Source: Herbaspirillum frisingense GSF30
GTDB taxonomy: Bacteria; Pseudomonadota; Gammaproteobacteria; Burkholderiales; Burkholderiaceae_D
Assembly: GCF_000300975.2 (NCBI RefSeq)
Contig: NZ_AEEC02000020.1
Coordinates: 1-64,000 of the forward strand
Length of the DNA stretch: 64,000 nucleotides
Direction: 5' to 3'
Position 1 is the first letter of the stretch; each line of letters begins with the position of its first letter. The translations under genes and the position numbers were made by a program. Under the pieces are notes generated by a model. The model saw only the letters and a program-made list of their open reading frames with translations, was not told the DNA's origin and ran no database searches. This document shows positions 1-64,000 of the stretch, in pieces.

Positions 1-146
1 CCCTGCGCGCCGTGGTGCACCCGCGCCCGCTGTCCTGGGCGGCCTCGCTGCAGCTGGCGTTGCGCCAGAGCCGCCGCCTGCGCCAGGGCTGGCGCGCACG
101 GCGCCGCTATGCCGAGCGCGAAAACCCGGGTTCCGGGCAATCATGA
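1..146 (+). CDS. C-terminal end of an unidentified protein (partial)
   Basis: The frame beginning at base 3 is open from the window edge and stops with TGA at 144-146. It encodes about 47 residues rich in Arg and Leu (start LRAVVHPRP, end NPGSGQS). Its stop overlaps the ATG of the next gene in an ATGA arrangement, so the two are probably translationally coupled. Too little is visible to assign a family; a basic C-terminal tail is all that can be described. Confidence 0.6.
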   Translation, partial: LRAVVHPRPLSWAASLQLALRQSRRLRQGWRARRRYAERENPGSGQS

Positions 147-991
147 GCGCACTCGTCCCCGTGCAGGAACACTGGATCGATGCCGCCGACGGCACCCGGC
201 TGTTCTGCCGCGACTGGCTGGTACCGGGCGCCACGGCGGCCGTGCAGATGGTGCATGGGCTGGGCGAACATGGCGGGCGCTATGCGGCGCTGGCGCAGTT
301 GTTCAACGAGGCGGGCATGTCGGTGCGTATCTGCGACCATCGTGGTCACGGGAATTCCGGCGGCCGCCAGGGCAGCCTGATCCAGGCGGACGACCTGCTG
401 CGCGATCTCAAGCAAAGTTTCGATGATTTCAGCCGCCGCACCCAGTGCACGCCGCTGCTGTTCGGTCACAGCATGGGCGGCCTGGTGGCAGCGCGCTTCG
501 CCACCGGTGGCTATAGCCCGGTGCGCGCGCTGGCGCTGTCGTCCCCGGCGCTGGCTCTGGACCTGAGCGGCTGGCAAAGGCTGCTGCTGAAGGTCTCTTC
601 GGCCGTCGCCCCTGGCCTGGCGCTGCCCACGGCCTTGCCGGCCAGCCGCATTTCGCACGATCCGCACCAGGTCCTGGCCTACCGCCGGGACCCGCTCAAC
701 CACGGCAAGATCGCCCCGCGCATGCTCAATTTCATGCTCGATGCGATGCACCAGGTGGCCCGCGACGCGGCCCAGTTCACCCGGCCGGTGCTGTTGCAGG
801 TGGCCGGAGACGACGCCTTCGTCGCTCCACGTGGCAGTCGTGCCTTCTTCGATGCCTTGCCGGGGCCGCAGAAGACCCTGCACTGGTATGGCGCCGCCTA
901 TCATGAGATTTTCAACGAGGAAGTCGGGCTGCGTGAGCAGGTCATGCACGATTTGCGTGCCTGGCTGGCGCAGTTGCCAGCCGCCGACTGA
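143..991 (+). CDS. Alpha/beta hydrolase, monoacylglycerol lipase / lysophospholipase type
   Basis: A 282-residue serine hydrolase. The nucleophile elbow GHSMGG lies near residues 108-113, after the strand reading TPLLFGHSMGG. An early HGLGEHGGRY oxyanion-hole segment and a DHRGHGNSGG turn are typical of the Hydrolase_4 / monoglyceride lipase family. The late Asp (VAGDDAFV) and His (AAYHEIFNE) complete the expected catalytic triad. There is no signal peptide, so it should be cytosolic. Likely substrates are monoacylglycerols or lysophospholipids, which is known for the family and not shown here. The start overlaps the upstream stop by 4 nt. Confidence 0.85.
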   Translation: MSALVPVQEHWIDAADGTRLFCRDWLVPGATAAVQMVHGLGEHGGRYAALAQLFNEAGMSVRICDHRGHGNSGGRQGSLIQADDLLRDLKQSFDDFSRRTQCTPLLFGHSMGGLVAARFATGGYSPVRALALSSPALALDLSGWQRLLLKVSSAVAPGLALPTALPASRISHDPHQVLAYRRDPLNHGKIAPRMLNFMLDAMHQVARDAAQFTRPVLLQVAGDDAFVAPRGSRAFFDALPGPQKTLHWYGAAYHEIFNEEVGLREQVMHDLRAWLAQLPAAD

Positions 992-1073
992 AGAGTGCCG
1001 GGGGCGCGCTGCCTGAAACGAGCATCGGCAGGCTGCCCGAGGGTGGGAAAATTAACCTGGAATTACGTCTGTA

Positions 1074-1119
1074 AAGCGTCGCAGCCAGCCCGATGAGGCA
1101 AGGGTGCGACGCTTTTTTG
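1074..1119 (+). terminator. Rho-independent terminator after the hydrolase
   Basis: A perfect 10-bp stem, AAGCGTCGCA at 1074-1083 and TGCGACGCTT at 1105-1114, is followed by a T tract. It lies 83 bp after the hydrolase stop and may also slow leftward transcription from the small lipoprotein gene facing it. Confidence 0.85.
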
Positions 1120-1122
1120 CGT

Positions 1123-1254
1123 TCAGGGCTGACCGCTGGGAACGTTGCTGAACTGACAGCGGCTATCGAACCCGACGAAGCCCGGCGCGCAGGCGCAGCC
1201 TTGCACGGCCAGCAGCAGGGAGGAGGCGGCTAGGAGGGAGGCGAGACGCTTCAT
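1123..1254 (-). CDS. Small lipoprotein, 43 aa
   Basis: This short leftward frame encodes a typical lipoprotein precursor: basic start (MKRLAS), a hydrophobic stretch of Leu/Ala, then a lipobox-like VQGC with Cys at residue 20. The mature part would be only about 24 residues (CACAPGF...) and contains two further Cys residues. The -2 Gln of the lipobox is unusual. No strong Shine-Dalgarno is seen; a weak purine run precedes the ATG. It ends just before the terminator stem at 1074-1114. The function is unknown. Confidence 0.55.
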   Translation of the reverse strand: MKRLASLLAASSLLLAVQGCACAPGFVGFDSRCQFSNVPSGQP

Positions 1255-1450
1255 GCTTCACTTTCGTTCCGTTGGCAAAGCTTGCGAGTGTAATGGGCTG
1301 CGAGCACTTTGCAAGTGAGGCGGCGCTGCCGCGTCGGCTGCCGGAACGTCCCGGGGAAGCCATTTGTCGACGGCGCGAAGATATCAGCAATGATGATAAT
1401 GGTGCAAAACCATGCCCAAAAATGGACCTGGATGCACTGAGGAGGGGCAA

Positions 1451-1498
1451 AAAGAAAAAGCGGCTTGTCAGCGTTGCAACGCGACAATCACCGCTTTT
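1451..1498 (-). terminator. Rho-independent terminator (leftward)
   Basis: The stem AAAAGCGG at 1456-1463 pairs with CCGCTTTT at 1491-1498 and has an internal GCGTTGCAACGC hairpin. Read leftward it is followed by a T-rich tail. It fits as the terminator of the tiny gene at 1566-1646. Confidence 0.75.
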
Positions 1499-1565
1499 CA
1501 GGACTGCTGCTTTCGTGTCTGCCAGTACCGCAATGGGCTGGCGACAACCCGGCCAGGAGGGCTGC

Positions 1566-1646
1566 TTACTTGACCGAAATCAGGTAGCGCGCGACCATGG
1601 CGCCGATGAGCAGGGTGTACGGGAGGATGTCGGCGACGATGTTCAT
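1566..1646 (-). CDS. Putative 26-aa single-pass membrane peptide
   Basis: A very short leftward frame (MNIVADILPYTLL..., ending YLISVK) has a GGAG Shine-Dalgarno about 8 nt before its ATG and a strong terminator 70 bp downstream. Almost the whole product is one hydrophobic helix with a positively charged C-terminal end. Small membrane peptides of this build often attach to larger membrane complexes, but nothing here names a partner. The combination of RBS, hydrophobic helix and terminator is the support. Confidence 0.45.
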   Translation of the reverse strand: MNIVADILPYTLLIGAMVARYLISVK

Positions 1647-1839
1647 GGTGAGCTCCGTGAGGAAAAATTGATCTGTTGCATTGCAATATATTTGCTTCAC
1701 CGCGACGCTTCCACTTTTGAATCCCAATACCAGTTATCTCTTTTGTGAATAACTTGGTGTTTTTGCGCAACCTGAGGGGTGTCTGTTGGTATTTATCCTT
1801 ATAAATCAACGGCTTAACAAATTTGATGGCCTCTCGTGG

Positions 1840-1885
1840 AAAAAGCCCCTGGCGCACGGTGTGTCTTCCGTACGACAGGGGCTTT
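1840..1885 (-). terminator. Rho-independent terminator for the DUF2846-like lipoprotein gene
   Basis: AAAGCCCCTG at 1842-1851 and CAGGGGCTTT at 1876-1885 form a 10-bp stem. In the leftward direction the stem is followed by further T residues. It lies about 50 bp past the stop at 1936. Confidence 0.8.
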
Positions 1886-1935
1886 GATGAAAGGGGCAGG
1901 CGCAGCCGCTGGCCTCGCGCCGCTTTGTCGGCTTG

Positions 1936-2355
1936 TTACTTCACCAGCTGGATATTCAGACCGCGCAATTCGGTCGTGATCTGTACCTTGTAGGCGCCGC
2001 CTTGGGCCACCTGGACCGTCAGGCGGTCCTGCGGATTGGGGCCGGCCGTGGTCAGGGTATGGACCCGCTTGATGCTGAAGTCGTAGCTGCCCGGCTTGAG
2101 CCAGATCGACAGATGTTCGCCCCCGGTGATCTGCGCCAGGACCACGTCGTTGATCGACAGCTCCAGCATTTCGTTGTTGAGCATGCCGGCCACGCGGGTG
2201 AATTCGATCTGCGACAGGCCGGCAGCCTGTTCGGTCATGCTCTTGATATAGACGCGCGAGGCCGGGATGTCGCCGGTGGCGGTACGTTGCACCGGGGTTG
2301 CGCAGGCCGCCAGGGCCAGGGCGACGGTCAGGCTTGCTGCAAGGGCTTTGATCAT
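1936..2355 (-). CDS. Lipoprotein, DUF2846-like
   Basis: The product is a secreted lipoprotein: after MIKALAASLTVALALA a lipobox AAC places the lipidated Cys near residue 18. The mature domain of about 120 residues is beta-rich and resembles DUF2846-type proteins (...YIKS...GEHLSIWLKPGSYDFSI...), which have no established function. An ATG 9 nt upstream (2364) is open, but the AAGGATGAGGAAC Shine-Dalgarno fits the inner ATG at 2355, which also gives a normal signal peptide. It follows the ChaC-like gene with a 39-bp gap, so the two may be co-transcribed. Confidence 0.75.
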   Translation of the reverse strand: MIKALAASLTVALALAACATPVQRTATGDIPASRVYIKSMTEQAAGLSQIEFTRVAGMLNNEMLELSINDVVLAQITGGEHLSIWLKPGSYDFSIKRVHTLTTAGPNPQDRLTVQVAQGGAYKVQITTELRGLNIQLVK

Positions 2356-2394
2356 GTTCCTCATCCTTATTGTGTGTCGTGAATGGCGTGGACT

Positions 2395-2994
2395 TCAGGC
2401 GTGCCGGGCAGACGATAGCATGGCGGCCTGTGGGTCCAGTTGCAGCAGATGGCGTTCGATGGCGAAGACATGGTCGTCATCGACCTCCAGCTCGCGCAGC
2501 GCCTGGGCCAGCTTGAGCAGGTATTCGCTGTTGCGGCCGCTCGGTCCGACTGCATGGGCGATCTGGCGTGCGATGTCGGATTCGCTGGCCGGGCCGGCGA
2601 AGGCCTGGTTGTCTTCGGCGGCAATGTAGATCAGCCCTTCGGTCTGCTGCCCGTCGTCGAAGAACATCGGCGTGGCCAGCCGCAGGTAGCCGTTCTTTTC
2701 GCGGTGATCCAGGTGGGCGAAGACCTCCGGCGTGATCAGGTAGGCCATGCCGGCGCAGACAGCGCCCTCCTGCGCGATGAGCGTGACCACGCGTCCCGGT
2801 GCCTCGGGCGTGCCGCGGTGATCGTGCGAGCCTTGCCAGAAGCGGCGCGCCCAGCCCCTGATGTGGGCCGGCCGACGTTCCAGATAGGGAAAGTCGGCCT
2901 TGAAGATGATGGAGCCATAACCGAACAGCCAGACACTGGCGTGGTCATCGAAATGGCTCATCTGACGGTTGAGGGCGATGGTATTGACGGACAT
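2395..2994 (-). CDS. Gamma-glutamylcyclotransferase, ChaC family
   Basis: A 199-residue protein with the ChaC signature near the start: WLFGYGSIIF (substrate-binding loop), then a long conserved segment RGWARRFWQGSHDHRGTPE and GRVVTL. The Glu in HREKNGYLRL near residue 109 is the likely catalytic acid. ChaC-type enzymes cleave the gamma-glutamyl bond of glutathione to give 5-oxoproline and Cys-Gly in the cytosol. No clear Shine-Dalgarno supports the first ATG; Met12 (MSHFDDHASVW) is an equally possible start. It heads a likely two-gene unit with the lipoprotein at 1936. Confidence 0.82.
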   Translation of the reverse strand: MSVNTIALNRQMSHFDDHASVWLFGYGSIIFKADFPYLERRPAHIRGWARRFWQGSHDHRGTPEAPGRVVTLIAQEGAVCAGMAYLITPEVFAHLDHREKNGYLRLATPMFFDDGQQTEGLIYIAAEDNQAFAGPASESDIARQIAHAVGPSGRNSEYLLKLAQALRELEVDDDHVFAIERHLLQLDPQAAMLSSARHA

Positions 2995-3208
2995 GGGACT
3001 GGCTGCAGCGCCGCGCCAAGCGGCGGAAGCCTGCCATTATAGAGGCGAATGCGGGCGAAATCTTTCCGTGCCGACTGGTCGCGCTGTCGGCATTTGCGCA
3101 TAAAATGGCGCCTGTCGGCAGCGGGCGGGGGCTCGCGCCGCGTTGACCCTGGCCCGGGCCCCGCACGGGCTGGCTGCCAGGGCGCATCTGAATCTTCAGG
3201 GGAATATC

Positions 3209-3352
3209 ATGCGTGTCGTCGTCATGCTGCTGACGCTGGTCGTCGGTGTAGTGCTGGCCGGTTGCGAAAAGACCGATTTCGAAAAGAAGTCCGAATCCGA
3301 TGCCAATGCGCGCCGGATCTTCAATTTGAAGAAGGAGTCTTCCAAGCAGTAA
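3209..3352 (+). CDS. Small lipoprotein, 47 aa
   Basis: A short exported protein: MRVVVMLLTLVVGVVLAGC gives a signal sequence and lipobox LAGC with Cys at residue 19. The mature part is a charged 29-residue segment (EKTDFEKKSESDANAR...). The frame is open further upstream (to 3143), but AGGGGA sits 7 nt before the ATG at 3209 and only this start gives a proper signal peptide. Small lipoproteins of this kind are common in Burkholderiales and unassigned. A terminator lies about 100 bp downstream. Confidence 0.7.
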   Translation: MRVVVMLLTLVVGVVLAGCEKTDFEKKSESDANARRIFNLKKESSKQ

Positions 3353-3406
3353 GAGTGCAAGAGTGCAGCAAGACGCGGGGCTGGCCACGCCCGCTCGGCG
3401 CGCACC

Positions 3407-3732
3407 AATGAAAACAGCAGGCACCGGGCCTTAATACCGTTCAGTTAAGAAAAAATCGCCGCGCCAGATGACTTTGGCGCGGCGATTTTGCTTGGTTCTC
3501 TTCAAACCATTTGAAACCGTTCGGACTGAGTAGGCCCTTTAGGGCCGTATCGAAGTCTGTCCTGAGCCTGTCGAAGGGGCGCTGCTCAGCTTGTGGCGCG
3601 CCTTCGATACGCGGCTACGCCGCTACTCAGGACGAACGGTCAGCGGTGGCGCAAGCAAAGTCTGAGCAGGTTTTCGGGCTGGTAACAAGCTTAACTGAAC
3701 GGCATTAGGCACAGGGCCTGCCGTTTTCATTT
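3407..3732. repeat. 326-bp element with ~43-bp terminal inverted repeats
   Basis: Arm 3407-3449 and arm 3690-3732 are imperfect inverted copies of about 42-43 bp. Both contain CCGTTCAGTTAAG next to the inner side and AATGAAAAC at the outer end. Inside lies a second, shorter inverted pair: CCGTTCGGACTGAGTAG near 3518-3534 and CTACTCAGGACGAACGG near 3623-3639, plus TATCGAAG/CTTCGATA. No credible gene lies within. It resembles a non-coding REP/MITE-like intergenic repeat. Whether it recurs in the genome cannot be judged from this window. Confidence 0.5.
3451..3489 (+). terminator. Strong rho-independent terminator
   Basis: The stem AAATCGCCGCGCCA pairs with TGGCGCGGCGATTT around an 8-nt loop and ends in T residues. 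It lies just inside the left arm of the repeat element and would end transcription of the small lipoprotein gene at 3209. Confidence 0.85.
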
Positions 3733-3756
3733 CTACAATCGGTACGGTTCTGCAGG

Positions 3757-4821
3757 TCAGTGGTGAGCCGCTGCGACCTTGGGTATGCGCAGCGCCTCGA
3801 CGCATTCGCGCACCAGCGCCGGTCCCTGGTAGATCAGGCCGGTGTAGAGCTGGACCAGCGACGCGCCGGCCTCGATCTTGGCGCGCGCATCGGCGCCACT
3901 GAAAATGCCACCCACCCCGATGATGGGCAGGGCATCGCCCACTTCGGCCTTGAGGCCGCGGATCACCTGGTTCGACAGTTCCAGCACCGGCTTGCCCGAC
4001 AGGCCACCGGCCTCTTCGCCATGCGGCATGCCCTGCACGGCGTCGCGGGTGATGGTGGTGTTGGTGGCGATGACGCCATCGATCTGGTGGCGCAGCAACG
4101 CGTCGGCGACATTCTTGACCTGTTCCATGTCCATGTCCGGCGCGATCTTGAGCGCCACCGGCACGTAGCGGCCGTGGCGATCGGCCAGGCGACGCTGGGC
4201 CGATTTCAGCTGCGACAGCAGGGAATCCAGTTCCGAGGCGCCCTGCAACTGGCGCAGGTTCTTGGTATTGGGCGACGAGATGTTGACGGTCACGTAGCTG
4301 GCATAGGGATAGACCTTTTCCAGGCAGTGCACGTAATCTTCGGCCGCACGCTCGATGGGGGTGTCGGCATTCTTGCCGATGTTCAGGCCCAGCACGCCCT
4401 GGCGCTCCTGGAAGAAGCGCGAGGATTGCACATTGGCCACGAAGGCATCCACACCGCCATTGTTGAAACCCATGCGGTTGATCACGGCATTGGCGGCCGG
4501 CAGGCGGAACATGCGCGGCAGCGGATTGCCCGGCTGCGCGCGCGGCGTGACCGTGCCCACTTCGATGAAGCCGAAGCCCAGTGCCGCCAGGCCGTCGATG
4601 TAGGCGCCGTCCTTGTCCAGCCCGGCCGCCATGCCCACCGGATTGGGGAACTGGATGCCCATCACGGTGCGCGGATCGGCCGCCGGACGGCGGATGATGA
4701 AGTCGGTCAGGCTGTAATGCGCGGCGCAGCGCAGCGCCGGCAGCACCAGGTGGTGCGCGGTTTCGGGTTCCAGGGAAAAGAGCAGCGGACGCGCGAGCGC
4801 GTAGAGGAATTTGTCGGACAC
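3757..4821 (-). CDS. pyrD: Dihydroorotate dehydrogenase (quinone), class 2
   Basis: PyrD oxidises dihydroorotate to orotate with FMN and passes electrons to membrane quinone, the fourth step of pyrimidine synthesis. The sequence shows the class-2 N-terminal membrane-associating helices ([24 protein letters not shown]), [18 protein letters not shown], the [14 protein letters not shown] substrate loop, and the FMN-binding [13 protein letters not shown] plus [13 protein letters not shown] end. The GTG at 4821 gives the family's usual 354-aa length; an ATG at 4881 would add 20 unusual residues. No good Shine-Dalgarno is seen for either. It is the last gene of the leftward NUDIX-aat-bpt-pyrD cluster. 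Confidence 0.95.
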
Positions 4822-4958
4822 GATGGAAGAGGGCGGATGGCGATGAAAAAGTGCCGCTATTCTAACGCGCCGGCCCATCAATTCCTCGAATCAGGCGCTT
4901 TTCCAGCCCGATTTTGCCGCCCTAAGCGCGGATTTGCGGGCTTTGCGCCACATGGAGA

Positions 4959-5687
4959 TCAGCCTTCCAGTGGCTGCCATTGACCATCCTGCAGCGCTTC
5001 GAGCGGCTGGTAGTTGGTCTTGTAGGCCATCTTCGGGCTTTCCTTGATCCAGTAACCCAGGTAGACGTAGGGCATGTCCAGCTGGCGTGCCTGTTCGATC
5101 TGCCACAGGATGTTATAGGTACCAAAGGAGGCGGAGGGCATGTCCGGATCGAAGAAGGTGTACACCGATGACAGCCCGTCACTGAGCACATCGATGATGC
5201 TGATCATGCGCAAGGTACCATCGGCTTCACGGAATTCGACCAGGCGGGTGTTGACTTTGCTCTGCAGCAGGAATTGCGCGTACTGGTCGCGACTGTCCTG
5301 GTCCATGCCGCCGCCGGCGTGACGGGCGCACTGGTAGCGCAGGTAGAGTTCGTAATGCTCGTGGGCGTAGGTCAGGTTGGTGACCAGGGTCTGCAGGCCG
5401 CGATTGCGCTCCCAGGCGCGACGCTGGCTGCGGTTGCGCTGGAAATCGGCGACCCGGATGCGCACCGGCGTGCAGGCCGTGCAGCCGTCGCAGTAGGGGC
5501 GGTAGGTAAAGATGCCGCTGCGGCGGAAACCCGTCTTCACCAGTTCGGAATAGACATCCGCATTGATCAGGTGGGAGGGGGTGGCCACTTGCGAGCGGGC
5601 CTGCTGGTCATCGAGATAACTGCATGGATAAGGCGCGGTTGCATAGAACTGCAACGTGGAGAACGGCAAGTCTTTGAGATGCGTCAT
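4959..5687 (-). CDS. bpt: Aspartate/glutamate leucyltransferase (Bpt)
   Basis: Bpt moves leucine from Leu-tRNA to proteins with N-terminal Asp or Glu, marking them for ClpS/ClpAP degradation. The 242-residue product has the ATE N-terminal cysteine cluster (PYPCSYL near residue 23 and CDGCTAC), the [15 protein letters not shown] segment, and the C-terminal GNAT-like part ([22 protein letters not shown]). The frame is open to 5762, but GGACGCAC directly precedes the ATG at 5687 and alignment to the family starts there ([15 protein letters not shown]). It sits 117 bp after aat, the functionally related transferase. Confidence 0.93.
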
Positions 5688-5804
5688 GTGCGTCCTGTCC
5701 TGTCTTGCGGGAAGCGGCGGCGCAGTGGCGACAACCGGCCGGTCCCTGGAGTCAGGTTCCAATTTACACCATTTTGCCGGCTACAGTGAACAGCCGCGAC
5801 CGCC

Positions 5805-6548
5805 TCAATCGCGTCGCGTCGCGGGGATGCCGGTGTCCAGCAGGTCCAACGGCGCCCAGCCGCGAATCTGCGGCCACTGGATGGCGGCCCGAAGGTGGCG
5901 CAGGAAGTCGCTGCGGGCGATCGGACGTGCGCCGAGGGAGGCCAGATGTGACGTTTCCTGTTGGCAGTCGATCATGTCCACGCCGTGGCTGCGCAGGAAG
6001 AACACCAGATGCGCCAGCGCCACCTTGGAGGCATCGCTGACCCGGGCGAACATCGATTCGCCATAGAACATGCGGCCAATCGATACGCCATAGGCCCCGC
6101 CGACCAGTTCGCCATTGAGCCAGACCTCGGAGGAGTGGGCGTAGCCGGCGCGGTGCAGGCCGGTATAGCCCTGCATGATCTCAGGGGAAATCCAGGTTCC
6201 CTGCTCATGTCGTCGCGGTCCTGCACAACCCTGCATCACTTGTTCGAAGGCCGTGTCGAAGCTGACCTGCCACAGCCCGTCACCGTGACGGCTGCGTTCG
6301 ATGCGGCGCAGGGTCTTCTTCAGGCTGTCGGAGACGACGAAGCGATCTGTATATAAGACCATGCGTGGATCGGTACTCCACCAGAGGATGGGCTGGCCTT
6401 CCGAGAACCAGGGGAAGATGCCGTGGCGATACGCCTCCAGCAGGCGTTGCGGCGACAGGTCGGCGCCCGCTGCCAGCAGGCCCGGCGGATCGGCCAGGGC
6501 GCGCGAGACATCGGGGAAGGGGGTATCGGGATCCAGCCAGGCGATCAT
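5805..6548 (-). CDS. aat: Leucyl/phenylalanyl-tRNA-protein transferase
   Basis: Aat adds Leu or Phe to proteins starting with Arg or Lys, creating N-degrons. The product is 247 residues, with the family's [26 protein letters not shown] block early and [18 protein letters not shown] and DASKVAL later, then [18 protein letters not shown]. Start and length match the family. It lies 17 bp after the NUDIX gene and 117 bp before bpt, so both arms of the tagging system are encoded together. Confidence 0.95.
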
Positions 6549-6565
6549 CCGCTTGCTCCTGCGGA

Positions 6566-7132
6566 TCAGATCATGCGGCGGCGGATGTCTTCGGTGTGCA
6601 GCGTGAAGCTGCCTTCACCGCTGCGCAGCCTCTTGAGATCGGCAAAGAAGGCGCGCAGGGTGAACTCCACCGTCGGGAAGGCGATGTCCTGCCAGGGAAT
6701 CTGCTCTTCTGTATAGAGATCGACTTCCAGGCTCTCGATACCGGCCTGGTAATCCAGGTCCAGCAGGGTGGCGCGATAGAACAAGTGCACTTGGTGCACA
6801 TGTGGCACGTTCACCAGCGAGAACAGTTCATGCAGCTGGATGCGGGCGCCGGCTTCCTCTTCGGTCTCGCGGCGGGCGGCGTCTTCGGTGGTTTCATCGT
6901 TTTCCATGAAACCCGCCGGCAGCGTCCAGTAACCCAGGCGTGGCTCGATGGCGCGCTTGCACAGCAGCACCTTGACTTCACCGTCCTGTTCCCAGACCGG
7001 GATCGAGCCGACGACCATCTTGGGATTCTGATAATGGATCGCCCCGCAATTGCCGCAGACATAGCGCAGGCGCGTGTCATCGGGAGGAATCTGCTGGGAT
7101 ACTGTCTGACCGCATTCGGAACAGAATTTCAT
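6566..7132 (-). CDS. NUDIX hydrolase with N-terminal zinc ribbon (NudC-like)
   Basis: The 188-residue protein begins with a zinc ribbon (CSECG...[14 protein letters not shown]) as in NADH pyrophosphatases, then a NUDIX fold with the box [22 protein letters not shown], close to the GX5EX7REUXEEXG consensus. The zinc ribbon suggests a nucleotide diphosphate such as NADH or FAD as substrate; the exact one cannot be read. The start at Met 7132 places the first Cys pair at once; upstream in-frame sequence (to 7198) has no coding character. It is the first gene of the leftward aat-bpt-pyrD cluster. Confidence 0.88.
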
Positions 7133-7290
7133 AGAGGCTCGGTTCTGGTGTCTGTATATATAGGTATGTATAGCGCCGGCAGCGGCATCCCGTAGCATCG
7201 GCAGCGCCCTTCGTGGCCTGCTGGAACTGCCGATGGAGGAGTGCCAATGCGGTTAGGAGTGTATCACTGTAAAAAGATTGCAGAAAATGT

Positions 7291-7319
7291 TTGCATTCCG
7301 ATTTTATCTGCCCTATAAT
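7291..7319 (+). promoter_or_regulatory. Sigma-70 promoter of tRNA-fMet
   Basis: TTGCAT at 7291-7296 and a perfect TATAAT at 7314-7319 are separated by exactly 17 bp, 14 bp before the tRNA gene begins. Confidence 0.85.
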
Positions 7320-7332
7320 TGTTTTCTTCAGA

Positions 7333-8917
<1,585 letters not shown>

Positions 8918-8946
<29 letters not shown>

Positions 8947-9085
8947 GGTGCTGAATGTAGAGTGCTTTTTCGGTTTCATCATCGCCGGATAATTCCGGCG
9001 CCTGCTGCAGAACTTCGTTTGCCACCTGCTCGGCCAGCATTCGCAGAAGCTGGCCCCAGGCGGTTGGATTTTTAATTGCGAGCAT
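8918..9085 (-). CDS. Small phage protein, 55 aa
   Basis: A compact leftward frame (MLAIKNPTAWGQLLRMLAEQ..., end SSDLRTL) with GGGGGAGA 7 nt before its ATG, one of the best Shine-Dalgarno sites in the region. It overlaps the upstream gene by 14 nt and the start of the integrase gene by 29 nt, so translational coupling into the integrase is likely. The product is acidic and helical with no motif I recognise. Its placement suggests a role tied to integrase expression or excision, which is inference only. Confidence 0.6.
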
Positions 9086-9431
9086 CCATTCTCCCCCTGT
9101 CGATAATGTTCGCGCTGTAGTCGCTCAGGCACAGACGCCTAGCTTCGCGGTCAGGGGTGTTGCGGCGCAGGTCTCCGGCATCATCGCAAGTGAGGATGTC
9201 TGCCAACGGCACGCCGCGGAACAAGCCGGCCGGTTCGTTATCTAGCTCTACCCAGGCGAATCGCTCGCCATTGCCCAGGTGCTGACGAATTACGGACACA
9301 TAGCCGGCCAGCACGCCATCGTCGGCCGTGTTGAAAGTGATGCGGTCCAGAGACTGCGGGGGCTGCATCACGAAGTCACGCGGCTTGCTGCTGGTGGTGG
9401 TGATCACATCAAATTTCACAGCTGCATTCAT
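9072..9431 (-). CDS. Hypothetical phage early protein, 119 aa
   Basis: AAGGAGAAGAAGCA precedes the ATG at 9431, and the ATG overlaps the previous stop by 4 nt. The product (MNAAVKFDVITTTSSKPRDF..., RITFNTADDGVLAGYVSVIRQHL) has a short beta-rich pattern and no recognised domain. It belongs to the leftward early operon between gpA and the integrase. Function unknown. Confidence 0.65.
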   Translation of the reverse strand: MNAAVKFDVITTTSSKPRDFVMQPPQSLDRITFNTADDGVLAGYVSVIRQHLGNGERFAWVELDNEPAGLFRGVPLADILTCDDAGDLRRNTPDREARRLCLSDYSANIIDRGRMDARN

Positions 9432-9574
9432 TGCTTCTTCTCCTTGGTGGCCGTTACAGAACACACGCCAAAGCGATCGACGGCAGCGGCGATCACGTCG
9501 CAGCTATGGACTGCGATGGCGGTGTAGGAATGGCGTGCGCTCTCAGTGCGCACGACGACACGAAACGCGGTCAT
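9428..9574 (-). CDS. Small conserved-looking phage protein, 48 aa
   Basis: This short frame begins MTAFRVVVRTESARHSYTAI and ends TATKEKKQ. Its ATG overlaps the gpA stop and its TGA overlaps the next ATG, both as ATGA, so it fits tightly into the operon. Short proteins starting like M-T-x-(F/Y)-R-V-x-V-R-T are, from memory, frequent after gpA in Burkholderiales P2-like phages, without a known role. Confidence 0.65.
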   Translation of the reverse strand: MTAFRVVVRTESARHSYTAIAVHSCDVIAAAVDRFGVCSVTATKEKKQ

Positions 9575-11622
9575 AGGGCGTTCCCTTTCGTTGGGTTGGG
9601 ATCAATCGGAAGTTCGGTCACATCGAGCCGGCCGGCGCGCCAGTCGGCGACCTGGCGCGGCGTGCCGTGGCGCGGTGACTTGTCCGGCACAGGCACCACG
9701 CGCGGCCAGGGACACGCCTTGATGGCATCCCAGGCGGCCAGGGCCCGGCGCTGTTCGTCGGCCGTCATGGCTGGCGCTGGCCATGTCGGCATGTCGTCCA
9801 CCACCGGCCGGGGCCAGGGGCATGCGCCCAGGGCGAGCCAGGCATGATCGATCTGCGCGGCCTGGTCGGGCTGGAACATGACAGATGCCGGCTTCGCCTT
9901 CGCCTCGAAGGACACATCGGCCGCAAAGTCAGATCCAGCGGGCTGCGTACAGTTATTTACACGAGTCCAAGGGAACCCCGAACCCGCCGATGTGCGGGCA
10001 TCGTGCCCTTGAACTGGCGTCCATGTGTGACGAACAGATTTAAAAACCACACCCACCATCTGGCGGCATTGCACGCCATAGGGCATGACACGTTCGCACT
10101 CTTCATAGCGGCCGGTCACAGTCTTGGTTTCCTTGGCCAGCGTGACCATCAGATCGTCACGCTTCACGATGGCACCGCCTTGGGCACGCAAATAGCTGGC
10201 CCAGCATGCACGCTTCTCACCCTCGACCTTTTGTACGGCATCCCAGGCGGCGGCCATCGCTGGCGGTGCCTCTTGCACCATGTCTGCCGGAACGCGGCGC
10301 AGCTCGCGCCAGACGCTCACAGGTGCGCCGCCCCACTGCTGGAACTGCCGAATGCCCCAGCGTGCGGCCCAGGCTTCTACGCGCGCCGACGGCGTCAGCT
10401 CATAATCACCGGCCGTGTCAGTGGTCACCACATAGCCTTCTTTGGTTTTGTGGTCGGCCACGCCATCAATGTTCTTGGCCACATACTTGGCGATGTAGCC
10501 GGCGGCGCTGCCCTTTGACCAGTCAATGCGTTTCACATCAAGACGGCGCTTGAATGCGCCTGGCTCGCCACGGTCCGTGCGCCAGGCGTAGCGTTTCATC
10601 ACGCGGATAGCACGGCCGGCCACGTCCTTGACGTGTGGGGTGGTGTAACCCGGCAGAGCGCGCACGAACACCAGCATGTGCCAGTGCGGGCATCCATCGT
10701 GATGCGGTTCAGCAATGCGGAAGCCGTATAAGCCGATGCCGCGCCTTGCCAGCGCCGAGCGCGCCAGGGCCGTCATCTTGCCCAGGTACTTATTAGCTGT
10801 GCGCGGATCGGAGCCGTCATATTTTGGATTGGGCTTGCCGCTATGTAGCGTTGCATGAAAGCGGGACGGGCAAGACCATGTGAGGAACAGGCCTTCGTCC
10901 TTGCACTCGCGCGCAATGGTTTCAAAGCCGTTGATGCGCAGCATGAGCTCGCCGCGCCGAATGGTTTTATTGGCGGTGGTTTTCTCGGCCAGCTCTGCAA
11001 TGCTGAATTCCTGGCCAGCCTCGTTGCGCACCATAGTCGCTTCTAGGGCTGCCGCATTGCGCTTGTTCTGCGCCAGACGTGACAGCACCGCATCATTGCT
11101 GGCATAGGGCTCGCCGTGGTAGTGAACATAGCCCAAACGGATATTGCCGCCCTCAAAGGCACGGCCAACCACTTTGCGCAGTTGACGGCGCCACCAGCGT
11201 GGGTCCACTACCCGCGCGATGATGGCGCGCAGGTCATCGTCGTCCACTTCGGGCACGTCAATGCCGTAATCGCTGCATTCCTGCTCAATGATGTCGCGGG
11301 CGTGCGTGTCGGAAATTGCCTTCCAAAGCATCTTCTTGACGTTTTCCGCGGCCTTCTCGGCAGTGGCGCAGATTTCAGCGTCGTCCTGCGAAAGATCAAT
11401 TCCGGCTGGCACGTAGTGCGCGGCGAAGTCCCGCACGAAATCGAAGGCGACTGGCTCGAAGATCCGACGCCAGTGCCATACCGACATGAGCTCAAGCGCC
11501 TGACTAACAACACGGCCACGCCATTTCAGTGGGATGCGTTCCAACTCGCTGGCAAACTGGGGCGAATCGAGAAAAGCCTTGTGCTGGCGTCGCGTCTTCG
11601 CATCGACTTTTCTATACTGCAT
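9571..11622 (-). CDS. gpA-like replication endonuclease (HUH family)
   Basis: A 683-residue homologue of P2 gpA, which nicks the phage origin and starts rolling-circle replication. The HUH metal motif is seen as GCPHWHMLVFV, and the paired active tyrosines as YIAKYVAKN (Y-x3-Y). Upstream segments such as FLTWSCPSRFHATLHSG and LARRGIGLYGFRIAEPHHDG are typical of the family. The start at 11622 has AAAGAGCTC upstream; an earlier ATG at 11664 would overlap the previous gene by 53 nt. The phage origin probably lies inside this gene, as in P2, but I could not place the nick site. Confidence 0.92.
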   Translation of the reverse strand: MQYRKVDAKTRRQHKAFLDSPQFASELERIPLKWRGRVVSQALELMSVWHWRRIFEPVAFDFVRDFAAHYVPAGIDLSQDDAEICATAEKAAENVKKMLWKAISDTHARDIIEQECSDYGIDVPEVDDDDLRAIIARVVDPRWWRRQLRKVVGRAFEGGNIRLGYVHYHGEPYASNDAVLSRLAQNKRNAAALEATMVRNEAGQEFSIAELAEKTTANKTIRRGELMLRINGFETIARECKDEGLFLTWSCPSRFHATLHSGKPNPKYDGSDPRTANKYLGKMTALARSALARRGIGLYGFRIAEPHHDGCPHWHMLVFVRALPGYTTPHVKDVAGRAIRVMKRYAWRTDRGEPGAFKRRLDVKRIDWSKGSAAGYIAKYVAKNIDGVADHKTKEGYVVTTDTAGDYELTPSARVEAWAARWGIRQFQQWGGAPVSVWRELRRVPADMVQEAPPAMAAAWDAVQKVEGEKRACWASYLRAQGGAIVKRDDLMVTLAKETKTVTGRYEECERVMPYGVQCRQMVGVVFKSVRHTWTPVQGHDARTSAGSGFPWTRVNNCTQPAGSDFAADVSFEAKAKPASVMFQPDQAAQIDHAWLALGACPWPRPVVDDMPTWPAPAMTADEQRRALAAWDAIKACPWPRVVPVPDKSPRHGTPRQVADWRAGRLDVTELPIDPNPTKGNAL

Positions 11623-11965
11623 TGAGAGCTCTTTCGTAGGTCGAGATTGCACGCAGCACGGCATGGCGCATCGCCAGGCGTTCGGCTTCGGTAAAGGAGT
11701 GAATGGGAGATTCCCAGCGGTCCGGCGAGAGCCCCGCCAGTGCCAGGATGTGCCGACGCACCGGCTTGGCAGTGGCCGCCCAGGAATAGGCGACTCGGAT
11801 CTGATGGTTTGGCCGCTTGCGTGTGCGCAGCAGCGTCATGGCCTTTTCCAGCTCTGCTTTTGCTGCCTCATCGCCCGGTGGCGTTGGCACCAGTGCTGCA
11901 CGCTCGCGCAGCAGATCCGCGACGGGACGGAAGGACGCATGATCCTTGATACGGGCGCAGCGCAT
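11612..11965 (-). CDS. Hypothetical phage early protein, 117 aa
   Basis: A basic, mostly helical protein (MRCARIKDHASFRPVADLLRERA...). It overlaps the gpA start by 11 nt and follows the 28-aa membrane peptide directly. No motif is recognised. Position just before gpA suggests a replication or early function, which is inference. Confidence 0.6.
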   Translation of the reverse strand: MRCARIKDHASFRPVADLLRERAALVPTPPGDEAAKAELEKAMTLLRTRKRPNHQIRVAYSWAATAKPVRRHILALAGLSPDRWESPIHSFTEAERLAMRHAVLRAISTYERALNAV

Positions 11966-11967
11966 GT

Positions 11968-12054
11968 TCAGCCTTTCACCCAGTCCAGCGCCGACAATAG
12001 TGCCGGCGCCAGCAGCAGCAAGCCGGCAACGAAGTAACTCAGCAGGCTACGCAT
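11968..12054 (-). CDS. Putative 28-aa single-pass membrane peptide
   Basis: The ATG at 12054 overlaps the TGA of the upstream gene (TGATG), with GGAG 7 nt before it. The product (MRSLLSYFVAGLLLLAPALL..., end DWVKG) is one long hydrophobic helix. The stop ends 2 bp before the next ATG. The tight operon fit makes it a plausible real gene, perhaps in exclusion or membrane targeting; nothing more can be said. Confidence 0.45.
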   Translation of the reverse strand: MRSLLSYFVAGLLLLAPALLSALDWVKG

Positions 12055-12281
12055 CACCATTCTCCGAGCAGGCCATCAATGCGCTGCAGGCGCGCAGCGA
12101 GCCGGTTCGAAATGACATTCTTGCCTTCCCAAATGACGTTCCAACGCACGTCGTCGATGAGCGCGGCCTTGTGCATCAGCATGCGCTGCGCGCAGCGGAA
12201 TTCCTTCAGATCCTCATCTAGTCGAAGCCTGGTGAAGGTGAGTGCGTTGATGGCTTTTTGCTGATCGGTAATCGTGGCCAT
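12054..12281 (-). CDS. Hypothetical phage early protein, 75 aa
   Basis: A helical, charged protein (MATITDQQKAINALTFTRLR..., end RIDGLLGEW). It lies after the Ogr-like gene with an 80-bp gap holding a hairpin, and its stop overlaps the membrane-peptide start. No domain is recognised. Confidence 0.6.
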   Translation of the reverse strand: MATITDQQKAINALTFTRLRLDEDLKEFRCAQRMLMHKAALIDDVRWNVIWEGKNVISNRLAARLQRIDGLLGEW

Positions 12282-12306
12282 GTTTTTTCAGGGTGAGCGA
12301 ATCCCG

Positions 12307-12326
12307 CGTGCGCCATTTGGCGCACG
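12307..12326. other. Perfect 9-bp hairpin between early genes
   Basis: CGTGCGCCA and TGGCGCACG are separated by 2 nt. No T tract follows on either strand, so this is more likely an mRNA-processing or attenuating hairpin, or a protein site, than a terminator. Confidence 0.4.
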
Positions 12327-12360
12327 GCAGGTATTGATTTATCGGGAGTGGGGCGGCCGC

Positions 12361-12621
12361 TTAGACGGTCGCGAGGTCTAGCGTCATTTGGTTCTTGGCA
12401 GCCAGAAATGCGCGCGAGGAAATCGGAATGCGTACTTCTGGATTTGGCATGGCCGACATCGATACCGTGCGCGAGACCTCAAGCGTGGCCACGAAGGTAT
12501 GGCCGCATTCGACGTTCTGGCATTGGTACGTGATTTCTTTCATCATCGACGACATGGTGCGGCTTTTGGCCGCTCTCACACGATTTTGGCAGTGTGGGCA
12601 TGGGATGCTGATTACGCGCAT
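12361..12621 (-). CDS. ogr: Ogr/Delta-like zinc-finger late-gene activator
   Basis: The 86-residue protein starts MRVISIPCPHCQNRVRAAKS and has a second pair CQNVECGHTF, giving the C-x2-C-x22-C-x4-C finger of P2 Ogr and P4 Delta, followed by a basic/hydrophobic tail. These proteins bind upstream of P2 late promoters and recruit the RNA polymerase alpha subunit. It likely switches on the D-to-X, L-O and P-Q late operons. Unlike P2, where ogr follows gene D, it is placed in the early operon here. Confidence 0.85.
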   Translation of the reverse strand: MRVISIPCPHCQNRVRAAKSRTMSSMMKEITYQCQNVECGHTFVATLEVSRTVSMSAMPNPEVRIPISSRAFLAAKNQMTLDLATV

Positions 12622-12809
12622 GGCTTCTTCCCCTCGACGGCATAGAGCACTCTTGCCTTGCCGGTAACACGCTTTGCACCTTCACGAACCGCTGCGGAAA
12701 AAACGAACTCGGCGGCGTCTTCGATTGTCTCGAATCCCTCGCACGCCATCAGTATTTCCAATGCCTCAACGAGTGTAGGGCTTATCAGCGTCAGTTCGAT
12801 ATCAGGCAT
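12612..12809 (-). CDS. Hypothetical phage early protein, 65 aa
   Basis: An acidic small protein (MPDIELTLISPTLVEALEIL..., then EGFETIEDAAEFVFSAAVREGAKRV). It overlaps the gene before it by 8 nt and the Ogr-like gene by 10 nt. The mixed beta-helix pattern could be a small DNA-binding fold, but no motif is certain. Confidence 0.6.
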   Translation of the reverse strand: MPDIELTLISPTLVEALEILMACEGFETIEDAAEFVFSAAVREGAKRVTGKARVLYAVEGKKPCA

Positions 12810-13044
12810 TTTGAGGCACTGAAAAGTGGCTCTTGAGCGCCTTGGTTTGCATGTTTTGATTGATTACTATGGGCACATCACGAGCAACAACGAACTTAAC
12901 GGCCATATGCAGCATCATGTCGTGGGCCAAGGTCGCCAAGTTTTCACCCTGCAGTTGAGCGAGCGACTTCATGAAAGCGTAGTTGTCGGCGTTGCAGCGG
13001 ATCACGATTCGGTGATCGCGGATATGGCGCGGATCGTCGTACAT
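12802..13044 (-). CDS. Small phage protein, possible ribbon-helix-helix, 80 aa
   Basis: AGGGGGAATCT precedes the ATG. The product (MYDDPRHIRDHRIVIRCNAD..., YAFMKSLAQLQGENLATLAHDMML) has a beta strand followed by two helices as in Arc/MetJ-type proteins. It could be a small early regulator. Assignment rests only on the pattern. Confidence 0.6.
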   Translation of the reverse strand: MYDDPRHIRDHRIVIRCNADNYAFMKSLAQLQGENLATLAHDMMLHMAVKFVVARDVPIVINQNMQTKALKSHFSVPQNA

Positions 13045-13057
13045 AGATTCCCCCTGG

Positions 13058-13282
13058 TCAGGCGGTTGCGGATTGGTGTTCTTTTTCGTAGGCCTGAATA
13101 CCTTTCAGGACCATGAGGCGGAGAAAGGACGAGCGAGTGCGATGATCTTGAACCGCATAGGCCGAGACTTTTTCCGCCTCGCGAGAATCCAGGCGGGTGG
13201 TCATGACCACCGATGTGACATCCCTGGTAGCTGGAATGTCAATTTCGTTTCTCATTGGCAACGAAATGGCAGATGTAGACAT
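13058..13282 (-). CDS. Ribbon-helix-helix-like early protein (possible Cox/Apl-type regulator)
   Basis: The C-terminal half reads TTRLDSREAEKVSAYAVQDH then RTRSSFLRLMVLKGIQAY, a strand-helix-helix pattern of CopG-like DNA-binding proteins. It is the first gene of the early leftward operon, divergent from the repressor, where P2-like phages place Cox or Apl. That role is inferred from position. The start is uncertain: ATG at 13282, 13255 or 13204 are all open, none with a clear Shine-Dalgarno. Confidence 0.6.
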   Translation of the reverse strand: MSTSAISLPMRNEIDIPATRDVTSVVMTTRLDSREAEKVSAYAVQDHRTRSSFLRLMVLKGIQAYEKEHQSATA

Positions 13283-13299
13283 AGGGTAAAATTTGTATA

Positions 13300-13317
13300 C
13301 GTCACTTAGCAATGACG
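13300..13317. promoter_or_regulatory. Candidate operator in the early switch region
   Basis: CGTCA at 13300-13304 and TGACG at 13313-13317 form an inverted pair with an 8-bp centre, just downstream of the leftward -10. It is a plausible binding site for the XRE repressor or the RHH protein. Confidence 0.4.
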
Positions 13318-13319
13318 GA

Positions 13320-13348
13320 AGCATAGTCAAATAAATCGTACCAGTCAA
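13320..13348 (-). promoter_or_regulatory. Early leftward sigma-70 promoter
   Basis: Read leftward: TTGACT (13348-13343), 17-bp spacer, TATGCT (13325-13320). It would drive the early operon toward gpA and the integrase. Confidence 0.6.
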
Positions 13349-13358
13349 CAAACTTAAT

Positions 13359-13796
13359 ATGGAAATTTTGCCCTATGGAGAGCGTCTTAAGAGCGAACGG
13401 CTGCGGCTCGGCTTTTCGCAAGACGCCTTTGCGGCGCTCGGCGGAGTCAGAAAACAAACGCAAATTTCCTACGAGCAAGGAAAAACTCTCCCGGATATCG
13501 GCTTTATGGCCGCCGTCTCGAAAATCGGGGTAGATGTTTCATACGTGATATTTGGGATTCCCACTGCGGACGCTTTGAGCTCTGATGAACAGCAGGTTCT
13601 TCAGGGATTTAGGCAGCTCGACATTATCGGCAAAGCTCGCGTGCTGGGTGTTATCGAAGGCGCGGCTCCAGCGGAGGCCGGTCGCAAAAACGCCTCACAC
13701 ATAACCGTCGGTGGCAGCATCGGCCAGCATATTGTTGGCGATATTCACGGGACGCTCCAAGGCCCAGTCATGGGCCACAAAATAGAGAAGAAGTAA
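13359..13796 (+). CDS. XRE-family phage repressor
   Basis: A 145-residue protein with an N-terminal HTH (ERLKSERLRLGFSQDAFAAL...QISYEQGKTLPDIGFMAAV) of the Cro/CI type. It faces away from the early operon across a 76-bp switch region, the position of the lysogeny repressor in P2-like phages. It lacks a Ser-Lys autocleavage domain, so SOS induction would need another route, for example an antirepressor. The C-terminal segment IGQHIVGDIH (121-130) recurs in the next gene. No Shine-Dalgarno precedes the ATG, so the message may be near-leaderless. Confidence 0.85.
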   Translation: MEILPYGERLKSERLRLGFSQDAFAALGGVRKQTQISYEQGKTLPDIGFMAAVSKIGVDVSYVIFGIPTADALSSDEQQVLQGFRQLDIIGKARVLGVIEGAAPAEAGRKNASHITVGGSIGQHIVGDIHGTLQGPVMGHKIEKK

Positions 13797-13916
13797 AGAA
13801 TATCGGTGTAGGGCGCCGATTTCGGTTTGCGCGCGCGCTGGGGAGCTGCGCGCATTTCAATTTGCCGTGACGCGTGACAGGAAGTTACGCGGAAGGTGTT
13901 AATCAGTAGGTTTTGA

Positions 13917-14579
13917 ATGTCAGAAAAAATAGAAGCACAGGGCGATATCGGTCAGATTATCGAAGGCAACGTTCATGAGGCGCCGCGGTTTAACAACGTG
14001 GTAAATCTGAACTTGGGCGAAGCCAAAAAGGAAGTGCAAAGAATTACTGAGTACCAGAGAAAAAGAATCAATATGCTGGTGAAGGAGTGGGCAGCAATAT
14101 GCGGTGATAAAGAGATCGAAATTTATAAAATTTTCATCGCAGATTACGGCATCCAGTATTTCCGGGAATTACCCATCGAGCATTACACGAAGGTGAAGGA
14201 GACACTCGAAGGTTGGATCGATGCGGGCACTGCTAAAACTGATCGCGCCATAGACCAAGCGCGTCTGCTGCCGCCGACGTCCGAACAGCACAGGGCCCAT
14301 GAATGTGCGGTTTGCAGCGAAAAGGATGTAGCGATCGCCCGAGCGCAGAAACAAGTGGTCGTCAATGGGTTGCTAGTGTTGGCTCTGGTTTTTACGTGCG
14401 GATGGCTACTCTACAAAATGCCCGCACCTGCAGCACCAGAACAGGTTGCAGATAACATGTGTTTTTCTGAAGGCAAGGCATACTCGGCCGGCGGCACCAT
14501 CAGAGTGGACGGCGATCTGATCAAGGAATGCATCTACGATGCGACGACCGGTAAATCTTCCTGGTCGAAGCCGCGATAG
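13917..14579 (+). CDS. Unknown membrane-anchored phage protein, possibly ORF6C-like
   Basis: A 220-residue protein. Residues 11-20 read IGQIIEGNVH, close to IGQHIVGDIH of the upstream repressor. A helical domain follows (YQRKRINMLVKEWAAICGDK... YGIQYFRELPIEHYTKVKET), resembling ORF6C-type phage regulators, then a Cys pair (ECAVCSEK), one membrane helix near 146-166 (VVVNGLLVLALVFTCGWLLY) and a C-terminal tail with two Cys. It lies 120 bp after the repressor in the same direction and ends adjacent to the true end of gpD. Function unknown; a membrane-linked partner of the repressor is speculation. Confidence 0.6.
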   Translation: MSEKIEAQGDIGQIIEGNVHEAPRFNNVVNLNLGEAKKEVQRITEYQRKRINMLVKEWAAICGDKEIEIYKIFIADYGIQYFRELPIEHYTKVKETLEGWIDAGTAKTDRAIDQARLLPPTSEQHRAHECAVCSEKDVAIARAQKQVVVNGLLVLALVFTCGWLLYKMPAPAAPEQVADNMCFSEGKAYSAGGTIRVDGDLIKECIYDATTGKSSWSKPR

Positions 14580-15808
14580 TCAATCGGCGTTGTTCTCCGC
14601 GATGATCTCGCGGACCTCTTTGATTTTGGCCCATTCCAGAGCTGCGGCACGATTGGCACTTTGCTTCGTGGCATAGGTCCGTTTCAGCGCTTTGGCGTTA
14701 TCGGCCTTGCCTGCCAGCTCGGTGCCCTTGTTGTTTTTTTCTTTGCCTTATCGTGCCAATCCGCTTTCACACCGGTGACGCCTTCCTCCGGATCGTGATC
14801 TAGCTCACGCTCAGTATCTGCTTCCTCGGATTTCGTTTCGAACTCAATGCGCGTGGTAAAACCGTTGCCGCTGATGGAATGCGTCACGGTCTTCGATAGC
14901 CATTCCGTGGCATCGATATCCGCCTTGAATCCCGAAACCACTACGGGCGACTGCGGCATGATGCTGGCGTCGCCGAGCGCAAGTTGCATCTCGAATGTGG
15001 CCAGGCCGCGTTCGATGCGTTGCCACTCCGCTGCAGCCGCCGTGCGCGCATCGGCTTCATTCGCAAAGGTGGTGCGCAAGCGCTTGCTGTTTCCGGCCTG
15101 GCCAGCGACGACACTGCGGCGGCGCCCGTATTTATCGTCCATCCAGAATGCGCGAACGCCGCTATAGGCATCGGATTCAGAGCTGTGATATCGGTGCTGG
15201 TCGCCCAGCGCACGCACCACCTTGACCACCGGCAGAGGCTTGCCGCTGGCGGTGCGGCTCTCGTTGATCGGCATGAATAGCAGCGTGTCATTCTTGACCG
15301 TGGCCACAGCGTCATATCTCTTACCCAGGCGGCGCAGCAGCGCGGAATCGCTCTCATGCGTCTGGTCTAGGTGCTTGATGGTGATGCCACGCAGGCCCGC
15401 AGAGATACCTGACGCCAGACCATTGCCGGCGGCGATGGCATCGACCACGGCGCCAAGCGTAGTTTCATGGAAGCTGCGGTCCCGCTGCTGGCGAAACGCG
15501 TCAATCATGCTAGCCGACCTGGCGCGGATGGTGAGGCGGTCCGGCGCACCACTATGCTCCACCTCGGAAACCACGAACGCCCCTTTGTCCACCAGGGGCG
15601 AACCCTGCCAGCCGAGGGCAAAAGTCAGCTTCGCGCCCTTGGGCGGGATCTTCAACTTACCGTCAGTATCATCCAGCTCAATGTCCAACTGGTCAGCCTC
15701 GTCACCCCGGCATTCGCGCAGCGTGATGCTCATGAGCCTTTCCGAGACCGGGCGGCTGATATCCTTGTCTTCGATGACGATGCGGAAAGCTGGCGCGGTG
15801 GTGGTCAT
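14580..15808 (-). CDS. D: Tail protein gpD, with an apparent frameshift near the C-terminus
   Basis: gpD of P2-like phages is a tail hub protein at the baseplate end of the tube. The intact frame gives 374 residues (VIEDKDISRPVSERLMSITLRECRG..., FWMDDKYGRRRSVVAGQAGN) and stops at 14684. In the -1 frame after seven A (14740-14734), coding continues convincingly (NNKGTELAGKADNAKALKRT, then YATKQSANRAAALEWAKIKE) to a stop at 14580, which abuts the opposing gene. The full protein would be about 409 residues. The run AAG AAA AAA ACA is not a standard tandem-slippage site, so a homopolymer error, real mutation, or slippage are all possible. Confidence 0.85.
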
Positions 15809-16356
15809 TGGCCGATCCCACCGAACGTGCCGGCAATGCCGCTGGCAGTCGTCTTGATGCCTTCGATGGCGCTGCCGACCACATCCCGCGCTTTGTCCGC
15901 GACGCTGTTCGTGATGCCGTCAATGTCGACCATGTTGCGCAGATCCGAGATATCCCCCAGGCCCAGCGACGACAGAACACTATCGTCGGTGCGCTTCAGC
16001 TTGATGGTAAATTCGATGCGCTTGGCATCGCCGTCGCCATCTAGCACCGTGCGCCCCTCGTCCATGCTCTCGATGACATAGGAACCATAGATGCGCCCGG
16101 TTCCCTGGATCAAAAACCAGCTTTTGCCCGTATCAGCCATCAGGCGCAGGGCATCCAGCGAGAACGCGCTACCGGTCAGCTCCGGTGCAATCCAGCCCGA
16201 CAAGGTAATGGTGTCATCGCCCTTGCCGGTGAACTGCACCGCATCGCGCCGGCCCACCCGTGCATTGCTGGCGAACTTCCATTGTGTTTGCCGCTGCAGC
16301 TCCTGATAGGCCAGCGTGGGCAGGCTGAAGACGAACATTCCCAAGACCATCATCAT
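15805..16356 (-). CDS. U: Tail protein gpU
   Basis: A 183-residue tail-completion protein of the P2 gpU family. The N-terminus (VLGMFVFSLPTLAYQELQRQ, then WKFASNARVGRRDAVQFTG) is characteristic, with the later LRLMADTGKSWFLIQGTGRIYGSYVIE segment. AAGGAAGAAATC precedes three ATG codons in a row. Its stop overlaps the gpD start by 4 nt and it follows gpT by 10 bp. It acts at the tip of the tube during tail assembly. Confidence 0.9.
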   Translation of the reverse strand: MMMVLGMFVFSLPTLAYQELQRQTQWKFASNARVGRRDAVQFTGKGDDTITLSGWIAPELTGSAFSLDALRLMADTGKSWFLIQGTGRIYGSYVIESMDEGRTVLDGDGDAKRIEFTIKLKRTDDSVLSSLGLGDISDLRNMVDIDGITNSVADKARDVVGSAIEGIKTTASGIAGTFGGIGQ

Positions 16357-16366
16357 GATTTCTTCC

Positions 16367-18991
16367 TTAGTCCCAATCTGCGAGGTTCGAGCGCTGGCGC
16401 GATGCCTTCATGCGGTCACGGCGGTCCAGTTCGGCGGCCACCGCGCGTGCGATGGCCTGTTCATCCATGCCAGGGGCCGGCTGGATGATGATCTGCACCG
16501 TGTCACCCTGGTGGACGACAGGCTGCATGCTGGCCTGACTGACCGGCGGACGGCTATCAAAGGCCATCGCGGGCATGCTGCCTGTCCCGATGGCCACAGC
16601 CGCGCCGGCACTGGCCAGCTTGCCGGCCAGGCTGCTTACAGTGGACAGCGGCCCGTCCTGGCCACGATTCAGGCCAACGGCCAGGCCTTGCATGGTGTAG
16701 TCGCCCAGCTCGGCAAAGACTCGGCTCGGGCTATGGATGTCGAGCTTTTCCTTGAACCAGCCAATGACACTGGCACCGGCACCCAGCACCGCATCCTTCA
16801 CGGAACCAATGCCGCTGGTGATGCCGTTGACCAGGCCGCGCAGGATCATGGCGCCGAACTCGGTAAATTTGGCCGGCAGCTCAATGCCGAACCAGCTCAG
16901 CACGCCAGCAAACGCCTGGTAGAACAGTCCCACCGGAGACCAATTCAAAATCAGCGCGCCCACGCCGGCCAAGCCGCCCGCAAAGGCGCCGCGTACCTGC
17001 TGCCACAGGTTGCCGAAGAAGCCGGCAATGGGTTCCCAATTCCGGTACAGCAGATAGGCAGCGGCGGCGATGGCGGTCACCACCAAGCCAATGGGGTTCA
17101 TCAGGAAGATTCGCCCCAGCCACATGAAGACTGTTCCAACGCCGCGCAGGATGGGCATGAGCAAACCGCCCTGCAGTCCGATCTTGGCAAACAGGACGTG
17201 CAACATGGCATAGGGACCGATGATCGAGGCCAGGGCCAGCATCAGCGGCCCCATCACCACCATGATGGCGGCGATGGCAGAGAAGCCCACGATCATGGCC
17301 TTGGCGGTGGCCGGGTTGCGCTCCATGAAACCAGTCAGCGCCTGGACGGCATTGGCGGCCATCTGCAGGCCTGAAGCGTAGAGCGGCAGAATCTTGGTGC
17401 CCAGCTCCAGCTTTAGGTCCGCGACCTTGGCCAGGGTCTCCAGTTCCTGGCCGCTGGCGGTGTCTCGCCCGAGCTTGTCGAGCTCGTCGATGTTGGCGGC
17501 GCCCCGGTTCAGCTTCTCGTTCTTGTGGATCTGCGCGCGCTGCTGGTACATGGTGGAAAAGAGCTGTGCGGCCGTGCGGTTCGAGAAGATGCCGCCGATG
17601 GCATCAAGGATGCCTTTCTCGTCGGTGATGCCCTTGCTGGCCAGCTGCGGCAACAGCACTTTCTCCATCCATTCGAATTGGTTCTCGCGGAACAGGTCCG
17701 CGCCTTTGATGGCCCCTGGATTCAGGAACGAGACCTGGCCAGCCTTGTCATGCTTGACCTTCGATTGATCGCCGATCAGGCCCAGGTCAGCCAGCATGCC
17801 GATAGAACGTTTGGTGGTCCGGCCCTGATAGAGGTTCTGATAGGCACTCATCATCGAGGTGCCGACCCGGTTACCGCCCATTTCCTGCACGAGGGATTCC
17901 ATCTGGTAATAAAAGGATTCGTCCTTGAGGCCCTTGGCCGCGATACCGCCCGTCTTAATCAGGTTCAGCCACTCGCCTGGACCGACCCGGCCACCGGTGG
18001 CGGTCAATACCTGCTGCACCATGTTGGCCTGTTTGGAGAAGGTGCCGATGTCCTTGGTGCCGTTGCGCATTTCGATGACCTTCAGCATGTCCATGAACTT
18101 TCGCTCGTTCTCGGCGCCCTCGGCCTCCCCGTAGAAGGCGTGATTGCCGAATTTCATCTTGGCCATCATGGGCGCGACCATTTCAGCATGGTGCGTGTCA
18201 CCAAAGGCCGTGATGCCATCGCGCAGCAATTGCAGATTGTCGAGCTGGCTGGTGCCGTAGGTTTTCATGTCGCGGGCGAACTTGATCGCCTCGGCCGTGG
18301 CGGCCGGCCCCAGGCCTAGCGCACGTACGCGGCCGTTTTCGGTCTCATAGTGTTTCGCTTCCTTCAGGCCAGCCAGGGCCGGCGCGCCCAGGGCGGCTCC
18401 GGTGGCCGTGGCACCAACGCCGGCCGCCGCCAGGCCGCCTGCGGTGCTGCGCAACTTGTCCGCCCGCTGCCGGGCACTGGCCATGGCCTGCTGCTGGCGC
18501 TGGCTGGCGGCCAGCTTCTTCTGTTGGTCGGCCAGCTCGGCATTGGTGGCGGCGATACTGTTCTTGAGCCAGGTCTGCGCGGTGGCCAGCTGGCGCGAAC
18601 CGATGCCCGCATCGGCCAGGCGCTCGCGCAGAGCACGATACTGCGTACCTTGCCGCTCGCTGGCCTCTTGCAGGGACTTGACACTGCGCACGGCCGCATT
18701 GAATTCGCGTGTCATGGCACGGGTCGGGTTCTCGGTGCCCTTCATCCTGGCCGACAGCTCGGCGACACGCTGCTGCGCGGTGGACAGTTCGGCATTCGTC
18801 TTGCGCATGCCCTGGTGCAGCTCGCGCAGGCCGTCGAGGTCTTTTTGTTGCTTGTTCAGCTCACGCAGGCGGTCGCTGGTGTCCTTGAGCGCCTTTCCGG
18901 TATCGCGGGCGCCGCCGGTGATCATTTTCAGCGGGGCGGTGATTTTCTCCATCATGGAGAACACGACCTGCATTTTCAGTTCATTTGCCAT
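16367..18991 (-). CDS. T: Tape-measure protein gpT
   Basis: An 874-residue protein that sets tail length. The N-terminal quarter is coiled coil (LRELNKQQKDLDGLRELHQG...), the middle carries a TP901-type phage tape-measure region (WLNLIKTGGIAAKGLKDESF), and two hydrophobic blocks near 550-640 (AIAAIMVVMGPLMLALASII; GRIFLMNPIGLVVTAIAAAA) could insert into the host membrane during DNA entry. The C-terminal part ends HSPSRVFAELGDYTMQGLAV then a tail. Its ATG follows the E' stop directly. Confidence 0.92.
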   Translation of the reverse strand: MANELKMQVVFSMMEKITAPLKMITGGARDTGKALKDTSDRLRELNKQQKDLDGLRELHQGMRKTNAELSTAQQRVAELSARMKGTENPTRAMTREFNAAVRSVKSLQEASERQGTQYRALRERLADAGIGSRQLATAQTWLKNSIAATNAELADQQKKLAASQRQQQAMASARQRADKLRSTAGGLAAAGVGATATGAALGAPALAGLKEAKHYETENGRVRALGLGPAATAEAIKFARDMKTYGTSQLDNLQLLRDGITAFGDTHHAEMVAPMMAKMKFGNHAFYGEAEGAENERKFMDMLKVIEMRNGTKDIGTFSKQANMVQQVLTATGGRVGPGEWLNLIKTGGIAAKGLKDESFYYQMESLVQEMGGNRVGTSMMSAYQNLYQGRTTKRSIGMLADLGLIGDQSKVKHDKAGQVSFLNPGAIKGADLFRENQFEWMEKVLLPQLASKGITDEKGILDAIGGIFSNRTAAQLFSTMYQQRAQIHKNEKLNRGAANIDELDKLGRDTASGQELETLAKVADLKLELGTKILPLYASGLQMAANAVQALTGFMERNPATAKAMIVGFSAIAAIMVVMGPLMLALASIIGPYAMLHVLFAKIGLQGGLLMPILRGVGTVFMWLGRIFLMNPIGLVVTAIAAAAYLLYRNWEPIAGFFGNLWQQVRGAFAGGLAGVGALILNWSPVGLFYQAFAGVLSWFGIELPAKFTEFGAMILRGLVNGITSGIGSVKDAVLGAGASVIGWFKEKLDIHSPSRVFAELGDYTMQGLAVGLNRGQDGPLSTVSSLAGKLASAGAAVAIGTGSMPAMAFDSRPPVSQASMQPVVHQGDTVQIIIQPAPGMDEQAIARAVAAELDRRDRMKASRQRSNLADWD

Positions 18992-19428
18992 CTATTCCGC
19001 CCCGCTGCGCACTCGGGCGCGCTCGCGCCACTTCATCAAGTCTGCTAGTTCCAAGTCATCCATCGCGGCCGGCGGCCAATGGAACACCGTCGCGATGTCC
19101 GCCATGGCGTCTTCTACTTCGATTGGGAGACCAAGGCGCGATCCGCCTTCGGTGCCAAAAAAACGGAGATTTCCATGCCGCACTTGATCAGGTCGGCCGG
19201 GTCCATTGCGGCAACGTCGAATTGCGTCAGGGGCGGTTCGCTGATACGCGGCAGCACCACCTGCAGTGCGCTCACGTTCATATTCATCAGATCCATCAGG
19301 CTGACGCCTCGCAACGCCCCGGACTTGGGACGGCGCAAGGTCAGTTCGGTGATTTGGGTATTACCGCGCATGAGCGGTTCGTCCAGTTCGATGACGGCGG
19401 TTTCAATTTTGATGGGGGTGGTAGTCAT
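18992..19428 (-). CDS. E: Tail assembly chaperones gpE and gpE+E' (programmed -1 frameshift)
   Basis: The short form gpE (104 aa, 19428-19114, MTTTPIKIETAVIELDEPLM...) ends soon after a T TTT TTG heptamer at 19162-19156. Slipping back one base there joins it to a second frame (FFGTEGGSRLGLPIEVEDAM... WRERARVRSGAE) that runs to 18992, immediately before gpT. This is the same arrangement and heptamer as in P2, where the minor fusion product chaperones the tape measure. The gpE ATG at 19428 is preferred over 19530 because the upstream stretch overlaps gpFII and lacks family similarity. Confidence 0.92.
19156..19162 (-). other. Slippery heptamer T TTT TTG
   Basis: In the gpE frame the codons are GTT TTT TTG at 19164-19156. 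Tandem -1 slippage on T_TTT_TTG keeps pairing and enters the E' frame. Confidence 0.9.
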
Positions 19429-19486
19429 GGTGTTCCTTGTGAGAATGAAGAAAGTACAAGCCAGGCGGCGCAGTGCCGCCCAGCAC

Positions 19487-19996
19487 TTACAGCCCGATGG
19501 CCTTGTTGATTGCGGCGCGGCGATCTTCACCGGCCACGATTTCGATGCCGTTCATGAAATCGAAGTCGAAGATCACTTCACCGTCGATGGTGAGTTTGTA
19601 GGCACTCAGCGGCATGGTGAATTTCTGGGTCGTGTCGTCGGCCACCTTGGCAGTGCCCATATCGACTTCTTTGTAGCGACCGCGCACAACGACTTCCACC
19701 GCCTGGACGCGGGCGTCATCGTCGCTCTGATAGGCACCCGCAAAGCGCAGCTGCACCGCGCCATGGGTGGCGGCCGCATACTTCTTCAGCGACTCTTTCA
19801 CCAGGCCGCCGGCCGTCCATTCGAGCTGCATTGCTTCCTGGCCGAAGTCAACCGATACCGGGCCGGACATCCCGCCCGCCCGATATTCCTCCATCTTGCG
19901 AGACAGCTTCGGCAAGGTCACTTCCGTGGCCTGGCCGGAATAATTGAACCCGTCTTCGAACAGGTTGAAATCCTTCAGTTTGCTGGGCATCCCCAT
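19487..19996 (-). CDS. FII: Major tail tube protein gpFII
   Basis: A 169-residue protein matching the P2 tube family (MPSKLKDFNLFEDGFNYSGQ, EVTLPKLSRKMEEYRAGGMSG, DFDFMNGIEIVAGEDRRAAI). It forms the inner tube through which DNA passes. AAGGAGTATGAAAA precedes the ATG. It lies 53 bp after the sheath gene and before gpE. Confidence 0.93.
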   Translation of the reverse strand: MGMPSKLKDFNLFEDGFNYSGQATEVTLPKLSRKMEEYRAGGMSGPVSVDFGQEAMQLEWTAGGLVKESLKKYAAATHGAVQLRFAGAYQSDDDARVQAVEVVVRGRYKEVDMGTAKVADDTTQKFTMPLSAYKLTIDGEVIFDFDFMNGIEIVAGEDRRAAINKAIGL

Positions 19997-20049
19997 TTTT
20001 CATACTCCTTTCAATAGATGCGAAAGGCGGCCGGTCAGGCCGCCATTGC

Positions 20050-21219
20050 TTATGCGGAAACGCGCGCGCTGAAATCGGCCAGATACTGGTCGGTGATGCG
20101 CTGTTGCAGCAGCAGGTTTTCCAGCGGTGGCACCGGCGTGTAGTTGTAGTCGATGGTCAGCTTGCCCGACTTCAGCGAATCCACATCGTTGAACTCTTCA
20201 TCGAACCAGGCTTCACCGTCGATGATGTAGCCGCTGGCGCGCAGCTGTCGGAACTTGTTATTGATGCTGGCCAGGATGTCGCGGACCAGGGACGGATTGA
20301 GCGGCTTGTCGACGAATTCGAACATCGCCTCAGCGATGGTGTCACGCAAGACCTGCGCGGTCCGGGTGTAGCTCTCGAATGGGAAATAGCCGCCCTGTGC
20401 TTCGCAGGTACGGGAACCCCAAAAGCGGTAGCCGCTCATGTTGATCAGCGTGGTGACCTCTTTCGCGTTCAGGATGCCGGCATCGGTCGCCGGGTCCTGC
20501 AGGTCCCATGAAACATCCTTGCTGATGCCGGTCGGGCCATTGATGACCATATTGGAAATAGTCTTGTGCCATCCGATGGTCTCGTCCAGCTTGGCGCGCA
20601 TGCCCAGCGCATAGCAGACTGCGGAGATACTGGCATCTGCCTTTTGCTCCGAATCCCAGTCGAGGAATTCCGGCCAGATCAGCATCAATTCGCGCTGGCC
20701 AAACTGGCCACGGTAGTTCGTCGCCTCCACAGCGGTGGCGCCGCGTGCATAGGCATACACGAAAGCGCGCAGGGTCTGAGCGATGCTCACCAGCTCATTG
20801 GTCACCGCCTGGCTGTCCAGCCCGGGCGCGCCCAGGATGCGCGGCTTGAAGCCGAACTTGCTCTGTGCAGCCAGCAATGCCTGGGCGCCGGTGTATTTGC
20901 CATCGCTGACGCCGCCAATCACGTTGTTGCTCAGTTCTGCCGGATCGTCGGACTCTTCCACGCGCACGACGATGGTCAGCGGCTTGGCCTGCTTGCCGAT
21001 GGCCTTCAAGGTGCGCAGCAGCGTACCGGATTTGCCGGCCTTGCCTTGGGCTGCGATGACGTTGGTCAGTAGGACGGGGACATTCAGCGGGAAGGCGGTC
21101 GGGTCCGCGTCGTCTGCCGTGGCGATCAAGCCGATGACGGCGGTCGAGATGGTGCGGATCGGCCGGCTACCCTCGTTGACCTCGACAACCCGTACGCCGT
21201 GGTGATAATCAGTTGCCAT
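20050..21219 (-). CDS. FI: Contractile tail sheath protein gpFI
   Basis: A 389-residue sheath protein with the usual start (DYHHGVRVVEVNEGSRPIRT then ISTAVIGLIATADDADPTAF) and a conserved C-terminal domain (YRFWGSRTCEAQGGYFPFES, LTIDYNYTPVPPLENLLLQQ). It forms the contractile sheath around gpFII. AAAGGAGTATGAGCA gives a strong Shine-Dalgarno, consistent with high expression. Confidence 0.95.
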   Translation of the reverse strand: MATDYHHGVRVVEVNEGSRPIRTISTAVIGLIATADDADPTAFPLNVPVLLTNVIAAQGKAGKSGTLLRTLKAIGKQAKPLTIVVRVEESDDPAELSNNVIGGVSDGKYTGAQALLAAQSKFGFKPRILGAPGLDSQAVTNELVSIAQTLRAFVYAYARGATAVEATNYRGQFGQRELMLIWPEFLDWDSEQKADASISAVCYALGMRAKLDETIGWHKTISNMVINGPTGISKDVSWDLQDPATDAGILNAKEVTTLINMSGYRFWGSRTCEAQGGYFPFESYTRTAQVLRDTIAEAMFEFVDKPLNPSLVRDILASINNKFRQLRASGYIIDGEAWFDEEFNDVDSLKSGKLTIDYNYTPVPPLENLLLQQRITDQYLADFSARVSA

Positions 21220-21286
21220 TGCTCATACTCCTTTAGTTTCAGTGCGGCTTTCGCCGGATTTCAGATTCAGTACGGCAAGGTGCCGC

Positions 21287-21607
21287 TCATGGAGAAAGGC
21301 GCAAACTCAGCATTGCGAGCGCAGCCGACGATAGGGACGGCAGCACCACATCCAGCACCTGCCACTTGTCCCAGGTCCAGGGAAACCAGCCGTAGCCCCA
21401 GGAGGCTGCTGGATCGGTGGCATGGCCGTGCAATTCCTCGACCTCCAGCTTTTTGCGCGACCAGTACCACACCACCACCGCGAGCACGCCGGCTGGGGCG
21501 CCGCAGAGCAGTGCGACCGGTAGCTGGATCAATAGGCCTTCCAGACAGTGCGAAAGGCTCAGGCGCCAGCGGGCGCCACCAAACCAGACAATGAGTTTTC
21601 CGAGCAT
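21287..21607 (-). CDS. Small membrane protein between tail fibre and sheath genes, 106 aa
   Basis: ACAGGGGCC lies 8 nt before the ATG at 21607, which follows the tail-fibre stop by 2 bp. The product has a strong membrane helix near residues 27-51 (LIQLPVALLCGAPAGVLAVV), a charged/Trp-rich middle (WGYGWFPWTWDKWQ) and a second hydrophobic stretch at the end. P2 has the tail-fibre chaperone gene G here; this protein does not look like one. A superinfection-exclusion or host-envelope role is possible, not shown. Confidence 0.6.
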   Translation of the reverse strand: MLGKLIVWFGGARWRLSLSHCLEGLLIQLPVALLCGAPAGVLAVVVWYWSRKKLEVEELHGHATDPAASWGYGWFPWTWDKWQVLDVVLPSLSSAALAMLSLRLSP

Positions 21608-21609
21608 GC

Positions 21610-23496
21610 TTAGGCCCCTGTGTATTGAACGAAGCACAGCGCGTAATACGGCGGCAAATTGCTGATGTCCGCGCCACCTCCAGTATTGGCCGCACTGGCC
21701 GTAACTCCGGTCTTGCTGTTGGTGGTGTGCTGCGGCGAGGTCGCACCGATCGTTTGACCACCGCTGATGTTTTGGCCACTCTGGTAGGAGCCAGGGTTGT
21801 AGGTGGTCACGTCGTGATAGTGGCCAGGATCGTTGACCGTGATCGCGTGCGTATGCGAAGGCAACTGTGCTGCGGACAGCTTGTACGAAGCTGCGCCGCC
21901 CGTCGCGCCGGTGGCATAGGCGCCTCCTGCGCCCACAATGAACCTATCGGTGAGGTTCGACGTACCATTGGCGCCGGTGGCCAGATGCCAGCCCGCTCCC
22001 CATGCTGCAGCGACGGCCGCCTCTGTAGCTTGGCCCGACCACATGCGCACCTCACCGAGGACCGGAGATATGCCGGCCACGTCACTGCGGCTGGCCAGGA
22101 CGGCAGCCGCTGGCAAGCTGCTCCATACGGCTTCAGCCGGCGCGGCGGCGATCACGTCCGCCGTGATGCCGTATCGGTTAGTCGGCGCCATCTCCAGCAG
22201 CACGGTGCGCCAGGCATTCGTTACCGGGCCATTCGGGTCGGTGCTCAAATTAACGTACACCTCGGATACACCAGTGGTCACGCCGCTGACATGCGTCTTA
22301 TAGGTAGAGACGTATTGCATCGCTCGATCTACCGCCGATCCACGGACTGAGACGATGCTGACATCACCTTGCTTGACCGCAAATTCGATCACGGCCACTG
22401 AAGCGCTGGAACCATAGCCCAGGTGGAGCCGGAATAGCCATTGCGCCGAGCTGGCGGCGACCGGCACATTGACCAGGCGCAAAATAGCCGTGGTGGCGTT
22501 GATCGTCCCGGACAGCAGTGTTCTCCATGGTGCGCTATCGTCAAGGGCGGCCGCCACAAACTCAGTGGTCGCGAGCTGCTTGGACGCAGTACCGAGCGGC
22601 GCGGTATCCGCCTTTGGCGTGCCGGTGAAAGTCGGCGAGGCCAAAGGCGCCTTCTGCGCCAGCGCATTGGTTACCGTGGCGGAAAAATTGGCGTCGTTTC
22701 CCATGGCGTCCGCCAGTTCCTTGAGGGTATCGAGTGCCGAGGGAGCATTCCCGACCAGGGAAGCGATTTCATTGCGTACAAAGGCGGTCGTGGCCAGCTG
22801 AGTGCTATTGGTGCCGGAAGCGGCCGTAGGCGCTTTTGGCGCGCCAGTAAAGGTCGGCGATGCCAGATCGGCCTTGAGGGCGAGAGCCTTGGCGGCGAAC
22901 TCGGTCGTTGCCAACTGAGTTGTGCTAGTACCCGGTGCGGCCGTGGGCGCCTTCGGCACGCCAGTAAAAGTCGGCGATGCCAAGGCCGCCAAGTCAGGAT
23001 GCTTGTGATCCTTGGGAGCGGCATAGACGACGATGGCGTCATCCACGTACTTGCGCGTAGCCAGCACCACGGTGGGATCAATCTTCAGCTCAATGGCCGA
23101 CGCGCTGGCCACCAGCAGAACGATGCGGATCTGTTGGTCCTTGCCCGAACCGGACGCGAGCGCTGGTTTCAGGCTTGGCGGGCAATTCGCGAAAATGATC
23201 AAGTCGCCGTCTTCATCAAAGACGCCAATCTCGCGCACCCACCAGCCGCCCACCTCGGCAGGCAGAACTTGTTCGATGATTAGCTGGCTGGGGTCATTCT
23301 CGTCGGGAAAGATCGTATTGATCAGCGCCCGGCGCTGTTCATTGACCAGGGCCTTTTGCTTGCGGCTGGGGATGGGGGTTTCCCCGTTTCCGTCGCCGAC
23401 CGCCATATATTTGAGCTTCAGCGGTTCGCCCAGGGCAATCGCCTTGGCAATCTTGGCTTCGCCGATTTCAGTTGGAAGAGAGTAATAGTCGCTCAT
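21610..23496 (-). CDS. H: Tail fibre protein gpH
   Basis: A 628-residue fibre. The N-terminal 150 residues are the gpH/DUF3751 particle-binding domain (YYSLPTEIGEAKIAKAIALG, VGGWWVREIGVFDEDGDLII). Residues about 170-330 contain three copies of a repeat built on LASPTFTGxPKAPTA...QLATTEF, a shaft motif. The C-terminal part has a collar-like His-rich tip (LSAAQLPSHTHAITVNDPGH) ending YALCFVQYTGA. It determines host range. No gpG-like chaperone gene follows. Confidence 0.9.
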   Translation of the reverse strand: MSDYYSLPTEIGEAKIAKAIALGEPLKLKYMAVGDGNGETPIPSRKQKALVNEQRRALINTIFPDENDPSQLIIEQVLPAEVGGWWVREIGVFDEDGDLIIFANCPPSLKPALASGSGKDQQIRIVLLVASASAIELKIDPTVVLATRKYVDDAIVVYAAPKDHKHPDLAALASPTFTGVPKAPTAAPGTSTTQLATTEFAAKALALKADLASPTFTGAPKAPTAASGTNSTQLATTAFVRNEIASLVGNAPSALDTLKELADAMGNDANFSATVTNALAQKAPLASPTFTGTPKADTAPLGTASKQLATTEFVAAALDDSAPWRTLLSGTINATTAILRLVNVPVAASSAQWLFRLHLGYGSSASVAVIEFAVKQGDVSIVSVRGSAVDRAMQYVSTYKTHVSGVTTGVSEVYVNLSTDPNGPVTNAWRTVLLEMAPTNRYGITADVIAAAPAEAVWSSLPAAAVLASRSDVAGISPVLGEVRMWSGQATEAAVAAAWGAGWHLATGANGTSNLTDRFIVGAGGAYATGATGGAASYKLSAAQLPSHTHAITVNDPGHYHDVTTYNPGSYQSGQNISGGQTIGATSPQHTTNSKTGVTASAANTGGGADISNLPPYYALCFVQYTGA

Positions 23497-24113
23497 GGGT
23501 AGATGGTCATGACTTCAATGAGGTGGGCAGCGGTGCCGATGTGAATTCTTCCGGTGGATTCGACCTGGCCAGGAATCCAGGGGTAGACCGTAATGGCCTC
23601 ACCCATCTGCACCAGGCCACCGATATAGATAGCGCCGCGCGATTCGAGGTGGATACGCAGGCCGGTAAGGTGGCGCGATAGCGGCTTGGCGTCGTCAATG
23701 AGCCGTTCCATCTCGGCAAACATCTCTTCGGTAATGCCCGTCTCCAGCACACCGACATCGAGTGCGAAGGTGCCACGGCGGCCAGGCGGGTCTGTCTGCC
23801 ACCATTCTGTGATCTTGATCACGTAGCCCAGCGACTCGACCACGCCGCGAACGGCGGCGATAGTGCCCTTATGCTGATGGATATAGCGGGATGCCTTGAT
23901 GGTCTTGCGCTTGATCGCCTCGGACCAGCCATCGTCCCAGCGGTCCACCGAAAATGACCAGGCGAGGAAAGGCAGCAAGGCCACGGGACAGCGGTCCGGG
24001 TTCCAGAGGTCGCGCAGCGGTACCGGCGTCTTGGCCAGTTCTGCGCAGGCGCGTGCAAGAGCACGTTCCAGCGCAGTGGTGTTCGGGGGCAAGGTTGGCA
24101 CCGGGTTATACAT
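23493..24113 (-). CDS. I: Baseplate/tail protein gpI
   Basis: A 206-residue protein of the P2 gpI family (LAWSFSVDRWDDGWSEAIKR, ASRYIHQHKGTIAAVRGVVE). The frame is open to 24362 but the added 83 residues are the gpJ gene in another frame; the ATG at 24113 overlaps the gpJ end by 8 nt. The stop overlaps the tail-fibre ATG as ATGA. It connects the baseplate to the fibre. Confidence 0.9.
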   Translation of the reverse strand: MYNPVPTLPPNTTALERALARACAELAKTPVPLRDLWNPDRCPVALLPFLAWSFSVDRWDDGWSEAIKRKTIKASRYIHQHKGTIAAVRGVVESLGYVIKITEWWQTDPPGRRGTFALDVGVLETGITEEMFAEMERLIDDAKPLSRHLTGLRIHLESRGAIYIGGLVQMGEAITVYPWIPGQVESTGRIHIGTAAHLIEVMTIYP

Positions 24114-25029
24114 CGTCGACCTCTTCCAGCACCTCGGCAGTGATAGTGATGGCGGTGCAGCGGGCGGCCTGCGTCCTGCCGCACAGGATGTCGGCCGCTG
24201 GCGATTTGATGAGCACGTTGCGCACTCCCTCGACCTTGAGGGCCGCCACGTAGGCATTCCGGTACACGCTATAGCCAAGAGGGCGCGCTGGATTCGCCAT
24301 AGCGGCAGCGTTCGCCCTTGCGGCGCTGATTGCAATAGGCGCCTCGGGGCGCTTCTCGACATACACCACGGCTTCTAGTACGTAGTCGGTGACTTCCCCT
24401 TGCACCACTGATACCAGATCGCCCAGCGGACGCACGTCTTCAGCTGATAGCGCGTCTTCTACCGCCTGCAGCACTTCGGGTGCTGCCTTCCAGTCGGTAG
24501 AGGTCGCCAAGACGGCCACCACCACCTCGCAGGGCGCCGGGCTGACCGCACGGGCATCAAGCACGCGACCGTCGGCACTGCGCGCATGGAATTCATAGGC
24601 ATTGCGAGGGCCGGCCGTGGACAGGGCATCCGGGGCTTCCTGGATGCGCAGGCGGTACGCATCGTCGTCTTCGCGCACTTCCTCCACCGGAGGAGATGCG
24701 TCCAGATCGGCCTCGACCAGCACCAGGCGCTTGACGTTGGTGTTTGCCCCGATCTGGTCAAGGTCGGCATCAATGGCGAAGGGCAGCATGACCGCCCGGG
24801 CGGCATCATTGACACGGTTGCGCAGCAGCAGCTCTTGATAGGCGTTCTCCTGCAGGAGCTTTGTAGCTGGCTCCGACTCCAGGGACAGCACTTTGGCGGC
24901 GGCTTCACGCTGTTCCTGCGGCAGCAGCGCCAGGACGGCCGCCTTACGATTGGCAAGGATGGTCTCGTAGTCCAGGGTTTCCAGTACCTGCGGCGCCGGC
25001 AACAGGGAAAGGTCGATAGGAGAACTCAT
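24106..25029 (-). CDS. J: Baseplate wedge protein gpJ
   Basis: A 307-residue baseplate assembly protein, P2 gpJ family: SPIDLSLLPAPQVLETLDYE at the start, ARAVMLPFAIDADLDQIGAN, and the AYEFHARSADGRVLDARAVS core typical of Baseplate_J. The ATG overlaps the gpW stop. It acts with gpW and gpI in the baseplate wedge. Confidence 0.93.
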   Translation of the reverse strand: MSSPIDLSLLPAPQVLETLDYETILANRKAAVLALLPQEQREAAAKVLSLESEPATKLLQENAYQELLLRNRVNDAARAVMLPFAIDADLDQIGANTNVKRLVLVEADLDASPPVEEVREDDDAYRLRIQEAPDALSTAGPRNAYEFHARSADGRVLDARAVSPAPCEVVVAVLATSTDWKAAPEVLQAVEDALSAEDVRPLGDLVSVVQGEVTDYVLEAVVYVEKRPEAPIAISAARANAAAMANPARPLGYSVYRNAYVAALKVEGVRNVLIKSPAADILCGRTQAARCTAITITAEVLEEVDDV

Positions 25030-25370
25030 TGCATGGCCCCTTCGCGGACCTGCACCGAGAATTCGATTGCCCTTCCGTTGGTCACTGCCTGCAGCACGAC
25101 CGAAATCGCACCCGTTGCGTCACGGTTCAGATTGACCGCCGATAGCGAAATCCGCGGCTCCCACAGCGCCAGGCGATAGGCCACGGCAGCATAGATGCGC
25201 ATGACGGTAACCCCATTCAGGGGCTGGTCGATCAATTCAGGGATTTCCGATCCATAGGCACGGCGGTAGATGCGGGTTCCCAGGGGCGTCATGAGGATGT
25301 CGCGCACGGACTGGCGGATGTGATCCAGCAGTGACATGCTGCGGCCGGTAGATGCGTCCATGGCGATCAT
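25026..25370 (-). CDS. W: Baseplate protein gpW (gp25-like)
   Basis: A 114-residue gp25/lysozyme-like baseplate protein. Typical segments are HIRQSVRDILMTPLGTRIYR and EIPELIDQPLNGVTVMRIYA. It overlaps the gpV stop and the gpJ start by 4 nt each, forming the compact V-W-J-I unit. It initiates sheath assembly in related phages. Confidence 0.93.
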   Translation of the reverse strand: MIAMDASTGRSMSLLDHIRQSVRDILMTPLGTRIYRRAYGSEIPELIDQPLNGVTVMRIYAAVAYRLALWEPRISLSAVNLNRDATGAISVVLQAVTNGRAIEFSVQVREGAMQ

Positions 25371-26047
25371 GACACCGGTCCTCCCGACTGTTCATCGCCG
25401 CGTTTGACTTGACTGTGTGCATGGCCACGTAAGCTGATAGGACCGGCCTTCACGTCGCCTGTGGCCGCTACGTCCCCATCGATGGTCATGGCAGCGCCAC
25501 CGCCGCCGCCCTCGACCTTAGCGCCTTGCTTCAATGCGCTGAAGCCCTCTACCAGCAGATTGCCTTTGATGGTCACATCGCCGGTGCAGGTGGTTTGCGG
25601 TGCATCGGCGGTCACCGTATCGGCCTTGACTAGCGCCGAGCCGCCCGCCGGGAGAATGGCCGACAGCGCATGCGTGCTGAAATCGTAGAGCACGACGGCG
25701 CCGTCAGGGTAGTGAATGGAGCGAACCTTAAGATTGGATTGAGGCGCCGGTGACTCGGCCGAAAACAGACCGGCCAGGACTTTGCCCTGCGTCAGATCGC
25801 CGTTCGGCGAAAAGACGATGACCTGCTCACCGATGGAGGGTGGAGACCAGTGGACGACATCCCCGGCGCGCAGCGCGATCCATTGCAGCCAGGTGGTCAG
25901 CAGCGAAGGCGACAAGCGCACGCGCACCTTGTCCGCTGTGATCTCGGCGATCTTGCCGATGCGGATCAAATTTGGGATGGCGCGAATGAGTTCGGAGAGG
26001 TCGGGCGTCATGCAATCCATGTTGCCGGATCGCGCGCGGAAAGGCAC
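25367..26047 (-). CDS. V: Tail spike gpV
   Basis: The central membrane-piercing spike below the baseplate. The N-terminal half is an OB-like domain (IGKIAEITADKVRVRLSPSL, WSPPSIGEQVIVFSPNGDLT) and the second half a beta-helix (DVTIKGNLLVEGFSALKQGA). The end carries GHAHSQV, an HxH motif that in P2 gpV binds iron at the tip. About 226 residues from 26047; Met10 or Met13 (26020, 26011) may be the true start. Confidence 0.92.
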   Translation of the reverse strand: MPFRARSGNMDCMTPDLSELIRAIPNLIRIGKIAEITADKVRVRLSPSLLTTWLQWIALRAGDVVHWSPPSIGEQVIVFSPNGDLTQGKVLAGLFSAESPAPQSNLKVRSIHYPDGAVVLYDFSTHALSAILPAGGSALVKADTVTADAPQTTCTGDVTIKGNLLVEGFSALKQGAKVEGGGGGAAMTIDGDVAATGDVKAGPISLRGHAHSQVKRGDEQSGGPVS

Positions 26048-26165
26048 TTGGCGGTGGGTTGATATCCGCCTTATCGACTCTCAAAAAGCAAATCAGCTTG
26101 TCTTTGCTGGTCGGTGGAAGCCTATGTAAATATTCTAGTTACGAGGAATTCTTCTGTGCCCGCAA

Positions 26166-26414
26166 CTATTTAATATTGTCGTTCGATGCCGCAGTGAGAT
26201 CCGAGTATTCGGCTATGTACATTTCCACTTGGAGGCTCCTCGTTCTCATGTCTACAAGCAGTGTCCGCAGCGCTCTCATACTATCTCGGCACTGTTGGCG
26301 CTCTATTGGAACTCCCATATCAAGGCTTACGGCTGACGCTATCAGAGCCGCGCATTCTCTATTTAACCGTTCCATTTCGACAATTTGATTTACGAACTTC
26401 CTCTTCTGTTCCAT
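26166..26414 (-). CDS. Unrecognised AT-rich insert gene in the tail cluster, 82 aa
   Basis: A helical protein (MEQKRKFVNQIVEMERLNRE... CRDSMRALRTLLVDMRTRSL) lying between gpS and gpV, where P2 has no gene. The DNA here is clearly more AT-rich than the flanking tail genes, with 118 bp of non-coding DNA between it and gpV, the mark of a late-acquired moron. GGATGGAAA precedes the ATG at 26414; an ATG at 26447 is also open. No domain is recognised. Confidence 0.55.
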   Translation of the reverse strand: MEQKRKFVNQIVEMERLNRECAALIASAVSLDMGVPIERQQCRDSMRALRTLLVDMRTRSLQVEMYIAEYSDLTAASNDNIK

Positions 26415-26474
26415 TTTCCATCCCACCAGCTGAGTACATTGGAGCAATTTGACAAATACTTTCCAATCAGCAGT

Positions 26475-26954
26475 TTATCGTAAGGATATGTCGTTTGTGA
26501 GATGCTCCAAGATGCTCCGATGAAGCTCAGCAGTATCGCCTGCCGAAAAACCTAGCAGTGTCCGGGCAGGGTATTTGTAACTCGGGCCGCGAGGAGCAAC
26601 TTTGTCAGGCAACCCCTCATGATGCACACGCGCAATGCGCGCCACCTTTCCAAAAAAGCCGACCGATGCCTGGTCCGCATCCGCCCGGATTTGCAGATAG
26701 GTATTCGTGCGTAGCTTGCCGAACATAGCCGCTTTCTGCCGCTTGATCCGCCCGGATTTACTGCGCAGTTCCTTGCGATTCTTGCGCGCCGGATAGGGCG
26801 TGCCGTCCGGCGCCACTTGCTGCGCGATCAGGCGAGCGTGTTCGCGCCGCAAGTCATTGGCGATCTTACGCACGAGTTGGCGCCGCTGTGCGGGTTGCAG
26901 CTTGGCAATGAGGGCACCGGCCCATTCTTCCAGACGTTGCAGATCATCACTCAT
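26475..26954 (-). CDS. S: Tail completion protein gpS
   Basis: A 159-residue protein of the P2 gpS / phage virion morphogenesis family (QLVRKIANDLRREHARLIAQ, DGTPYPARKNRKELRSKSGR). The ATG at 26954 overlaps the gpR stop as ATGA; the extended start at 26975 is less likely. It completes the tail so it can join the head. Confidence 0.9.
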   Translation of the reverse strand: MSDDLQRLEEWAGALIAKLQPAQRRQLVRKIANDLRREHARLIAQQVAPDGTPYPARKNRKELRSKSGRIKRQKAAMFGKLRTNTYLQIRADADQASVGFFGKVARIARVHHEGLPDKVAPRGPSYKYPARTLLGFSAGDTAELHRSILEHLTNDISLR

Positions 26955-27436
26955 GGCAGCTTCGGCACGTCCCACTCGGCCAGCAGGGTCTCGCCCTGGT
27001 AGAGCCGCCAGAAGTCATCCGGGAAAGGTGGAGTAAGCTGCGGCTCAGCCGCATGGACAATTTCCAGGCGGCCACCGTCGTGTCGCTTCACGATAGTGCG
27101 CTCGGTGAGCGCCAGCTTGATGGACAAGTCCAGGGATGTGGCGCTGTTCATGTCCACCTCGAAACGTATCGCCTTCCTGGCATTCTCAGGATTGGCGAAG
27201 GATTCGCGCTGATGAACCCGCATCCAGGCCAGCAGCGGCACGAACACCAGATCGAGGTCTAACCCGATATCGGTCAAGATCAGGTTCAGCACATAGTCAT
27301 ACTCGAAGGAAAGACCGGCCGTGCCGGTGGCGCGCGATCCGCCCTCATCGATGAAGATGTGCAGCTTGTCCGGATTCTGCGCCAGATCCTTAATCGCCTT
27401 GCGCAGGTAGTCCCGCAGATTGTTGGGCTTGTACAT
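26951..27436 (-). CDS. R: Tail completion protein gpR
   Basis: A 161-residue gpR-family protein (MYKPNNLRDYLRKAIKDLAQ, LHIFIDEGGSRATGTAGLSF, YDYVLNLILTDIGLDLD). It overlaps gpS by 4 nt and the Rz gene by 47 nt. It works with gpS at the head-proximal end of the tail. Confidence 0.9.
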   Translation of the reverse strand: MYKPNNLRDYLRKAIKDLAQNPDKLHIFIDEGGSRATGTAGLSFEYDYVLNLILTDIGLDLDLVFVPLLAWMRVHQRESFANPENARKAIRFEVDMNSATSLDLSIKLALTERTIVKRHDGGRLEIVHAAEPQLTPPFPDDFWRLYQGETLLAEWDVPKLP

Positions 27437-27959
27437 TCAGTTTCTCGCGCAAGGCGTTGTAGGCGTCGATCAGGGTATTGCTTTGTCGGATGGCGTCATC
27501 ACCTTCACTGGCGATGTCGTCAAGAAATTCTGCTGCCGCTGGCGTAAGTTCGGCTCGCGCTTCTTGGCCAGGTCGGCCGGCAGTGCCGGTATCTGCGCAA
27601 CCGGCCCCGGTGGGCACTGAAGCGATGACGGGGACTGACAGCCGGATAGCGCCACTGCGCACACCAGCAATAAAGGTGTCTTTCTCATTGCGTGCAGCAT
27701 CCCTTTCATTGGTGAGTTTGTCGGTGATGGCCTGGATGGCGCCGCGGGCGTTGCGCTCGGCCTGCAGCACCTGTTCCGTACGCTCGGCGCGGGCATCAGC
27801 GGCGGCCTGATTGGCGGTAGCAATGCCGGATTTCAGGTTGTCGATATCCGCATTCTTTCGCCAGCCCTGAATCGTCCATGCCGCAGCAAAGGCCAGGGCC
27901 AGCAAACTGGCGCCGAGCAAGACGCGCAGGCGCGTGCGCCATGTGTCCGTGAGCGTCAT
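27390..27959 (-). CDS. Rz-like inner-membrane spanin (LysB-like)
   Basis: A 189-residue protein with one N-terminal membrane helix (LRVLLGASLLALAFAAAWTI) followed by a long periplasmic coiled coil (DLKSGIATANQAAADARAER...). This is the i-spanin layout: it bridges to an outer-membrane lipoprotein and fuses the membranes at lysis. The o-spanin gene is embedded in another frame. It overlaps the endolysin stop by 4 nt. Confidence 0.88.
   Translation of the reverse strand: MTLTDTWRTRLRVLLGASLLALAFAAAWTIQGWRKNADIDNLKSGIATANQAAADARAERTEQVLQAERNARGAIQAITDKLTNERDAARNEKDTFIAGVRSGAIRLSVPVIASVPTGAGCADTGTAGRPGQEARAELTPAAAEFLDDIASEGDDAIRQSNTLIDAYNALREKLNVQAQQSAGLPAQGD
27470..27688 (-). CDS. Rz1-like outer-membrane spanin lipoprotein, embedded in Rz
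   Basis: In a second frame inside Rz lies a 72-residue lipoprotein: MRKTPLLLVCAVALSGCQS, with lipobox LSGC, then a Pro-rich start (CPPGPVAQIPALPADLA). AAAGGGATG lies upstream of the ATG at 27688. Embedded Rz1 is the classic lambda/P2 LysC-type arrangement, and its Pro-rich mature part is typical. Confidence 0.82.
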   Translation of the reverse strand: MRKTPLLLVCAVALSGCQSPSSLQCPPGPVAQIPALPADLAKKREPNLRQRQQNFLTTSPVKVMTPSDKAIP

Positions 27960-28486
27960 GCCAGCACTCCGCCGGCTTCCACGAAGGCCAGGTGCAGTTC
28001 CTCGCTGGTCTTCAGGGTGGGCAGCACGATGGCTTCACCACCTTCCTGAGTGAATGCCCTTTCCAGATCGACATAGCGGTGCTCGAATTGCCCATAGCCA
28101 GCGCCCGGCAAGGAAGCCCAAATGTTTTTGCATTTGGGAATGGCGTCCCCCAGGCGGCCAGCGTCGATGTCGGGCAAGGCCCGGCATTCCCTGATCTGCT
28201 GCAGAGCGATAGTGTCTTGCACGTCTGGCCCGAAGCCCGTCAGGCCCAGCCGCTGGCGATAGATGTCGTAGTAGCGCATCAGCAATTGGTAACCACCGGC
28301 CGCAGTGGACCAATTCTTGATGCGTGGAATCCAGACCCGTACGCGCGGATGGTCTGCGTAGCTGGTGAAACGCGTACGGCCTACGATCTGGTCATATCCC
28401 CGGTCACGCGTGGTCGGCGAATTCGAGGTGCCTTCAGAAAAGCGCAGCATGCCCAGGAAAGCGCGACGATTGTCGATGGCGTTCAA
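27956..28486 (-). CDS. Endolysin, lambda R-type lytic transglycosylase
   Basis: A 176-residue enzyme close in pattern to lambda R: MLRFSEGTSN with the catalytic Glu near residue 18, RGYDQIVGRTRFTSYADHPR, AAGGYQLLMRYYDIYRQRLG, and the strongly conserved NIWASLPGAGYGQFEH. It cleaves the MurNAc-GlcNAc bond without hydrolysis. It has no signal peptide, so it needs the holin for release. The product overlaps both neighbours by 4 nt within the lysis cassette. Confidence 0.92.
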   Translation of the reverse strand: MNAIDNRRAFLGMLRFSEGTSNSPTTRDRGYDQIVGRTRFTSYADHPRVRVWIPRIKNWSTAAGGYQLLMRYYDIYRQRLGLTGFGPDVQDTIALQQIRECRALPDIDAGRLGDAIPKCKNIWASLPGAGYGQFEHRYVDLERAFTQEGGEAIVLPTLKTSEELHLAFVEAGGVLA

Positions 28487-28857
28487 ATCGATTCCTTCAC
28501 GTCACGCGCCAGCTCGGCAATGTCTTTGCCCTGGCGCCGCTGAAACCAAAGTGCCACCGCCCGGGTGATCCACCAGGCCGGCGCGCCGACCATCAAATCG
28601 ACCGGCTTCGGTCCGAGCACAGCGGCCACTGTCGGCGCGTGCTGTAGCAGCACCGAAAACGCCAGGTCGCCGAACATGATGGAGAACGCGCCGGCGCAGG
28701 CCAGACGCACCACAAATTCCTTCTCATTGAATGAGCCATCTGCATTGCGTGGCGGCAGGACGATATACAGCAGCGCCGCGCCGACCATGCCGAGCACGGC
28801 CTTGATGCCGTAGATTTTCAGGATGGCAGCGATGCCACCGGCGGATTCTGCTGCCAT
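28483..28857 (-). CDS. Phage holin
   Basis: A 124-residue membrane protein with hydrophobic helices near residues 14-34 (YGIKAVLGMVGAALLYIVL) and 51-70 (ACAGAFSIMFGDLAFSVLL), a third weaker one, and a charged C-terminus (RRQGKDIAELARDVKES). Its position before the endolysin supports a holin. AAGGGGAAA sits 9 nt before the ATG at 28857; an ATG at 28893 is also possible. Confidence 0.78.
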   Translation of the reverse strand: MAAESAGGIAAILKIYGIKAVLGMVGAALLYIVLPPRNADGSFNEKEFVVRLACAGAFSIMFGDLAFSVLLQHAPTVAAVLGPKPVDLMVGAPAWWITRAVALWFQRRQGKDIAELARDVKESI

Positions 28858-28897
28858 AACTTGATTTCCCCTTGTCAGTGATTTGCTGTTCATGTCG

Positions 28898-29107
28898 TCA
28901 TTCCCACAAACTGATGCTGTCGCGCGCGCTGGTCGGCGCTTCCATCGCATCCGGTAGCGTGACCATCGTGCCCGCCGGCAGCACAGCGCCAAGCGCTGCA
29001 AGCGATGGATTCAAGGTCAGCGCCTGTTCCACATAGCCGCTGCTAGCGCCCAGGTAGCGAAACACCAGTGCATCGAGCGTGTCGCCCTGCTGGCTGCGGA
29101 CCTGCAT
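28898..29107 (-). CDS. X: Tail protein X (LysM-like)
   Basis: A 69-residue protein with a LysM-like fold pattern (MQVRSQQGDTLDALVFRYLG...VLPAGTMVTLPD), the P2 gpX family, a baseplate-associated tail protein. It overlaps the gpL stop and opens the lysis/tail segment. Confidence 0.9.
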   Translation of the reverse strand: MQVRSQQGDTLDALVFRYLGASSGYVEQALTLNPSLAALGAVLPAGTMVTLPDAMEAPTSARDSISLWE

Positions 29108-29598
29108 CAGATCAGCTCTACGGTCGCATGCGTGCGGCCGAGAATGTCATTGATGGCCCAATGCCCATTACGGCGCTGCACGTCCGGCGCCGTGTCCATC
29201 CATTCCATGTTCTTCTTGTCGGTCAGCGCGCTCGCGGTGGTGTCGTAGTCCCGGTAGCTCTCGAAAATGTCGGCCTTGGCGAAGCTATAGACCGCTCGGC
29301 GGTAGTGCGCCAGAAACTGGCTTTCTCCATCTACCTGCAGCGCCGGCACCTGTTCCAGCTTCTCGATACCGCTGGCCAGGTGCTGCAGTTGCCAGTCGCG
29401 TAGCAACCGATTGGCCGTCAGAATTGCGTCCACTAGGGCAGGGCGTAGGCGTGCATCGGTCACTGTCGAGTCCAGCCGCATGGCGTCCCGCATGGCTAAC
29501 AAGCTGATGTCTGGGAAAAATCCGTCGTTGGTGATGGCCTTCACCTCGGCCGGCGCGGCCGGTGCCGGCGTCACCGGCACGTCATCGATGTAGTTCAT
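29107..29598 (-). CDS. L: Head completion protein gpL
   Basis: A 163-residue protein of the P2 gpL family (DGFFPDISLLAMRDAMRLDS, VTDARLRPALVDAILTANRL). It adds to the filled head before tail joining. The frame extends to 29634 (MSRPPPPTFSKT...); the inner ATG at 29598 (MNYIDDVP) gives the more usual length. Neither start has a strong Shine-Dalgarno. Confidence 0.88.
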   Translation of the reverse strand: MNYIDDVPVTPAPAAPAEVKAITNDGFFPDISLLAMRDAMRLDSTVTDARLRPALVDAILTANRLLRDWQLQHLASGIEKLEQVPALQVDGESQFLAHYRRAVYSFAKADIFESYRDYDTTASALTDKKNMEWMDTAPDVQRRNGHWAINDILGRTHATVELI

Positions 29599-29687
29599 GG
29601 TCTTGGAGAATGTTGGGGGCGGTGGCCGGGACATCCGACGGACAATGCCGCTTCCGTCCCGGGCCGCCCTGCGCCGTGGGGTGCTCT

Positions 29688-30407
29688 TTACTTGGCCGGC
29701 TCGGCGAACTTCTTCAGTCGCCGTTCCAGCCGCTCGATGTCCTTCTTGACGCCGGCCGCCTGGTGCAGCTCACATGCGCGGGTAAGGTGCTGCAGCGCTG
29801 CCGTGGCATGGTCCGCCGAGGTGGCCGTGACGTTCTCGCTGTCCACCTGATTGACGAGGTCCAGCAGAGCCAGGCCGAGCGCCTTATGCACCTTGGCGCG
29901 TGCCTGGTCGGGCGTATCAGCGTTGCCCGTCATGGCCAGGACCTGCTGCAGGATATCGGCCGCCCGTGCCGGCTCGTCCTTCAGCCGGCCGCCCAGGCTG
30001 GCCCCTGCGAAATCGTCCTGCAGCAGCGTGGGCAAGGTCCGGTTGTAGCGATCCGGCAATGTGAACTGGTGTTCCATGGCGTAGCCTGCGATCTGCAGGG
30101 CGCGTTCGTAGTCGCCGACATCGATGTGCCACACCAGCACATTGACTAACACTTCGTCCTGAGCACCGCGTCCGGCCGACAGCACGCCATCAATCCAGTC
30201 TTGATAGGCCGGCAGCATGGTGGCCTTCATTTCGATCTTGCGTTCGATCGATTGGATGTTGGACAGCGTGCGCCGGTCTTCATGGAGCTTCATCAACATC
30301 AGTTCATAGGCGCTGCCGGTTGTCACGCCGCCCGGCTCGCCGGCGGACGCCGCCAGCTTACCGAGCATGCGCTCACGGTGGCGCGCGGCGGGAGACAAGC
30401 GAGACAT
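29688..30407 (-). CDS. M: Terminase small subunit gpM
   Basis: A 239-residue protein matching P2 gpM (MSRLSPAARHRERMLGKLAA at the start, YELMLMKLHEDRRTLSNIQS, LPAYQDWIDGVLSAGRGAQD). It recognises the packaging site and works with gpP. The ATG overlaps the capsid stop by 1 nt. Confidence 0.92.
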   Translation of the reverse strand: MSRLSPAARHRERMLGKLAASAGEPGGVTTGSAYELMLMKLHEDRRTLSNIQSIERKIEMKATMLPAYQDWIDGVLSAGRGAQDEVLVNVLVWHIDVGDYERALQIAGYAMEHQFTLPDRYNRTLPTLLQDDFAGASLGGRLKDEPARAADILQQVLAMTGNADTPDQARAKVHKALGLALLDLVNQVDSENVTATSADHATAALQHLTRACELHQAAGVKKDIERLERRLKKFAEPAK

Positions 30408-31450
30408 CAGGCGCCGCCCGCTGCCGCATCCTGCAGCACCACGTTTTCAACCAGCGTGGCGAGGCCTTCATCCTCGATCACATAGGCGTCGTTCGACGAT
30501 TCGTAGTTTTCGATGCGGTCGGCCTTGGGTTCGTCGACCACGCGACGGCGGCGGCCACCGTTCTGGAAGTAGATCGACAGATTGTCCAGGCGGGTGATCA
30601 GCATGGCATTGGCCGGGAAGGACGGCACGCGCACCGCCGGCAGTCCGCCGATGCGCTTCTGGCTGATGATGACGTCAGCGGCCAGGGTCTCGGTCGGTGC
30701 CTTGTCCTTGTTGATCAGCGGGAAATACTTGTCGTGCAGCAGCTCGCGGCCGACGATCACCACCAGGCCGGTATCGTCCTGATACCACGGGTCCAGATTG
30801 GTCACCGCGTCATACACGGCTGCGTCGAGATTCGCATAATCCGCGCCGGCGCCACTGCCAATGACCACCTTGCCCGGCAGGTCCTGGCCGACCAAGCCCA
30901 TGACACGCTGGGGCGAGTTCTCGCGGATCTGCTGCAGCCAGCCCTTATTGACGTCCTGCAGCAGCGGATACTGCGCCAGATTGGTATCGGCCGCGACCTT
31001 CACACCGTTGAAACCGATCATGATGCGGTCCAGCGCCTGGCGCTTCAGGATTGCATTGGCCACACGGGTCTGGAAGTCCTTGAACTTGGCCCAGGCATCC
31101 AGCTTGGCATAGGTGATGTGAGTGTCGAAGTTGGTCTTCTCGCAGCGATAGCGGGTGTTGGTCATGGCCGACGCGTCCCGGGTGCTGCGGCGCTTGTCAC
31201 CGCGCGTATCGGTACGGCTGGCGATGGGGCCGGATACGCCCAGGCCGATTTTCTCGCCTTCCAGCTCATCGACGCCGATGATGTTGATGCTGCCCAGGAA
31301 TTCGGACGATTCCTGCATCTTGTCTTCCAGCTTCTGTTGCACGCTCGGGTCCACCGAGAAGGTGGAGTGGACGGCGCCGCCGGCGACATCATTGAGCGTG
31401 GCCAGGCGCGAAGTGTAGGCGTTATAGGCGGCGCGGGTCTGATTCTTCAT
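30407..31450 (-). CDS. N: Major capsid protein gpN
   Basis: A 347-residue capsid precursor of the P2 gpN family: KNQTRAAYNAYTSRLATLND, DKMQESSEFLGSINIIGVDE, GEKIGLGVSGPIASRTDT. The N-terminal part is probably removed by the gpO protease during head maturation. It lies 51 bp after gpO. Confidence 0.95.
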   Translation of the reverse strand: MKNQTRAAYNAYTSRLATLNDVAGGAVHSTFSVDPSVQQKLEDKMQESSEFLGSINIIGVDELEGEKIGLGVSGPIASRTDTRGDKRRSTRDASAMTNTRYRCEKTNFDTHITYAKLDAWAKFKDFQTRVANAILKRQALDRIMIGFNGVKVAADTNLAQYPLLQDVNKGWLQQIRENSPQRVMGLVGQDLPGKVVIGSGAGADYANLDAAVYDAVTNLDPWYQDDTGLVVIVGRELLHDKYFPLINKDKAPTETLAADVIISQKRIGGLPAVRVPSFPANAMLITRLDNLSIYFQNGGRRRRVVDEPKADRIENYESSNDAYVIEDEGLATLVENVVLQDAAAGGA

Positions 31451-31501
31451 GTGTTCTGCTCCAGTGAAATGCGGAAATGGTGTACTTGGTCGGCCGGCAG
31501 C

Positions 31502-32344
31502 TTAGAACTCGGTCTGCACAGTGCCGCTGTTGCCGCCACCGGTGGCCGGCGGGCGCTGCAGGTTGCTCTTGTCGGTCAGGTTGATGGTCTGGCGGAACTG
31601 CTCGGCGGTAGTCGATTCATCGCCGACGCGCTTTTCCAGCTTCTCCAGGCGCGCCACGACCTCGGCGACATCCTTGCCGGCCTGCGCGGCGGACTGCGCG
31701 AACTCGCCCACCTTTTCGGCAACGGCGGTCATAGCGGCCACCACGTCGGCATGCTGGGCATCGGCTTTCTTCTCGCCACCACCAATGCGGCTGAACAGTT
31801 GCTTGATGGTCTCGGCCACGCTGGGGCCGTCTTCCTCGAATTCGATGTTGGCCTCGATGGCTTCGGAGAACAGGTTCTCTGGCTTCAGCTTGCGGGGAGT
31901 GAAAGGCGAGGCCTTCGGATTGGTGGCGGAGAACTGCAAAATCTCGGTGCCCAGGCTGGCCGGGCTGTCGGTCACGGCCAGGCCGACCAGATAGGAACTG
32001 CCCGTGTCGGCGAACTTGTCGGCCAGCTCGATGCTAGTGAAAATCTTCTGGCGGTCCTTGTTCATGGCGATCAGCGCGGGCGTGGGCTCGATCTGAGCAA
32101 ACAGGGCCAGGCGCTTACCGTTTTCGGTGTCGACTTCTTCGGCCTTCAGTGCCAGCACATCACCGTAGGCCTTGAACGGGCCATCCGGCAGCAGGCTGCG
32201 CAGGTGTTCGACCCACACGCGAGCGCCGTAGGTTTTCACGTTGTAGCTGTCGGCCATCTGCTGGATTTGCTCGCGGCTGATGCTACGGCCGTCGGTGGTC
32301 GCGCCCTCGGTCGCGACGCGGAAAAATTTGCTCTTGGTTGCCAT
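31502..32344 (-). CDS. O: Capsid scaffold and protease gpO
   Basis: A 280-residue scaffold/protease. The N-terminal protease domain shows candidates for the P2 triad: Asp18 (TTDGR), His47 (WVEHLRS) and Ser104 (IFTSIEL). The C-terminal half is a helical scaffold (AAMTAVAEKVGEFAQSAAQA, then coiled coil). It shapes the procapsid and cuts itself, gpN and gpQ. It is divergent from gpP over a 143-bp region that should hold two Ogr-dependent late promoters. Confidence 0.93.
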   Translation of the reverse strand: MATKSKFFRVATEGATTDGRSISREQIQQMADSYNVKTYGARVWVEHLRSLLPDGPFKAYGDVLALKAEEVDTENGKRLALFAQIEPTPALIAMNKDRQKIFTSIELADKFADTGSSYLVGLAVTDSPASLGTEILQFSATNPKASPFTPRKLKPENLFSEAIEANIEFEEDGPSVAETIKQLFSRIGGGEKKADAQHADVVAAMTAVAEKVGEFAQSAAQAGKDVAEVVARLEKLEKRVGDESTTAEQFRQTINLTDKSNLQRPPATGGGNSGTVQTEF

Positions 32345-32487
32345 GAGATTTCGCGCTCGTTATCGGTTGATCGGATAACGTCATCTTCTGCCGATGGGCG
32401 AAATGCATCAATCAAGTAAGGGTTGATAAGGGGGATAGCGACTCGGCAAAGTCCCCGCTACGCGCGCGCGCCGCCTACGCTTGCGGC
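32345..32487. promoter_or_regulatory. Divergent late promoter region between O and P
   Basis: In P2 the divergent O and P late promoters lie here and are activated by Ogr. The 143 bp include a partial inverted pair (CGTTATCGGTTGATCGGATAACG at its left end). I could not define -10 boxes or Ogr sites with confidence. Confidence 0.4.
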
Positions 32488-34269
32488 ATGTTAGAAATTC
32501 CAGAAGACATCAAGGACAACATCGACCAGGCGGCCGAGCCTCGACAGGTCGCGCGCCGCCTGTATTTCGAGGGCTGGCGCATCTCGTCGATTGCGCGCCA
32601 CCTGAAGATTAAGCGTTCCACGGTCAATAGCTGGAAGCACCGCGATGAATGGGAAAAAGTCTCGCGCCTGGAGCGCGTAGAGATTGCCCTTGAAGCGCGC
32701 ATAGTGCAACTGATCGCCAAGGAAGTAAAGGGCAATGGCGAGTACAAGGAACTCGACGCGCTCATGCGCCAGCTGGTGCAGGCCGCGCGTGTGCGCCGCT
32801 ATGAGCAACCTGGCGGCAACGAAACTGACCTCAATCCGAACATCGCCAATCGCAATGCCGGGCCGAAGAAAAAGCCGGTGCGCAACGAGTTCAGCGAAGA
32901 GGCGCAGCAGCGCATTGTCGAGGCATTCAATGATTCGCTGTTCGACTACCAAAAGGTATGGTTCCGCAATGGCGCAGAGCGTACGCGGATCATCCTGAAA
33001 TCGCGGCAGATCGGCGCGACCTGGTACTTTGCACGCGAGGCGCTGATTGATGCGATCCAGACGGGGCGCAATCAGATTTTTCTCTCGGCCTCGAAGTCGC
33101 AGGCGCATGTTTTCAAGCAGTACATCATCCAGTTCGCGAAGGATGCGTGCGGCGTGGAACTGTCCGGCGATCCCATCGTGCTGCCCAATGGCGCGCACCT
33201 GTATTTCCTTGGCACGAACGCACGTACCGCCCAGGGTTACCACGGCAACTTCTATTTCGATGAATTCTTCTGGACGCACAATTTCACCGAACTGAACAAG
33301 GTCGCGTCCGGCATGGCTTTGCACAAGAAGTGGCGCAAGACCTACTTCTCGACGCCCTCGGCCACCACGCACCAGGCTTATCCGTTCTGGACCGGCGAGG
33401 CGTTCAACAAGCGTCGCGCCAAGGGCGAAAAGGTCAACATCGATGTCAGCCATAAGCGTCTGTCATCGGGATTCACCGGTGAGGACAAAATCTGGCGCCA
33501 GATCGTCACGATCATGGACGCGGCCGCCGGTGGCTGCGATCTGTTCGACATCGACGAGCTGCGCGATTTCGAATATTCGCCAGACCAGTTCGACAACCTC
33601 TTGATGTGTAATTTCATCGACGATTCTGCGTCGGTGTTCCCGTTAGCGGACCTGCAGCGCGGCATGGTCGATTCGTGGGTGGATTGGGATGACTATAAGC
33701 CCTTCACGGCACGTCCCTTCGGCCATCGGCCCGTGTGGATTGGCTACGACCCTTCGCTGACAGGTGATAGCGCCGGCTGCTCGGTGCTCGCTCCCCCGCT
33801 GGTCCCCGGTGGCAACTTCCGCATCTTGGAGCGCCACCAGTGGCGCGGCAAAGATTTTTCGGAGCAAGCCGCTCTCATCAAGGAAATGTGCGGCCGCTAC
33901 AACGTCCAGTACATCGGCATCGACACCACCGGCATGGGCGTGGGCGTCTATCCCCTAGTGAAACAGTTCTTCCCGGGCGTGACCGCTATCAGCTACTCGC
34001 CAGAAGTCAAAACGCGCATGGTGTTGAAGGCACAGAACATCATCCGCAGCGGTCGCCTGCAATTCGATGCCGGCTGGACCGACATCGCGCAGTCCTTCAT
34101 GGCCATTCGCAAGATCCTCACCCCCAGCGGGCGCGCGGTCACCTATGACGCCGGCCGCTCGGAAGAAACTGGCCACGCTGACTTGGCCTGGTCAGTCATG
34201 CATGCCCTCGACTACGAGCCGTTCGAAGGCACCACCGCCAACAACACTTCCTCCATGGAGTTCTTCTAA
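32488..34269 (+). CDS. P: Terminase large subunit gpP
   Basis: The 593-residue packaging motor. An N-terminal HTH (YFEGWRISSIARHLKIKRST) precedes the ATPase domain with a Walker-A-like LKSRQIGATW and Walker B FYFDEFFW. The C-terminal nuclease domain carries acidic clusters IGYDPSLTGDSAGCSVL and IGIDTTGMGVGVYP. It drives cos cleavage and DNA packaging. It starts the short rightward late operon P-Q; the stop overlaps the gpQ ATG. Confidence 0.95.
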   Translation: MLEIPEDIKDNIDQAAEPRQVARRLYFEGWRISSIARHLKIKRSTVNSWKHRDEWEKVSRLERVEIALEARIVQLIAKEVKGNGEYKELDALMRQLVQAARVRRYEQPGGNETDLNPNIANRNAGPKKKPVRNEFSEEAQQRIVEAFNDSLFDYQKVWFRNGAERTRIILKSRQIGATWYFAREALIDAIQTGRNQIFLSASKSQAHVFKQYIIQFAKDACGVELSGDPIVLPNGAHLYFLGTNARTAQGYHGNFYFDEFFWTHNFTELNKVASGMALHKKWRKTYFSTPSATTHQAYPFWTGEAFNKRRAKGEKVNIDVSHKRLSSGFTGEDKIWRQIVTIMDAAAGGCDLFDIDELRDFEYSPDQFDNLLMCNFIDDSASVFPLADLQRGMVDSWVDWDDYKPFTARPFGHRPVWIGYDPSLTGDSAGCSVLAPPLVPGGNFRILERHQWRGKDFSEQAALIKEMCGRYNVQYIGIDTTGMGVGVYPLVKQFFPGVTAISYSPEVKTRMVLKAQNIIRSGRLQFDAGWTDIAQSFMAIRKILTPSGRAVTYDAGRSEETGHADLAWSVMHALDYEPFEGTTANNTSSMEFF

Positions 34270-35321
34270 TGAAACACCGAGCACGCCGCCGCGCGGCTGC
34301 ATCCGACAACACGCTGCCGGCCAGGGCCAAGGCGCCGCCGGCACCATCCGTTGAAGCGTTCTCTTTCGGCGATCCTTCGCCCGTGCTGGAAGGCCGTGAC
34401 ATGCTGGCGGACGTCGAGTGCTACCGCAATGGCGACTGGTACGAACCACCCTTGAGCATGCCGGGCCTGGCAAAATCCCTCAATGCCAGTGTCCACCACG
34501 CCAGTGCGATCTGGTGCAAGGTCAATATCCTGGCGTCGACGTTCCAGCCGTCGCCGGTTCTCTCGCGGTCAGACTTCACCCGCCTGGCGCTGGATTTTCT
34601 GCTGTTCGGCAACTGCTACGCTGAGCGGCGCGAGAGTATGACGGGCAAGCTCTTGGGCCTCAAGCCAGCGCTGGCCAAGTACACGCGCGTGGGCGTGGAC
34701 CCCGGGCGCTATTTCTTCGTCAATGGCTGGCGGGATACCTACGAATTCGAGAGGGGCGCCATCTGGCACTTGCAGGCGCCAGACATCAATCAGGAGGTGT
34801 ATGGCGTGCCGCAGTATGTGAGCGCGCTGCAATCGGCCTGGCTCAACGAGTCCGCCACGCTCTTTCGTCGCCGCTACTACCTCAACGGCTCGCATGCCGG
34901 CTTCATCCTCTACATGACCGACACGGCTAGCAACGTCAACGACGTGGACAAGCTGCGCGAGGCGATGCGCAACAGCAAAGGGCCTGGAAATTTCCGCAAC
35001 CTGTTTGTGTATGCACCTGGCGGAAAGAAGGACGGTTTGCAGATCCTGCCGGTTTCCGAGATCGCGGCCAAGGACGAATTTTTCAACATCAAGAACTGCA
35101 CGCGCGACGACGTGCTGGCCGCACACCGGGTGCCTCCGCAACTGCTCGGCACCATGCCCAACAACACCGGCGGCTTCGGCGATGTGACCAAGGCGGCCGC
35201 CGTCTTCGGCTGCAACGAGATTGAGCCGCTGCAAGCCCAGTTCCTTTCCTTGAACGAGTGGGCCGGCCAGGAGGTGGTCCGTTTCCGCTCCTATCAACTT
35301 CCTACCAATGAGGGGAAATAA
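34269..35321 (+). CDS. Q: Portal protein gpQ
   Basis: A 350-residue portal of the P2 gpQ family (YEPPLSMPGLAKSLNASVHH, LLFGNCYAERRESMTGKLLG, VPPQLLGTMPNNTGGFGDVT). It forms the dodecameric head vertex used for packaging and tail joining. Confidence 0.95.
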   Translation: MKHRARRRAAASDNTLPARAKAPPAPSVEAFSFGDPSPVLEGRDMLADVECYRNGDWYEPPLSMPGLAKSLNASVHHASAIWCKVNILASTFQPSPVLSRSDFTRLALDFLLFGNCYAERRESMTGKLLGLKPALAKYTRVGVDPGRYFFVNGWRDTYEFERGAIWHLQAPDINQEVYGVPQYVSALQSAWLNESATLFRRRYYLNGSHAGFILYMTDTASNVNDVDKLREAMRNSKGPGNFRNLFVYAPGGKKDGLQILPVSEIAAKDEFFNIKNCTRDDVLAAHRVPPQLLGTMPNNTGGFGDVTKAAAVFGCNEIEPLQAQFLSLNEWAGQEVVRFRSYQLPTNEGK

Positions 35322-35323
35322 GC

Positions 35324-35533
35324 ATGAGCGATTACGCGGATAACGCTGACAACACGATATACAGCACTATCGCGGCTAGTCTCGCAGCAGCCCGACGCGC
35401 ACCGTCACTGATACCGGATCGCCGTTGCCATTTTTGCGCCGAAATAGTGGCGACTGATCTATTTTTTTGCAACCACGACTGTCGTGACGACTTCGAGCGG
35501 CAGGAAAGAGCATGGAAGATTCAGGGGAAATAG
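35324..35533 (+). CDS. Small putative zinc-finger protein, 69 aa
   Basis: It follows gpQ by 2 bp with AGGGGAAATAAGC before its ATG. The middle reads CHFCAEIVATDLFFCNHDC, a C-x2-C-x10-C-x3-C finger of treble-clef type, followed by a helical charged tail. It may be a small DNA or protein binder expressed with P-Q. No family name is certain. Confidence 0.65.
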   Translation: MSDYADNADNTIYSTIAASLAAARRAPSLIPDRRCHFCAEIVATDLFFCNHDCRDDFERQERAWKIQGK

Positions 35534-35703
35534 GAATTGAGATGATGGCTGCCGCAAAGTAAGGAAATTCCTGATACCCACCGAACTGTTGTGCTTGCAT
35601 CATGCGGAATTCTAGGCTGATGCTTGGAGGGCGCTCGTACGTTGAGTCAACACGTTCTTTTCACGCCTAGCCAGTACGTCTATTCTCTTGGCTTGGAACG
35701 GAT

Positions 35704-36030
35704 TTGAACAATAAGAAGATTTTCGAAAGATGTGCCAAAGGAGGACTCATAGCATCAGCATTGCCTGTGATTTTCTGTGCCTTTGTCTTGGGTCCTACTG
35801 CGACATTTTTGGGCCTAGTCGCAAACATCAACAAGCTTTCATCTCACCTGGAGAATTCTCTTCCGGTACGACTATTTTTCGTGAGTGCAGCCTATCCCGC
35901 GCTTTTTGTTGTGCAGTGCTATGTGGTCAAGTTTTGCATGTTGAATAGCAATAAGATGTGCGGGGTGCTGATAGCTTGGTCAGGGCTGACCATCTTCATA
36001 TTCAGCCTTTTCTTCATAGGCTTTTTCTGA
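35704..36030 (+). CDS. Putative membrane protein with TTG start, 108 aa
   Basis: TTG at 35704 follows GGAACGGA by a few bases. The product has three hydrophobic segments (residues ~13-37, 54-75 and 86-107), for example ALPVIFCAFVLGPTATFLGL and VLIAWSGLTIFIFSLFFIGF. Codon use is AT-richer than in the structural genes, as for cargo. Function unknown; it might alter the host envelope or exclude other phages. Confidence 0.5.
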   Translation: MNNKKIFERCAKGGLIASALPVIFCAFVLGPTATFLGLVANINKLSSHLENSLPVRLFFVSAAYPALFVVQCYVVKFCMLNSNKMCGVLIAWSGLTIFIFSLFFIGFF

Positions 36031-36194
36031 GTAAGTGAAAGGTTCTTGAATTCTGGTTCTAGGATGGGCCCGCCAACGGATCGGGGAAACTTATTTCCTG
36101 AGCGCCGCAACATCTAGAACCATGTTTCTCCAATCTGCAGCAGATGATCTCTGTTCGCCTTGGTGAATAATGCACAGAATAAATTGGAGAAGAA

Positions 36195-36539
36195 ATGTCT
36201 GAGGTTATGTTGAAGGAGATAGTCGGGCGATATGCATTGGTAATACGGGAGATTGGGAAGAAGGCGGATCAAGGGCAAATCGTCGGTGATTTGATAAGAG
36301 TACAGGTGAGAAAGTGCTTAATCGAAATGCATGCGGCCGGCGCTGAAGCGGCCGATATTCGCGCAATCTTTGATAATCTTGAAAAGCATCCCCTTGAGGA
36401 TTGCACTTCAGCTGATCACCGATTTTCTAAACTACTCACGACAATGAAGCTGCACGTTGAATTTTTGCTCTTCATCGAAGACCACGAGCTAGCCCCTTCT
36501 TCGCCAAAGAAAGGCAATAGTAGTTTTGGCTTTCATTAG
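36195..36539 (+). CDS. Unrecognised 114-aa protein, paralogue of the protein at 40720
   Basis: GGAGAAGAA precedes the ATG. The protein is all-helical. Its residues aligned without gaps over about 85 positions to the protein at 40720-41055: shared landmarks are RYxLxI, VGDL, a Cys about 10 residues later, M-x3-G-x-E-x3-IRxI, and F-x3-L near the end. Both sit beside signalling genes (receiver 37055, chemoreceptor 38878), so a role in that module is plausible. I do not recognise the family. Confidence 0.65.
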   Translation: MSEVMLKEIVGRYALVIREIGKKADQGQIVGDLIRVQVRKCLIEMHAAGAEAADIRAIFDNLEKHPLEDCTSADHRFSKLLTTMKLHVEFLLFIEDHELAPSSPKKGNSSFGFH

Positions 36540-37054
36540 CCTGGTGGTGTCGATTTTTTTTATATCTGGCAATTAAGTGTGGCCGGACGCTTGTACAAAA
36601 GCGAGTTCATGCGCCAAATTTCTTATCCAAAGTCTAACGCCTTTGTACAAGCAGAGCTCGTTTCATCTCAATATTAGCCGGCACCATTTCGAAGAAACAC
36701 ATAGCGTTTTCCCCAGCAACTCATGGAATAACCTTCCTTCCCGTTATCCGTAACTTTTGTATCGAAAAGGTCGAGTCGGCGCTGCGATTTGCAATTTAAA
36801 TTGTCGGGACCTTTACGAGCGTGTCATCGGTGCCCAGCAAAATAGGGCGTCCATAATTTTCTCTTGATGCGAGAATTTTAGATGTTGCATAACTCATATG
36901 TCCTCGATTTGACGTAGTTATTAGCGGTATTTACTTAATTGAAATTCCCATTTTGCGGGACTTTTGACATGAAACTGTGGTCGGGTAGGTCCATAATAGG
37001 TTCAGCCAATAAAACCCTTAACGGGCATATAGCCAGGAGCGGAGGGTTGACATC
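36540..37054. other. 515-bp AT-rich non-coding stretch with an inverted repeat
   Basis: No credible gene is seen. It holds the inverted repeat at 36590-36651 and ends with the GGAGCGGAGGG leader of the receiver gene. It probably contains that gene's promoter, which I could not place. Confidence 0.5.
36590..36651. repeat. 14-bp inverted repeat, 34-bp spacer
   Basis: CTTGTACAAAAGCG at 36590-36603 and CGCCTTTGTACAAG at 36638-36651 are inverted copies with one mismatch. Each inner half contains TTGTACAA, itself palindromic, which suggests two binding sites for a dimeric regulator. Confidence 0.55.
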
Positions 37055-37498
37055 ATGCACGGGAGACAACGTAGTCTACTAATCGCTGAGGACGATTCGA
37101 ATGTGCGCAGCATCTTTGCGGAGATTTTCTCCGAGAGAGGCTACCGAGTGTTAGAAGCGTCAAATGGTGCCGAAGCATATGCCATGCTGTTGTGTCCCGA
37201 TGTGGTGGTGAATGTTGTGCTGACCGATCTACGCATGCCCGTAATGGACGGACTGGAATTCGCGAGTAAGGTAAAAAATGATACGCAGCTTTCAGCTATT
37301 CCTATCGTCTTACTCAGCGCGACGCCACTGCCAAACTCTTGGCAAGCTCGGCAGATTTTTGATGCGCTATTAGTTAAACCATGCCCGCTGCCGCTTCTGA
37401 TTTCAACTGTGGAAACCGTGCAAATAGCACAAAGCGGTGATGCAGTTCAATCCGAGTCTCCGATCTTGCAGGCTAGAGATGACTTCACGCGTCTGTGA
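37055..37498 (+). CDS. Stand-alone receiver-domain response regulator
   Basis: A 147-residue protein made of one receiver domain. The acidic pocket is EDD at residues 11-13, the phospho-acceptor Asp lies in LTDLRMP near 58, followed by the conserved Ser/Thr (LLSAT) and Lys (LLVKPCP). There is no output domain, so it works like CheY/Spo0F by protein contact. GGAGCGGAGGG precedes the ATG. Encoded 1.4 kb before a chemoreceptor in the same prophage cargo, it may act with it, but no histidine kinase is present in the window. Confidence 0.88.
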   Translation: MHGRQRSLLIAEDDSNVRSIFAEIFSERGYRVLEASNGAEAYAMLLCPDVVVNVVLTDLRMPVMDGLEFASKVKNDTQLSAIPIVLLSATPLPNSWQARQIFDALLVKPCPLPLLISTVETVQIAQSGDAVQSESPILQARDDFTRL

Positions 37499-37706
37499 GG
37501 CTCTTAATTTTCAGATGCGCAGCCCAGATTGCCATACTACGCAGGCTGTTGAAGTCAGGATAAACATTGGCAGTGTCCCGGATAATCTCAACCTCTTCTC
37601 CTTTGCGCAGTTCAAGGGCCATTCGCCAACCGCCATCGATCTCGTATCCGATGATGGTGATATCGAATCCCCTGTAGGCGAAGCCAAAGGTAAGGGATGT
37701 TTCCAT
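37485..37706 (-). CDS. Hypothetical 73-aa protein
   Basis: AGGAAAGCA precedes the ATG. The product (METSLTFGFAYRGFDITIIG..., ANVYPDFNSLRSMAIWAAHL) looks like a small beta-sheet plus C-terminal helix. It overlaps the receiver gene tail-to-tail by 14 nt and lies 136 bp beyond the SOS operon in the same direction, so it could be part of that transcript. No family is recognised. Confidence 0.6.
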   Translation of the reverse strand: METSLTFGFAYRGFDITIIGYEIDGGWRMALELRKGEEVEIIRDTANVYPDFNSLRSMAIWAAHLKIKSLTDA

Positions 37707-37842
37707 TGCTTTCCTAAGTCACGCTGGTGATGAGCTGTGCTGCTTTGTAACGGAGCCTGGTGCGCACATTTTTTATTTTTGTTGTATGCGCAGCCGATAT
37801 AGAAGCTGAAGAAAAGCTCGACAACGAGCCAAACCATTATGC

Positions 37843-38211
37843 CTAATGTTGTGTCCCGCCGCTGCTTTTGAAGAACTTCTCTCTTGATGTCTCCAGCAGT
37901 GGTCCTCCTGCCTGCACGCATAGCCAGGCCTGCGCAAACTCCACCACGCCACGATCTGTTTTCCGTCGCTCGATGCCCTTGATCACCATGCGCGACGCTT
38001 TGATAGCATCGACATGGACATCAACCAGCTCCATGACCACGTCACCATTGTCCCGCTGAAGTCGCGCCGCCTTGGTTGGCCGGCGTCGTTCTCCATCGTG
38101 GAACACCCCCAAGCGCAGCTCACCAATATTGCGCGCCTCATCGCCTAACAACTCGCCGGGGATCTCTACGCCGTTCCGGCGCATCTGATAAACGGTCACT
38201 TGCATGCTCAT
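37843..38211 (-). CDS. Unrecognised 122-aa protein, second gene of the LexA-box operon
   Basis: The ATG overlaps the stop of the upstream gene as ATGA, so it is translated from the same SOS-controlled message. The product (MSMQVTVYQMRRNGVEIPGE..., ARNIGELRLGVFHDGERRRP, VVMELVDVHVDAIKASRMVI) is a mixed alpha/beta protein of about 120 residues with no motif I can name. A role in prophage induction, as for the SOS-induced Tum antirepressor of phage 186, is a hypothesis from the context. Confidence 0.65.
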   Translation of the reverse strand: MSMQVTVYQMRRNGVEIPGELLGDEARNIGELRLGVFHDGERRRPTKAARLQRDNGDVVMELVDVHVDAIKASRMVIKGIERRKTDRGVVEFAQAWLCVQAGGPLLETSREKFFKSSGGTQH

Positions 38212-38477
38212 CCCACGTGCGGCAGCGCCGCCTCATCCGTTTTGTAATGCGACGTCACGTGCTCAAGCGTGCCGCCCAGCGATGAGTACCGGTAGCGCTG
38301 GCGAAGGCGTACGGTGTCTTGGTCGAATCGCTTGTAGTCGGCGGCCGGACTGGGGAAGCCGACATGCGGCTTGTGCGAGATGTGCAGAGCCAGCGGCTCG
38401 CCGGCGAACTGAATGGGTGAGGCGGGCTGGACAGGGCTCCCTGGCGGGATTGGCGCGGGATAAGTGGGGAGTGACAT
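38208..38477 (-). CDS. 89-aa protein with UmuD-like GFPSPAADY motif, first gene of the SOS operon
   Basis: The protein has a Pro-rich start (MSLPTYPAPIPPGSPVQ), then LALHISHKPHVGFPSPAADYKRFDQ split around a motif that matches the cleavage-site region of UmuD (E. coli has CGFPSPAADY). Here Val replaces the Cys before Gly. It stops after 89 residues and has no Ser-Lys protease domain. A LexA box lies 34 bp upstream of the start. It could be a UmuD-arm mimic acting on RecA, UmuD or LexA-like partners; this is inference. No clear Shine-Dalgarno is seen. Confidence 0.65.
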   Translation of the reverse strand: MSLPTYPAPIPPGSPVQPASPIQFAGEPLALHISHKPHVGFPSPAADYKRFDQDTVRLRQRYRYSSLGGTLEHVTSHYKTDEAALPHVG

Positions 38478-38877
38478 ATTGACAACAATGAATGGCGGTT
38501 GGAGAAATTATACTGTACGTATGAACAGTATAATTCACTTTCTTGGCCCTGCGCGCGCGGTTGCCCCCACCCCGCGCCTGCCCGCAACATAGGTCTGTTT
38601 TGGCTCAAATCGCGTCGGCCGCCGCCGTCGCCCCCGCCTGGCCCGGACGCCCAACCGATAGGCTTCAAATCTGACGCGTTTTGACGCATGTTGCGAACTA
38701 TCTCGAGAGCGCGCAAATGTCAATCGGGGAAAAAGCAGTGGTTTCGCCGCAAAAAAAAAGAAGCTCATCCCGGAATTCGGTAGAAAATCCGCAAAAAAAC
38801 AAATAAACTGAATTTAATGATTTAAATATTTAAATGACGAATTAAACATTTATTGTTCGATAACGAAAGGATGTGCC
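38478..38877. other. 400-bp divergent non-coding region (LexA box, chemoreceptor leader)
   Basis: Between the SOS operon and the chemoreceptor gene. The left part holds the LexA box; the middle is GC-rich without a credible frame; the last 100 bp are very AT-rich and end with GAAAGGA before the chemoreceptor ATG. A promoter for the latter is expected in the AT-rich part but no clear -35/-10 pair stands out. Confidence 0.5.
38506..38535. promoter_or_regulatory. LexA (SOS) box
   Basis: TACTGT at 38511-38516 and ACAGTA at 38525-38530 with 8 bp between match the CTGT-N8-ACAG LexA consensus, and the symmetry extends to perfect 11-bp arms (AATTATACTGT). A TATAAT on the leftward strand lies within the right arm, so LexA would cover the promoter of the 38477 operon. 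Confidence 0.88.
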
Positions 38878-40422
38878 ATGAAAGCCATCATAAATATGAA
38901 AATTGGGGCAAAACTGGGGGCGGGTTTTGGGGCCTTATTGGTATTGATGGTGATCCTTGCGGCAATCGCTTGGGCTAGCCTGAACTCGGTGACCAATGCT
39001 ATGGAGCGCGGTAACGATGTCCAGGTTGATAAGCTCGGACCAATATACGTGATGCGTGAAGCGCTAGGCCAGACCGGTTTAGCGGCCCGCAATGCATATA
39101 TTTTCAAATCCGATACCGATGCACAAAAGGAGCTTGCTATCCTCGATCAGCAAAAGGGAATCTACCTTGCCGCGCTCAAGGAATTAAAGAACTCCATGGC
39201 GGAGACCAAGGAGTTTGAAGCGGTCAGTGCAGGTTTGCTCAAGATGGCAGAAGAATTACGCCGCCCCCGCGCTTATCGGGAGGCAGGGAAGATGAGCGAG
39301 TATGGAGACTTTCTCGTCCATGAGTGTAGCCCTTTGCGCCGCCAGATCGTTGCAGATATGGACGTGTTATTGGCCCGAGTGAAACGTGAAGCTGATCTCG
39401 CACGGACGAGCGCTAGTCAGACCTCAGACCATTCTCGCGCCGTAATCCTGACTTTAGCCAGCGTTGCGCTTGTCTCCAGCGCTCTCATTGCTCTTCTCAT
39501 CACTCGTGGGTTGCTTAAACAGCTCGGCGGTGAACCTAGCTACGCAGCTGAGATAGCCGCCAAGATAGCAAGGGGTGATCTTTCCATTGACGTCCGTACC
39601 AAGCAAGGGGATAGCACTAGCTTGTTATTTGCAATTCGGACCATGCGCGAAAGCTTGGCTTCGATTGTCACACGCGTTCGATCCGGCACCAACAATATCG
39701 AAACCGCCGCAACCGAAATCGCTACGGGGAATCACGATCTCTCCCGTCGTACCGAAGAACAAGCCGGCTCTCTTGAAGAAACCGCGGCAGCAATGGAAGA
39801 ACTTACCTCCACCGTTAAGCAAAACGCGGATAACGCGCGTCAGGCTAATGACTTAGCGGAATCTGCGTCGAAAATCGCAGGCGAAGGCGGTGTCGTTATT
39901 GATCAGGTGATCTCGACGATGAATGAGATCAATGACTCATCCAAGAAAGTAGTAGACATCATCAGTGTGATAGACGGTATAGCATTTCAGACCAATATTC
40001 TTGCACTCAACGCTGCGGTGGAAGCCGCCCGCGCGGGTGAGCAAGGCAGAGGCTTTGCCGTGGTTGCCAGCGAAGTACGTAGTCTGGCGCAACGAAGCGC
40101 TGCCGCTGCGAAAGAGATTAAGGTGCTTATCGGGGATTCGGTGCAAAAAGTGGAGGCCGGCAGCCAATTGGTTACCCAAGCAGGCCGAACTATTGGGGAT
40201 ATTGTAGAAAGCGTTAAGCGCGTCACGGCCGTGGTATCTGAAATATCTGCAGCGAGTATTGAGCAAAGCGACGGTATTGGTCAGGTCAATATGGCCATCA
40301 GCCAAATGGACAATGTCACCCAGCAGAATGCAGCGCTTGTGGAAGAAGCTACTGCTGCAGCCCAATCTTTGCAGTTTGAGTCGGTAGAGCTCTCCAAAGT
40401 AGTGGCCACTTTTAAAATCTAG
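38878..40422 (+). CDS. Methyl-accepting chemotaxis protein (prophage-borne chemoreceptor)
   Basis: A full-length 514-residue receptor. TM1 (about 14-36) and TM2 (about 188-210) flank a periplasmic four-helix-bundle domain (about 37-187, [20 protein letters not shown]...). A HAMP domain and a long coiled-coil signalling domain follow. The kinase-contact hairpin [20 protein letters not shown] is intact, and methylation-helix segments ([20 protein letters not shown]) are present. It lacks an NWETF-type CheR tether. AAAGGATG precedes the ATG. No CheA/CheW gene is nearby, so it must use the host's. It likely leads an operon with the small genes downstream. Confidence 0.95.
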
Positions 40423-40484
40423 GTGAGTTTGGCAAGGTAAGGTAGCTACGGCAATAACCTCTATTTGATCAAAGGAAGGCTCCA

Positions 40485-40694
40485 ATGGAAATTGAACCAG
40501 CTAAACAACTGACTGCTGACGACATAACGCTACTTATGAAAGCGATGGAGAAACTTAAAGATGAGCTGAACGAACTGTCGAAAACCTTGAATGAGGTTGC
40601 TTTCGCGATGGAAGAGGAGGAGGCGCAGAAATTCAAGGTGACGGTGTTTGATGTTATAGCGAAAATCAAAAGGCAGATTCAGCAGGCCCCCTAG
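40485..40694 (+). CDS. Small helical protein after the chemoreceptor, 69 aa
   Basis: AAAGGAAGG precedes the ATG, 62 bp after the chemoreceptor stop. The product (MEIEPAKQLTADDITLLMKA..., KDELNELSKTLNEVAFAMEE) is one long coiled coil with a charged end. Its size and position suggest an accessory to the receptor or to the protein that follows 25 bp later. No family recognised. Confidence 0.65.
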   Translation: MEIEPAKQLTADDITLLMKAMEKLKDELNELSKTLNEVAFAMEEEEAQKFKVTVFDVIAKIKRQIQQAP

Positions 40695-40719
40695 AAATTA
40701 TTTTACGAGAGGAGAAAAT

Positions 40720-41055
40720 ATGTCATTTGGAGAAAGCATTGCGACCAGATACGTTTTGATAATTGCGTCGATTGCGCATATGTCTCAGCGCGGCGAAGAC
40801 GTGGGCGATTTGGCCTTGTTAGCAGTGAAAGACTGTATTTTCGCTATGCGGCAAGATGGGATTGAAAGCAAGGAAATTCGAAAGATTCTCCATGATAAAT
40901 TTGAAGCGGAATTAGCGCTTTCTGGCCAGCATTGTGTGATATTTCGGCGTGTATTAGAGCAATCATCTCTTCGAATGAGCATGCTCTTGAGCTTTGAACA
41001 GGCTGCTACTCCGCATACTGAAGTAGCAAAACATAACTCGCCGCCTAGAATTTAG
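40720..41055 (+). CDS. Unrecognised 111-aa protein, paralogue of the protein at 36195
   Basis: GAGGAGAAAAT precedes the ATG. The sequence (RYVLIIASIAHMSQRGEDVG, DCIFAMRQDGIESKEIRKIL, FRRVLEQSSLRMSMLLSFEQ) matches the 36195 protein in spacing of RYxLxI, VGDL, Cys, G-x-E-x3-IR and the C-terminal F/L pattern, with no gaps over 85 positions. Divergence is high (about a quarter identical by eye), so the duplication is old or the two were acquired separately. It probably shares a transcript with the chemoreceptor. Confidence 0.68.
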   Translation: MSFGESIATRYVLIIASIAHMSQRGEDVGDLALLAVKDCIFAMRQDGIESKEIRKILHDKFEAELALSGQHCVIFRRVLEQSSLRMSMLLSFEQAATPHTEVAKHNSPPRI

Positions 41056-41071
41056 TGGCGGCGGGATCAAT

Positions 41072-41344
41072 ATGTCTATTCGTTTTTTTCGAGCAGCACT
41101 AATAGCCTTTTCCGCTTTGTCTACACTAAGCGCGGTCTCGCCACAGACGGAAGCCACGACCACTTCCGCGAGCTTAACCATGTCGGCGATCGTTACAATT
41201 ACTTGTCGCTTGACGCAAGATCGAGAACAACCATCAATAGTCAGCAGCCTATGCACTAGGGGGACCGACTTTTCTTCTTTAGAGCAGCGCGCTTACGTTA
41301 CGACGATTCAGAGAACCGAACGGGCGGCTGTAGCAATTTTCTAA
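41072..41344 (+). CDS. Possible small secreted protein, 90 aa
   Basis: It starts 16 bp after the previous gene. MSIRFFRAALIAFSALSTLS is signal-peptide-like, with cleavage possible near QTEA. The remainder is short and Ser/Thr-rich with two Cys (TITCRL, SSLCTRG). A competing leftward frame overlaps it (41256-40963) and lacks a good start. Coding is suggested by operon position and the leader only. Confidence 0.4.
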   Translation: MSIRFFRAALIAFSALSTLSAVSPQTEATTTSASLTMSAIVTITCRLTQDREQPSIVSSLCTRGTDFSSLEQRAYVTTIQRTERAAVAIF

Positions 41345-41556
41345 AGCGGATGGCGATGATTGTTGAATTGCCGCGAAAAATGCCCAGCTTTTCACTACGC
41401 ATTCGTTCATACATTGGGAAGAATCTCTCGGACGGTCCTTTTGTATTGATAATGTTCTTGTCGTAGATCAGCTTGTTGTGTGTTCTGGCCCTCTATTCAC
41501 ATAGATATAAAGCTACGCTGTGTAAAACATCTTTCCAATGTGGAGGGGGCGACGTC

Positions 41557-41739
41557 ATGTATGTTGTTTGCTTAATATTTGCCACGTTATCTGCGATTGG
41601 TTGCGTATTCGTAACTATCCTGTTCATTTCAAATGGACGCGACCTAGACACTCACGCATTTGAAGCAGCCCGCCGCATAAATGAAGAAAAAATGGCGCAT
41701 AACGATCATAACGAGTTAGATCGAACGGCAACTAAATAA
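41557..41739 (+). CDS. Small membrane protein, 60 aa
   Basis: GGAGGGGGCGACGTC precedes the ATG at 41557. One N-terminal membrane helix (MYVVCLIFATLSAIGCVFVT) is followed by a charged cytosolic tail (EAARRINEEKMAHNDHNELD). The frame runs upstream to 41473, but the Shine-Dalgarno fixes this start. Function unknown. Confidence 0.55.
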   Translation: MYVVCLIFATLSAIGCVFVTILFISNGRDLDTHAFEAARRINEEKMAHNDHNELDRTATK

Positions 41740-42029
41740 TTTGGGGGCTACTTATAGGCAAGGAAGGCCTGCTTCTGGCCGATCCGAACCTCGACAATTT
41801 AGCAAGCATTCGCATTCGGTGACAAAAATTCCGCTTCGCAATTTTTGAAGGATCGAGACCCAGTAAGGCCTAGCGGGGTGATAATTTTTCTAAATTGCGA
41901 AGCAAAATTTGAGCTAAGTGTCTGATATAAATAGAATTCGCTCCGGACTTGTAATCAGGAGGGCGGGGCGACGAATTCCTCTGGCAGCCCGCATCTCATA
42001 AATACTTCAGAAGATGCAGGTGTAGTAAC
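41740..42029. other. Non-coding stretch before the restriction gene
   Basis: 290 bp with no credible gene. It contains the inverted repeat at 41826-41910 and probably the promoter of the restriction gene. Confidence 0.5.
41826..41910. repeat. 19-bp inverted repeat upstream of the restriction gene
   Basis: Arm 41826-41844 (AAATTCCGCTTCGCAATTT) and arm 41892-41910 are inverted copies matching at 17 of 19 positions, 47 bp apart. They could be paired operators or a long mRNA hairpin about 120-200 bp before the endonuclease ATG. Confidence 0.55.
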
Positions 42030-42761
42030 ATGCTGCATCAATTTTCCCTCGCGCCTGTAATGTTCGATACCAGTACTTTTGACGATCCTTTTGTCCTTGA
42101 TCCGGTAATCCGCCGCCGATGGGCGTTCATGGAAACCAGTTCTGCTGCAGCAGTATTACGCTTAGTATGTCCTAATGAATGGGCTGATATCGTCCATGTA
42201 TTACGGTCGTTTGAGCTTGATCCTAAACAGTGGCTAAGGGCTGGCGGCAATCGAGGCGATATCGCCCAAGTGATTGATGGAATGTTTTCCCAACTTGGCT
42301 GGAAGGAGACGCGAGTAGATTTGTCTACTCAAGGAATCTTGCTGTCAAAAAAGCTCGAAGTTATTGAGCGCTTGCCAGCAGTTCATCAGGAAGGGTACTT
42401 AGTCGATAATTTCAAGGGCCGAGTCGCTCTTGACGTTGAATGGAATGCGAAGGATGGCAACCTGGACCGAGACTTATCGGCGTACCGCGCCTGGCATGAA
42501 GCTGGTGTAATTTCTGCTGCTGTTCTGATTACGCAGGACCGCGTACGATTGAAACAACTTGCCGAAATGCTGTGGCGTGACTATCAGCAGACGCTGCCCG
42601 AGACTCAGCGGAATTCAAAACTCCCGATTGACCTCAATACATCCACCACGACTAACCTTGAAAAGGCAGCGCTCCGCGTTCGGAGGGGGGTTATGGGAAC
42701 ATGTCCACTATTGATCGTCGCGGCAACTCCTGAAACATGGAACGGTCAGCCGTATAGGTAA
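42030..42761 (+). CDS. BglII/BstYI-family type II restriction endonuclease
   Basis: A 243-residue protein with the family's core: KLEVIERLPAVHQEGYLVDN then FKGRVALDVEWNAKDGNLDR, where Asp-x10-Glu approximates the active-site acids, and the following helix RDLSAYRAWHEAGVISAAVLITQ. BglII and BstYI cut AGATCT and RGATCY; the target of this one cannot be read from sequence. AGGTG precedes the ATG. It is convergent with the methyltransferase gene across a bidirectional hairpin. It would be toxic without cognate methylation. Confidence 0.8.
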   Translation: MLHQFSLAPVMFDTSTFDDPFVLDPVIRRRWAFMETSSAAAVLRLVCPNEWADIVHVLRSFELDPKQWLRAGGNRGDIAQVIDGMFSQLGWKETRVDLSTQGILLSKKLEVIERLPAVHQEGYLVDNFKGRVALDVEWNAKDGNLDRDLSAYRAWHEAGVISAAVLITQDRVRLKQLAEMLWRDYQQTLPETQRNSKLPIDLNTSTTTNLEKAALRVRRGVMGTCPLLIVAATPETWNGQPYR

Positions 42762-42767
42762 AATTTT

Positions 42768-42792
42768 AAAGGGAGTTGCATTAACTCCCTTT
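42768..42792. terminator. Bidirectional hairpin between restriction and methyltransferase genes
   Basis: AAAGGGAGTT and AACTCCCTTT pair perfectly around GCATT. T-rich sequence follows in the leftward direction and a shorter pyrimidine run rightward, so it should end both convergent transcripts. Confidence 0.75.
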
Positions 42793-42812
42793 CTCCTGTT
42801 AATCACTGCGGT

Positions 42813-43493
42813 TCATAACGTCACGATCAGGTCTGAGCGCGCAGGCTCAGCTTGCGAGTGATTTTGATAGGTATCCCAAGACGGGAAGTATGTTTCATCG
42901 GCTTGGTTGCCCCACACCGTCCAATTTTTCCGTTCACCACGAGCGAACATTTCAAGATACGGGCCAGGGCTACATGCTTCGATTAGCGGGTATTGCTCAT
43001 CCGGTTTGCGTGAATGTTCACGCTTGCGAGTTGCTAAGAAATTTACTTGGCTTCTTGCAGGGGCAAGTGTTCTCGCATTTTTTCCTCGCACGCCAAAGAG
43101 AATCAACTCTGTGACATTTCTGAAATAAAAACCGACACCTCTGCCGTCAGGTCCTCCATCCTTACGGATCTTGTGCCAGACAAGGTTGCTTTTATATTCG
43201 AAGCCCCAAGCCTTAAGAACGGCAAGTCCTTCGGGCAAGAGAGCGTTAGGCACCCAAAGGTAGAGATGGCTCGTGTCTGCAGCTGCCGCCGCGACTGGCA
43301 ACGCCTTTATATCGTCTAAGGTCATGGTTGGATAGCGATTGAGGCGTTTATGTTCTGGCGCAACCTTACCTGTGCGATTTTCAAATTGCCAAGGTGGGTC
43401 AGCGAGAATGGTTCCAAACTTCCTGCCGCCTACAAACTCGCGAAAATCTGCTGCTGCATCCTGCGGCTTGTCCACTGGTGGAATTTCTTTCAT
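42813..43493 (-). CDS. MT-A70-family adenine N6 DNA methyltransferase
   Basis: The catalytic motif appears as ILADPPWQFENRTG, followed by YPTMTLDDIKALPVAAAAAD, HLYLWVPNALLPEGLAVLKAW and FYFRNVTELILFGVRGKN, all MT-A70 landmarks. This class methylates adenine N6. Beside a BglII/BstYI-like enzyme it most likely protects the A of a GATC-containing site. The start at 43493 is chosen because AAGGA lies 4-5 nt upstream; earlier Met codons (43511, 43592) overlap the HTH gene. About 226 residues. It is co-directional with the HTH gene, 10 bp downstream. Confidence 0.85.
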   Translation of the reverse strand: MKEIPPVDKPQDAAADFREFVGGRKFGTILADPPWQFENRTGKVAPEHKRLNRYPTMTLDDIKALPVAAAAADTSHLYLWVPNALLPEGLAVLKAWGFEYKSNLVWHKIRKDGGPDGRGVGFYFRNVTELILFGVRGKNARTLAPARSQVNFLATRKREHSRKPDEQYPLIEACSPGPYLEMFARGERKNWTVWGNQADETYFPSWDTYQNHSQAEPARSDLIVTL

Positions 43494-43503
43494 ATCTTCC
43501 TTG

Positions 43504-43812
43504 TTATGCATTTTGCGACAACTGCAAATTAATCTGTTTTGATCCACCAAACCTGCCTTTTGTTGCTCCCCCTCGAGGCTTATTGGCTTCAAACTGGATA
43601 CGATTCAGCGTCGCGCGATAATCCATCCCCGATTCAGCCATATCGCCCATTAACGCAGCGATGATCGCTAGATGAGGGGGGACCTCTCCATGTTTGGCAT
43701 GGTTACTGATTGAGTTGGGACTCTGCTTAATTAGGTCAGCAAAGCCTTTTACGGTAAGCCCGGCTTTCCCGAGCTGCCGTCGGAATTCGTCGTAGGTCAT
43801 GGCGGCAATCAT
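43504..43812 (-). CDS. HTH protein, probable regulator of the restriction-modification unit
   Basis: A 102-residue protein: TYDEFRRQLGKAGLTVKGFA then DLIKQSPNSISNHAKHGEVP form an XRE-like helix-turn-helix; the C-terminal part is basic (NKPRGGATKGRFGGSKQ). Placed just before the methyltransferase, it fits a controller, though the sequence is longer than classic C proteins. Start could be Met1 (43812) or Met5 (43800); neither has a Shine-Dalgarno, so the message may be leaderless. Candidate operators lie upstream. Confidence 0.7.
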   Translation of the reverse strand: MIAAMTYDEFRRQLGKAGLTVKGFADLIKQSPNSISNHAKHGEVPPHLAIIAALMGDMAESGMDYRATLNRIQFEANKPRGGATKGRFGGSKQINLQLSQNA

Positions 43813-43849
43813 AACAGACGTGGTGCTTTACACATTATATAATTTACCT

Positions 43850-43885
43850 ATCAAATCAAATAGTGTGTACGGTAAATGATTTGAT
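43850..43885. promoter_or_regulatory. Candidate operator pair before the HTH gene
   Basis: ATCAAATCA at 43850-43858 and TGATTTGAT at 43877-43885 are perfect inverted copies, with ACCTATC/GTTTTACGG flanks loosely similar. TATAAT on the leftward strand lies at about 43842-43837 next to the first copy, so binding here would affect the HTH-methyltransferase promoter. Confidence 0.5.
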
Positions 43886-43948
43886 GTTTTACGGTTCTGA
43901 ATTGCAATATTGGAGTTTAATTAAGCTTTAGTCTTTGTTTCTGAATAA

Positions 43949-43969
43949 CAAATCCTGCCCCCGCAACCA
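43949..43969 (+). repeat. attR core (21-bp direct repeat)
   Basis: An exact copy of the last 21 bases of tRNA-fMet at 7389-7409. Beyond it lies the tRNA's own terminator, and before it the phage cargo ends. Confidence 0.92.
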
Positions 43970-43981
43970 AATACCAGAAAG

Positions 43982-44013
43982 CCGTTATCAGCGAAAGCCG
44001 ATAGCGGTTTTTT
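43982..44013 (+). terminator. Native terminator of tRNA-fMet, displaced by the prophage
   Basis: CCGTTATC at 43982-43989 and GATAGCGG at 44000-44007 pair (one G-T) and are followed by six T. It starts 13 bp after attR and would directly follow the tRNA gene in an uninfected chromosome. Confidence 0.85.
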
Positions 44014-44164
44014 GCTTTTCGGGCGGTGTGCTTACCACGTGAGCCACCTTATGCCTCAGATCAAAGCCCCTCGGATGTACCTGACCGCTGCGGTGCGTAT
44101 GACTTCCTTCTCAAGACCGCAAAAAGCCCGGGAAGTCAGTCTCCGCAACGCAATATGAAATCTG

Positions 44165-45301
44165 TCACTGACGGATATTCGCTTTTTTATTGAAGTACGG
44201 TTGTTCCAAGAGAAGATAGGTCACCGAAGAAACCACGATTGAGCAAGTTAGTGTTATTGCGTAATAGGCCAACATTCCTATTTTGGAAGTGACAGGCGCA
44301 AGCCAGTTGAGCAGAAGCCAATTAAGAGAGATATGAACAAGATAGAAGGAATAGCTGATTTTCCCTAGGAATCGTAAAAACGGTGAGGAAAGGAGCCTCG
44401 CAATGATGCCATCTGTGGAAAAGCTCGCTTTAATCAACAGCGCGAAAAAAATATCTACCAGAACATAAAATCCACCTTGTAATGGCAAATCAAGGATGGT
44501 TAATGCATATCGGCTCCAGATCACTTGCATTGCGACGATGCCGATTATTGCAGCCACGGCGGCCATATCTGACCAGCATTTGGACATTGATGTTTTTTTT
44601 GATTGCCCAACAGCGCGATTCATTTCCGCAAAAAGGACGATTCCTATAACGAATCCAAAAAATCGCCCAGGCTCAATCCATTTAACACTAGTCACGTTTT
44701 GCATAGCGACGCACGAAAAGACCGTAAGCACTGTCAATAGGAGTGCTGCGCGAAGTGGTTGACCTGATGCAACTCGGGCGATCAGGAATATAAATAGGTA
44801 AAAGATCCATTCCCAGGTAAGTGTCCATATCAGGCCATACACGGGCATGTTCTTGATCAACGGCGCTAACAAAAACAAGTTGGCCAGCATGTCTATGACG
44901 GATGGAGACGCGCTCACCGCAAAAATATATAGAAATACGCCGAAAAAATGCATTGGCCCTAGCCGGTAAGCGCGTTTCTTCAAGAAGCTCGCGCTTGGGC
45001 GCGTGCCCTGCATGGAACGAATTATCAGGAAGCCGCTGACGACGAAAAACAGATCAACTCCGAGATGCCCAGCGCGTAAAACTGAGATTACTTGGTAGAA
45101 AAGCGAGGTCTTCTCTGAAAAGAAATTCGTTCCGGTGTAAAAGCCGAAAAAATGGACGTTAAAGACCATAAGAAGCGCGATCGCCCTGAGGCCATCCAGA
45201 CCTCCCAATCGCGTCTCATCTAGACCAAATTTTCTCTTCAAATAGTCTGTTGCGGACCAAACGTTCGTAGAACTTGCCCTCGTCGCACTCATTATTCTCA
45301 T
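44165..45301 (-). CDS. Acyltransferase-3 membrane protein (probable polysaccharide O-acyltransferase)
   Basis: About 378 residues with ten or so membrane helices. The N-terminal RLGGLDGLRAIALLMVFNVHFFGF contains the acyltransferase-3 catalytic His region, and LGVDLFFVVSGFLIIRS is the second hallmark. GGGGAAGC precedes the ATG at 45301; the frame is open to 45439. Such proteins acetylate or otherwise acylate surface polysaccharide or lipid. The gene is AT-richer than the conserved host genes, consistent with a variable surface locus. Confidence 0.88.
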   Translation of the reverse strand: MRIMSATRASSTNVWSATDYLKRKFGLDETRLGGLDGLRAIALLMVFNVHFFGFYTGTNFFSEKTSLFYQVISVLRAGHLGVDLFFVVSGFLIIRSMQGTRPSASFLKKRAYRLGPMHFFGVFLYIFAVSASPSVIDMLANLFLLAPLIKNMPVYGLIWTLTWEWIFYLFIFLIARVASGQPLRAALLLTVLTVFSCVAMQNVTSVKWIEPGRFFGFVIGIVLFAEMNRAVGQSKKTSMSKCWSDMAAVAAIIGIVAMQVIWSRYALTILDLPLQGGFYVLVDIFFALLIKASFSTDGIIARLLSSPFLRFLGKISYSFYLVHISLNWLLLNWLAPVTSKIGMLAYYAITLTCSIVVSSVTYLLLEQPYFNKKANIRQ

Positions 45302-45909
45302 GCTTAGTGCTTCCCCGTCGTGAATCACGGATTGTAAAGGAGTTTTGGTAGATATCTTTTGTGAAATGCAACTTTGGCCCGCCCTAGGCCCGGGCAGTAC
45401 CTTGCCGATCTGTATAGGGCAGGGTATCGCCGGAAGCACTCTTGTGTGTTTTGTGGCGCGGCATAGCTAAAGACGCCGGATCAGGCTGAGAAAGGAAACG
45501 ACGCTGAAATTCCTCCTGCAGCTTGGTCTCAGGTCACCACCAAGAGGGTGAGCAAGGTCGCCTTCAACCGCTCTTCGCCAAGCCGCGCACCAATGCCGCG
45601 CCAGTCACCATCCGAATCCGAAGTCCCGAATGATTGCGTTGCGGTTCAAGATCTTTCTATAGGTGCGCGGCCTGGTTGAAACCGTCGCCGGGAAGGCCAC
45701 CCAGGCCGCAGGAGAGCCAGAAAACACGCAAAACGTGATTGCTGCTATGCCCGCTGCTGATCCTGAGTAGCGGTTGCGAAATGACTGAACGCGTAAATCC
45801 CCTCTGTTGCTGGCGCGCCCGCTATCGCAGACAACAACGATAACCGGATCCGTCCCATCTTCATCTGGAAGACCGACAAGCTGAGTCGGGGTGACCTGCG
45901 TCGGTAATT
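45302..45909. other. Gene debris between acyltransferase and IS element
   Basis: No intact gene is seen. Two short open stretches on the + strand look like C-terminal remnants: one ending VIAAMPAADPE near 45770 and one reading RIRPIFIWKTDKLSRGDLRR ending near 45908, just before the IS. They suggest decayed mobile or accessory DNA. Confidence 0.45.
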
Positions 45910-45918
45910 TGTAGCCAG

Positions 45919-46757
45919 TCAGGCAGTGAGTCGGTTGTCGATCATATTCGATTCCAGCCAGGCTCGACGGATCGTAGCTGGAGGTTGGTACTGATGTGCG
46001 CTATGCGGTCTGCGCTCGTTGTAGAACTGACGCCATCTTTCAATCAGCACTTTTGCCTCTGCCCGGCTGCGGAACCACTCCCGGTTAAGCAGTTCGTCAC
46101 GCAGCTTGCCATTGAAGCTTTCCACGAATCCGTTCTGCCACGGACTGCCTGGCGCAATGAAGGCCGGACCAACTGAGGCATCCCGCAGCCAGCGCATGAC
46201 CTTGGCCGCTGTGAACTCGGCTCCATTGTCCGACCGAACGTAGGCCGGCTTTCCATGTAACCGCATCAATCGCGAGAGCGTCAGGATGACATCCTGGGAG
46301 CGCAAACTGGCAGCAACTTCGATGGCCAGGCATTCCCGGGTGTATTCGTCGATCACACACAGCATCTTCAACGAGCGTCCATCCACCATCTGGTCATGAA
46401 CAAAGTCGTAGCTCCAGACTGAATTAGGCTTGGTTGCTCCAGGTAACCGAATATCATTGCCGCATCGACGCCTGCGAGGCCGCTTTCGTGGAATGCCCAG
46501 TTTGAGCGCGCTCCAGAGCCGTCGCACTCGGGACTCGCCCAAGGCCAGCCAGGCAGACATACGCCGATAGCCGAAGCGAGGGACCTCTTGCGATGCCGCG
46601 ATGAGCTGCTGCGTCAGGCTCCGATCCTTTTCAGGTTGTAGCAACTGATAACCCGCTACCCGCCGGCGCAGTTCCAGATAACGACATGCCTTGCGTTGCG
46701 ACAGTCCCGACGAGTAAGGACTTCCAGCGCTTCGCGCCGGCCCGCGGAGGTCATCAT
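45919..46757 (-). pseudogene. IS3-family OrfB transposase, frameshifted
   Basis: The catalytic domain is complete: D (WSYDFVHDQ), D (VRSDNGAEF), E ([14 protein letters not shown]). Coding should begin at 46757 ([17 protein letters not shown]) but breaks near 46706-46708, where a run of G appears to be one base short; downstream the correct frame resumes as [20 protein letters not shown]. The remaining open part starts only at 46644. OrfA's end CGA AAA AAA TGA contains an A_AAA_AAA slippery site for the usual OrfAB fusion, so only the deletion disables the element. Confidence 0.8.
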
Positions 46758-47017
46758 TTTTTTCGGCTTAACTCCTTCAAGCCATCAATCACCAGCAGCT
46801 GCTCCGCCACCATGCGTTTGAGCTTGTCGTTCTCGGATTCAAGCTCTCTGAGCCGCCGGGCGTCCGGGACATCCATACCGCCAAACTTGTTTCTCCAGCG
46901 GTAAAAGGTCTGCTCAGTAATGTTGTGGCGCTTGCACAGATCTACCGTCGCAATCTCCTTGCTCTCTGCCTCTCGCAAGATGCTGATGATCTGTTCGTCC
47001 GTAAATCGCTTCTTCAT
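46754..47017 (-). CDS. IS3-family OrfA transposase
   Basis: An 87-residue HTH protein ([40 protein letters not shown]) with a leucine-zipper region ([20 protein letters not shown]). It binds the IS ends and is normally fused to OrfB by -1 frameshifting. Confidence 0.88.
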
Positions 47018-47067
47018 TGAGTTCTCCTTGGCGTTAGCATAAAGAACTCACTTATCTAGTGGCTACA

Positions 47068-47295
47068 AAATTCGTCTCAGGTCAGGGGTGCCATCGAGCA
47101 GATCCTGGCGCACAACATGACACTGTCAGACCGGGTGCCAAGCAGGAGATGACGGCCCGTTAGTTCGCGTCTGATGAAGATATAAGTTGCAGGCTATCTT
47201 ATCTGCACGGTGGGTAACTCATGGCTAACGATGATTCGCACGGCGTGTTATTTGACACCGTTTCGGTGCTTGGCTTTGCCGCTGTCACAAAGCGC
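47068..47295. other. Short debris after the IS element
   Basis: A + strand stretch reading AIEQILAHNMTLSDRVPSRR ends near 47150 and has no start; it may be the continuation of a gene split or flanked by the IS. No intact gene is seen. Confidence 0.35.
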
Positions 47296-48369
47296 TCACG
47301 CAACCTTCTGAAAATGTCCTGCGTCTCGCAGTCTCTTCAACTTTTTGATGATATTTGCGCCAAGCTTGACTCCCCATTTTTCCACTGTGTAATGCGTGGC
47401 CAGGCAGATCAGGAACAAGAGCATCAGGATGGCCATCCAGCGGTGCTCCGGGCGGATTGCATGCCAGCGTGATACCGCAGCCAGCAGATAGGCCCAGATC
47501 CAGTTGTGAAACAGATAAACGGAATACGTCAGGTTTGAGAGCAAAGTTACGGTTGATGATGCTTTGATATGATTTCGAAGGCCCCATACGGAAGCAAAAA
47601 GCAGGAAGCCCAGAATCTGAAAGTGGGTATCTTTATTGGCAGGGTTGAGGCCCGGCCACAGCGCTAGGGTGGAAACGATCGCATACAGTACATATCCCCA
47701 GCAGGCAGGCCGGCTTGCAAGTTGATGCTCCATCAAATAGATGCTTGAGCCAATGAACAGGAAAGGAAAGAATAAAGTCAGGTAACCATCGGTAAACGCA
47801 CCTGTCCGGGGAAATGCCGGTGCCAGTTGGATTGCCAAGGTAAGAATGAAATAGATCAGGGGAAGGCGCGTTGTGTCTTTGAGCAAATTGAGGAGGCGGA
47901 GCGAACCCATGAGCAGATAAAAAGACATCTCCAGTCTGAGCGTCCATTCGACGCCCCCCAGACCATACGGTGTGGAAAACAAGTCGCCAATCAACAACAA
48001 GCGCTGCAGCAGGACCGGATAGGGCGGGAACGGAGTCTGTGCGACCCAGTGGCTCATTCCGACTTCTGCCAGCACTGCAAACATATAAAGCGGATAAATG
48101 CGGAATATCCGCTTGATCAAGAATGTTGGCGTATTTTCAGTCTGTAATACGTGACTGATGATGTAGCCTGAAACAAGGAAAAAGACCACGACGCCGGCGC
48201 CACCGCTCCACGCCAACGGCCGGATGAGATCGATCACAAAGCGGATTGTCGCGTGGATGTTAAGGTTGGCTGAAGCTAGTTCAAGCTGTCCGTAGAATTT
48301 GTGACCAATCAGGACACTGACAAAAGCGAACACCCGCAGACCGTCCAAAAATTCTATTCGCTTTTGCAT
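47296..48369 (-). CDS. Acyltransferase-3 membrane protein
   Basis: A 357-residue multi-pass protein. IEFLDGLRVFAFVSVLIGHKFYG places the catalytic-region His, and GGAGVVVFFLVSGYIISHVL and RIFRIYPLYMFAVLAEVG are further family hallmarks. It differs clearly from the acyltransferase at 44165, so the two are not recent duplicates. Likely substrate is a surface polysaccharide. Confidence 0.88.
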   Translation of the reverse strand: MQKRIEFLDGLRVFAFVSVLIGHKFYGQLELASANLNIHATIRFVIDLIRPLAWSGGAGVVVFFLVSGYIISHVLQTENTPTFLIKRIFRIYPLYMFAVLAEVGMSHWVAQTPFPPYPVLLQRLLLIGDLFSTPYGLGGVEWTLRLEMSFYLLMGSLRLLNLLKDTTRLPLIYFILTLAIQLAPAFPRTGAFTDGYLTLFFPFLFIGSSIYLMEHQLASRPACWGYVLYAIVSTLALWPGLNPANKDTHFQILGFLLFASVWGLRNHIKASSTVTLLSNLTYSVYLFHNWIWAYLLAAVSRWHAIRPEHRWMAILMLLFLICLATHYTVEKWGVKLGANIIKKLKRLRDAGHFQKVA

Positions 48370-48700
48370 AGCAATCTATGAAGATGACTGACAATAAAGC
48401 GCACATCATAGTGGAAGCTTGGATGTGAAGCTACTTTCAGTATTTCAAGCGGATGGTTGAAACGTCATCACTCCATTTCCTGATCTGATGGCGAGCTGCA
48501 ATGCGAGAAAGGCGGTTGCGGCACCACCGTCGAAGTGATGATGAACTGCTCCCTTCAGCAAAAGCAGAGGTCGGGTGGCCAGTCAGACTTTTGGAATTCG
48601 GTAACGCAAAGAATCCCGGATTGCATTTCCCGTGCAGTGAGGTGTTTCATGTTCGTGTTAGCATGCCTTAACCTTCATTCTTCACGAAAGAGAGATGTCC
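48370..48700. other. Non-coding stretch
   Basis: No credible complete gene. A + strand fragment reading LQCEKGGCGTTVEVMM lies near 48500-48545 and looks like a remnant of a Cys-containing small protein. The right end must contain the promoter of the gene at 48701. Confidence 0.35.
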
Positions 48701-48943
48701 ATGTCGGAACAGGATCCCTGGATCACCCGCGCCGAAGAGCTCAAGACGCAGATGGAAGCGCTGCTGGTGGCTCAGCTTGAGGAATATGAACAGATGACGG
48801 TCAAGCTCGAACAGTGGAAGCAGAATCCCGGCGGTTCGTGGTTGACCGAGCAGGATTACCAGCCCTGGCAGGAAGCCCTGAAGAAGCTGGAAGCGGCGCA
48901 GCGTGACTTCGATGCGCACATCAGTTCGCGTGTGAAGAAATAA
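48701..48943 (+). CDS. Hypothetical coiled-coil protein, 80 aa
   Basis: The inner ATG at 48701 is preferred because GAGAG lies about 7 nt upstream; ATG 48695 is too close to it. The product (SEQDPWITRAEELKTQMEAL..., EALKKLEAAQRDFDAHISSR) is helical and acidic, with a WLTEQDYQPWQ centre. A strong terminator follows. No family recognised. Confidence 0.65.
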   Translation: MSEQDPWITRAEELKTQMEALLVAQLEEYEQMTVKLEQWKQNPGGSWLTEQDYQPWQEALKKLEAAQRDFDAHISSRVKK

Positions 48944-48970
48944 GCAGACTCCTGCGCCAAGCGCAGACGG

Positions 48971-49004
48971 ACGCCGTGACCATACCTCGTCACGGCGTTT
49001 TCGT
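48971..49004 (+). terminator. Rho-independent terminator
   Basis: ACGCCGTGAC at 48971-48980 pairs perfectly with GTCACGGCGT around an 8-nt loop, followed by TTTTCGTTT. It ends the gene at 48701. Confidence 0.85.
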
Positions 49005-49021
49005 TTCTGCCTTGGTCCGAT

Positions 49022-49492
49022 TCAGGACTTGAGCGCATCATCTTCCCTCGCACCGCAGGTCGGGGTGGAGCGCCGTCGGCGTCGCTTGCTCCAGCGGCGG
49101 GCGCGGTCAACCACGACTTCCATGTATTGCTGGCTGGTCTCGGGTTTGAGCAGGTATTCGACGGCGCCGGCTTCGATCAGGTCAGGCATTCCGGGTGGGT
49201 AGTCGCTGTCCGGGAAGACCACGATAGGTACGGCGCGGGTCGCCCGCCCCGACTTCATGGCCAGGATGAAATCCAGACCATTGTTTTCCATCATGGCCGG
49301 GTCGAGGAAGATCATGCCCGGCAGTACGCGGTCACTTTCCCGTCGGCCGCCCGACAACAGGCGCTCGATGGCGGCGTCGGCTTCGTCATACCATTGCAGC
49401 ACGCAATGGAAATTGTTGCGCCAGAGCGCAAAGCGCGCCAGCTCTACTGCTTCGCCGTTCGACTCTATCATCAGTATGATCGGCGGTTTCAT
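49022..49492 (-). CDS. Stand-alone receiver-domain response regulator (Rcp1-like)
   Basis: A 156-residue receiver. The acceptor Asp lies in MIFLDPAMMENNG near residue 65, with the conserved region IVVFPDSD and Lys in YLLKPETSQ. The first acidic position is Glu10 (MIESNGEAV) rather than the usual Asp pair. The end is a very basic Arg/Lys tail (RWSKRRRRRSTP), which might contact nucleic acid. This is the Rcp1-type class often paired with separate hybrid kinases; no kinase is adjacent. Confidence 0.8.
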   Translation of the reverse strand: MKPPIILMIESNGEAVELARFALWRNNFHCVLQWYDEADAAIERLLSGGRRESDRVLPGMIFLDPAMMENNGLDFILAMKSGRATRAVPIVVFPDSDYPPGMPDLIEAGAVEYLLKPETSQQYMEVVVDRARRWSKRRRRRSTPTCGAREDDALKS

Positions 49493-49975
49493 GATCTCGT
49501 CCTTCTCTGCAAGTGACCCTGATCACCGTTGCTGCGCCAAGGAATGATGGTTGCCTCTGCGGGCGTTTCTCCTGGCGTCTAACTTCAACTGCAGTCTGAC
49601 AAAGATGAAGGGAAACTCATATCATGATTTTCCTGATGAGGCGTCTCTGTCGCTGCGATGACATTGGCCAACCAGTGCCGCGTGGTTCCCGGTTTGTGGG
49701 AAAGCGAGGATGTTCGGGTGGCGAGCCAAGGCCGCGATTGCAGTGTAAGCTGTTCGCTTCGAGCAGCGACGCCTCACGATAGAGTCGATCAAGCCAGTCC
49801 CATGCTATGGGAGGCGCGGTGTGGCGCAAACGCCCCGGCTCCAGTGCGCAGGGCGCCGGCCCAGTGGCGGCCCGTGGTGGCACGGGGCTTGCTGCATTTC
49901 AATGGGACGCCGGAGGCCGCTTGTCCTTCCTGCAGGCAGCCCGGTGTTCCGGATTTGAACAGGCAAAACATCATC
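49493..49975. other. Non-coding stretch before argE
   Basis: Frames are open through here on both strands, but none has a convincing start or a recognisable product. The + strand one is an upstream extension of argE. I see no regulatory motif I can name. Confidence 0.4.
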
Positions 49976-51178
49976 ATGAACGCACCATTGAAAACAGCCG
50001 CTTCGGAACCGACGAAGCAGACGCTGGATATCCTCAAGACCCTCATCGGTTTTAATACCATCAGTCGTGAATCCAACCTGGGCCTGATCGAATGGGTCCG
50101 CGATTACCTCGAACGCCACGGCGCCGTCACCCGCCTGACCTACGACGCCGAACGGCGCAAGGCCAACCTCTTCGCCACCATTGGCGATGCCGGGCCAGGC
50201 CGCTTCGGGACCGTCTTTTCCGGGCATACCGATGTGGTGCCGGTGAAGGGGCAGAACTGGGATACCGATCCCTTTGTGGCACTCGTCGCGGATGGCAAAT
50301 TGTTCGGTCGCGGCGCGTGTGACATGAAGGGTTTCATCGCCGTCTGCCTGGCACGCCTGCCCGCCATCGACCAGGGCCGCCTGCAGACGCCCTTGCACTT
50401 TTCCTTCTCCTACGATGAAGAGGTGGGCTGCCTGGGGGTGCGCGAACTGCTGGCCGACCTGCAGCAGAATGACATCAAGCCCACTGGCGTGATCATTGGC
50501 GAGCCGACCATGATGCAGCCGGTCATCGCGCACAAGGGCAAGCGTTCCTACCGCTGCTGCGTGCATGGACATGCGGCGCATTCGTCCTGTCCGCATCTGG
50601 GCATCAACAGCATCGACTACGCCGCGATGATGCAGTTGAAGATTCGTGAAATCGCCCTGCGGGTGCGCAACTCCGAGGTGCAGGACTACGACTTCGATGT
50701 GCCGTATTCCTCCATCGTGACCACCCTGTCTAATGGCGGCAATGCGCCCAACATCATCCCGGACAAGGCCGAGTTTGTCTTCGAGCACCGCTTCCTGCCG
50801 GGCATCGATCCGGCCGAGGTCTTCGACGAAGTGAAGCGTTATGCCGAGCAGGAAGTGCTGCCGCAGATGCATATCGAAGGCGCGCAGGGGCGTATCGAGT
50901 TCGAGACTCTGACCGCCTATCCCGGCATGAGTACGCCGGCCGATGATCCCCTGGTGACCTCGGCGCTGCGCATTCTCGGCAGCGAGCGGGCGCGCAAGGT
51001 GGGCTTCGGGACCGAAGGCGGCCTGTTCGGCCAGGCCGGGATGCCGGCGGTGATCTGTGGGCCGGGCGACATCGTCCATGCCCACAAGCCCAATGAATTC
51101 GTCACGCTGGAACAACTGGCGCGTTGCGAGAGTTTCTTCGACAACTTCATCGCTTCAGCGCATCTGGCGCCAGTCTGA
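49976..51178 (+). CDS. argE: Acetylornithine deacetylase
   Basis: A 400-residue M20 zinc hydrolase that removes acetate from N-acetylornithine in arginine synthesis. Metal and catalytic landmarks are VFSGHTDVVPV, GRGACDMKGFIAVCLA, SYDEEVGCLG (catalytic Glu and metal Glu) and GTEGGLFGQAGMPAVICGPG. Frame extension to 49658 gives no homologous sequence; the ATG at 49976 fits the family length. A strong terminator follows directly. Confidence 0.92.
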   Translation: MNAPLKTAASEPTKQTLDILKTLIGFNTISRESNLGLIEWVRDYLERHGAVTRLTYDAERRKANLFATIGDAGPGRFGTVFSGHTDVVPVKGQNWDTDPFVALVADGKLFGRGACDMKGFIAVCLARLPAIDQGRLQTPLHFSFSYDEEVGCLGVRELLADLQQNDIKPTGVIIGEPTMMQPVIAHKGKRSYRCCVHGHAAHSSCPHLGINSIDYAAMMQLKIREIALRVRNSEVQDYDFDVPYSSIVTTLSNGGNAPNIIPDKAEFVFEHRFLPGIDPAEVFDEVKRYAEQEVLPQMHIEGAQGRIEFETLTAYPGMSTPADDPLVTSALRILGSERARKVGFGTEGGLFGQAGMPAVICGPGDIVHAHKPNEFVTLEQLARCESFFDNFIASAHLAPV

Positions 51179-51195
51179 ACCATCCGGCATCGTCG

Positions 51196-51236
51196 AAAAA
51201 AAAGCGCTTGGCCCCGTGGGCAAGCGCTTTTTTTGC
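51196..51236. terminator. Bidirectional terminator between argE and the MFS gene
   Basis: AAAAGCGCTTG pairs with CAAGCGCTTTT around GCCCCGTGGG, with A and T runs on both sides, so it works for both convergent genes. Confidence 0.9.
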
Positions 51237-51249
51237 GTGGCGAGCGTGC

Positions 51250-52413
51250 TCAGGTGGCGGTGCGCACGCGCTTGTCCAGCGAGGCGGAGAAGGCCACGGT
51301 GGCCAGACCCAGCAAGGCGAAGACCGAGCCGATCAGGGGCAGGTCGGTCAGCGGCAGGCCGGCCGAGATCGCCAGGCCACCCACCCATGCACCGGTGGCA
51401 TTGCCCAGGTTGAAGGCACCCTGATTCAGGGTCGAGGCCAGATTGGGGGCACCGCGGGCGGTATCGAGCACCCGGATCTGCGCGCCCGGTACTACTGCGA
51501 AGGCGAATGCACCCCAGGCAAACATGGTGACCAACGTGGGCCACTTGTAATGGCTGGTGAAGGAGAACAGGCCCAGCACGATGGCGATGCAGAGGAACAC
51601 GGCGCACATGACCGGCATCAGTTTCCAGTCGGCCAGCTTGCCGCCGACCAGCCCGCCGACGGTGATGCCGGCGCCGAACAGCAGCAGCACCCAGCTCTCC
51701 TGTTGCGTGGTGAAGCCGGTCACGTCCAGCAGGATGTAGGCGATGTAGGTGATCACGCTGAACATGCTGATCGAGGCCAGCGTCGAGGTCAGCAGCGACA
51801 GCTGTACGCGGGTATCGATGATGGAGCGGAACTCCTGGAAGATATTGCCACCCTGCATGGGGATTTTCCTGGGCAGCATGGCCCACAGCATGATGGCGGC
51901 CAGTACGCCGATGCCGGTCACCACGCCGAAGGTGGAACGCCACCCGGCTGCGTGGCCGAAGGCCGTTCCCAGCGGTACGCCCAGGATATTGGCCACGGTC
52001 AGGCCGGTGAACATCAGCGCCACCGCCTGCGCACGCTTCTGCGGCGAGACCAGCTCGGCCGCCACCACCGAGCCGATGCCAAAGAAGGCCGCGTGGCAGA
52101 AGGCCGTGACCACCCGGGCCACCATCAGGAACACATAGTTGGGGGCGACCGCGCACAGCACGTTACCGAGGATGAACAGGCACATCAATCCCACCAGCGC
52201 CTGCTTGCGCGGCCATTTTGCCGTGAGGATGGCCAGGATGGGCGCACCGGCCGCCACGCCCAGGGCATAGCCGGACACCAGCATGCCGGCTGCCGGCGCC
52301 GATACGCCCAGGTCGCGTGCCACGTCGGGCAGCAGGCCCATGATGACGAATTCGGTGGTGCCGATGCCGAAGGCGGCAACAGCAAGGGCAAACAGGGGCC
52401 AGTTCATGCGCAT
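51250..52413 (-). CDS. MFS efflux transporter, AraJ/YdhP-like
   Basis: A 387-residue 12-helix transporter. The start LFALAVAAFGIGTTEFVIMG is the DHA1-family signature, with the motif-A-like loop LTAKWPRKQALVG. Members export drugs or sugars; the substrate is not readable. Met1 or Met3 (52407) may be the start, with GGAATGCGC favouring Met3. Cytoplasmic membrane. Confidence 0.85.
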   Translation of the reverse strand: MRMNWPLFALAVAAFGIGTTEFVIMGLLPDVARDLGVSAPAAGMLVSGYALGVAAGAPILAILTAKWPRKQALVGLMCLFILGNVLCAVAPNYVFLMVARVVTAFCHAAFFGIGSVVAAELVSPQKRAQAVALMFTGLTVANILGVPLGTAFGHAAGWRSTFGVVTGIGVLAAIMLWAMLPRKIPMQGGNIFQEFRSIIDTRVQLSLLTSTLASISMFSVITYIAYILLDVTGFTTQQESWVLLLFGAGITVGGLVGGKLADWKLMPVMCAVFLCIAIVLGLFSFTSHYKWPTLVTMFAWGAFAFAVVPGAQIRVLDTARGAPNLASTLNQGAFNLGNATGAWVGGLAISAGLPLTDLPLIGSVFALLGLATVAFSASLDKRVRTAT

Positions 52414-52499
52414 TCCAGGTGGGAGGGGTGAAGGAAGGGCGCGACGTGGAGGTCGCGCAAAGCCGCCAGTTTACCGTCCTATGGGATCGCCTGCAGGAC

Positions 52500-53156
52500 T
52501 CAGGCCGGATCGGCCGCCAGCGGACGGGCGAACCAGCTCTTCAACACCGACATCAGTGCCCCGTAGGCGGGCAGGAAGAACAACAGGCTGATGGCGATCT
52601 TGAAGCCGTAATCCACCAGCGCGATCTCCACCCAGTGCGCGGCCATGAAGGGGTCGCTGCTGCGCCAGAAGGCAATCGAGAAGAAGGCGACGGTATCGCT
52701 GGCATTGCCGAAGATCATCGACACCGAGGGCGCCAGCCACCAGTGGCGCGAGGCGCGCAGGCGGTTGAAGACCTGTACGTCCAGTACCTGGCCCAGCACG
52801 TAGGCCATGAAGCTGGCTGCCGCGATGCGTGCCACGAATACGTTGAAGTGCGCCAGCGCGCCAAAACCCTGCCACTGGCCCATGTAGAACAGCGCCGAGA
52901 TGCCGTAGGAAATGAACAGCGCCGGCAGCATCACCGCGAAGATGATGCGACGCGCCAGGGTAGCGCCGAAGAAGCGAACCGTCAGGTCGGTGGCCAGGAA
53001 GATGAAGGGAAAGCTGAACGCACCCCAGGTGGTGTGCAGCCCGAAAATGGACACCGGCAATTGCACGAGGTAATTGCTGGAAGTGATCACCAGCAGGTGG
53101 AACAGCGAAAGCCAGGTCAGCACGGCCGCGTGGCGGCGCAAGTCGAGAGTCGTCAT
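52500..53156 (-). CDS. yhhQ: Queuosine precursor transporter (VUT family)
   Basis: A 218-residue six-helix protein of the YhhQ/VUT-1 family: LLVITSSNYLVQLPVSIFGL, WGAFSFPFIFLATDLTVRFF, SMIFGNASDTVAFFSIAFW. YhhQ imports preQ0/preQ1 for queuosine tRNA modification. AAAAAGG lies 5 nt before the ATG and is part of a preQ1-riboswitch-like leader. Confidence 0.9.
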   Translation of the reverse strand: MTTLDLRRHAAVLTWLSLFHLLVITSSNYLVQLPVSIFGLHTTWGAFSFPFIFLATDLTVRFFGATLARRIIFAVMLPALFISYGISALFYMGQWQGFGALAHFNVFVARIAAASFMAYVLGQVLDVQVFNRLRASRHWWLAPSVSMIFGNASDTVAFFSIAFWRSSDPFMAAHWVEIALVDYGFKIAISLLFFLPAYGALMSVLKSWFARPLAADPA

Positions 53157-53161
53157 CAGAA

Positions 53162-53193
53162 CCTTTTTGATGGATGGGGGTGAGGGAACCCAT
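53162..53193 (-). promoter_or_regulatory. preQ1-I riboswitch-like leader of yhhQ
   Basis: Read leftward: AUGGG (53193-53189) pairs with CCCAU (53178-53174) around a C-rich loop UUCCCUCACC, then an A-rich tail CAAAAAGG whose GG can pair with CC of the loop. This is the H-type pseudoknot layout of preQ1-I riboswitches, close to the compact Thermoanaerobacter form. The GG is the Shine-Dalgarno of yhhQ, so ligand binding would block translation. The loop lacks the usual UCGCA, so the match is partial. Confidence 0.45.
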
Positions 53194-53335
53194 GGAACAG
53201 AGGCCTGGCCCTAAATTAAAACGGCTGAACCAGACACGGAAGGGGCAAGATTCTAGCATAGTACCGCCTCTGCCCGCCGGCCTGGCCGCATGGCGGCGCG
53301 CTTGAGGTACACTTCTGCGCTTTTGGGCAGGCGCA

Positions 53336-54232
53336 ATGAACAGCAACAAGGCAACCCTGATCGGATTGACCGCCGTCGTTCTCTGGAGCGCCATCGTCGG
53401 CCTGATCCGTGGCGTGAGCGAACATCTGGGCGCCACCGGCGGGGCGGCAGCGATCTATACGGTGGCCTCGTTGATCCTGCTGGCGTCGGTGGGTTTTCCG
53501 CGCCTGTCCAGCTTTCCACGCAAATACCTGCTGTGGGGTAGCGTGCTGTTCGTGGCCTACGAGTTGTGCCTGTCACTGTCGATCGGTTACGCCCATAGCG
53601 GGCGCCAGGCCATCGAGGTGGGCATGGTCAATTATCTCTGGCCGACCTTCACCATGATCGCGGCCATCCTGTTCGGCGGGCAGCGGGCCAGCCTGCTGGT
53701 GGTGCCGGGCTTTCTTCTTTCCATGCTGGGAATCTGCTGGGTGCTGGGCGGCGACCAGGGGCTGGACGTGGCCGGCATGCTGGTCAACATCCAGGACAAC
53801 CCGCTCAGCTATGGCCTGGCCTTCGCCGGCGCCGTCATCTGGGCCGCCTACTGCACCGTGACGACCCGCATCGCCGGCGGCCAGAACGGCGTGACGCCGT
53901 TTTTCATGCTGGTGGCGCTTGCCTTGTGGGGCAAGTTCCTGCTGGGTGGTCATGCCGGAGAGATGTCATTGAGCCTGCCGGCGCTGGTCTACCTGCTGCT
54001 GGCGGCGGCCGCCATGGGACTGGGCTATGCGGCGTGGAACGTCGGCATCCTGCACGGCAAAGTGACGGTGCTGGCGGGCGCATCCTATTTCATCCCGGTG
54101 TTGTCGTCGGCCCTGTCGGCGCTGCTGTTGCAGGCGCCGCTGCCGGCCTCGTTCTGGGTCGGCGCGGCGCTGGTGTGTGCCGGTTCCATCCTGTGCTGGC
54201 GGGCCACGCGCAGCCAGGCTGGCGTGGCCTAG
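53336..54232 (+). CDS. yddG: EamA-family exporter, YddG-like (aromatic amino acids)
   Basis: A 298-residue 10-helix DMT protein (MNSNKATLIGLTAVVLWSAI, EVGMVNYLWPTFTMIAAILF, VLAGASYFIPVLSSALSALL). These segments match YddG, which exports Phe, Tyr and Trp. Divergent from yhhQ over a 179-bp region, and convergent with the outer-membrane gene 8 bp downstream. Confidence 0.82.
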   Translation: MNSNKATLIGLTAVVLWSAIVGLIRGVSEHLGATGGAAAIYTVASLILLASVGFPRLSSFPRKYLLWGSVLFVAYELCLSLSIGYAHSGRQAIEVGMVNYLWPTFTMIAAILFGGQRASLLVVPGFLLSMLGICWVLGGDQGLDVAGMLVNIQDNPLSYGLAFAGAVIWAAYCTVTTRIAGGQNGVTPFFMLVALALWGKFLLGGHAGEMSLSLPALVYLLLAAAAMGLGYAAWNVGILHGKVTVLAGASYFIPVLSSALSALLLQAPLPASFWVGAALVCAGSILCWRATRSQAGVA

Positions 54233-54239
54233 GTCCGGA

Positions 54240-54920
54240 TCAGAACCTGTAGCTCACGCCGATGCGGACGACCGGATACAGGTTGTAGCCATGCACCTTG
54301 TCGCTGAGTTCGGCGTTTTCCGCAGCGACGTCGGTGGCCAGACGGGCGCACAGGGCAGCGGGGGCGTTGCATCCCGAATTGCTGACCGAGGTCGAGGCAT
54401 TGCCCTGGAACATGACCCCCAGATCAGCCGTCACGCCCCAGCCGCGGTTGGGCGCTGCGGCATTGCCATAGCCCAGGCCCAGGTAGGGTGCGAACTTCTT
54501 GAAATCGATGCGGCCATCCACCTGGCCGGCCTGGGCCGCGGTATAGACATTGCCGTTGATGGTGTAGATGCCGTTGGCCTTGGGCTTGCCGGTGGCGTCG
54601 ATCTTGTTGCCGTTGTAGATCACGCCGCCCGAGAGGCGAAAGCCGTTGTAGAAGGGGAACCAGTCCAGCAAGGCATCGAAGGTGCGCAGCTTGGCCCGGG
54701 CGTCGTAATTGACGTCATTGGTGCTGGAATTGAACGAGTAATCGAAGTAGTTGACACCGAAGCGCGCATTGAGCTGCTGGGCCAGCGGGACGCTCAGGTG
54801 AACGCCCACGCCGGTGGTGCCGACCTCGCCGCTGAGACCGAGGTTGGCGGCATGAACGCTGCCCAGGCTGGCGGCGCCCAGGCCGATGAGGCAAGCACAG
54901 GAAAGATGAAGACGGTGCAC
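54240..54920 (-). CDS. Outer-membrane beta-barrel protein
   Basis: A 226-residue exported protein: signal peptide CACLIGLGAASLGSVHA, then alternating beta strands (FGVNYFDYSFNSSTNDVNYD, GFRLSGGVIYNGNKID, FAPYLGLGYGNAA, GWGVTADLGVMFQG) ending in VRIGVSYRF, the C-terminal Phe recognised by the BAM complex. It resembles OmpW/OmpA-type small barrels. The ligand is unknown. Confidence 0.75.
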   Translation of the reverse strand: MHRLHLSCACLIGLGAASLGSVHAANLGLSGEVGTTGVGVHLSVPLAQQLNARFGVNYFDYSFNSSTNDVNYDARAKLRTFDALLDWFPFYNGFRLSGGVIYNGNKIDATGKPKANGIYTINGNVYTAAQAGQVDGRIDFKKFAPYLGLGYGNAAAPNRGWGVTADLGVMFQGNASTSVSNSGCNAPAALCARLATDVAAENAELSDKVHGYNLYPVVRIGVSYRF

Positions 54921-55115
54921 GAAGAATCCCCCGGGATAATAGAAAAGTGATGGTTCAGGCAGATGCAGACCTGACCATCGCAGCCTATGGTTGAGGGGGA
55001 GAAGGTGTAAAGCGCGACAGTGCCGAAAAGCAATGAAAGGGAAGCCCCGGCAAACGGTCGCGTTCCCTTTACGCCACAGTGCGGACTCGCTTCACGCTGG
55101 CTTGATGTCGCTTCG

Positions 55116-56084
55116 TCAACCCGGCCGGTGGGCGCCATTCACGGCCAGGTAGATCGCATACAGCGAGGTCGTGGCCGTGATGAACAGGCGATTGTGCCGC
55201 GGCCCGCCGAAGCAGACATTGGAAACGACCTCCGGCACCCGGATCTTGCCCAGCAGGCATCCATCCGGCGCGTAGCAGTGCACGCCGTCGCCGGCGCTGG
55301 TCCAGACATTGCCCAGCGCATCGACCCGGAAGCCGTCGGCCAGGCCGGGCGTGATCGTGGCGAAGACACGGCCGCCGCTGAGCTGGCCATCGTCGTCGAC
55401 GTTGAAGACGCGGATATGGTGCGGCCCATCGGCGCGATGGGTGCGGCCGGTGTCGGCGATGTAGAGCCGCTTTTCATCGGGCGAGAAGGCCAGGCCGTTG
55501 GGGCGCTCGAAATCATGGCTGACCAGTGTCAGCGCACCGCTCTGGCCGTCGATGCGATAGACGTGGCAGCCACCGATCTCGCTGTCGGCCTTGTGGCCTT
55601 CGTAATCGCTGTCGATGCCATAGGCCGGATCGGTGAACCAGATCGAACCATCCGACCTGACCACCACGTCGTTGGGTGAATTGAGACGCTTGCCCTGCCA
55701 GTGCGAGGCCAGTACCGTGCGGCGCCCATCGTGCTCGGTGCGCACCACGGCACGCGCGCCATGCAGGCAGCCTACGATGCGGCCCTCGCGGTCCAGGGTA
55801 TTGCCGTTGTTGTAGTCGGAGGGCTGGCGGAACACGCCGGCCCCTGCGCCTTCCGACCAGCGCAGCAGGCGATTGTTGGGGATATCGCTCCAGATCAGTT
55901 CATCGGTGGCCGGCAGATAGACCGGGCCCTCGGTCCAGCGACTGCCCCCGTGCAGGCAGTCCAGGCGGGCGCTCGGGACGATCAGGCTGGAAAAGCGGGG
56001 ATCGCAATGTTCGTAGGGGTTGGCCGGCAGGCTGGAGGGTATGGGGGAACAGGTGGGCGAAGCGGCGAGCGAAGGGGTGGTCAT
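55116..56084 (-). CDS. SMP-30/gluconolactonase family lactonase
   Basis: A 322-residue six-blade beta-propeller. Metal-site landmarks are WTEGPVYLPATDELIWSDIP (Glu), NSPNDVVVRSDGSIWFTDPA (Asn) and RPNGLAFSPDEKRLYIADTG (Asn, Asp), and PGLADGFRVDALGNVWTSAG (Asp). It hydrolyses a sugar lactone such as gluconolactone or a related compound. No signal peptide is obvious. Confidence 0.85.
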   Translation of the reverse strand: MTTPSLAASPTCSPIPSSLPANPYEHCDPRFSSLIVPSARLDCLHGGSRWTEGPVYLPATDELIWSDIPNNRLLRWSEGAGAGVFRQPSDYNNGNTLDREGRIVGCLHGARAVVRTEHDGRRTVLASHWQGKRLNSPNDVVVRSDGSIWFTDPAYGIDSDYEGHKADSEIGGCHVYRIDGQSGALTLVSHDFERPNGLAFSPDEKRLYIADTGRTHRADGPHHIRVFNVDDDGQLSGGRVFATITPGLADGFRVDALGNVWTSAGDGVHCYAPDGCLLGKIRVPEVVSNVCFGGPRHNRLFITATTSLYAIYLAVNGAHRPG

Positions 56085-56213
56085 GGAGTCTCCTTGGTCT
56101 GTAGCCTATCGTGATTGCAGGGCGATACTATGCTGGACAGGATGATAACCCGTGGCCATGCCGCGTCAGAAAAGGGACGGGACGGACGGCAGAAGCAGGA
56201 CCTGGCTAGCCCT

Positions 56214-56227
56214 TTGATGCATATCAA
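56214..56227. promoter_or_regulatory. FNR box upstream of hemN
   Basis: TTGATGCATATCAA, a perfect TTGAT-N4-ATCAA site, lies 126 bp before the hemN ATG. It indicates oxygen-dependent control by an FNR/ANR-type regulator. Confidence 0.88.
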
Positions 56228-56352
56228 TGTAGTCCGGGTATGAAGTGACTATCCTGCAAGCTCCAGTCAATACCAGCTCGCCCGGTGGGCTCGCGGCCCA
56301 GCGCATGTGCGCGCCGCGTCAGTCCGGCGCGGCGGCCGGCCAGGAGCATCGC

Positions 56353-57804
56353 ATGCAAGTCGCCCATCCGTCCACCCTGCATCCTTCCGCCAGTCTCGCC
56401 GGCATGAACAAGAGCGTGCTGCGCAAAATGGACCAGCGTGGCCCGCGTTATACGTCCTATCCCACGGCCGATCGTTTTTCCAACGACTTCGCCGTGACCG
56501 ACTACCTGCATGCGGTCTCCGACCGTCGCAGCATGAGCGCCTGGCGCGCCTTGTCGCTCTATCTGCACATTCCGTTCTGCGACACCATCTGCTACTACTG
56601 CGCCTGCAACAAGATCGTCACCAAGAACCGCTCCAAGGCGGCGCTCTACCTGAGCTACCTCAAGCGCGAGATCAGCATGCAGGGCTCGCTGTTCTCGGGC
56701 ATGAACCAGGTCGAGCAGCTGCATTTCGGCGGCGGTACGCCGACCTATCTCTCGGACGAACAGATGTCGGACCTGATGGACCACATTCGTCATTGCTTCG
56801 CTCTGGCACCTGATCACGTGGGGGAATACTCGATCGAAATCGATCCCCGCACCGTGTCGGTGGAACGCATCCACAAGCTGCGCCAGCAGGGCTTCAATCG
56901 CGTCAGCCTGGGTGTGCAGGATTTCGATCCGGAAGTGCAGCTTGCGGTGAACCGCGTGCAATCCGAGGAACAGACGCTGCAGATCATCCAGGCCGCGCGT
57001 GACGCCGGCTTCCGTTCGGTCAGCATCGATCTGATCTATGGCCTGCCCAGGCAGAACGTGATGTCGATGTCGCGCACGCTCTCCAAGGTGATCGCCGCCA
57101 GCCCCGACCGCATCGCCGTCTACAACTACGCGCACATGCCGCAGCTGTTCAAGACCCAGCGCCAGATCAAGGAAGACGAGTTGCCCAGCGCCGACAGCAA
57201 GCTGGACATGCTGTCCCTGTGCATCCGCCAGCTGACGGCAGCCGGCTATGTCTACATCGGCATGGACCACTTCGCCAAGCCGACCGACGACCTGGCCATC
57301 GCCCAGCAGCAGGGGCGTCTGCACCGCAACTTCCAGGGCTATTCCACCCATTCCGAAACCGACCTGGTGGCCTGCGGCGTCTCGGCCATCAGCGCCGTTG
57401 GCGGCAGTTACAGCCAGAACGAAAAGACCCTGGACGACTACTACGCCCGTCTGGAAAACTCGACCCTGCCCATCGCCCGCGGCATCCAGCTGGGCATGGA
57501 CGATGTGCTGCGTCGCCTGATCATCCAGCGCCTGATGTGCAACTTCGAGTTGTCGATCAATTCGCTGGAAATCGCCTATCCCATCGTCTTCCGCGAATAC
57601 TTCGCTACCGAGATGGAAAAGCTGAAGCAGCTGGAAGAAGACGGTCTGATCAAGATCGAACCCGAGTGGATCACCGTCGAACCCAAGGGCCGCCTGCTGA
57701 TCCGCAATATCTGCATGGTCTTCGACCGCTACCTGACGCAGGATCGCGAGAAGGCCGCGAGCCAGAACAAGGACGCACCACAGCGCTATTCGCAGACGGT
57801 CTGA
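56353..57804 (+). CDS. hemN: Oxygen-independent coproporphyrinogen III oxidase
   Basis: A 483-residue radical-SAM enzyme that decarboxylates coproporphyrinogen III under low oxygen in haem synthesis. The cluster motif is HIPFCDTICYYCACNKI (C-x3-C-x2-C), with LHFGGGTPTYLS and IEIDPRTVSVERI typical of the family. GGAGCATCGC sets the ATG at 56353; the frame is open to 56245. It supplies haem for the cbb3 oxidase encoded downstream. Confidence 0.95.
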   Translation: MQVAHPSTLHPSASLAGMNKSVLRKMDQRGPRYTSYPTADRFSNDFAVTDYLHAVSDRRSMSAWRALSLYLHIPFCDTICYYCACNKIVTKNRSKAALYLSYLKREISMQGSLFSGMNQVEQLHFGGGTPTYLSDEQMSDLMDHIRHCFALAPDHVGEYSIEIDPRTVSVERIHKLRQQGFNRVSLGVQDFDPEVQLAVNRVQSEEQTLQIIQAARDAGFRSVSIDLIYGLPRQNVMSMSRTLSKVIAASPDRIAVYNYAHMPQLFKTQRQIKEDELPSADSKLDMLSLCIRQLTAAGYVYIGMDHFAKPTDDLAIAQQQGRLHRNFQGYSTHSETDLVACGVSAISAVGGSYSQNEKTLDDYYARLENSTLPIARGIQLGMDDVLRRLIIQRLMCNFELSINSLEIAYPIVFREYFATEMEKLKQLEEDGLIKIEPEWITVEPKGRLLIRNICMVFDRYLTQDREKAASQNKDAPQRYSQTV

Positions 57805-57815
57805 GGGGAGCCGAC

Positions 57816-58676
57816 GTGAACCTGCTACCGATCTTCCTGGTGGGCCTGATGGGTAGCGTCCATTGCATCGGCATGTGCGGCGGCATCGTCGGTGCGCTCA
57901 GTTCGGCAGGTCCGGGCCGGGCCGCGTCGGCGCGTACACCGGTCACGCTGTCGGCCTCCGCACTCGGCGCGGTTGAGCCCGGGGCTCTTCGCCGTGTCAT
58001 TCCCATCCAAATTGCGGGCGGTAGCACTGGCACCGTCCCGGTCTTCACGCAGGACCTGGTACGTGTGTTGAGCTACAACCTCGGTCGCCTCTCCAGCTAT
58101 GCGCTGGCAGGTGCCCTGGCTGGTGGCATCGCAGCCGGGCTCTTGCGGGGTGCGGACGTGCTCGGCTGGCTGGCACCGGCGCAGACGGCCGCCTATGTGA
58201 TGACCAATCTCGTCCTCGTTCTGCTTGGGCTGTACCTGACCCAATGGTGGACGGGCATGACCCGCATCGAACAGCTGGGCAGCGGCCTCTGGGCGCGCCT
58301 GCGTCCGCATGCGGCACGCCTGGTGCCGGTCGATACGCCCCAGAAGGCCTTGCTACTGGGCAGCCTGTGGGGCTGGTTGCCCTGCGGGATGGTCTACAGC
58401 GCCTTGCTCACTGCCCTGATGGCCGGTAGCGCCGTGCAGGGTGCGCTGACCATGCTGGCCTTCGGCGCTGGCACACTGCCGGTGTTGCTGGCGGCGGGTT
58501 TGTCCGGGGCGCGCCTGCGGCAACTGGCGTCACGGCCGGCAGTCCGCCGCGCGGCCGGCGTGATCGTGCTGGCATTCGGCATACTGGGCTTGCTGCGTGC
58601 CGCCGAGATCGGCGGCATGGGCATCGCCCGTGGCTGGATCGATGTGTTCTGCATCACGCCAGGACATGGAGCTTGA
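57816..58676 (+). CDS. SafE/TauE-like membrane protein linked to cbb3 oxidase assembly
   Basis: GTG at 57816 follows GGGGAG by 6 nt, 11 bp after hemN. The 286-residue product has several membrane helices and the Cys signature FLVGLMGSVHCIGMCGGIVG near the start, plus LLLGSLWGWLPCGMVYSALL. This COG2836-type protein is often encoded with ccoI and hemN and is proposed to help copper or redox supply for the oxidase. The transported species is not known. Confidence 0.82.
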   Translation: MNLLPIFLVGLMGSVHCIGMCGGIVGALSSAGPGRAASARTPVTLSASALGAVEPGALRRVIPIQIAGGSTGTVPVFTQDLVRVLSYNLGRLSSYALAGALAGGIAAGLLRGADVLGWLAPAQTAAYVMTNLVLVLLGLYLTQWWTGMTRIEQLGSGLWARLRPHAARLVPVDTPQKALLLGSLWGWLPCGMVYSALLTALMAGSAVQGALTMLAFGAGTLPVLLAAGLSGARLRQLASRPAVRRAAGVIVLAFGILGLLRAAEIGGMGIARGWIDVFCITPGHGA

Positions 58677-58678
58677 GC

Positions 58679-61219
58679 ATGAACGGCAGCGATAAGGGCG
58701 ACGGGAGCGGGGAGGGGAACCCGTGTTTCCACTGCGGTCAGCCGGTACCGGCCGGGGAGGCCTGGCCGCTGCAAATCGGTGGCCATACGCGCGCGATGTG
58801 CTGCGTGGGTTGCCAGAGCGTGGCCCGTCTGATCGTCGATAGCGGGTGTGAAGATTTCTACCTGCGTCGCACGGTGCCCTCGGCACGCGTCGATCCTGAA
58901 CAGTTGCTGCCACCGGAACTGGCGTTGGTGGACCTGCCCCTGCAGGCGCAGCATCACGACGCCCCCGATAGCCAGGACCAGGCCGCAGAACTGGTGCTCT
59001 CCATTGATGGCCTGCGCTGTTCGGCCTGCGTCTGGCTGATCGAAAAATACCTGGCGCGTCTGCCCGGCATCCATATGGCCGAGATGAACGTCGCCAGCGC
59101 CCGTCTGCATATCCGCCGTGATCCGGCGTTGTGCCCCACCTCCGTCATCCTGCGCGGCCTGCGTGGCCTGGGCTACACCGCCTATCCCTTCGACCCCTTG
59201 CGCCAGGGCGAGCAGGCCAGGCGCGCCTCGCGTCGCCTGTTCCGGCAATTGTTCATCGCCGGGCTGTCGATGATGCAGGTCATGATGTACGCCGTGCCGG
59301 TCTACATGACGCATGAAGGCATCGATCCCGACATGATGTCGCTGATGCGCTGGGCTAGCCTGTTCCTGACCATTCCTGCCGTGTTCTATTCGGCCCTGCC
59401 CTTCTTCACCGGTGCCTGGGCCGGCCTGCGTGCGCGCGCACCGGGCATGGACCTGCCGGTGGCCATCGGCATCGCCGCCGCCTTCGCCGGCAGCGCCATC
59501 GCTACCTGGCGCGGCGAGGGAGAGATCTGGTTCGACAGCGTGAGCATGTTCATCTTCCTGCTGCTGGCCAGCCGCTATCTGGAGACGGCGGCGCGGCGTC
59601 GCTCGGCTTCGGCGCTGGAACGCATGCAGCAAGCCTTTCCGGCGTCGGCCCTGGTGCTGGGCGGCTATCCGCAACAACGCGACACCACACTGGTGGCAGC
59701 CGCGCAACTGCAGCCCGGCGATGTCATCCTGGCCCGACCGGGCGACACCATCGCGGCCGATGCCAGCCTGATCGAAGGCGAGACCGAACTGGACCTGGCG
59801 CTGCTCTCCGGCGAGAGTCGCCCGCAATCTTTCCAGCCTGGCCAGGAGGCCCCCGGTGGCGCCGTCAACCTGAGCCAGCCGGTGTTGCTGCGGGTGGTGC
59901 GCACTACCCGCGACAGTACCCTGGCCGCCCTCACGCGACTGGCGGAACAGGCCGGGCAGGGCAAGCCGGCATTGGCGCAGTGGGCGGACCTGGTGGCTTC
60001 GCGCTTCGTGGTCGCCCTGCTGTTGCTGGCGGCGTCGACCTTCCTTGCCTGGCATCTGATCGATCCCTCGCGCGCCTGGGCCACGGCCATTGCGGTGCTG
60101 GTGGTGTCCTGTCCCTGCGCACTGTCGCTGGCCACGCCCTCGGCGCTGGCGGCGGCGACCGACCGGCTGCTGCGCGAAGGCACGCTGGTGGTGCGCGGCA
60201 ATGTGCTGGAAGCCCTGCAACGCGCCGATACCATCGTCTTCGACAAGACCGGCACCCTGACCCAGGGGCGGCCGCAACTCACCGCCTTCTGGAGTGAAGG
60301 GCCGCAGTCGCGGATGCTGGCGATGGCCGCCGCCATGGAGCGTGGCAGCCTGCATCCGCTGGCGCGCGCGCTGGTGCAGGAAGCGATGGAGCAACAGATC
60401 CGGCCGGTCGACGTCACCATGCTGGAATCGGTGACCGGCGCCGGCATGCAGTGCCAGATCGACGGCGTGATCCACCGCATCGGCGCGCGCCGCTTCGTCG
60501 CCGACATCGCGGGTGACGCCCTGCCCGGTGCACTGAACCAGCCGGTGGCAGCCGGTGCCGGCGCGGTGTACCTGGGCAGCAGTGCCGGCTGGCTGGCGCG
60601 CTTCGACCTGGCCGATGCACTGCGGCCCGATGCCGTGGCCACCGTGGCCGCGTTCCGCAGGCTCGGGTTGCGCACCATTCTTCTCAGCGGCGACCAGCCC
60701 GACGTGTGTGCCGACGTCGCTGCCGCAACAGGCATCAGCGACGTGGTCGCCGGATGTACGCCGCAAGGCAAGCTGGACTACGTGCGTCAGTTGCAGCAGG
60801 GCGGGGCGGTGGTGGCCATCGTCGGCGATGGCATCAACGATGCGGCCATGCTGCGTGCCGGCGATGTCTCCTTTGCCATGGGCAAGGGCGCGGCGCTGGC
60901 GCAGATCAGTGCCGATGCCGTGATCATGAGCGACCGCCTGCAGGCCGTGGCCGATTGCGCCGGCATGGCGCAGCGGACCATGCGCATCGTGCGGCAGAAC
61001 CTGGTGTGGGCCACCCTCTACAATTTCCTGGCCATCCCGGCCGCTGCCTTCGGCCTGCTCGATCCGTGGATGTCGGCGGTGGGCATGTCGCTCAGTTCGC
61101 TGCTGGTGGTGGGCAATGCCCTGCGTCTGAGCCGCCGCGCACGCGGCTCCGGGCGCGTTGTCGACGAGGCCTCCAGCGACATCGCTGCACCCGCGCCGGC
61201 GCTGGCAGGAGGTGTCTGA
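58679..61219 (+). CDS. ccoI: Copper P1B-type ATPase for cbb3 oxidase maturation
   Basis: The N-terminus has a Cys-rich metal domain (CFHCGQPVPAG...MCCVGCQSVA) and an HMA domain (GLRCSACVWLIEK). The ATPase core carries the CPC transport motif (VVSCPCALSLATPSAL), phosphorylation DKTGTLTQG, and GDGINDAAML. About 846 residues. This double-Cys N-terminus is the CcoI/FixI (CtpA-like) pattern: it exports copper for assembly of the CcoN CuB centre. GGAG lies before the ATG. Confidence 0.93.
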   Translation: MNGSDKGDGSGEGNPCFHCGQPVPAGEAWPLQIGGHTRAMCCVGCQSVARLIVDSGCEDFYLRRTVPSARVDPEQLLPPELALVDLPLQAQHHDAPDSQDQAAELVLSIDGLRCSACVWLIEKYLARLPGIHMAEMNVASARLHIRRDPALCPTSVILRGLRGLGYTAYPFDPLRQGEQARRASRRLFRQLFIAGLSMMQVMMYAVPVYMTHEGIDPDMMSLMRWASLFLTIPAVFYSALPFFTGAWAGLRARAPGMDLPVAIGIAAAFAGSAIATWRGEGEIWFDSVSMFIFLLLASRYLETAARRRSASALERMQQAFPASALVLGGYPQQRDTTLVAAAQLQPGDVILARPGDTIAADASLIEGETELDLALLSGESRPQSFQPGQEAPGGAVNLSQPVLLRVVRTTRDSTLAALTRLAEQAGQGKPALAQWADLVASRFVVALLLLAASTFLAWHLIDPSRAWATAIAVLVVSCPCALSLATPSALAAATDRLLREGTLVVRGNVLEALQRADTIVFDKTGTLTQGRPQLTAFWSEGPQSRMLAMAAAMERGSLHPLARALVQEAMEQQIRPVDVTMLESVTGAGMQCQIDGVIHRIGARRFVADIAGDALPGALNQPVAAGAGAVYLGSSAGWLARFDLADALRPDAVATVAAFRRLGLRTILLSGDQPDVCADVAAATGISDVVAGCTPQGKLDYVRQLQQGGAVVAIVGDGINDAAMLRAGDVSFAMGKGAALAQISADAVIMSDRLQAVADCAGMAQRTMRIVRQNLVWATLYNFLAIPAAAFGLLDPWMSAVGMSLSSLLVVGNALRLSRRARGSGRVVDEASSDIAAPAPALAGGV

Positions 61220-61392
61220 TGGAAGCGCTCTACCTGCTCATTCCCTTGAGCACCCTGCTGGTGTTCGTGGCGATCTGGATCTTCTTCCGCGCCTCCGATA
61301 GTGGTCAGTTCGATGACCTGGAAGGCCCGGCCATGCGCATCCTCCATGACGACGATGCCGTCCCCGGCAAGGATGCTCCAGGCGCGCCCTGA
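61219..61392 (+). CDS. ccoS: cbb3 oxidase assembly protein CcoS
   Basis: A 57-residue protein with one N-terminal membrane helix (LIPLSTLLVFVAIWIFFRAS) and the CcoS tail SGQFDDLEGPAMRILHDDD. It overlaps the ccoI stop as TGATG. CcoS is needed for cofactor insertion into CcoN. Confidence 0.93.
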   Translation: MEALYLLIPLSTLLVFVAIWIFFRASDSGQFDDLEGPAMRILHDDDAVPGKDAPGAP

Positions 61393-61488
61393 GTCCTTCC
61401 TTCAAGCCTGTCCCTGGGGGCAGATATCGTCTTTTTCCTGCGTCTTTCCTGTTGTTTATCCGTCTTTGTTTTCATGCTTCTCCCCGCT

Positions 61489-61502
61489 TTGATACACGTC
61501 AA
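61489..61502. promoter_or_regulatory. FNR box upstream of ccoN
   Basis: TTGATACACGTCAA matches TTGAT-N4-ATCAA with one change (G for A). It lies 66 bp before the ccoN GTG. It supports microaerobic induction of ccoNOQP and also shows that coding cannot begin as far upstream as 61502. Confidence 0.85.
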
Positions 61503-61567
61503 TGCCCCAGGGGAACTCGACCCGTAAGCTCGCGTTGATCAGTACTCAACATAGTGGGGAGAGTTTC

Positions 61568-62995
<1,428 letters not shown>

Positions 62996-63007
62996 TTTGG
63001 GGGAAAT

Positions 63008-63622
63008 ATGAAGTTTTCGCATGAATGGATCGAGAAGAACCCCTGGCTGCTGATCGGCCTGGTGCTGCTGGTGGTGAGCGTCGGCGGCCTGGCCGAGATC
63101 GTGCCGCTGTTCTTCCAGAAATCGACCACCGAGCCGATCGCCGGCCTGAAGCCCTACTCGGCGCTGCGCCTGGCGGGCCGCGACGTGTACATCCGCGAGG
63201 GGTGCTACAACTGCCACTCGCAGATGATCCGCCCGCTGCGCGCCGAGACCGAGCGCTATGGCCACTATTCCGTGGCGGGCGAATCGGTCTACGACCACCC
63301 CTTCCAGTGGGGTTCCAAGCGGACCGGTCCTGACCTGGCCCGCGTCGGCAGCCGCTACAGCGATGAATGGCATCGTGCCCACCTGCACAACCCGCGTGAC
63401 GTGGTGCCGGAGTCCAACATGCCGGCCTACCCGTGGCTGGAACAGACCAAGCTGGACAACTACGACATCGTCTCGCGCATGAAGGCCTTGAAGCGCATCG
63501 GCGATCCGTACACCGAAGAAGACATCAAGAACGCCCCGGCCGAACTGGTCGGCAAGACCGAGCAGGATGCGCTGATCGCCTACCTGCAGGGCCTGGGCAT
63601 CCTGATCAAGGCGGAGAGATAA
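63008..63622 (+). CDS. ccoO: cbb3 oxidase subunit II (monohaem cytochrome c)
   Basis: A 204-residue membrane-anchored cytochrome: N-terminal helix [20 protein letters not shown], haem-c motif [11 protein letters not shown], and a later Met ligand region ([13 protein letters not shown]). It passes electrons to CcoN. GGGGGAAAT precedes the ATG, 12 bp after ccoN. Confidence 0.97.
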
Positions 63623-63626
63623 GACC

Positions 63627-63821
63627 ATGATTGAAATGATTACCGATCCACGCAGCCTGATCACGCTGATCAGTTTCATCACCTTTGCCGGCATCCTGTG
63701 GTGGACCTACGTCGGCCACAAGCCCGCCGATTTCAAGCAAGCCGAGATGATTCCCTTTGCCGACGGCGATATCGGCCAGCCGGCTGCGGAAGGCGTCGAC
63801 AAGGAGGTGCGCCATGGCTGA
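63627..63821 (+). CDS. ccoQ: cbb3 oxidase subunit IV CcoQ
   Basis: A 64-residue single-helix protein (RSLITLISFITFAGILWWTY). It lies 4 bp after ccoO and overlaps ccoP by 8 nt. CcoQ stabilises the complex. Confidence 0.9.
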   Translation: MIEMITDPRSLITLISFITFAGILWWTYVGHKPADFKQAEMIPFADGDIGQPAAEGVDKEVRHG

Positions 63822-64000
63822 TTTCACCAATGGTTTCTGGAATATCTGGATCATCGTCCTGACCGTGCTGGGCATCGCCGGTTGTGCGCTGCTGCTCTGG
63901 CAGCAGTCCAACTGGAAGGTCAAGAAGGGCGACCAGCCGGTCGCCGGGTCCACCACCGGCCACGTCTGGGACGAAGACCTGAGCGAACTGAACAACCCCC
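63814..64000 (+). CDS. ccoP: cbb3 oxidase subunit III CcoP (partial, runs off the window)
   Basis: GGAGG precedes the ATG at 63814. The first 62 residues are visible: MADFTNGFWNIWIIVLTVLG, one membrane helix, and TTGHVWDEDLSELNNP, the highly conserved region after the helix of CcoP. The two haem-c domains lie beyond the window. Confidence 0.95.
   Translation, partial: MADFTNGFWNIWIIVLTVLGIAGCALLLWQQSNWKVKKGDQPVAGSTTGHVWDEDLSELNNP

Follow-up and report, generated by a model that had tools for sequence, protein, structure and literature searches.

The operon analysed here raises the question of why a prophage of Herbaspirillum frisingense GSF30 carries, behind a LexA-type box, an 89-aa ORF that contains the UmuD motif GFPSPAADY, together with a second ORF of 122 aa (orf3). 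A preliminary description of this DNA had regarded the 89-aa product as a possible mimic or decoy of the UmuD arm, and the operon as a possible carrier of the SOS-to-induction signal, like Tum of phage 186. We find that the feature singled out in this way is the deletion scar of a known operon, and that it is the conserved SOS gene behind the scar that merits follow-up. All positions refer to the window, i.e. the whole stretch of 64,000 nucleotides that was analysed (Table 1).

A LexA-boxed operon in a P2-like prophage

The operon lies in a P2-like prophage, with a P2-type portal gene and a gpA-type replication gene (Phage_GPA) between the att repeats. The candidate repressor of this prophage (13359-13796) has only an HTH domain in Pfam, which agrees with the earlier statement that the lysogeny repressor lacks an autocleavage domain. 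Several other genes of the element were noted in passing. The integrase (7366-9132) is a large serine recombinase with Resolvase and Recombinase domains, though a tRNA-Met gene contains the att repeat. Close to attR and still within the prophage, a gene for a BglII-family restriction endonuclease (42030-42761, plus strand) stands beside one for an MT-A70 methyltransferase (42813-43592, minus strand), and the operon itself is flanked by genes for a response-regulator receiver protein (assigned by Pfam; 37055-37498) and a chemoreceptor-like protein (38878-40422). Similar chemoreceptor genes are also found nearby at two of the compared loci (L108 and L073).

Upstream of the two minus-strand ORFs, which overlap by 4 nt, there is an extended LexA box, TATACTGT-N8-ACAGTATA, at 38509-38532. 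This is the sole match in the window when up to two mismatches are allowed, with none expected by chance; the bare core CTGT-N8-ACAG is not significant on its own (one found, 0.55 expected). The inverted arms (38506-38516 and 38525-38535) are complementary over all 11 nt, so that both the near-ideal box and the pair of overlapping genes behind it stand as they had been described. The box precedes the umuD-derived sequence, as in umuDC operons, and LexA-type boxes occur at the matching place before umuD in five of the compared loci (L035, L037, L040, L041 and L074). With an intact box, the operon would be expected still to be repressed by LexA and induced by SOS.

Table 1. Positions of the prophage, the portal gene and the parts of the SOS cassette in the window
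Feature	Positions	Strand	Remarks
Prophage limits	7389..43969		Bounded by 21-bp repeats CAAATCCTGCCCCCGCAACCA, one (7389-7409) at the 3' end of a tRNA-Met gene, the other at 43949-43969
Portal gene, P2 gpQ type (phrog_68)	34269..35321	+	Cassette adjoins the portal gene here and in related prophages
orf3, 122-aa SOS-cassette protein, PHROG phrog_5560 family	37843..38211	-	Conserved start Met3 at 38205
89-aa ORF, probable deletion fusion (scar)	38208..38477	-	UmuD codons 1-48 plus the last ~41 codons of UmuC, from protein and DNA comparison
umuC 3'-end remnant	38208..38335	-	Compensating frameshifts, +1 (~38305) and -1 (~38264)
Deletion junction	38333..38335	-	3-bp microhomology ACA common to umuD and umuC; ~1.49 kb missing relative to intact L035/L037
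umuD-derived part	38333..38477	-	Contains GFPSPAADY and Val39-Gly40, where intact relatives have Ala-Gly
LexA-type SOS box	38506..38535		Perfect 11-bp arms; core CTGT-N8-ACAG at 38513-38528

The 89-aa ORF and the umuD-to-umuC deletion

When the 89-aa protein was compared with genomes of the family, the long open frames that it matched were complete UmuDs and aligned with its residues 1-51 only, with 69% identity to one full UmuD. The corresponding DNA is 73-83% identical to umuD 5' regions. The motif GFPSPAADY, at residues 40-48, had thus been rightly assigned to the UmuD family, the homology being evident in protein and DNA alike. At the other end of the ORF, the C-terminal 41 residues are a damaged copy of the end of UmuC, a protein that viral contigs encode directly upstream of relatives of the 122-aa protein and that ends there in NKRFGRDTVRLASAAGPHRWAARFEHVTPHYTTDWKALPRVR or a close variant of it. 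Two indels of opposite sign, about 40 bases apart, garble some 14 residues of this tail before the frame is restored. A collection of phage records gave no match to the 89-aa protein and only a chance-level one to its 41-residue tail.

Alignment of the DNA locates the join to the base. Positions 77-368 of the window operon correspond to 159-450 of a related locus with the whole operon (L035), and positions 366-858 to 1943-2435; the two collinear blocks meet at a single point, and L037 and L040 give the identical breakpoint. The presence of collinear DNA on both sides of one breakpoint indicates descent from an intact umuDC operon. The fusion was found in one lineage only, in three near-identical copies in related prophages, and represents one event.

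We compared the operon with those that encode DNA polymerase V. It shares with umuDC operons the LexA box, the N-terminal 48 residues of UmuD, the last ~41 residues of UmuC (the DUF4113 region) and the gene order. In the intact reference operon (L037), Pfam identifies UmuD as Peptidase_S24 and UmuC by IMS, IMS_C and DUF4113, whereas the 89-aa ORF has no Pfam match at all, lacks the S24 Ser/Lys autopeptidase domain and retains neither of the Y-family polymerase domains (IMS, IMS_C). The lack of a Ser-Lys protease domain had been noticed before, and the reason for it is that the domain was deleted. As the UmuD peptidase domain and all polymerase domains of UmuC are gone, the operon cannot make Pol V.

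On these sequence comparisons we consider it very probable that the 89-aa ORF is the scar of a ~1.49-kb deletion that ran from umuD to umuC at a 3-bp microhomology. The motif GFPSPAADY, read from the same alignments, is inherited UmuD sequence rather than mimicry, since the ORF that holds it is a umuD::umuC deletion fusion. The valine in front of the glycine is indeed present, at residue 39, but the residue that it replaces in this UmuD lineage is alanine and not cysteine. The tempting idea of a mimic thus gives way to a deletion scar that is documented to the base.

Cassette decay and constraint on orf3

At the same position in intact related prophages the order is LexA box-umuD-umuC-orf3, in one case, a Herbaspirillum locus (L074), followed by the gene for an SOS response-associated peptidase (SRAP). 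Three loci have kept the whole operon (L035, L037 and L074). The others have lost parts of it in various ways: the end of umuD and all of umuC (L038), umuC and most of orf3 (L041), or internal pieces of umuC and orf3 (L040), while L053 and L075 are damaged in other ways relative to L037. In a further locus (L073) umuD is damaged, umuC is frameshifted and orf3 lacks its start. The host genome also contains a second C-terminal remnant of UmuC (G000:C93:161274-161417, locus L093; DUF4113, in a 74-aa frame), followed by a broken orf3 start, i.e. another decayed umuDC-orf3 cassette. Given the varied deletions in sibling loci and this second remnant, decay of these operons is ordinary here.

This raises the possibility that orf3 and the rest of the cassette alike are pseudogenes in decay, without present function. 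The many independent deletions in sibling loci, the triple damage in L073 and the second remnant would all fit such a view. A strong claim of selection for keeping orf3 during the loss of umuDC was rejected, because orf3 was lost as well in L040, L041, L053 and L075 and is thus not indispensable. Two observations speak against a dead cluster, namely the perfect LexA box and the state of orf3 in the window, which is full length and for which comparison with intact lineages gives a dN/dS of about 0.05, with dS at saturation. We regard a dead cluster as unlikely, although less so than the other alternatives considered below.

The dN/dS values themselves, which are pairwise counts on short sequences along a branch that in part predates the deletion, as may part of the low orf3 value, are 0.05-0.09 for orf3 of the window against L035, L037, L038, L073 and L074 (0.05-0.08, with dS above 1, against L035 and L037, where the operon is whole), 0.20-0.35 for the UmuD remnant against the UmuD N-termini of L035, L037, L040, L041 and L003, and 0.07-0.22 among these five N-termini. 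For the reasons just given, we take the contrasts as supportive and not as decisive. Judged by sequence conservation, orf3 is most likely an operon product conserved under constraint, and the surviving functional one.

What kind of protein this might be is indicated by its family. All 15 aligned members match phrog_5560, to which the window protein aligns with residues 10-99 on positions 1-88 of the 90-position profile (E 1e-4); PHROG labels the family as of unknown function, a name without a mechanism. No credible family for orf3 emerged from Pfam, NCBIfam or PADLOC, and at the limits used the window's 122-aa protein matched nothing in the phage or plasmid collections. A sequence match to a PDB entry (2hfq, E 0.23) was judged to be due to chance. 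A confident AlphaFold (AF2) model (mean pLDDT 90.5, pTM 0.81) predicts a mostly beta-stranded protein, with six main strands, a short helix and a C-terminal helix. Its best match among solved structures in Foldseek is weak (E 0.026) and PH-like, a library of viral structures yielded nothing better, and VIA-align retrieved PH, EVH1 and Ran-binding domains with Z up to 6.7, in the tool's own middling range. The model may thus point to a PH-like barrel with a C-terminal helix, which we offer as a suggestion only.

The orf3 family and its SOS neighbourhoods

The association of orf3 with LexA boxes extends beyond umuDC. Viral contigs contributed 37 copies that stand alone (L111-L147). An exact CTGT-N8-ACAG precedes 34 of these, at a distance from the start of mostly 30-37 nt; of the other three, two have the box at a like distance with one mismatch (L111) or two (L134), and the third lacks its 5' part (L146). 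As in the window, orf3 lies immediately past the portal gene in many P2-like prophages. The family is rare outside that of the host, with 7 genomes of other families among 399 drawn from the order, and outside the order there was none among 369 genomes drawn from the class.

Of 63 loci, 29 have SRAP next to orf3. It follows orf3 on the same strand in 18 of them, precedes it in 4 and is encoded on the opposite strand in 7. The counts for these three arrangements overstate independence, because many of the phage copies beside SRAP are closely related among themselves. In an isolated phage, Pseudomonas phage vB_PstS-pAN (L148, 2216-3234), 2 bp separate the annotated SRAP gene from an orf3 homologue behind it, which is labelled as a hypothetical protein. 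The proximity of SRAP to UmuCD and its occurrence in prophages have already been described by Aravind et al. 2013 (PMC3765255), in passages that were not found to name orf3. The SRAP protein YedK acts on abasic sites (PMC9436759). The related cassettes resemble SRAP (YedK/HMCES) SOS neighbourhoods in having SRAP beside orf3, or after umuD-umuC-orf3 as in L074, whereas the window has no SRAP left (best E 4 in a search of the window).

Two further arrangements deserve a record. In many P2-like prophages (around 8000-9000 in L123, L126, L131, L136 and L144), a LexA box, orf3 and SRAP form a compact operon beside the portal gene, with the SRAP start 10 bp past the orf3 stop. At six Pseudoduganella loci (L078-L080, L055, L058 and L062), a LexA-boxed orf3 lies beside a gene for a DeoR-type regulator, and the gene order there is conserved and does not resemble that of a prophage.

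With regard to the proposed link to prophage induction, the 122-aa (or the 89-aa) protein would be an antirepressor like Tum of coliphage 186, needed because the repressor has an HTH domain but no autocleavage domain. LexA-controlled antirepressors are an established kind (PMC3121763), so that orf3 could conceivably be one. The window prophage has in common with such systems a LexA-controlled gene and a repressor without autocleavage domain; its LexA-type box is near the packaging end of a P2-like prophage, and orf3 is widespread in prophages. In contrast to what such a role would suggest, relatives of orf3 are found in phages unlike one another and next to non-phage genes such as the DeoR-type regulator of Pseudoduganella, the gene is found without umuDC and beside SRAP, and in intact operons it is the gene after umuC in a Pol V cassette, a different origin from that of Tum. 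No sequence relation was found either, as neither ORF matches the DinI or Tum families in Pfam, NCBIfam or PHROGs and orf3 resembles no named family. We found no positive evidence that the operon carries the induction signal and consider such a role highly improbable.

Least probable of all, with hardly any chance in our estimate, is a functional mimic of the UmuD arm that binds RecA filaments, UmuD/UmuC, the beta clamp or LexA and so damps SOS or Pol V: 48 residues of a true UmuD arm are kept, the cleavage region included, three related prophages carry the ORF and its frame stays open through two compensating indels, so that its product could matter beyond being a scar, but it belongs to a single lineage, its C-terminal half comes from the UmuC tail, part of it garbled by frameshifts, its UmuD part has an elevated dN/dS and a search of the host genome for another UmuD as a target returned only LexA. 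Of the earlier interpretation, an SOS-type operon with a real UmuD-derived segment in a prophage remains, without the purpose-built mimic.

The most likely reading is that of a truncated prophage SOS damage-tolerance cassette, in which SOS still induces orf3 and the scar ORF serves as a leader. The ancestral unit consisted of a LexA box, umuD, umuC and orf3, with SRAP next in one intact copy, and comparison shows that the deletion took away the protease domain of UmuD along with the greater part of UmuC. The scar ORF would now be a translated leader, coupled to the translation of orf3, a part that it could play because it is closed by the stop codon inherited from umuC, with 2 nt between that codon and the conserved orf3 start. 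The orf3 protein itself would then contribute to SOS damage tolerance alongside SRAP or Pol V. From gene neighbourhood, the only basis for this role, we would put it at a little below an even chance. Somewhat more tentatively still, orf3 could represent an undescribed class of SOS effectors, found mainly in prophages of Oxalobacteraceae, that works with SRAP (in abasic-site capture) or Pol V on damaged phage and host DNA, with the cassette of the window prophage cut down to the LexA promoter and orf3.

What emerges is a small LexA-boxed gene family, with no function assigned by PHROG, that is found next to SRAP in several gene orders. Should orf3 prove to be a partner of SRAP or Pol V, DNA-damage tolerance in bacteria and their phages would gain a new component.
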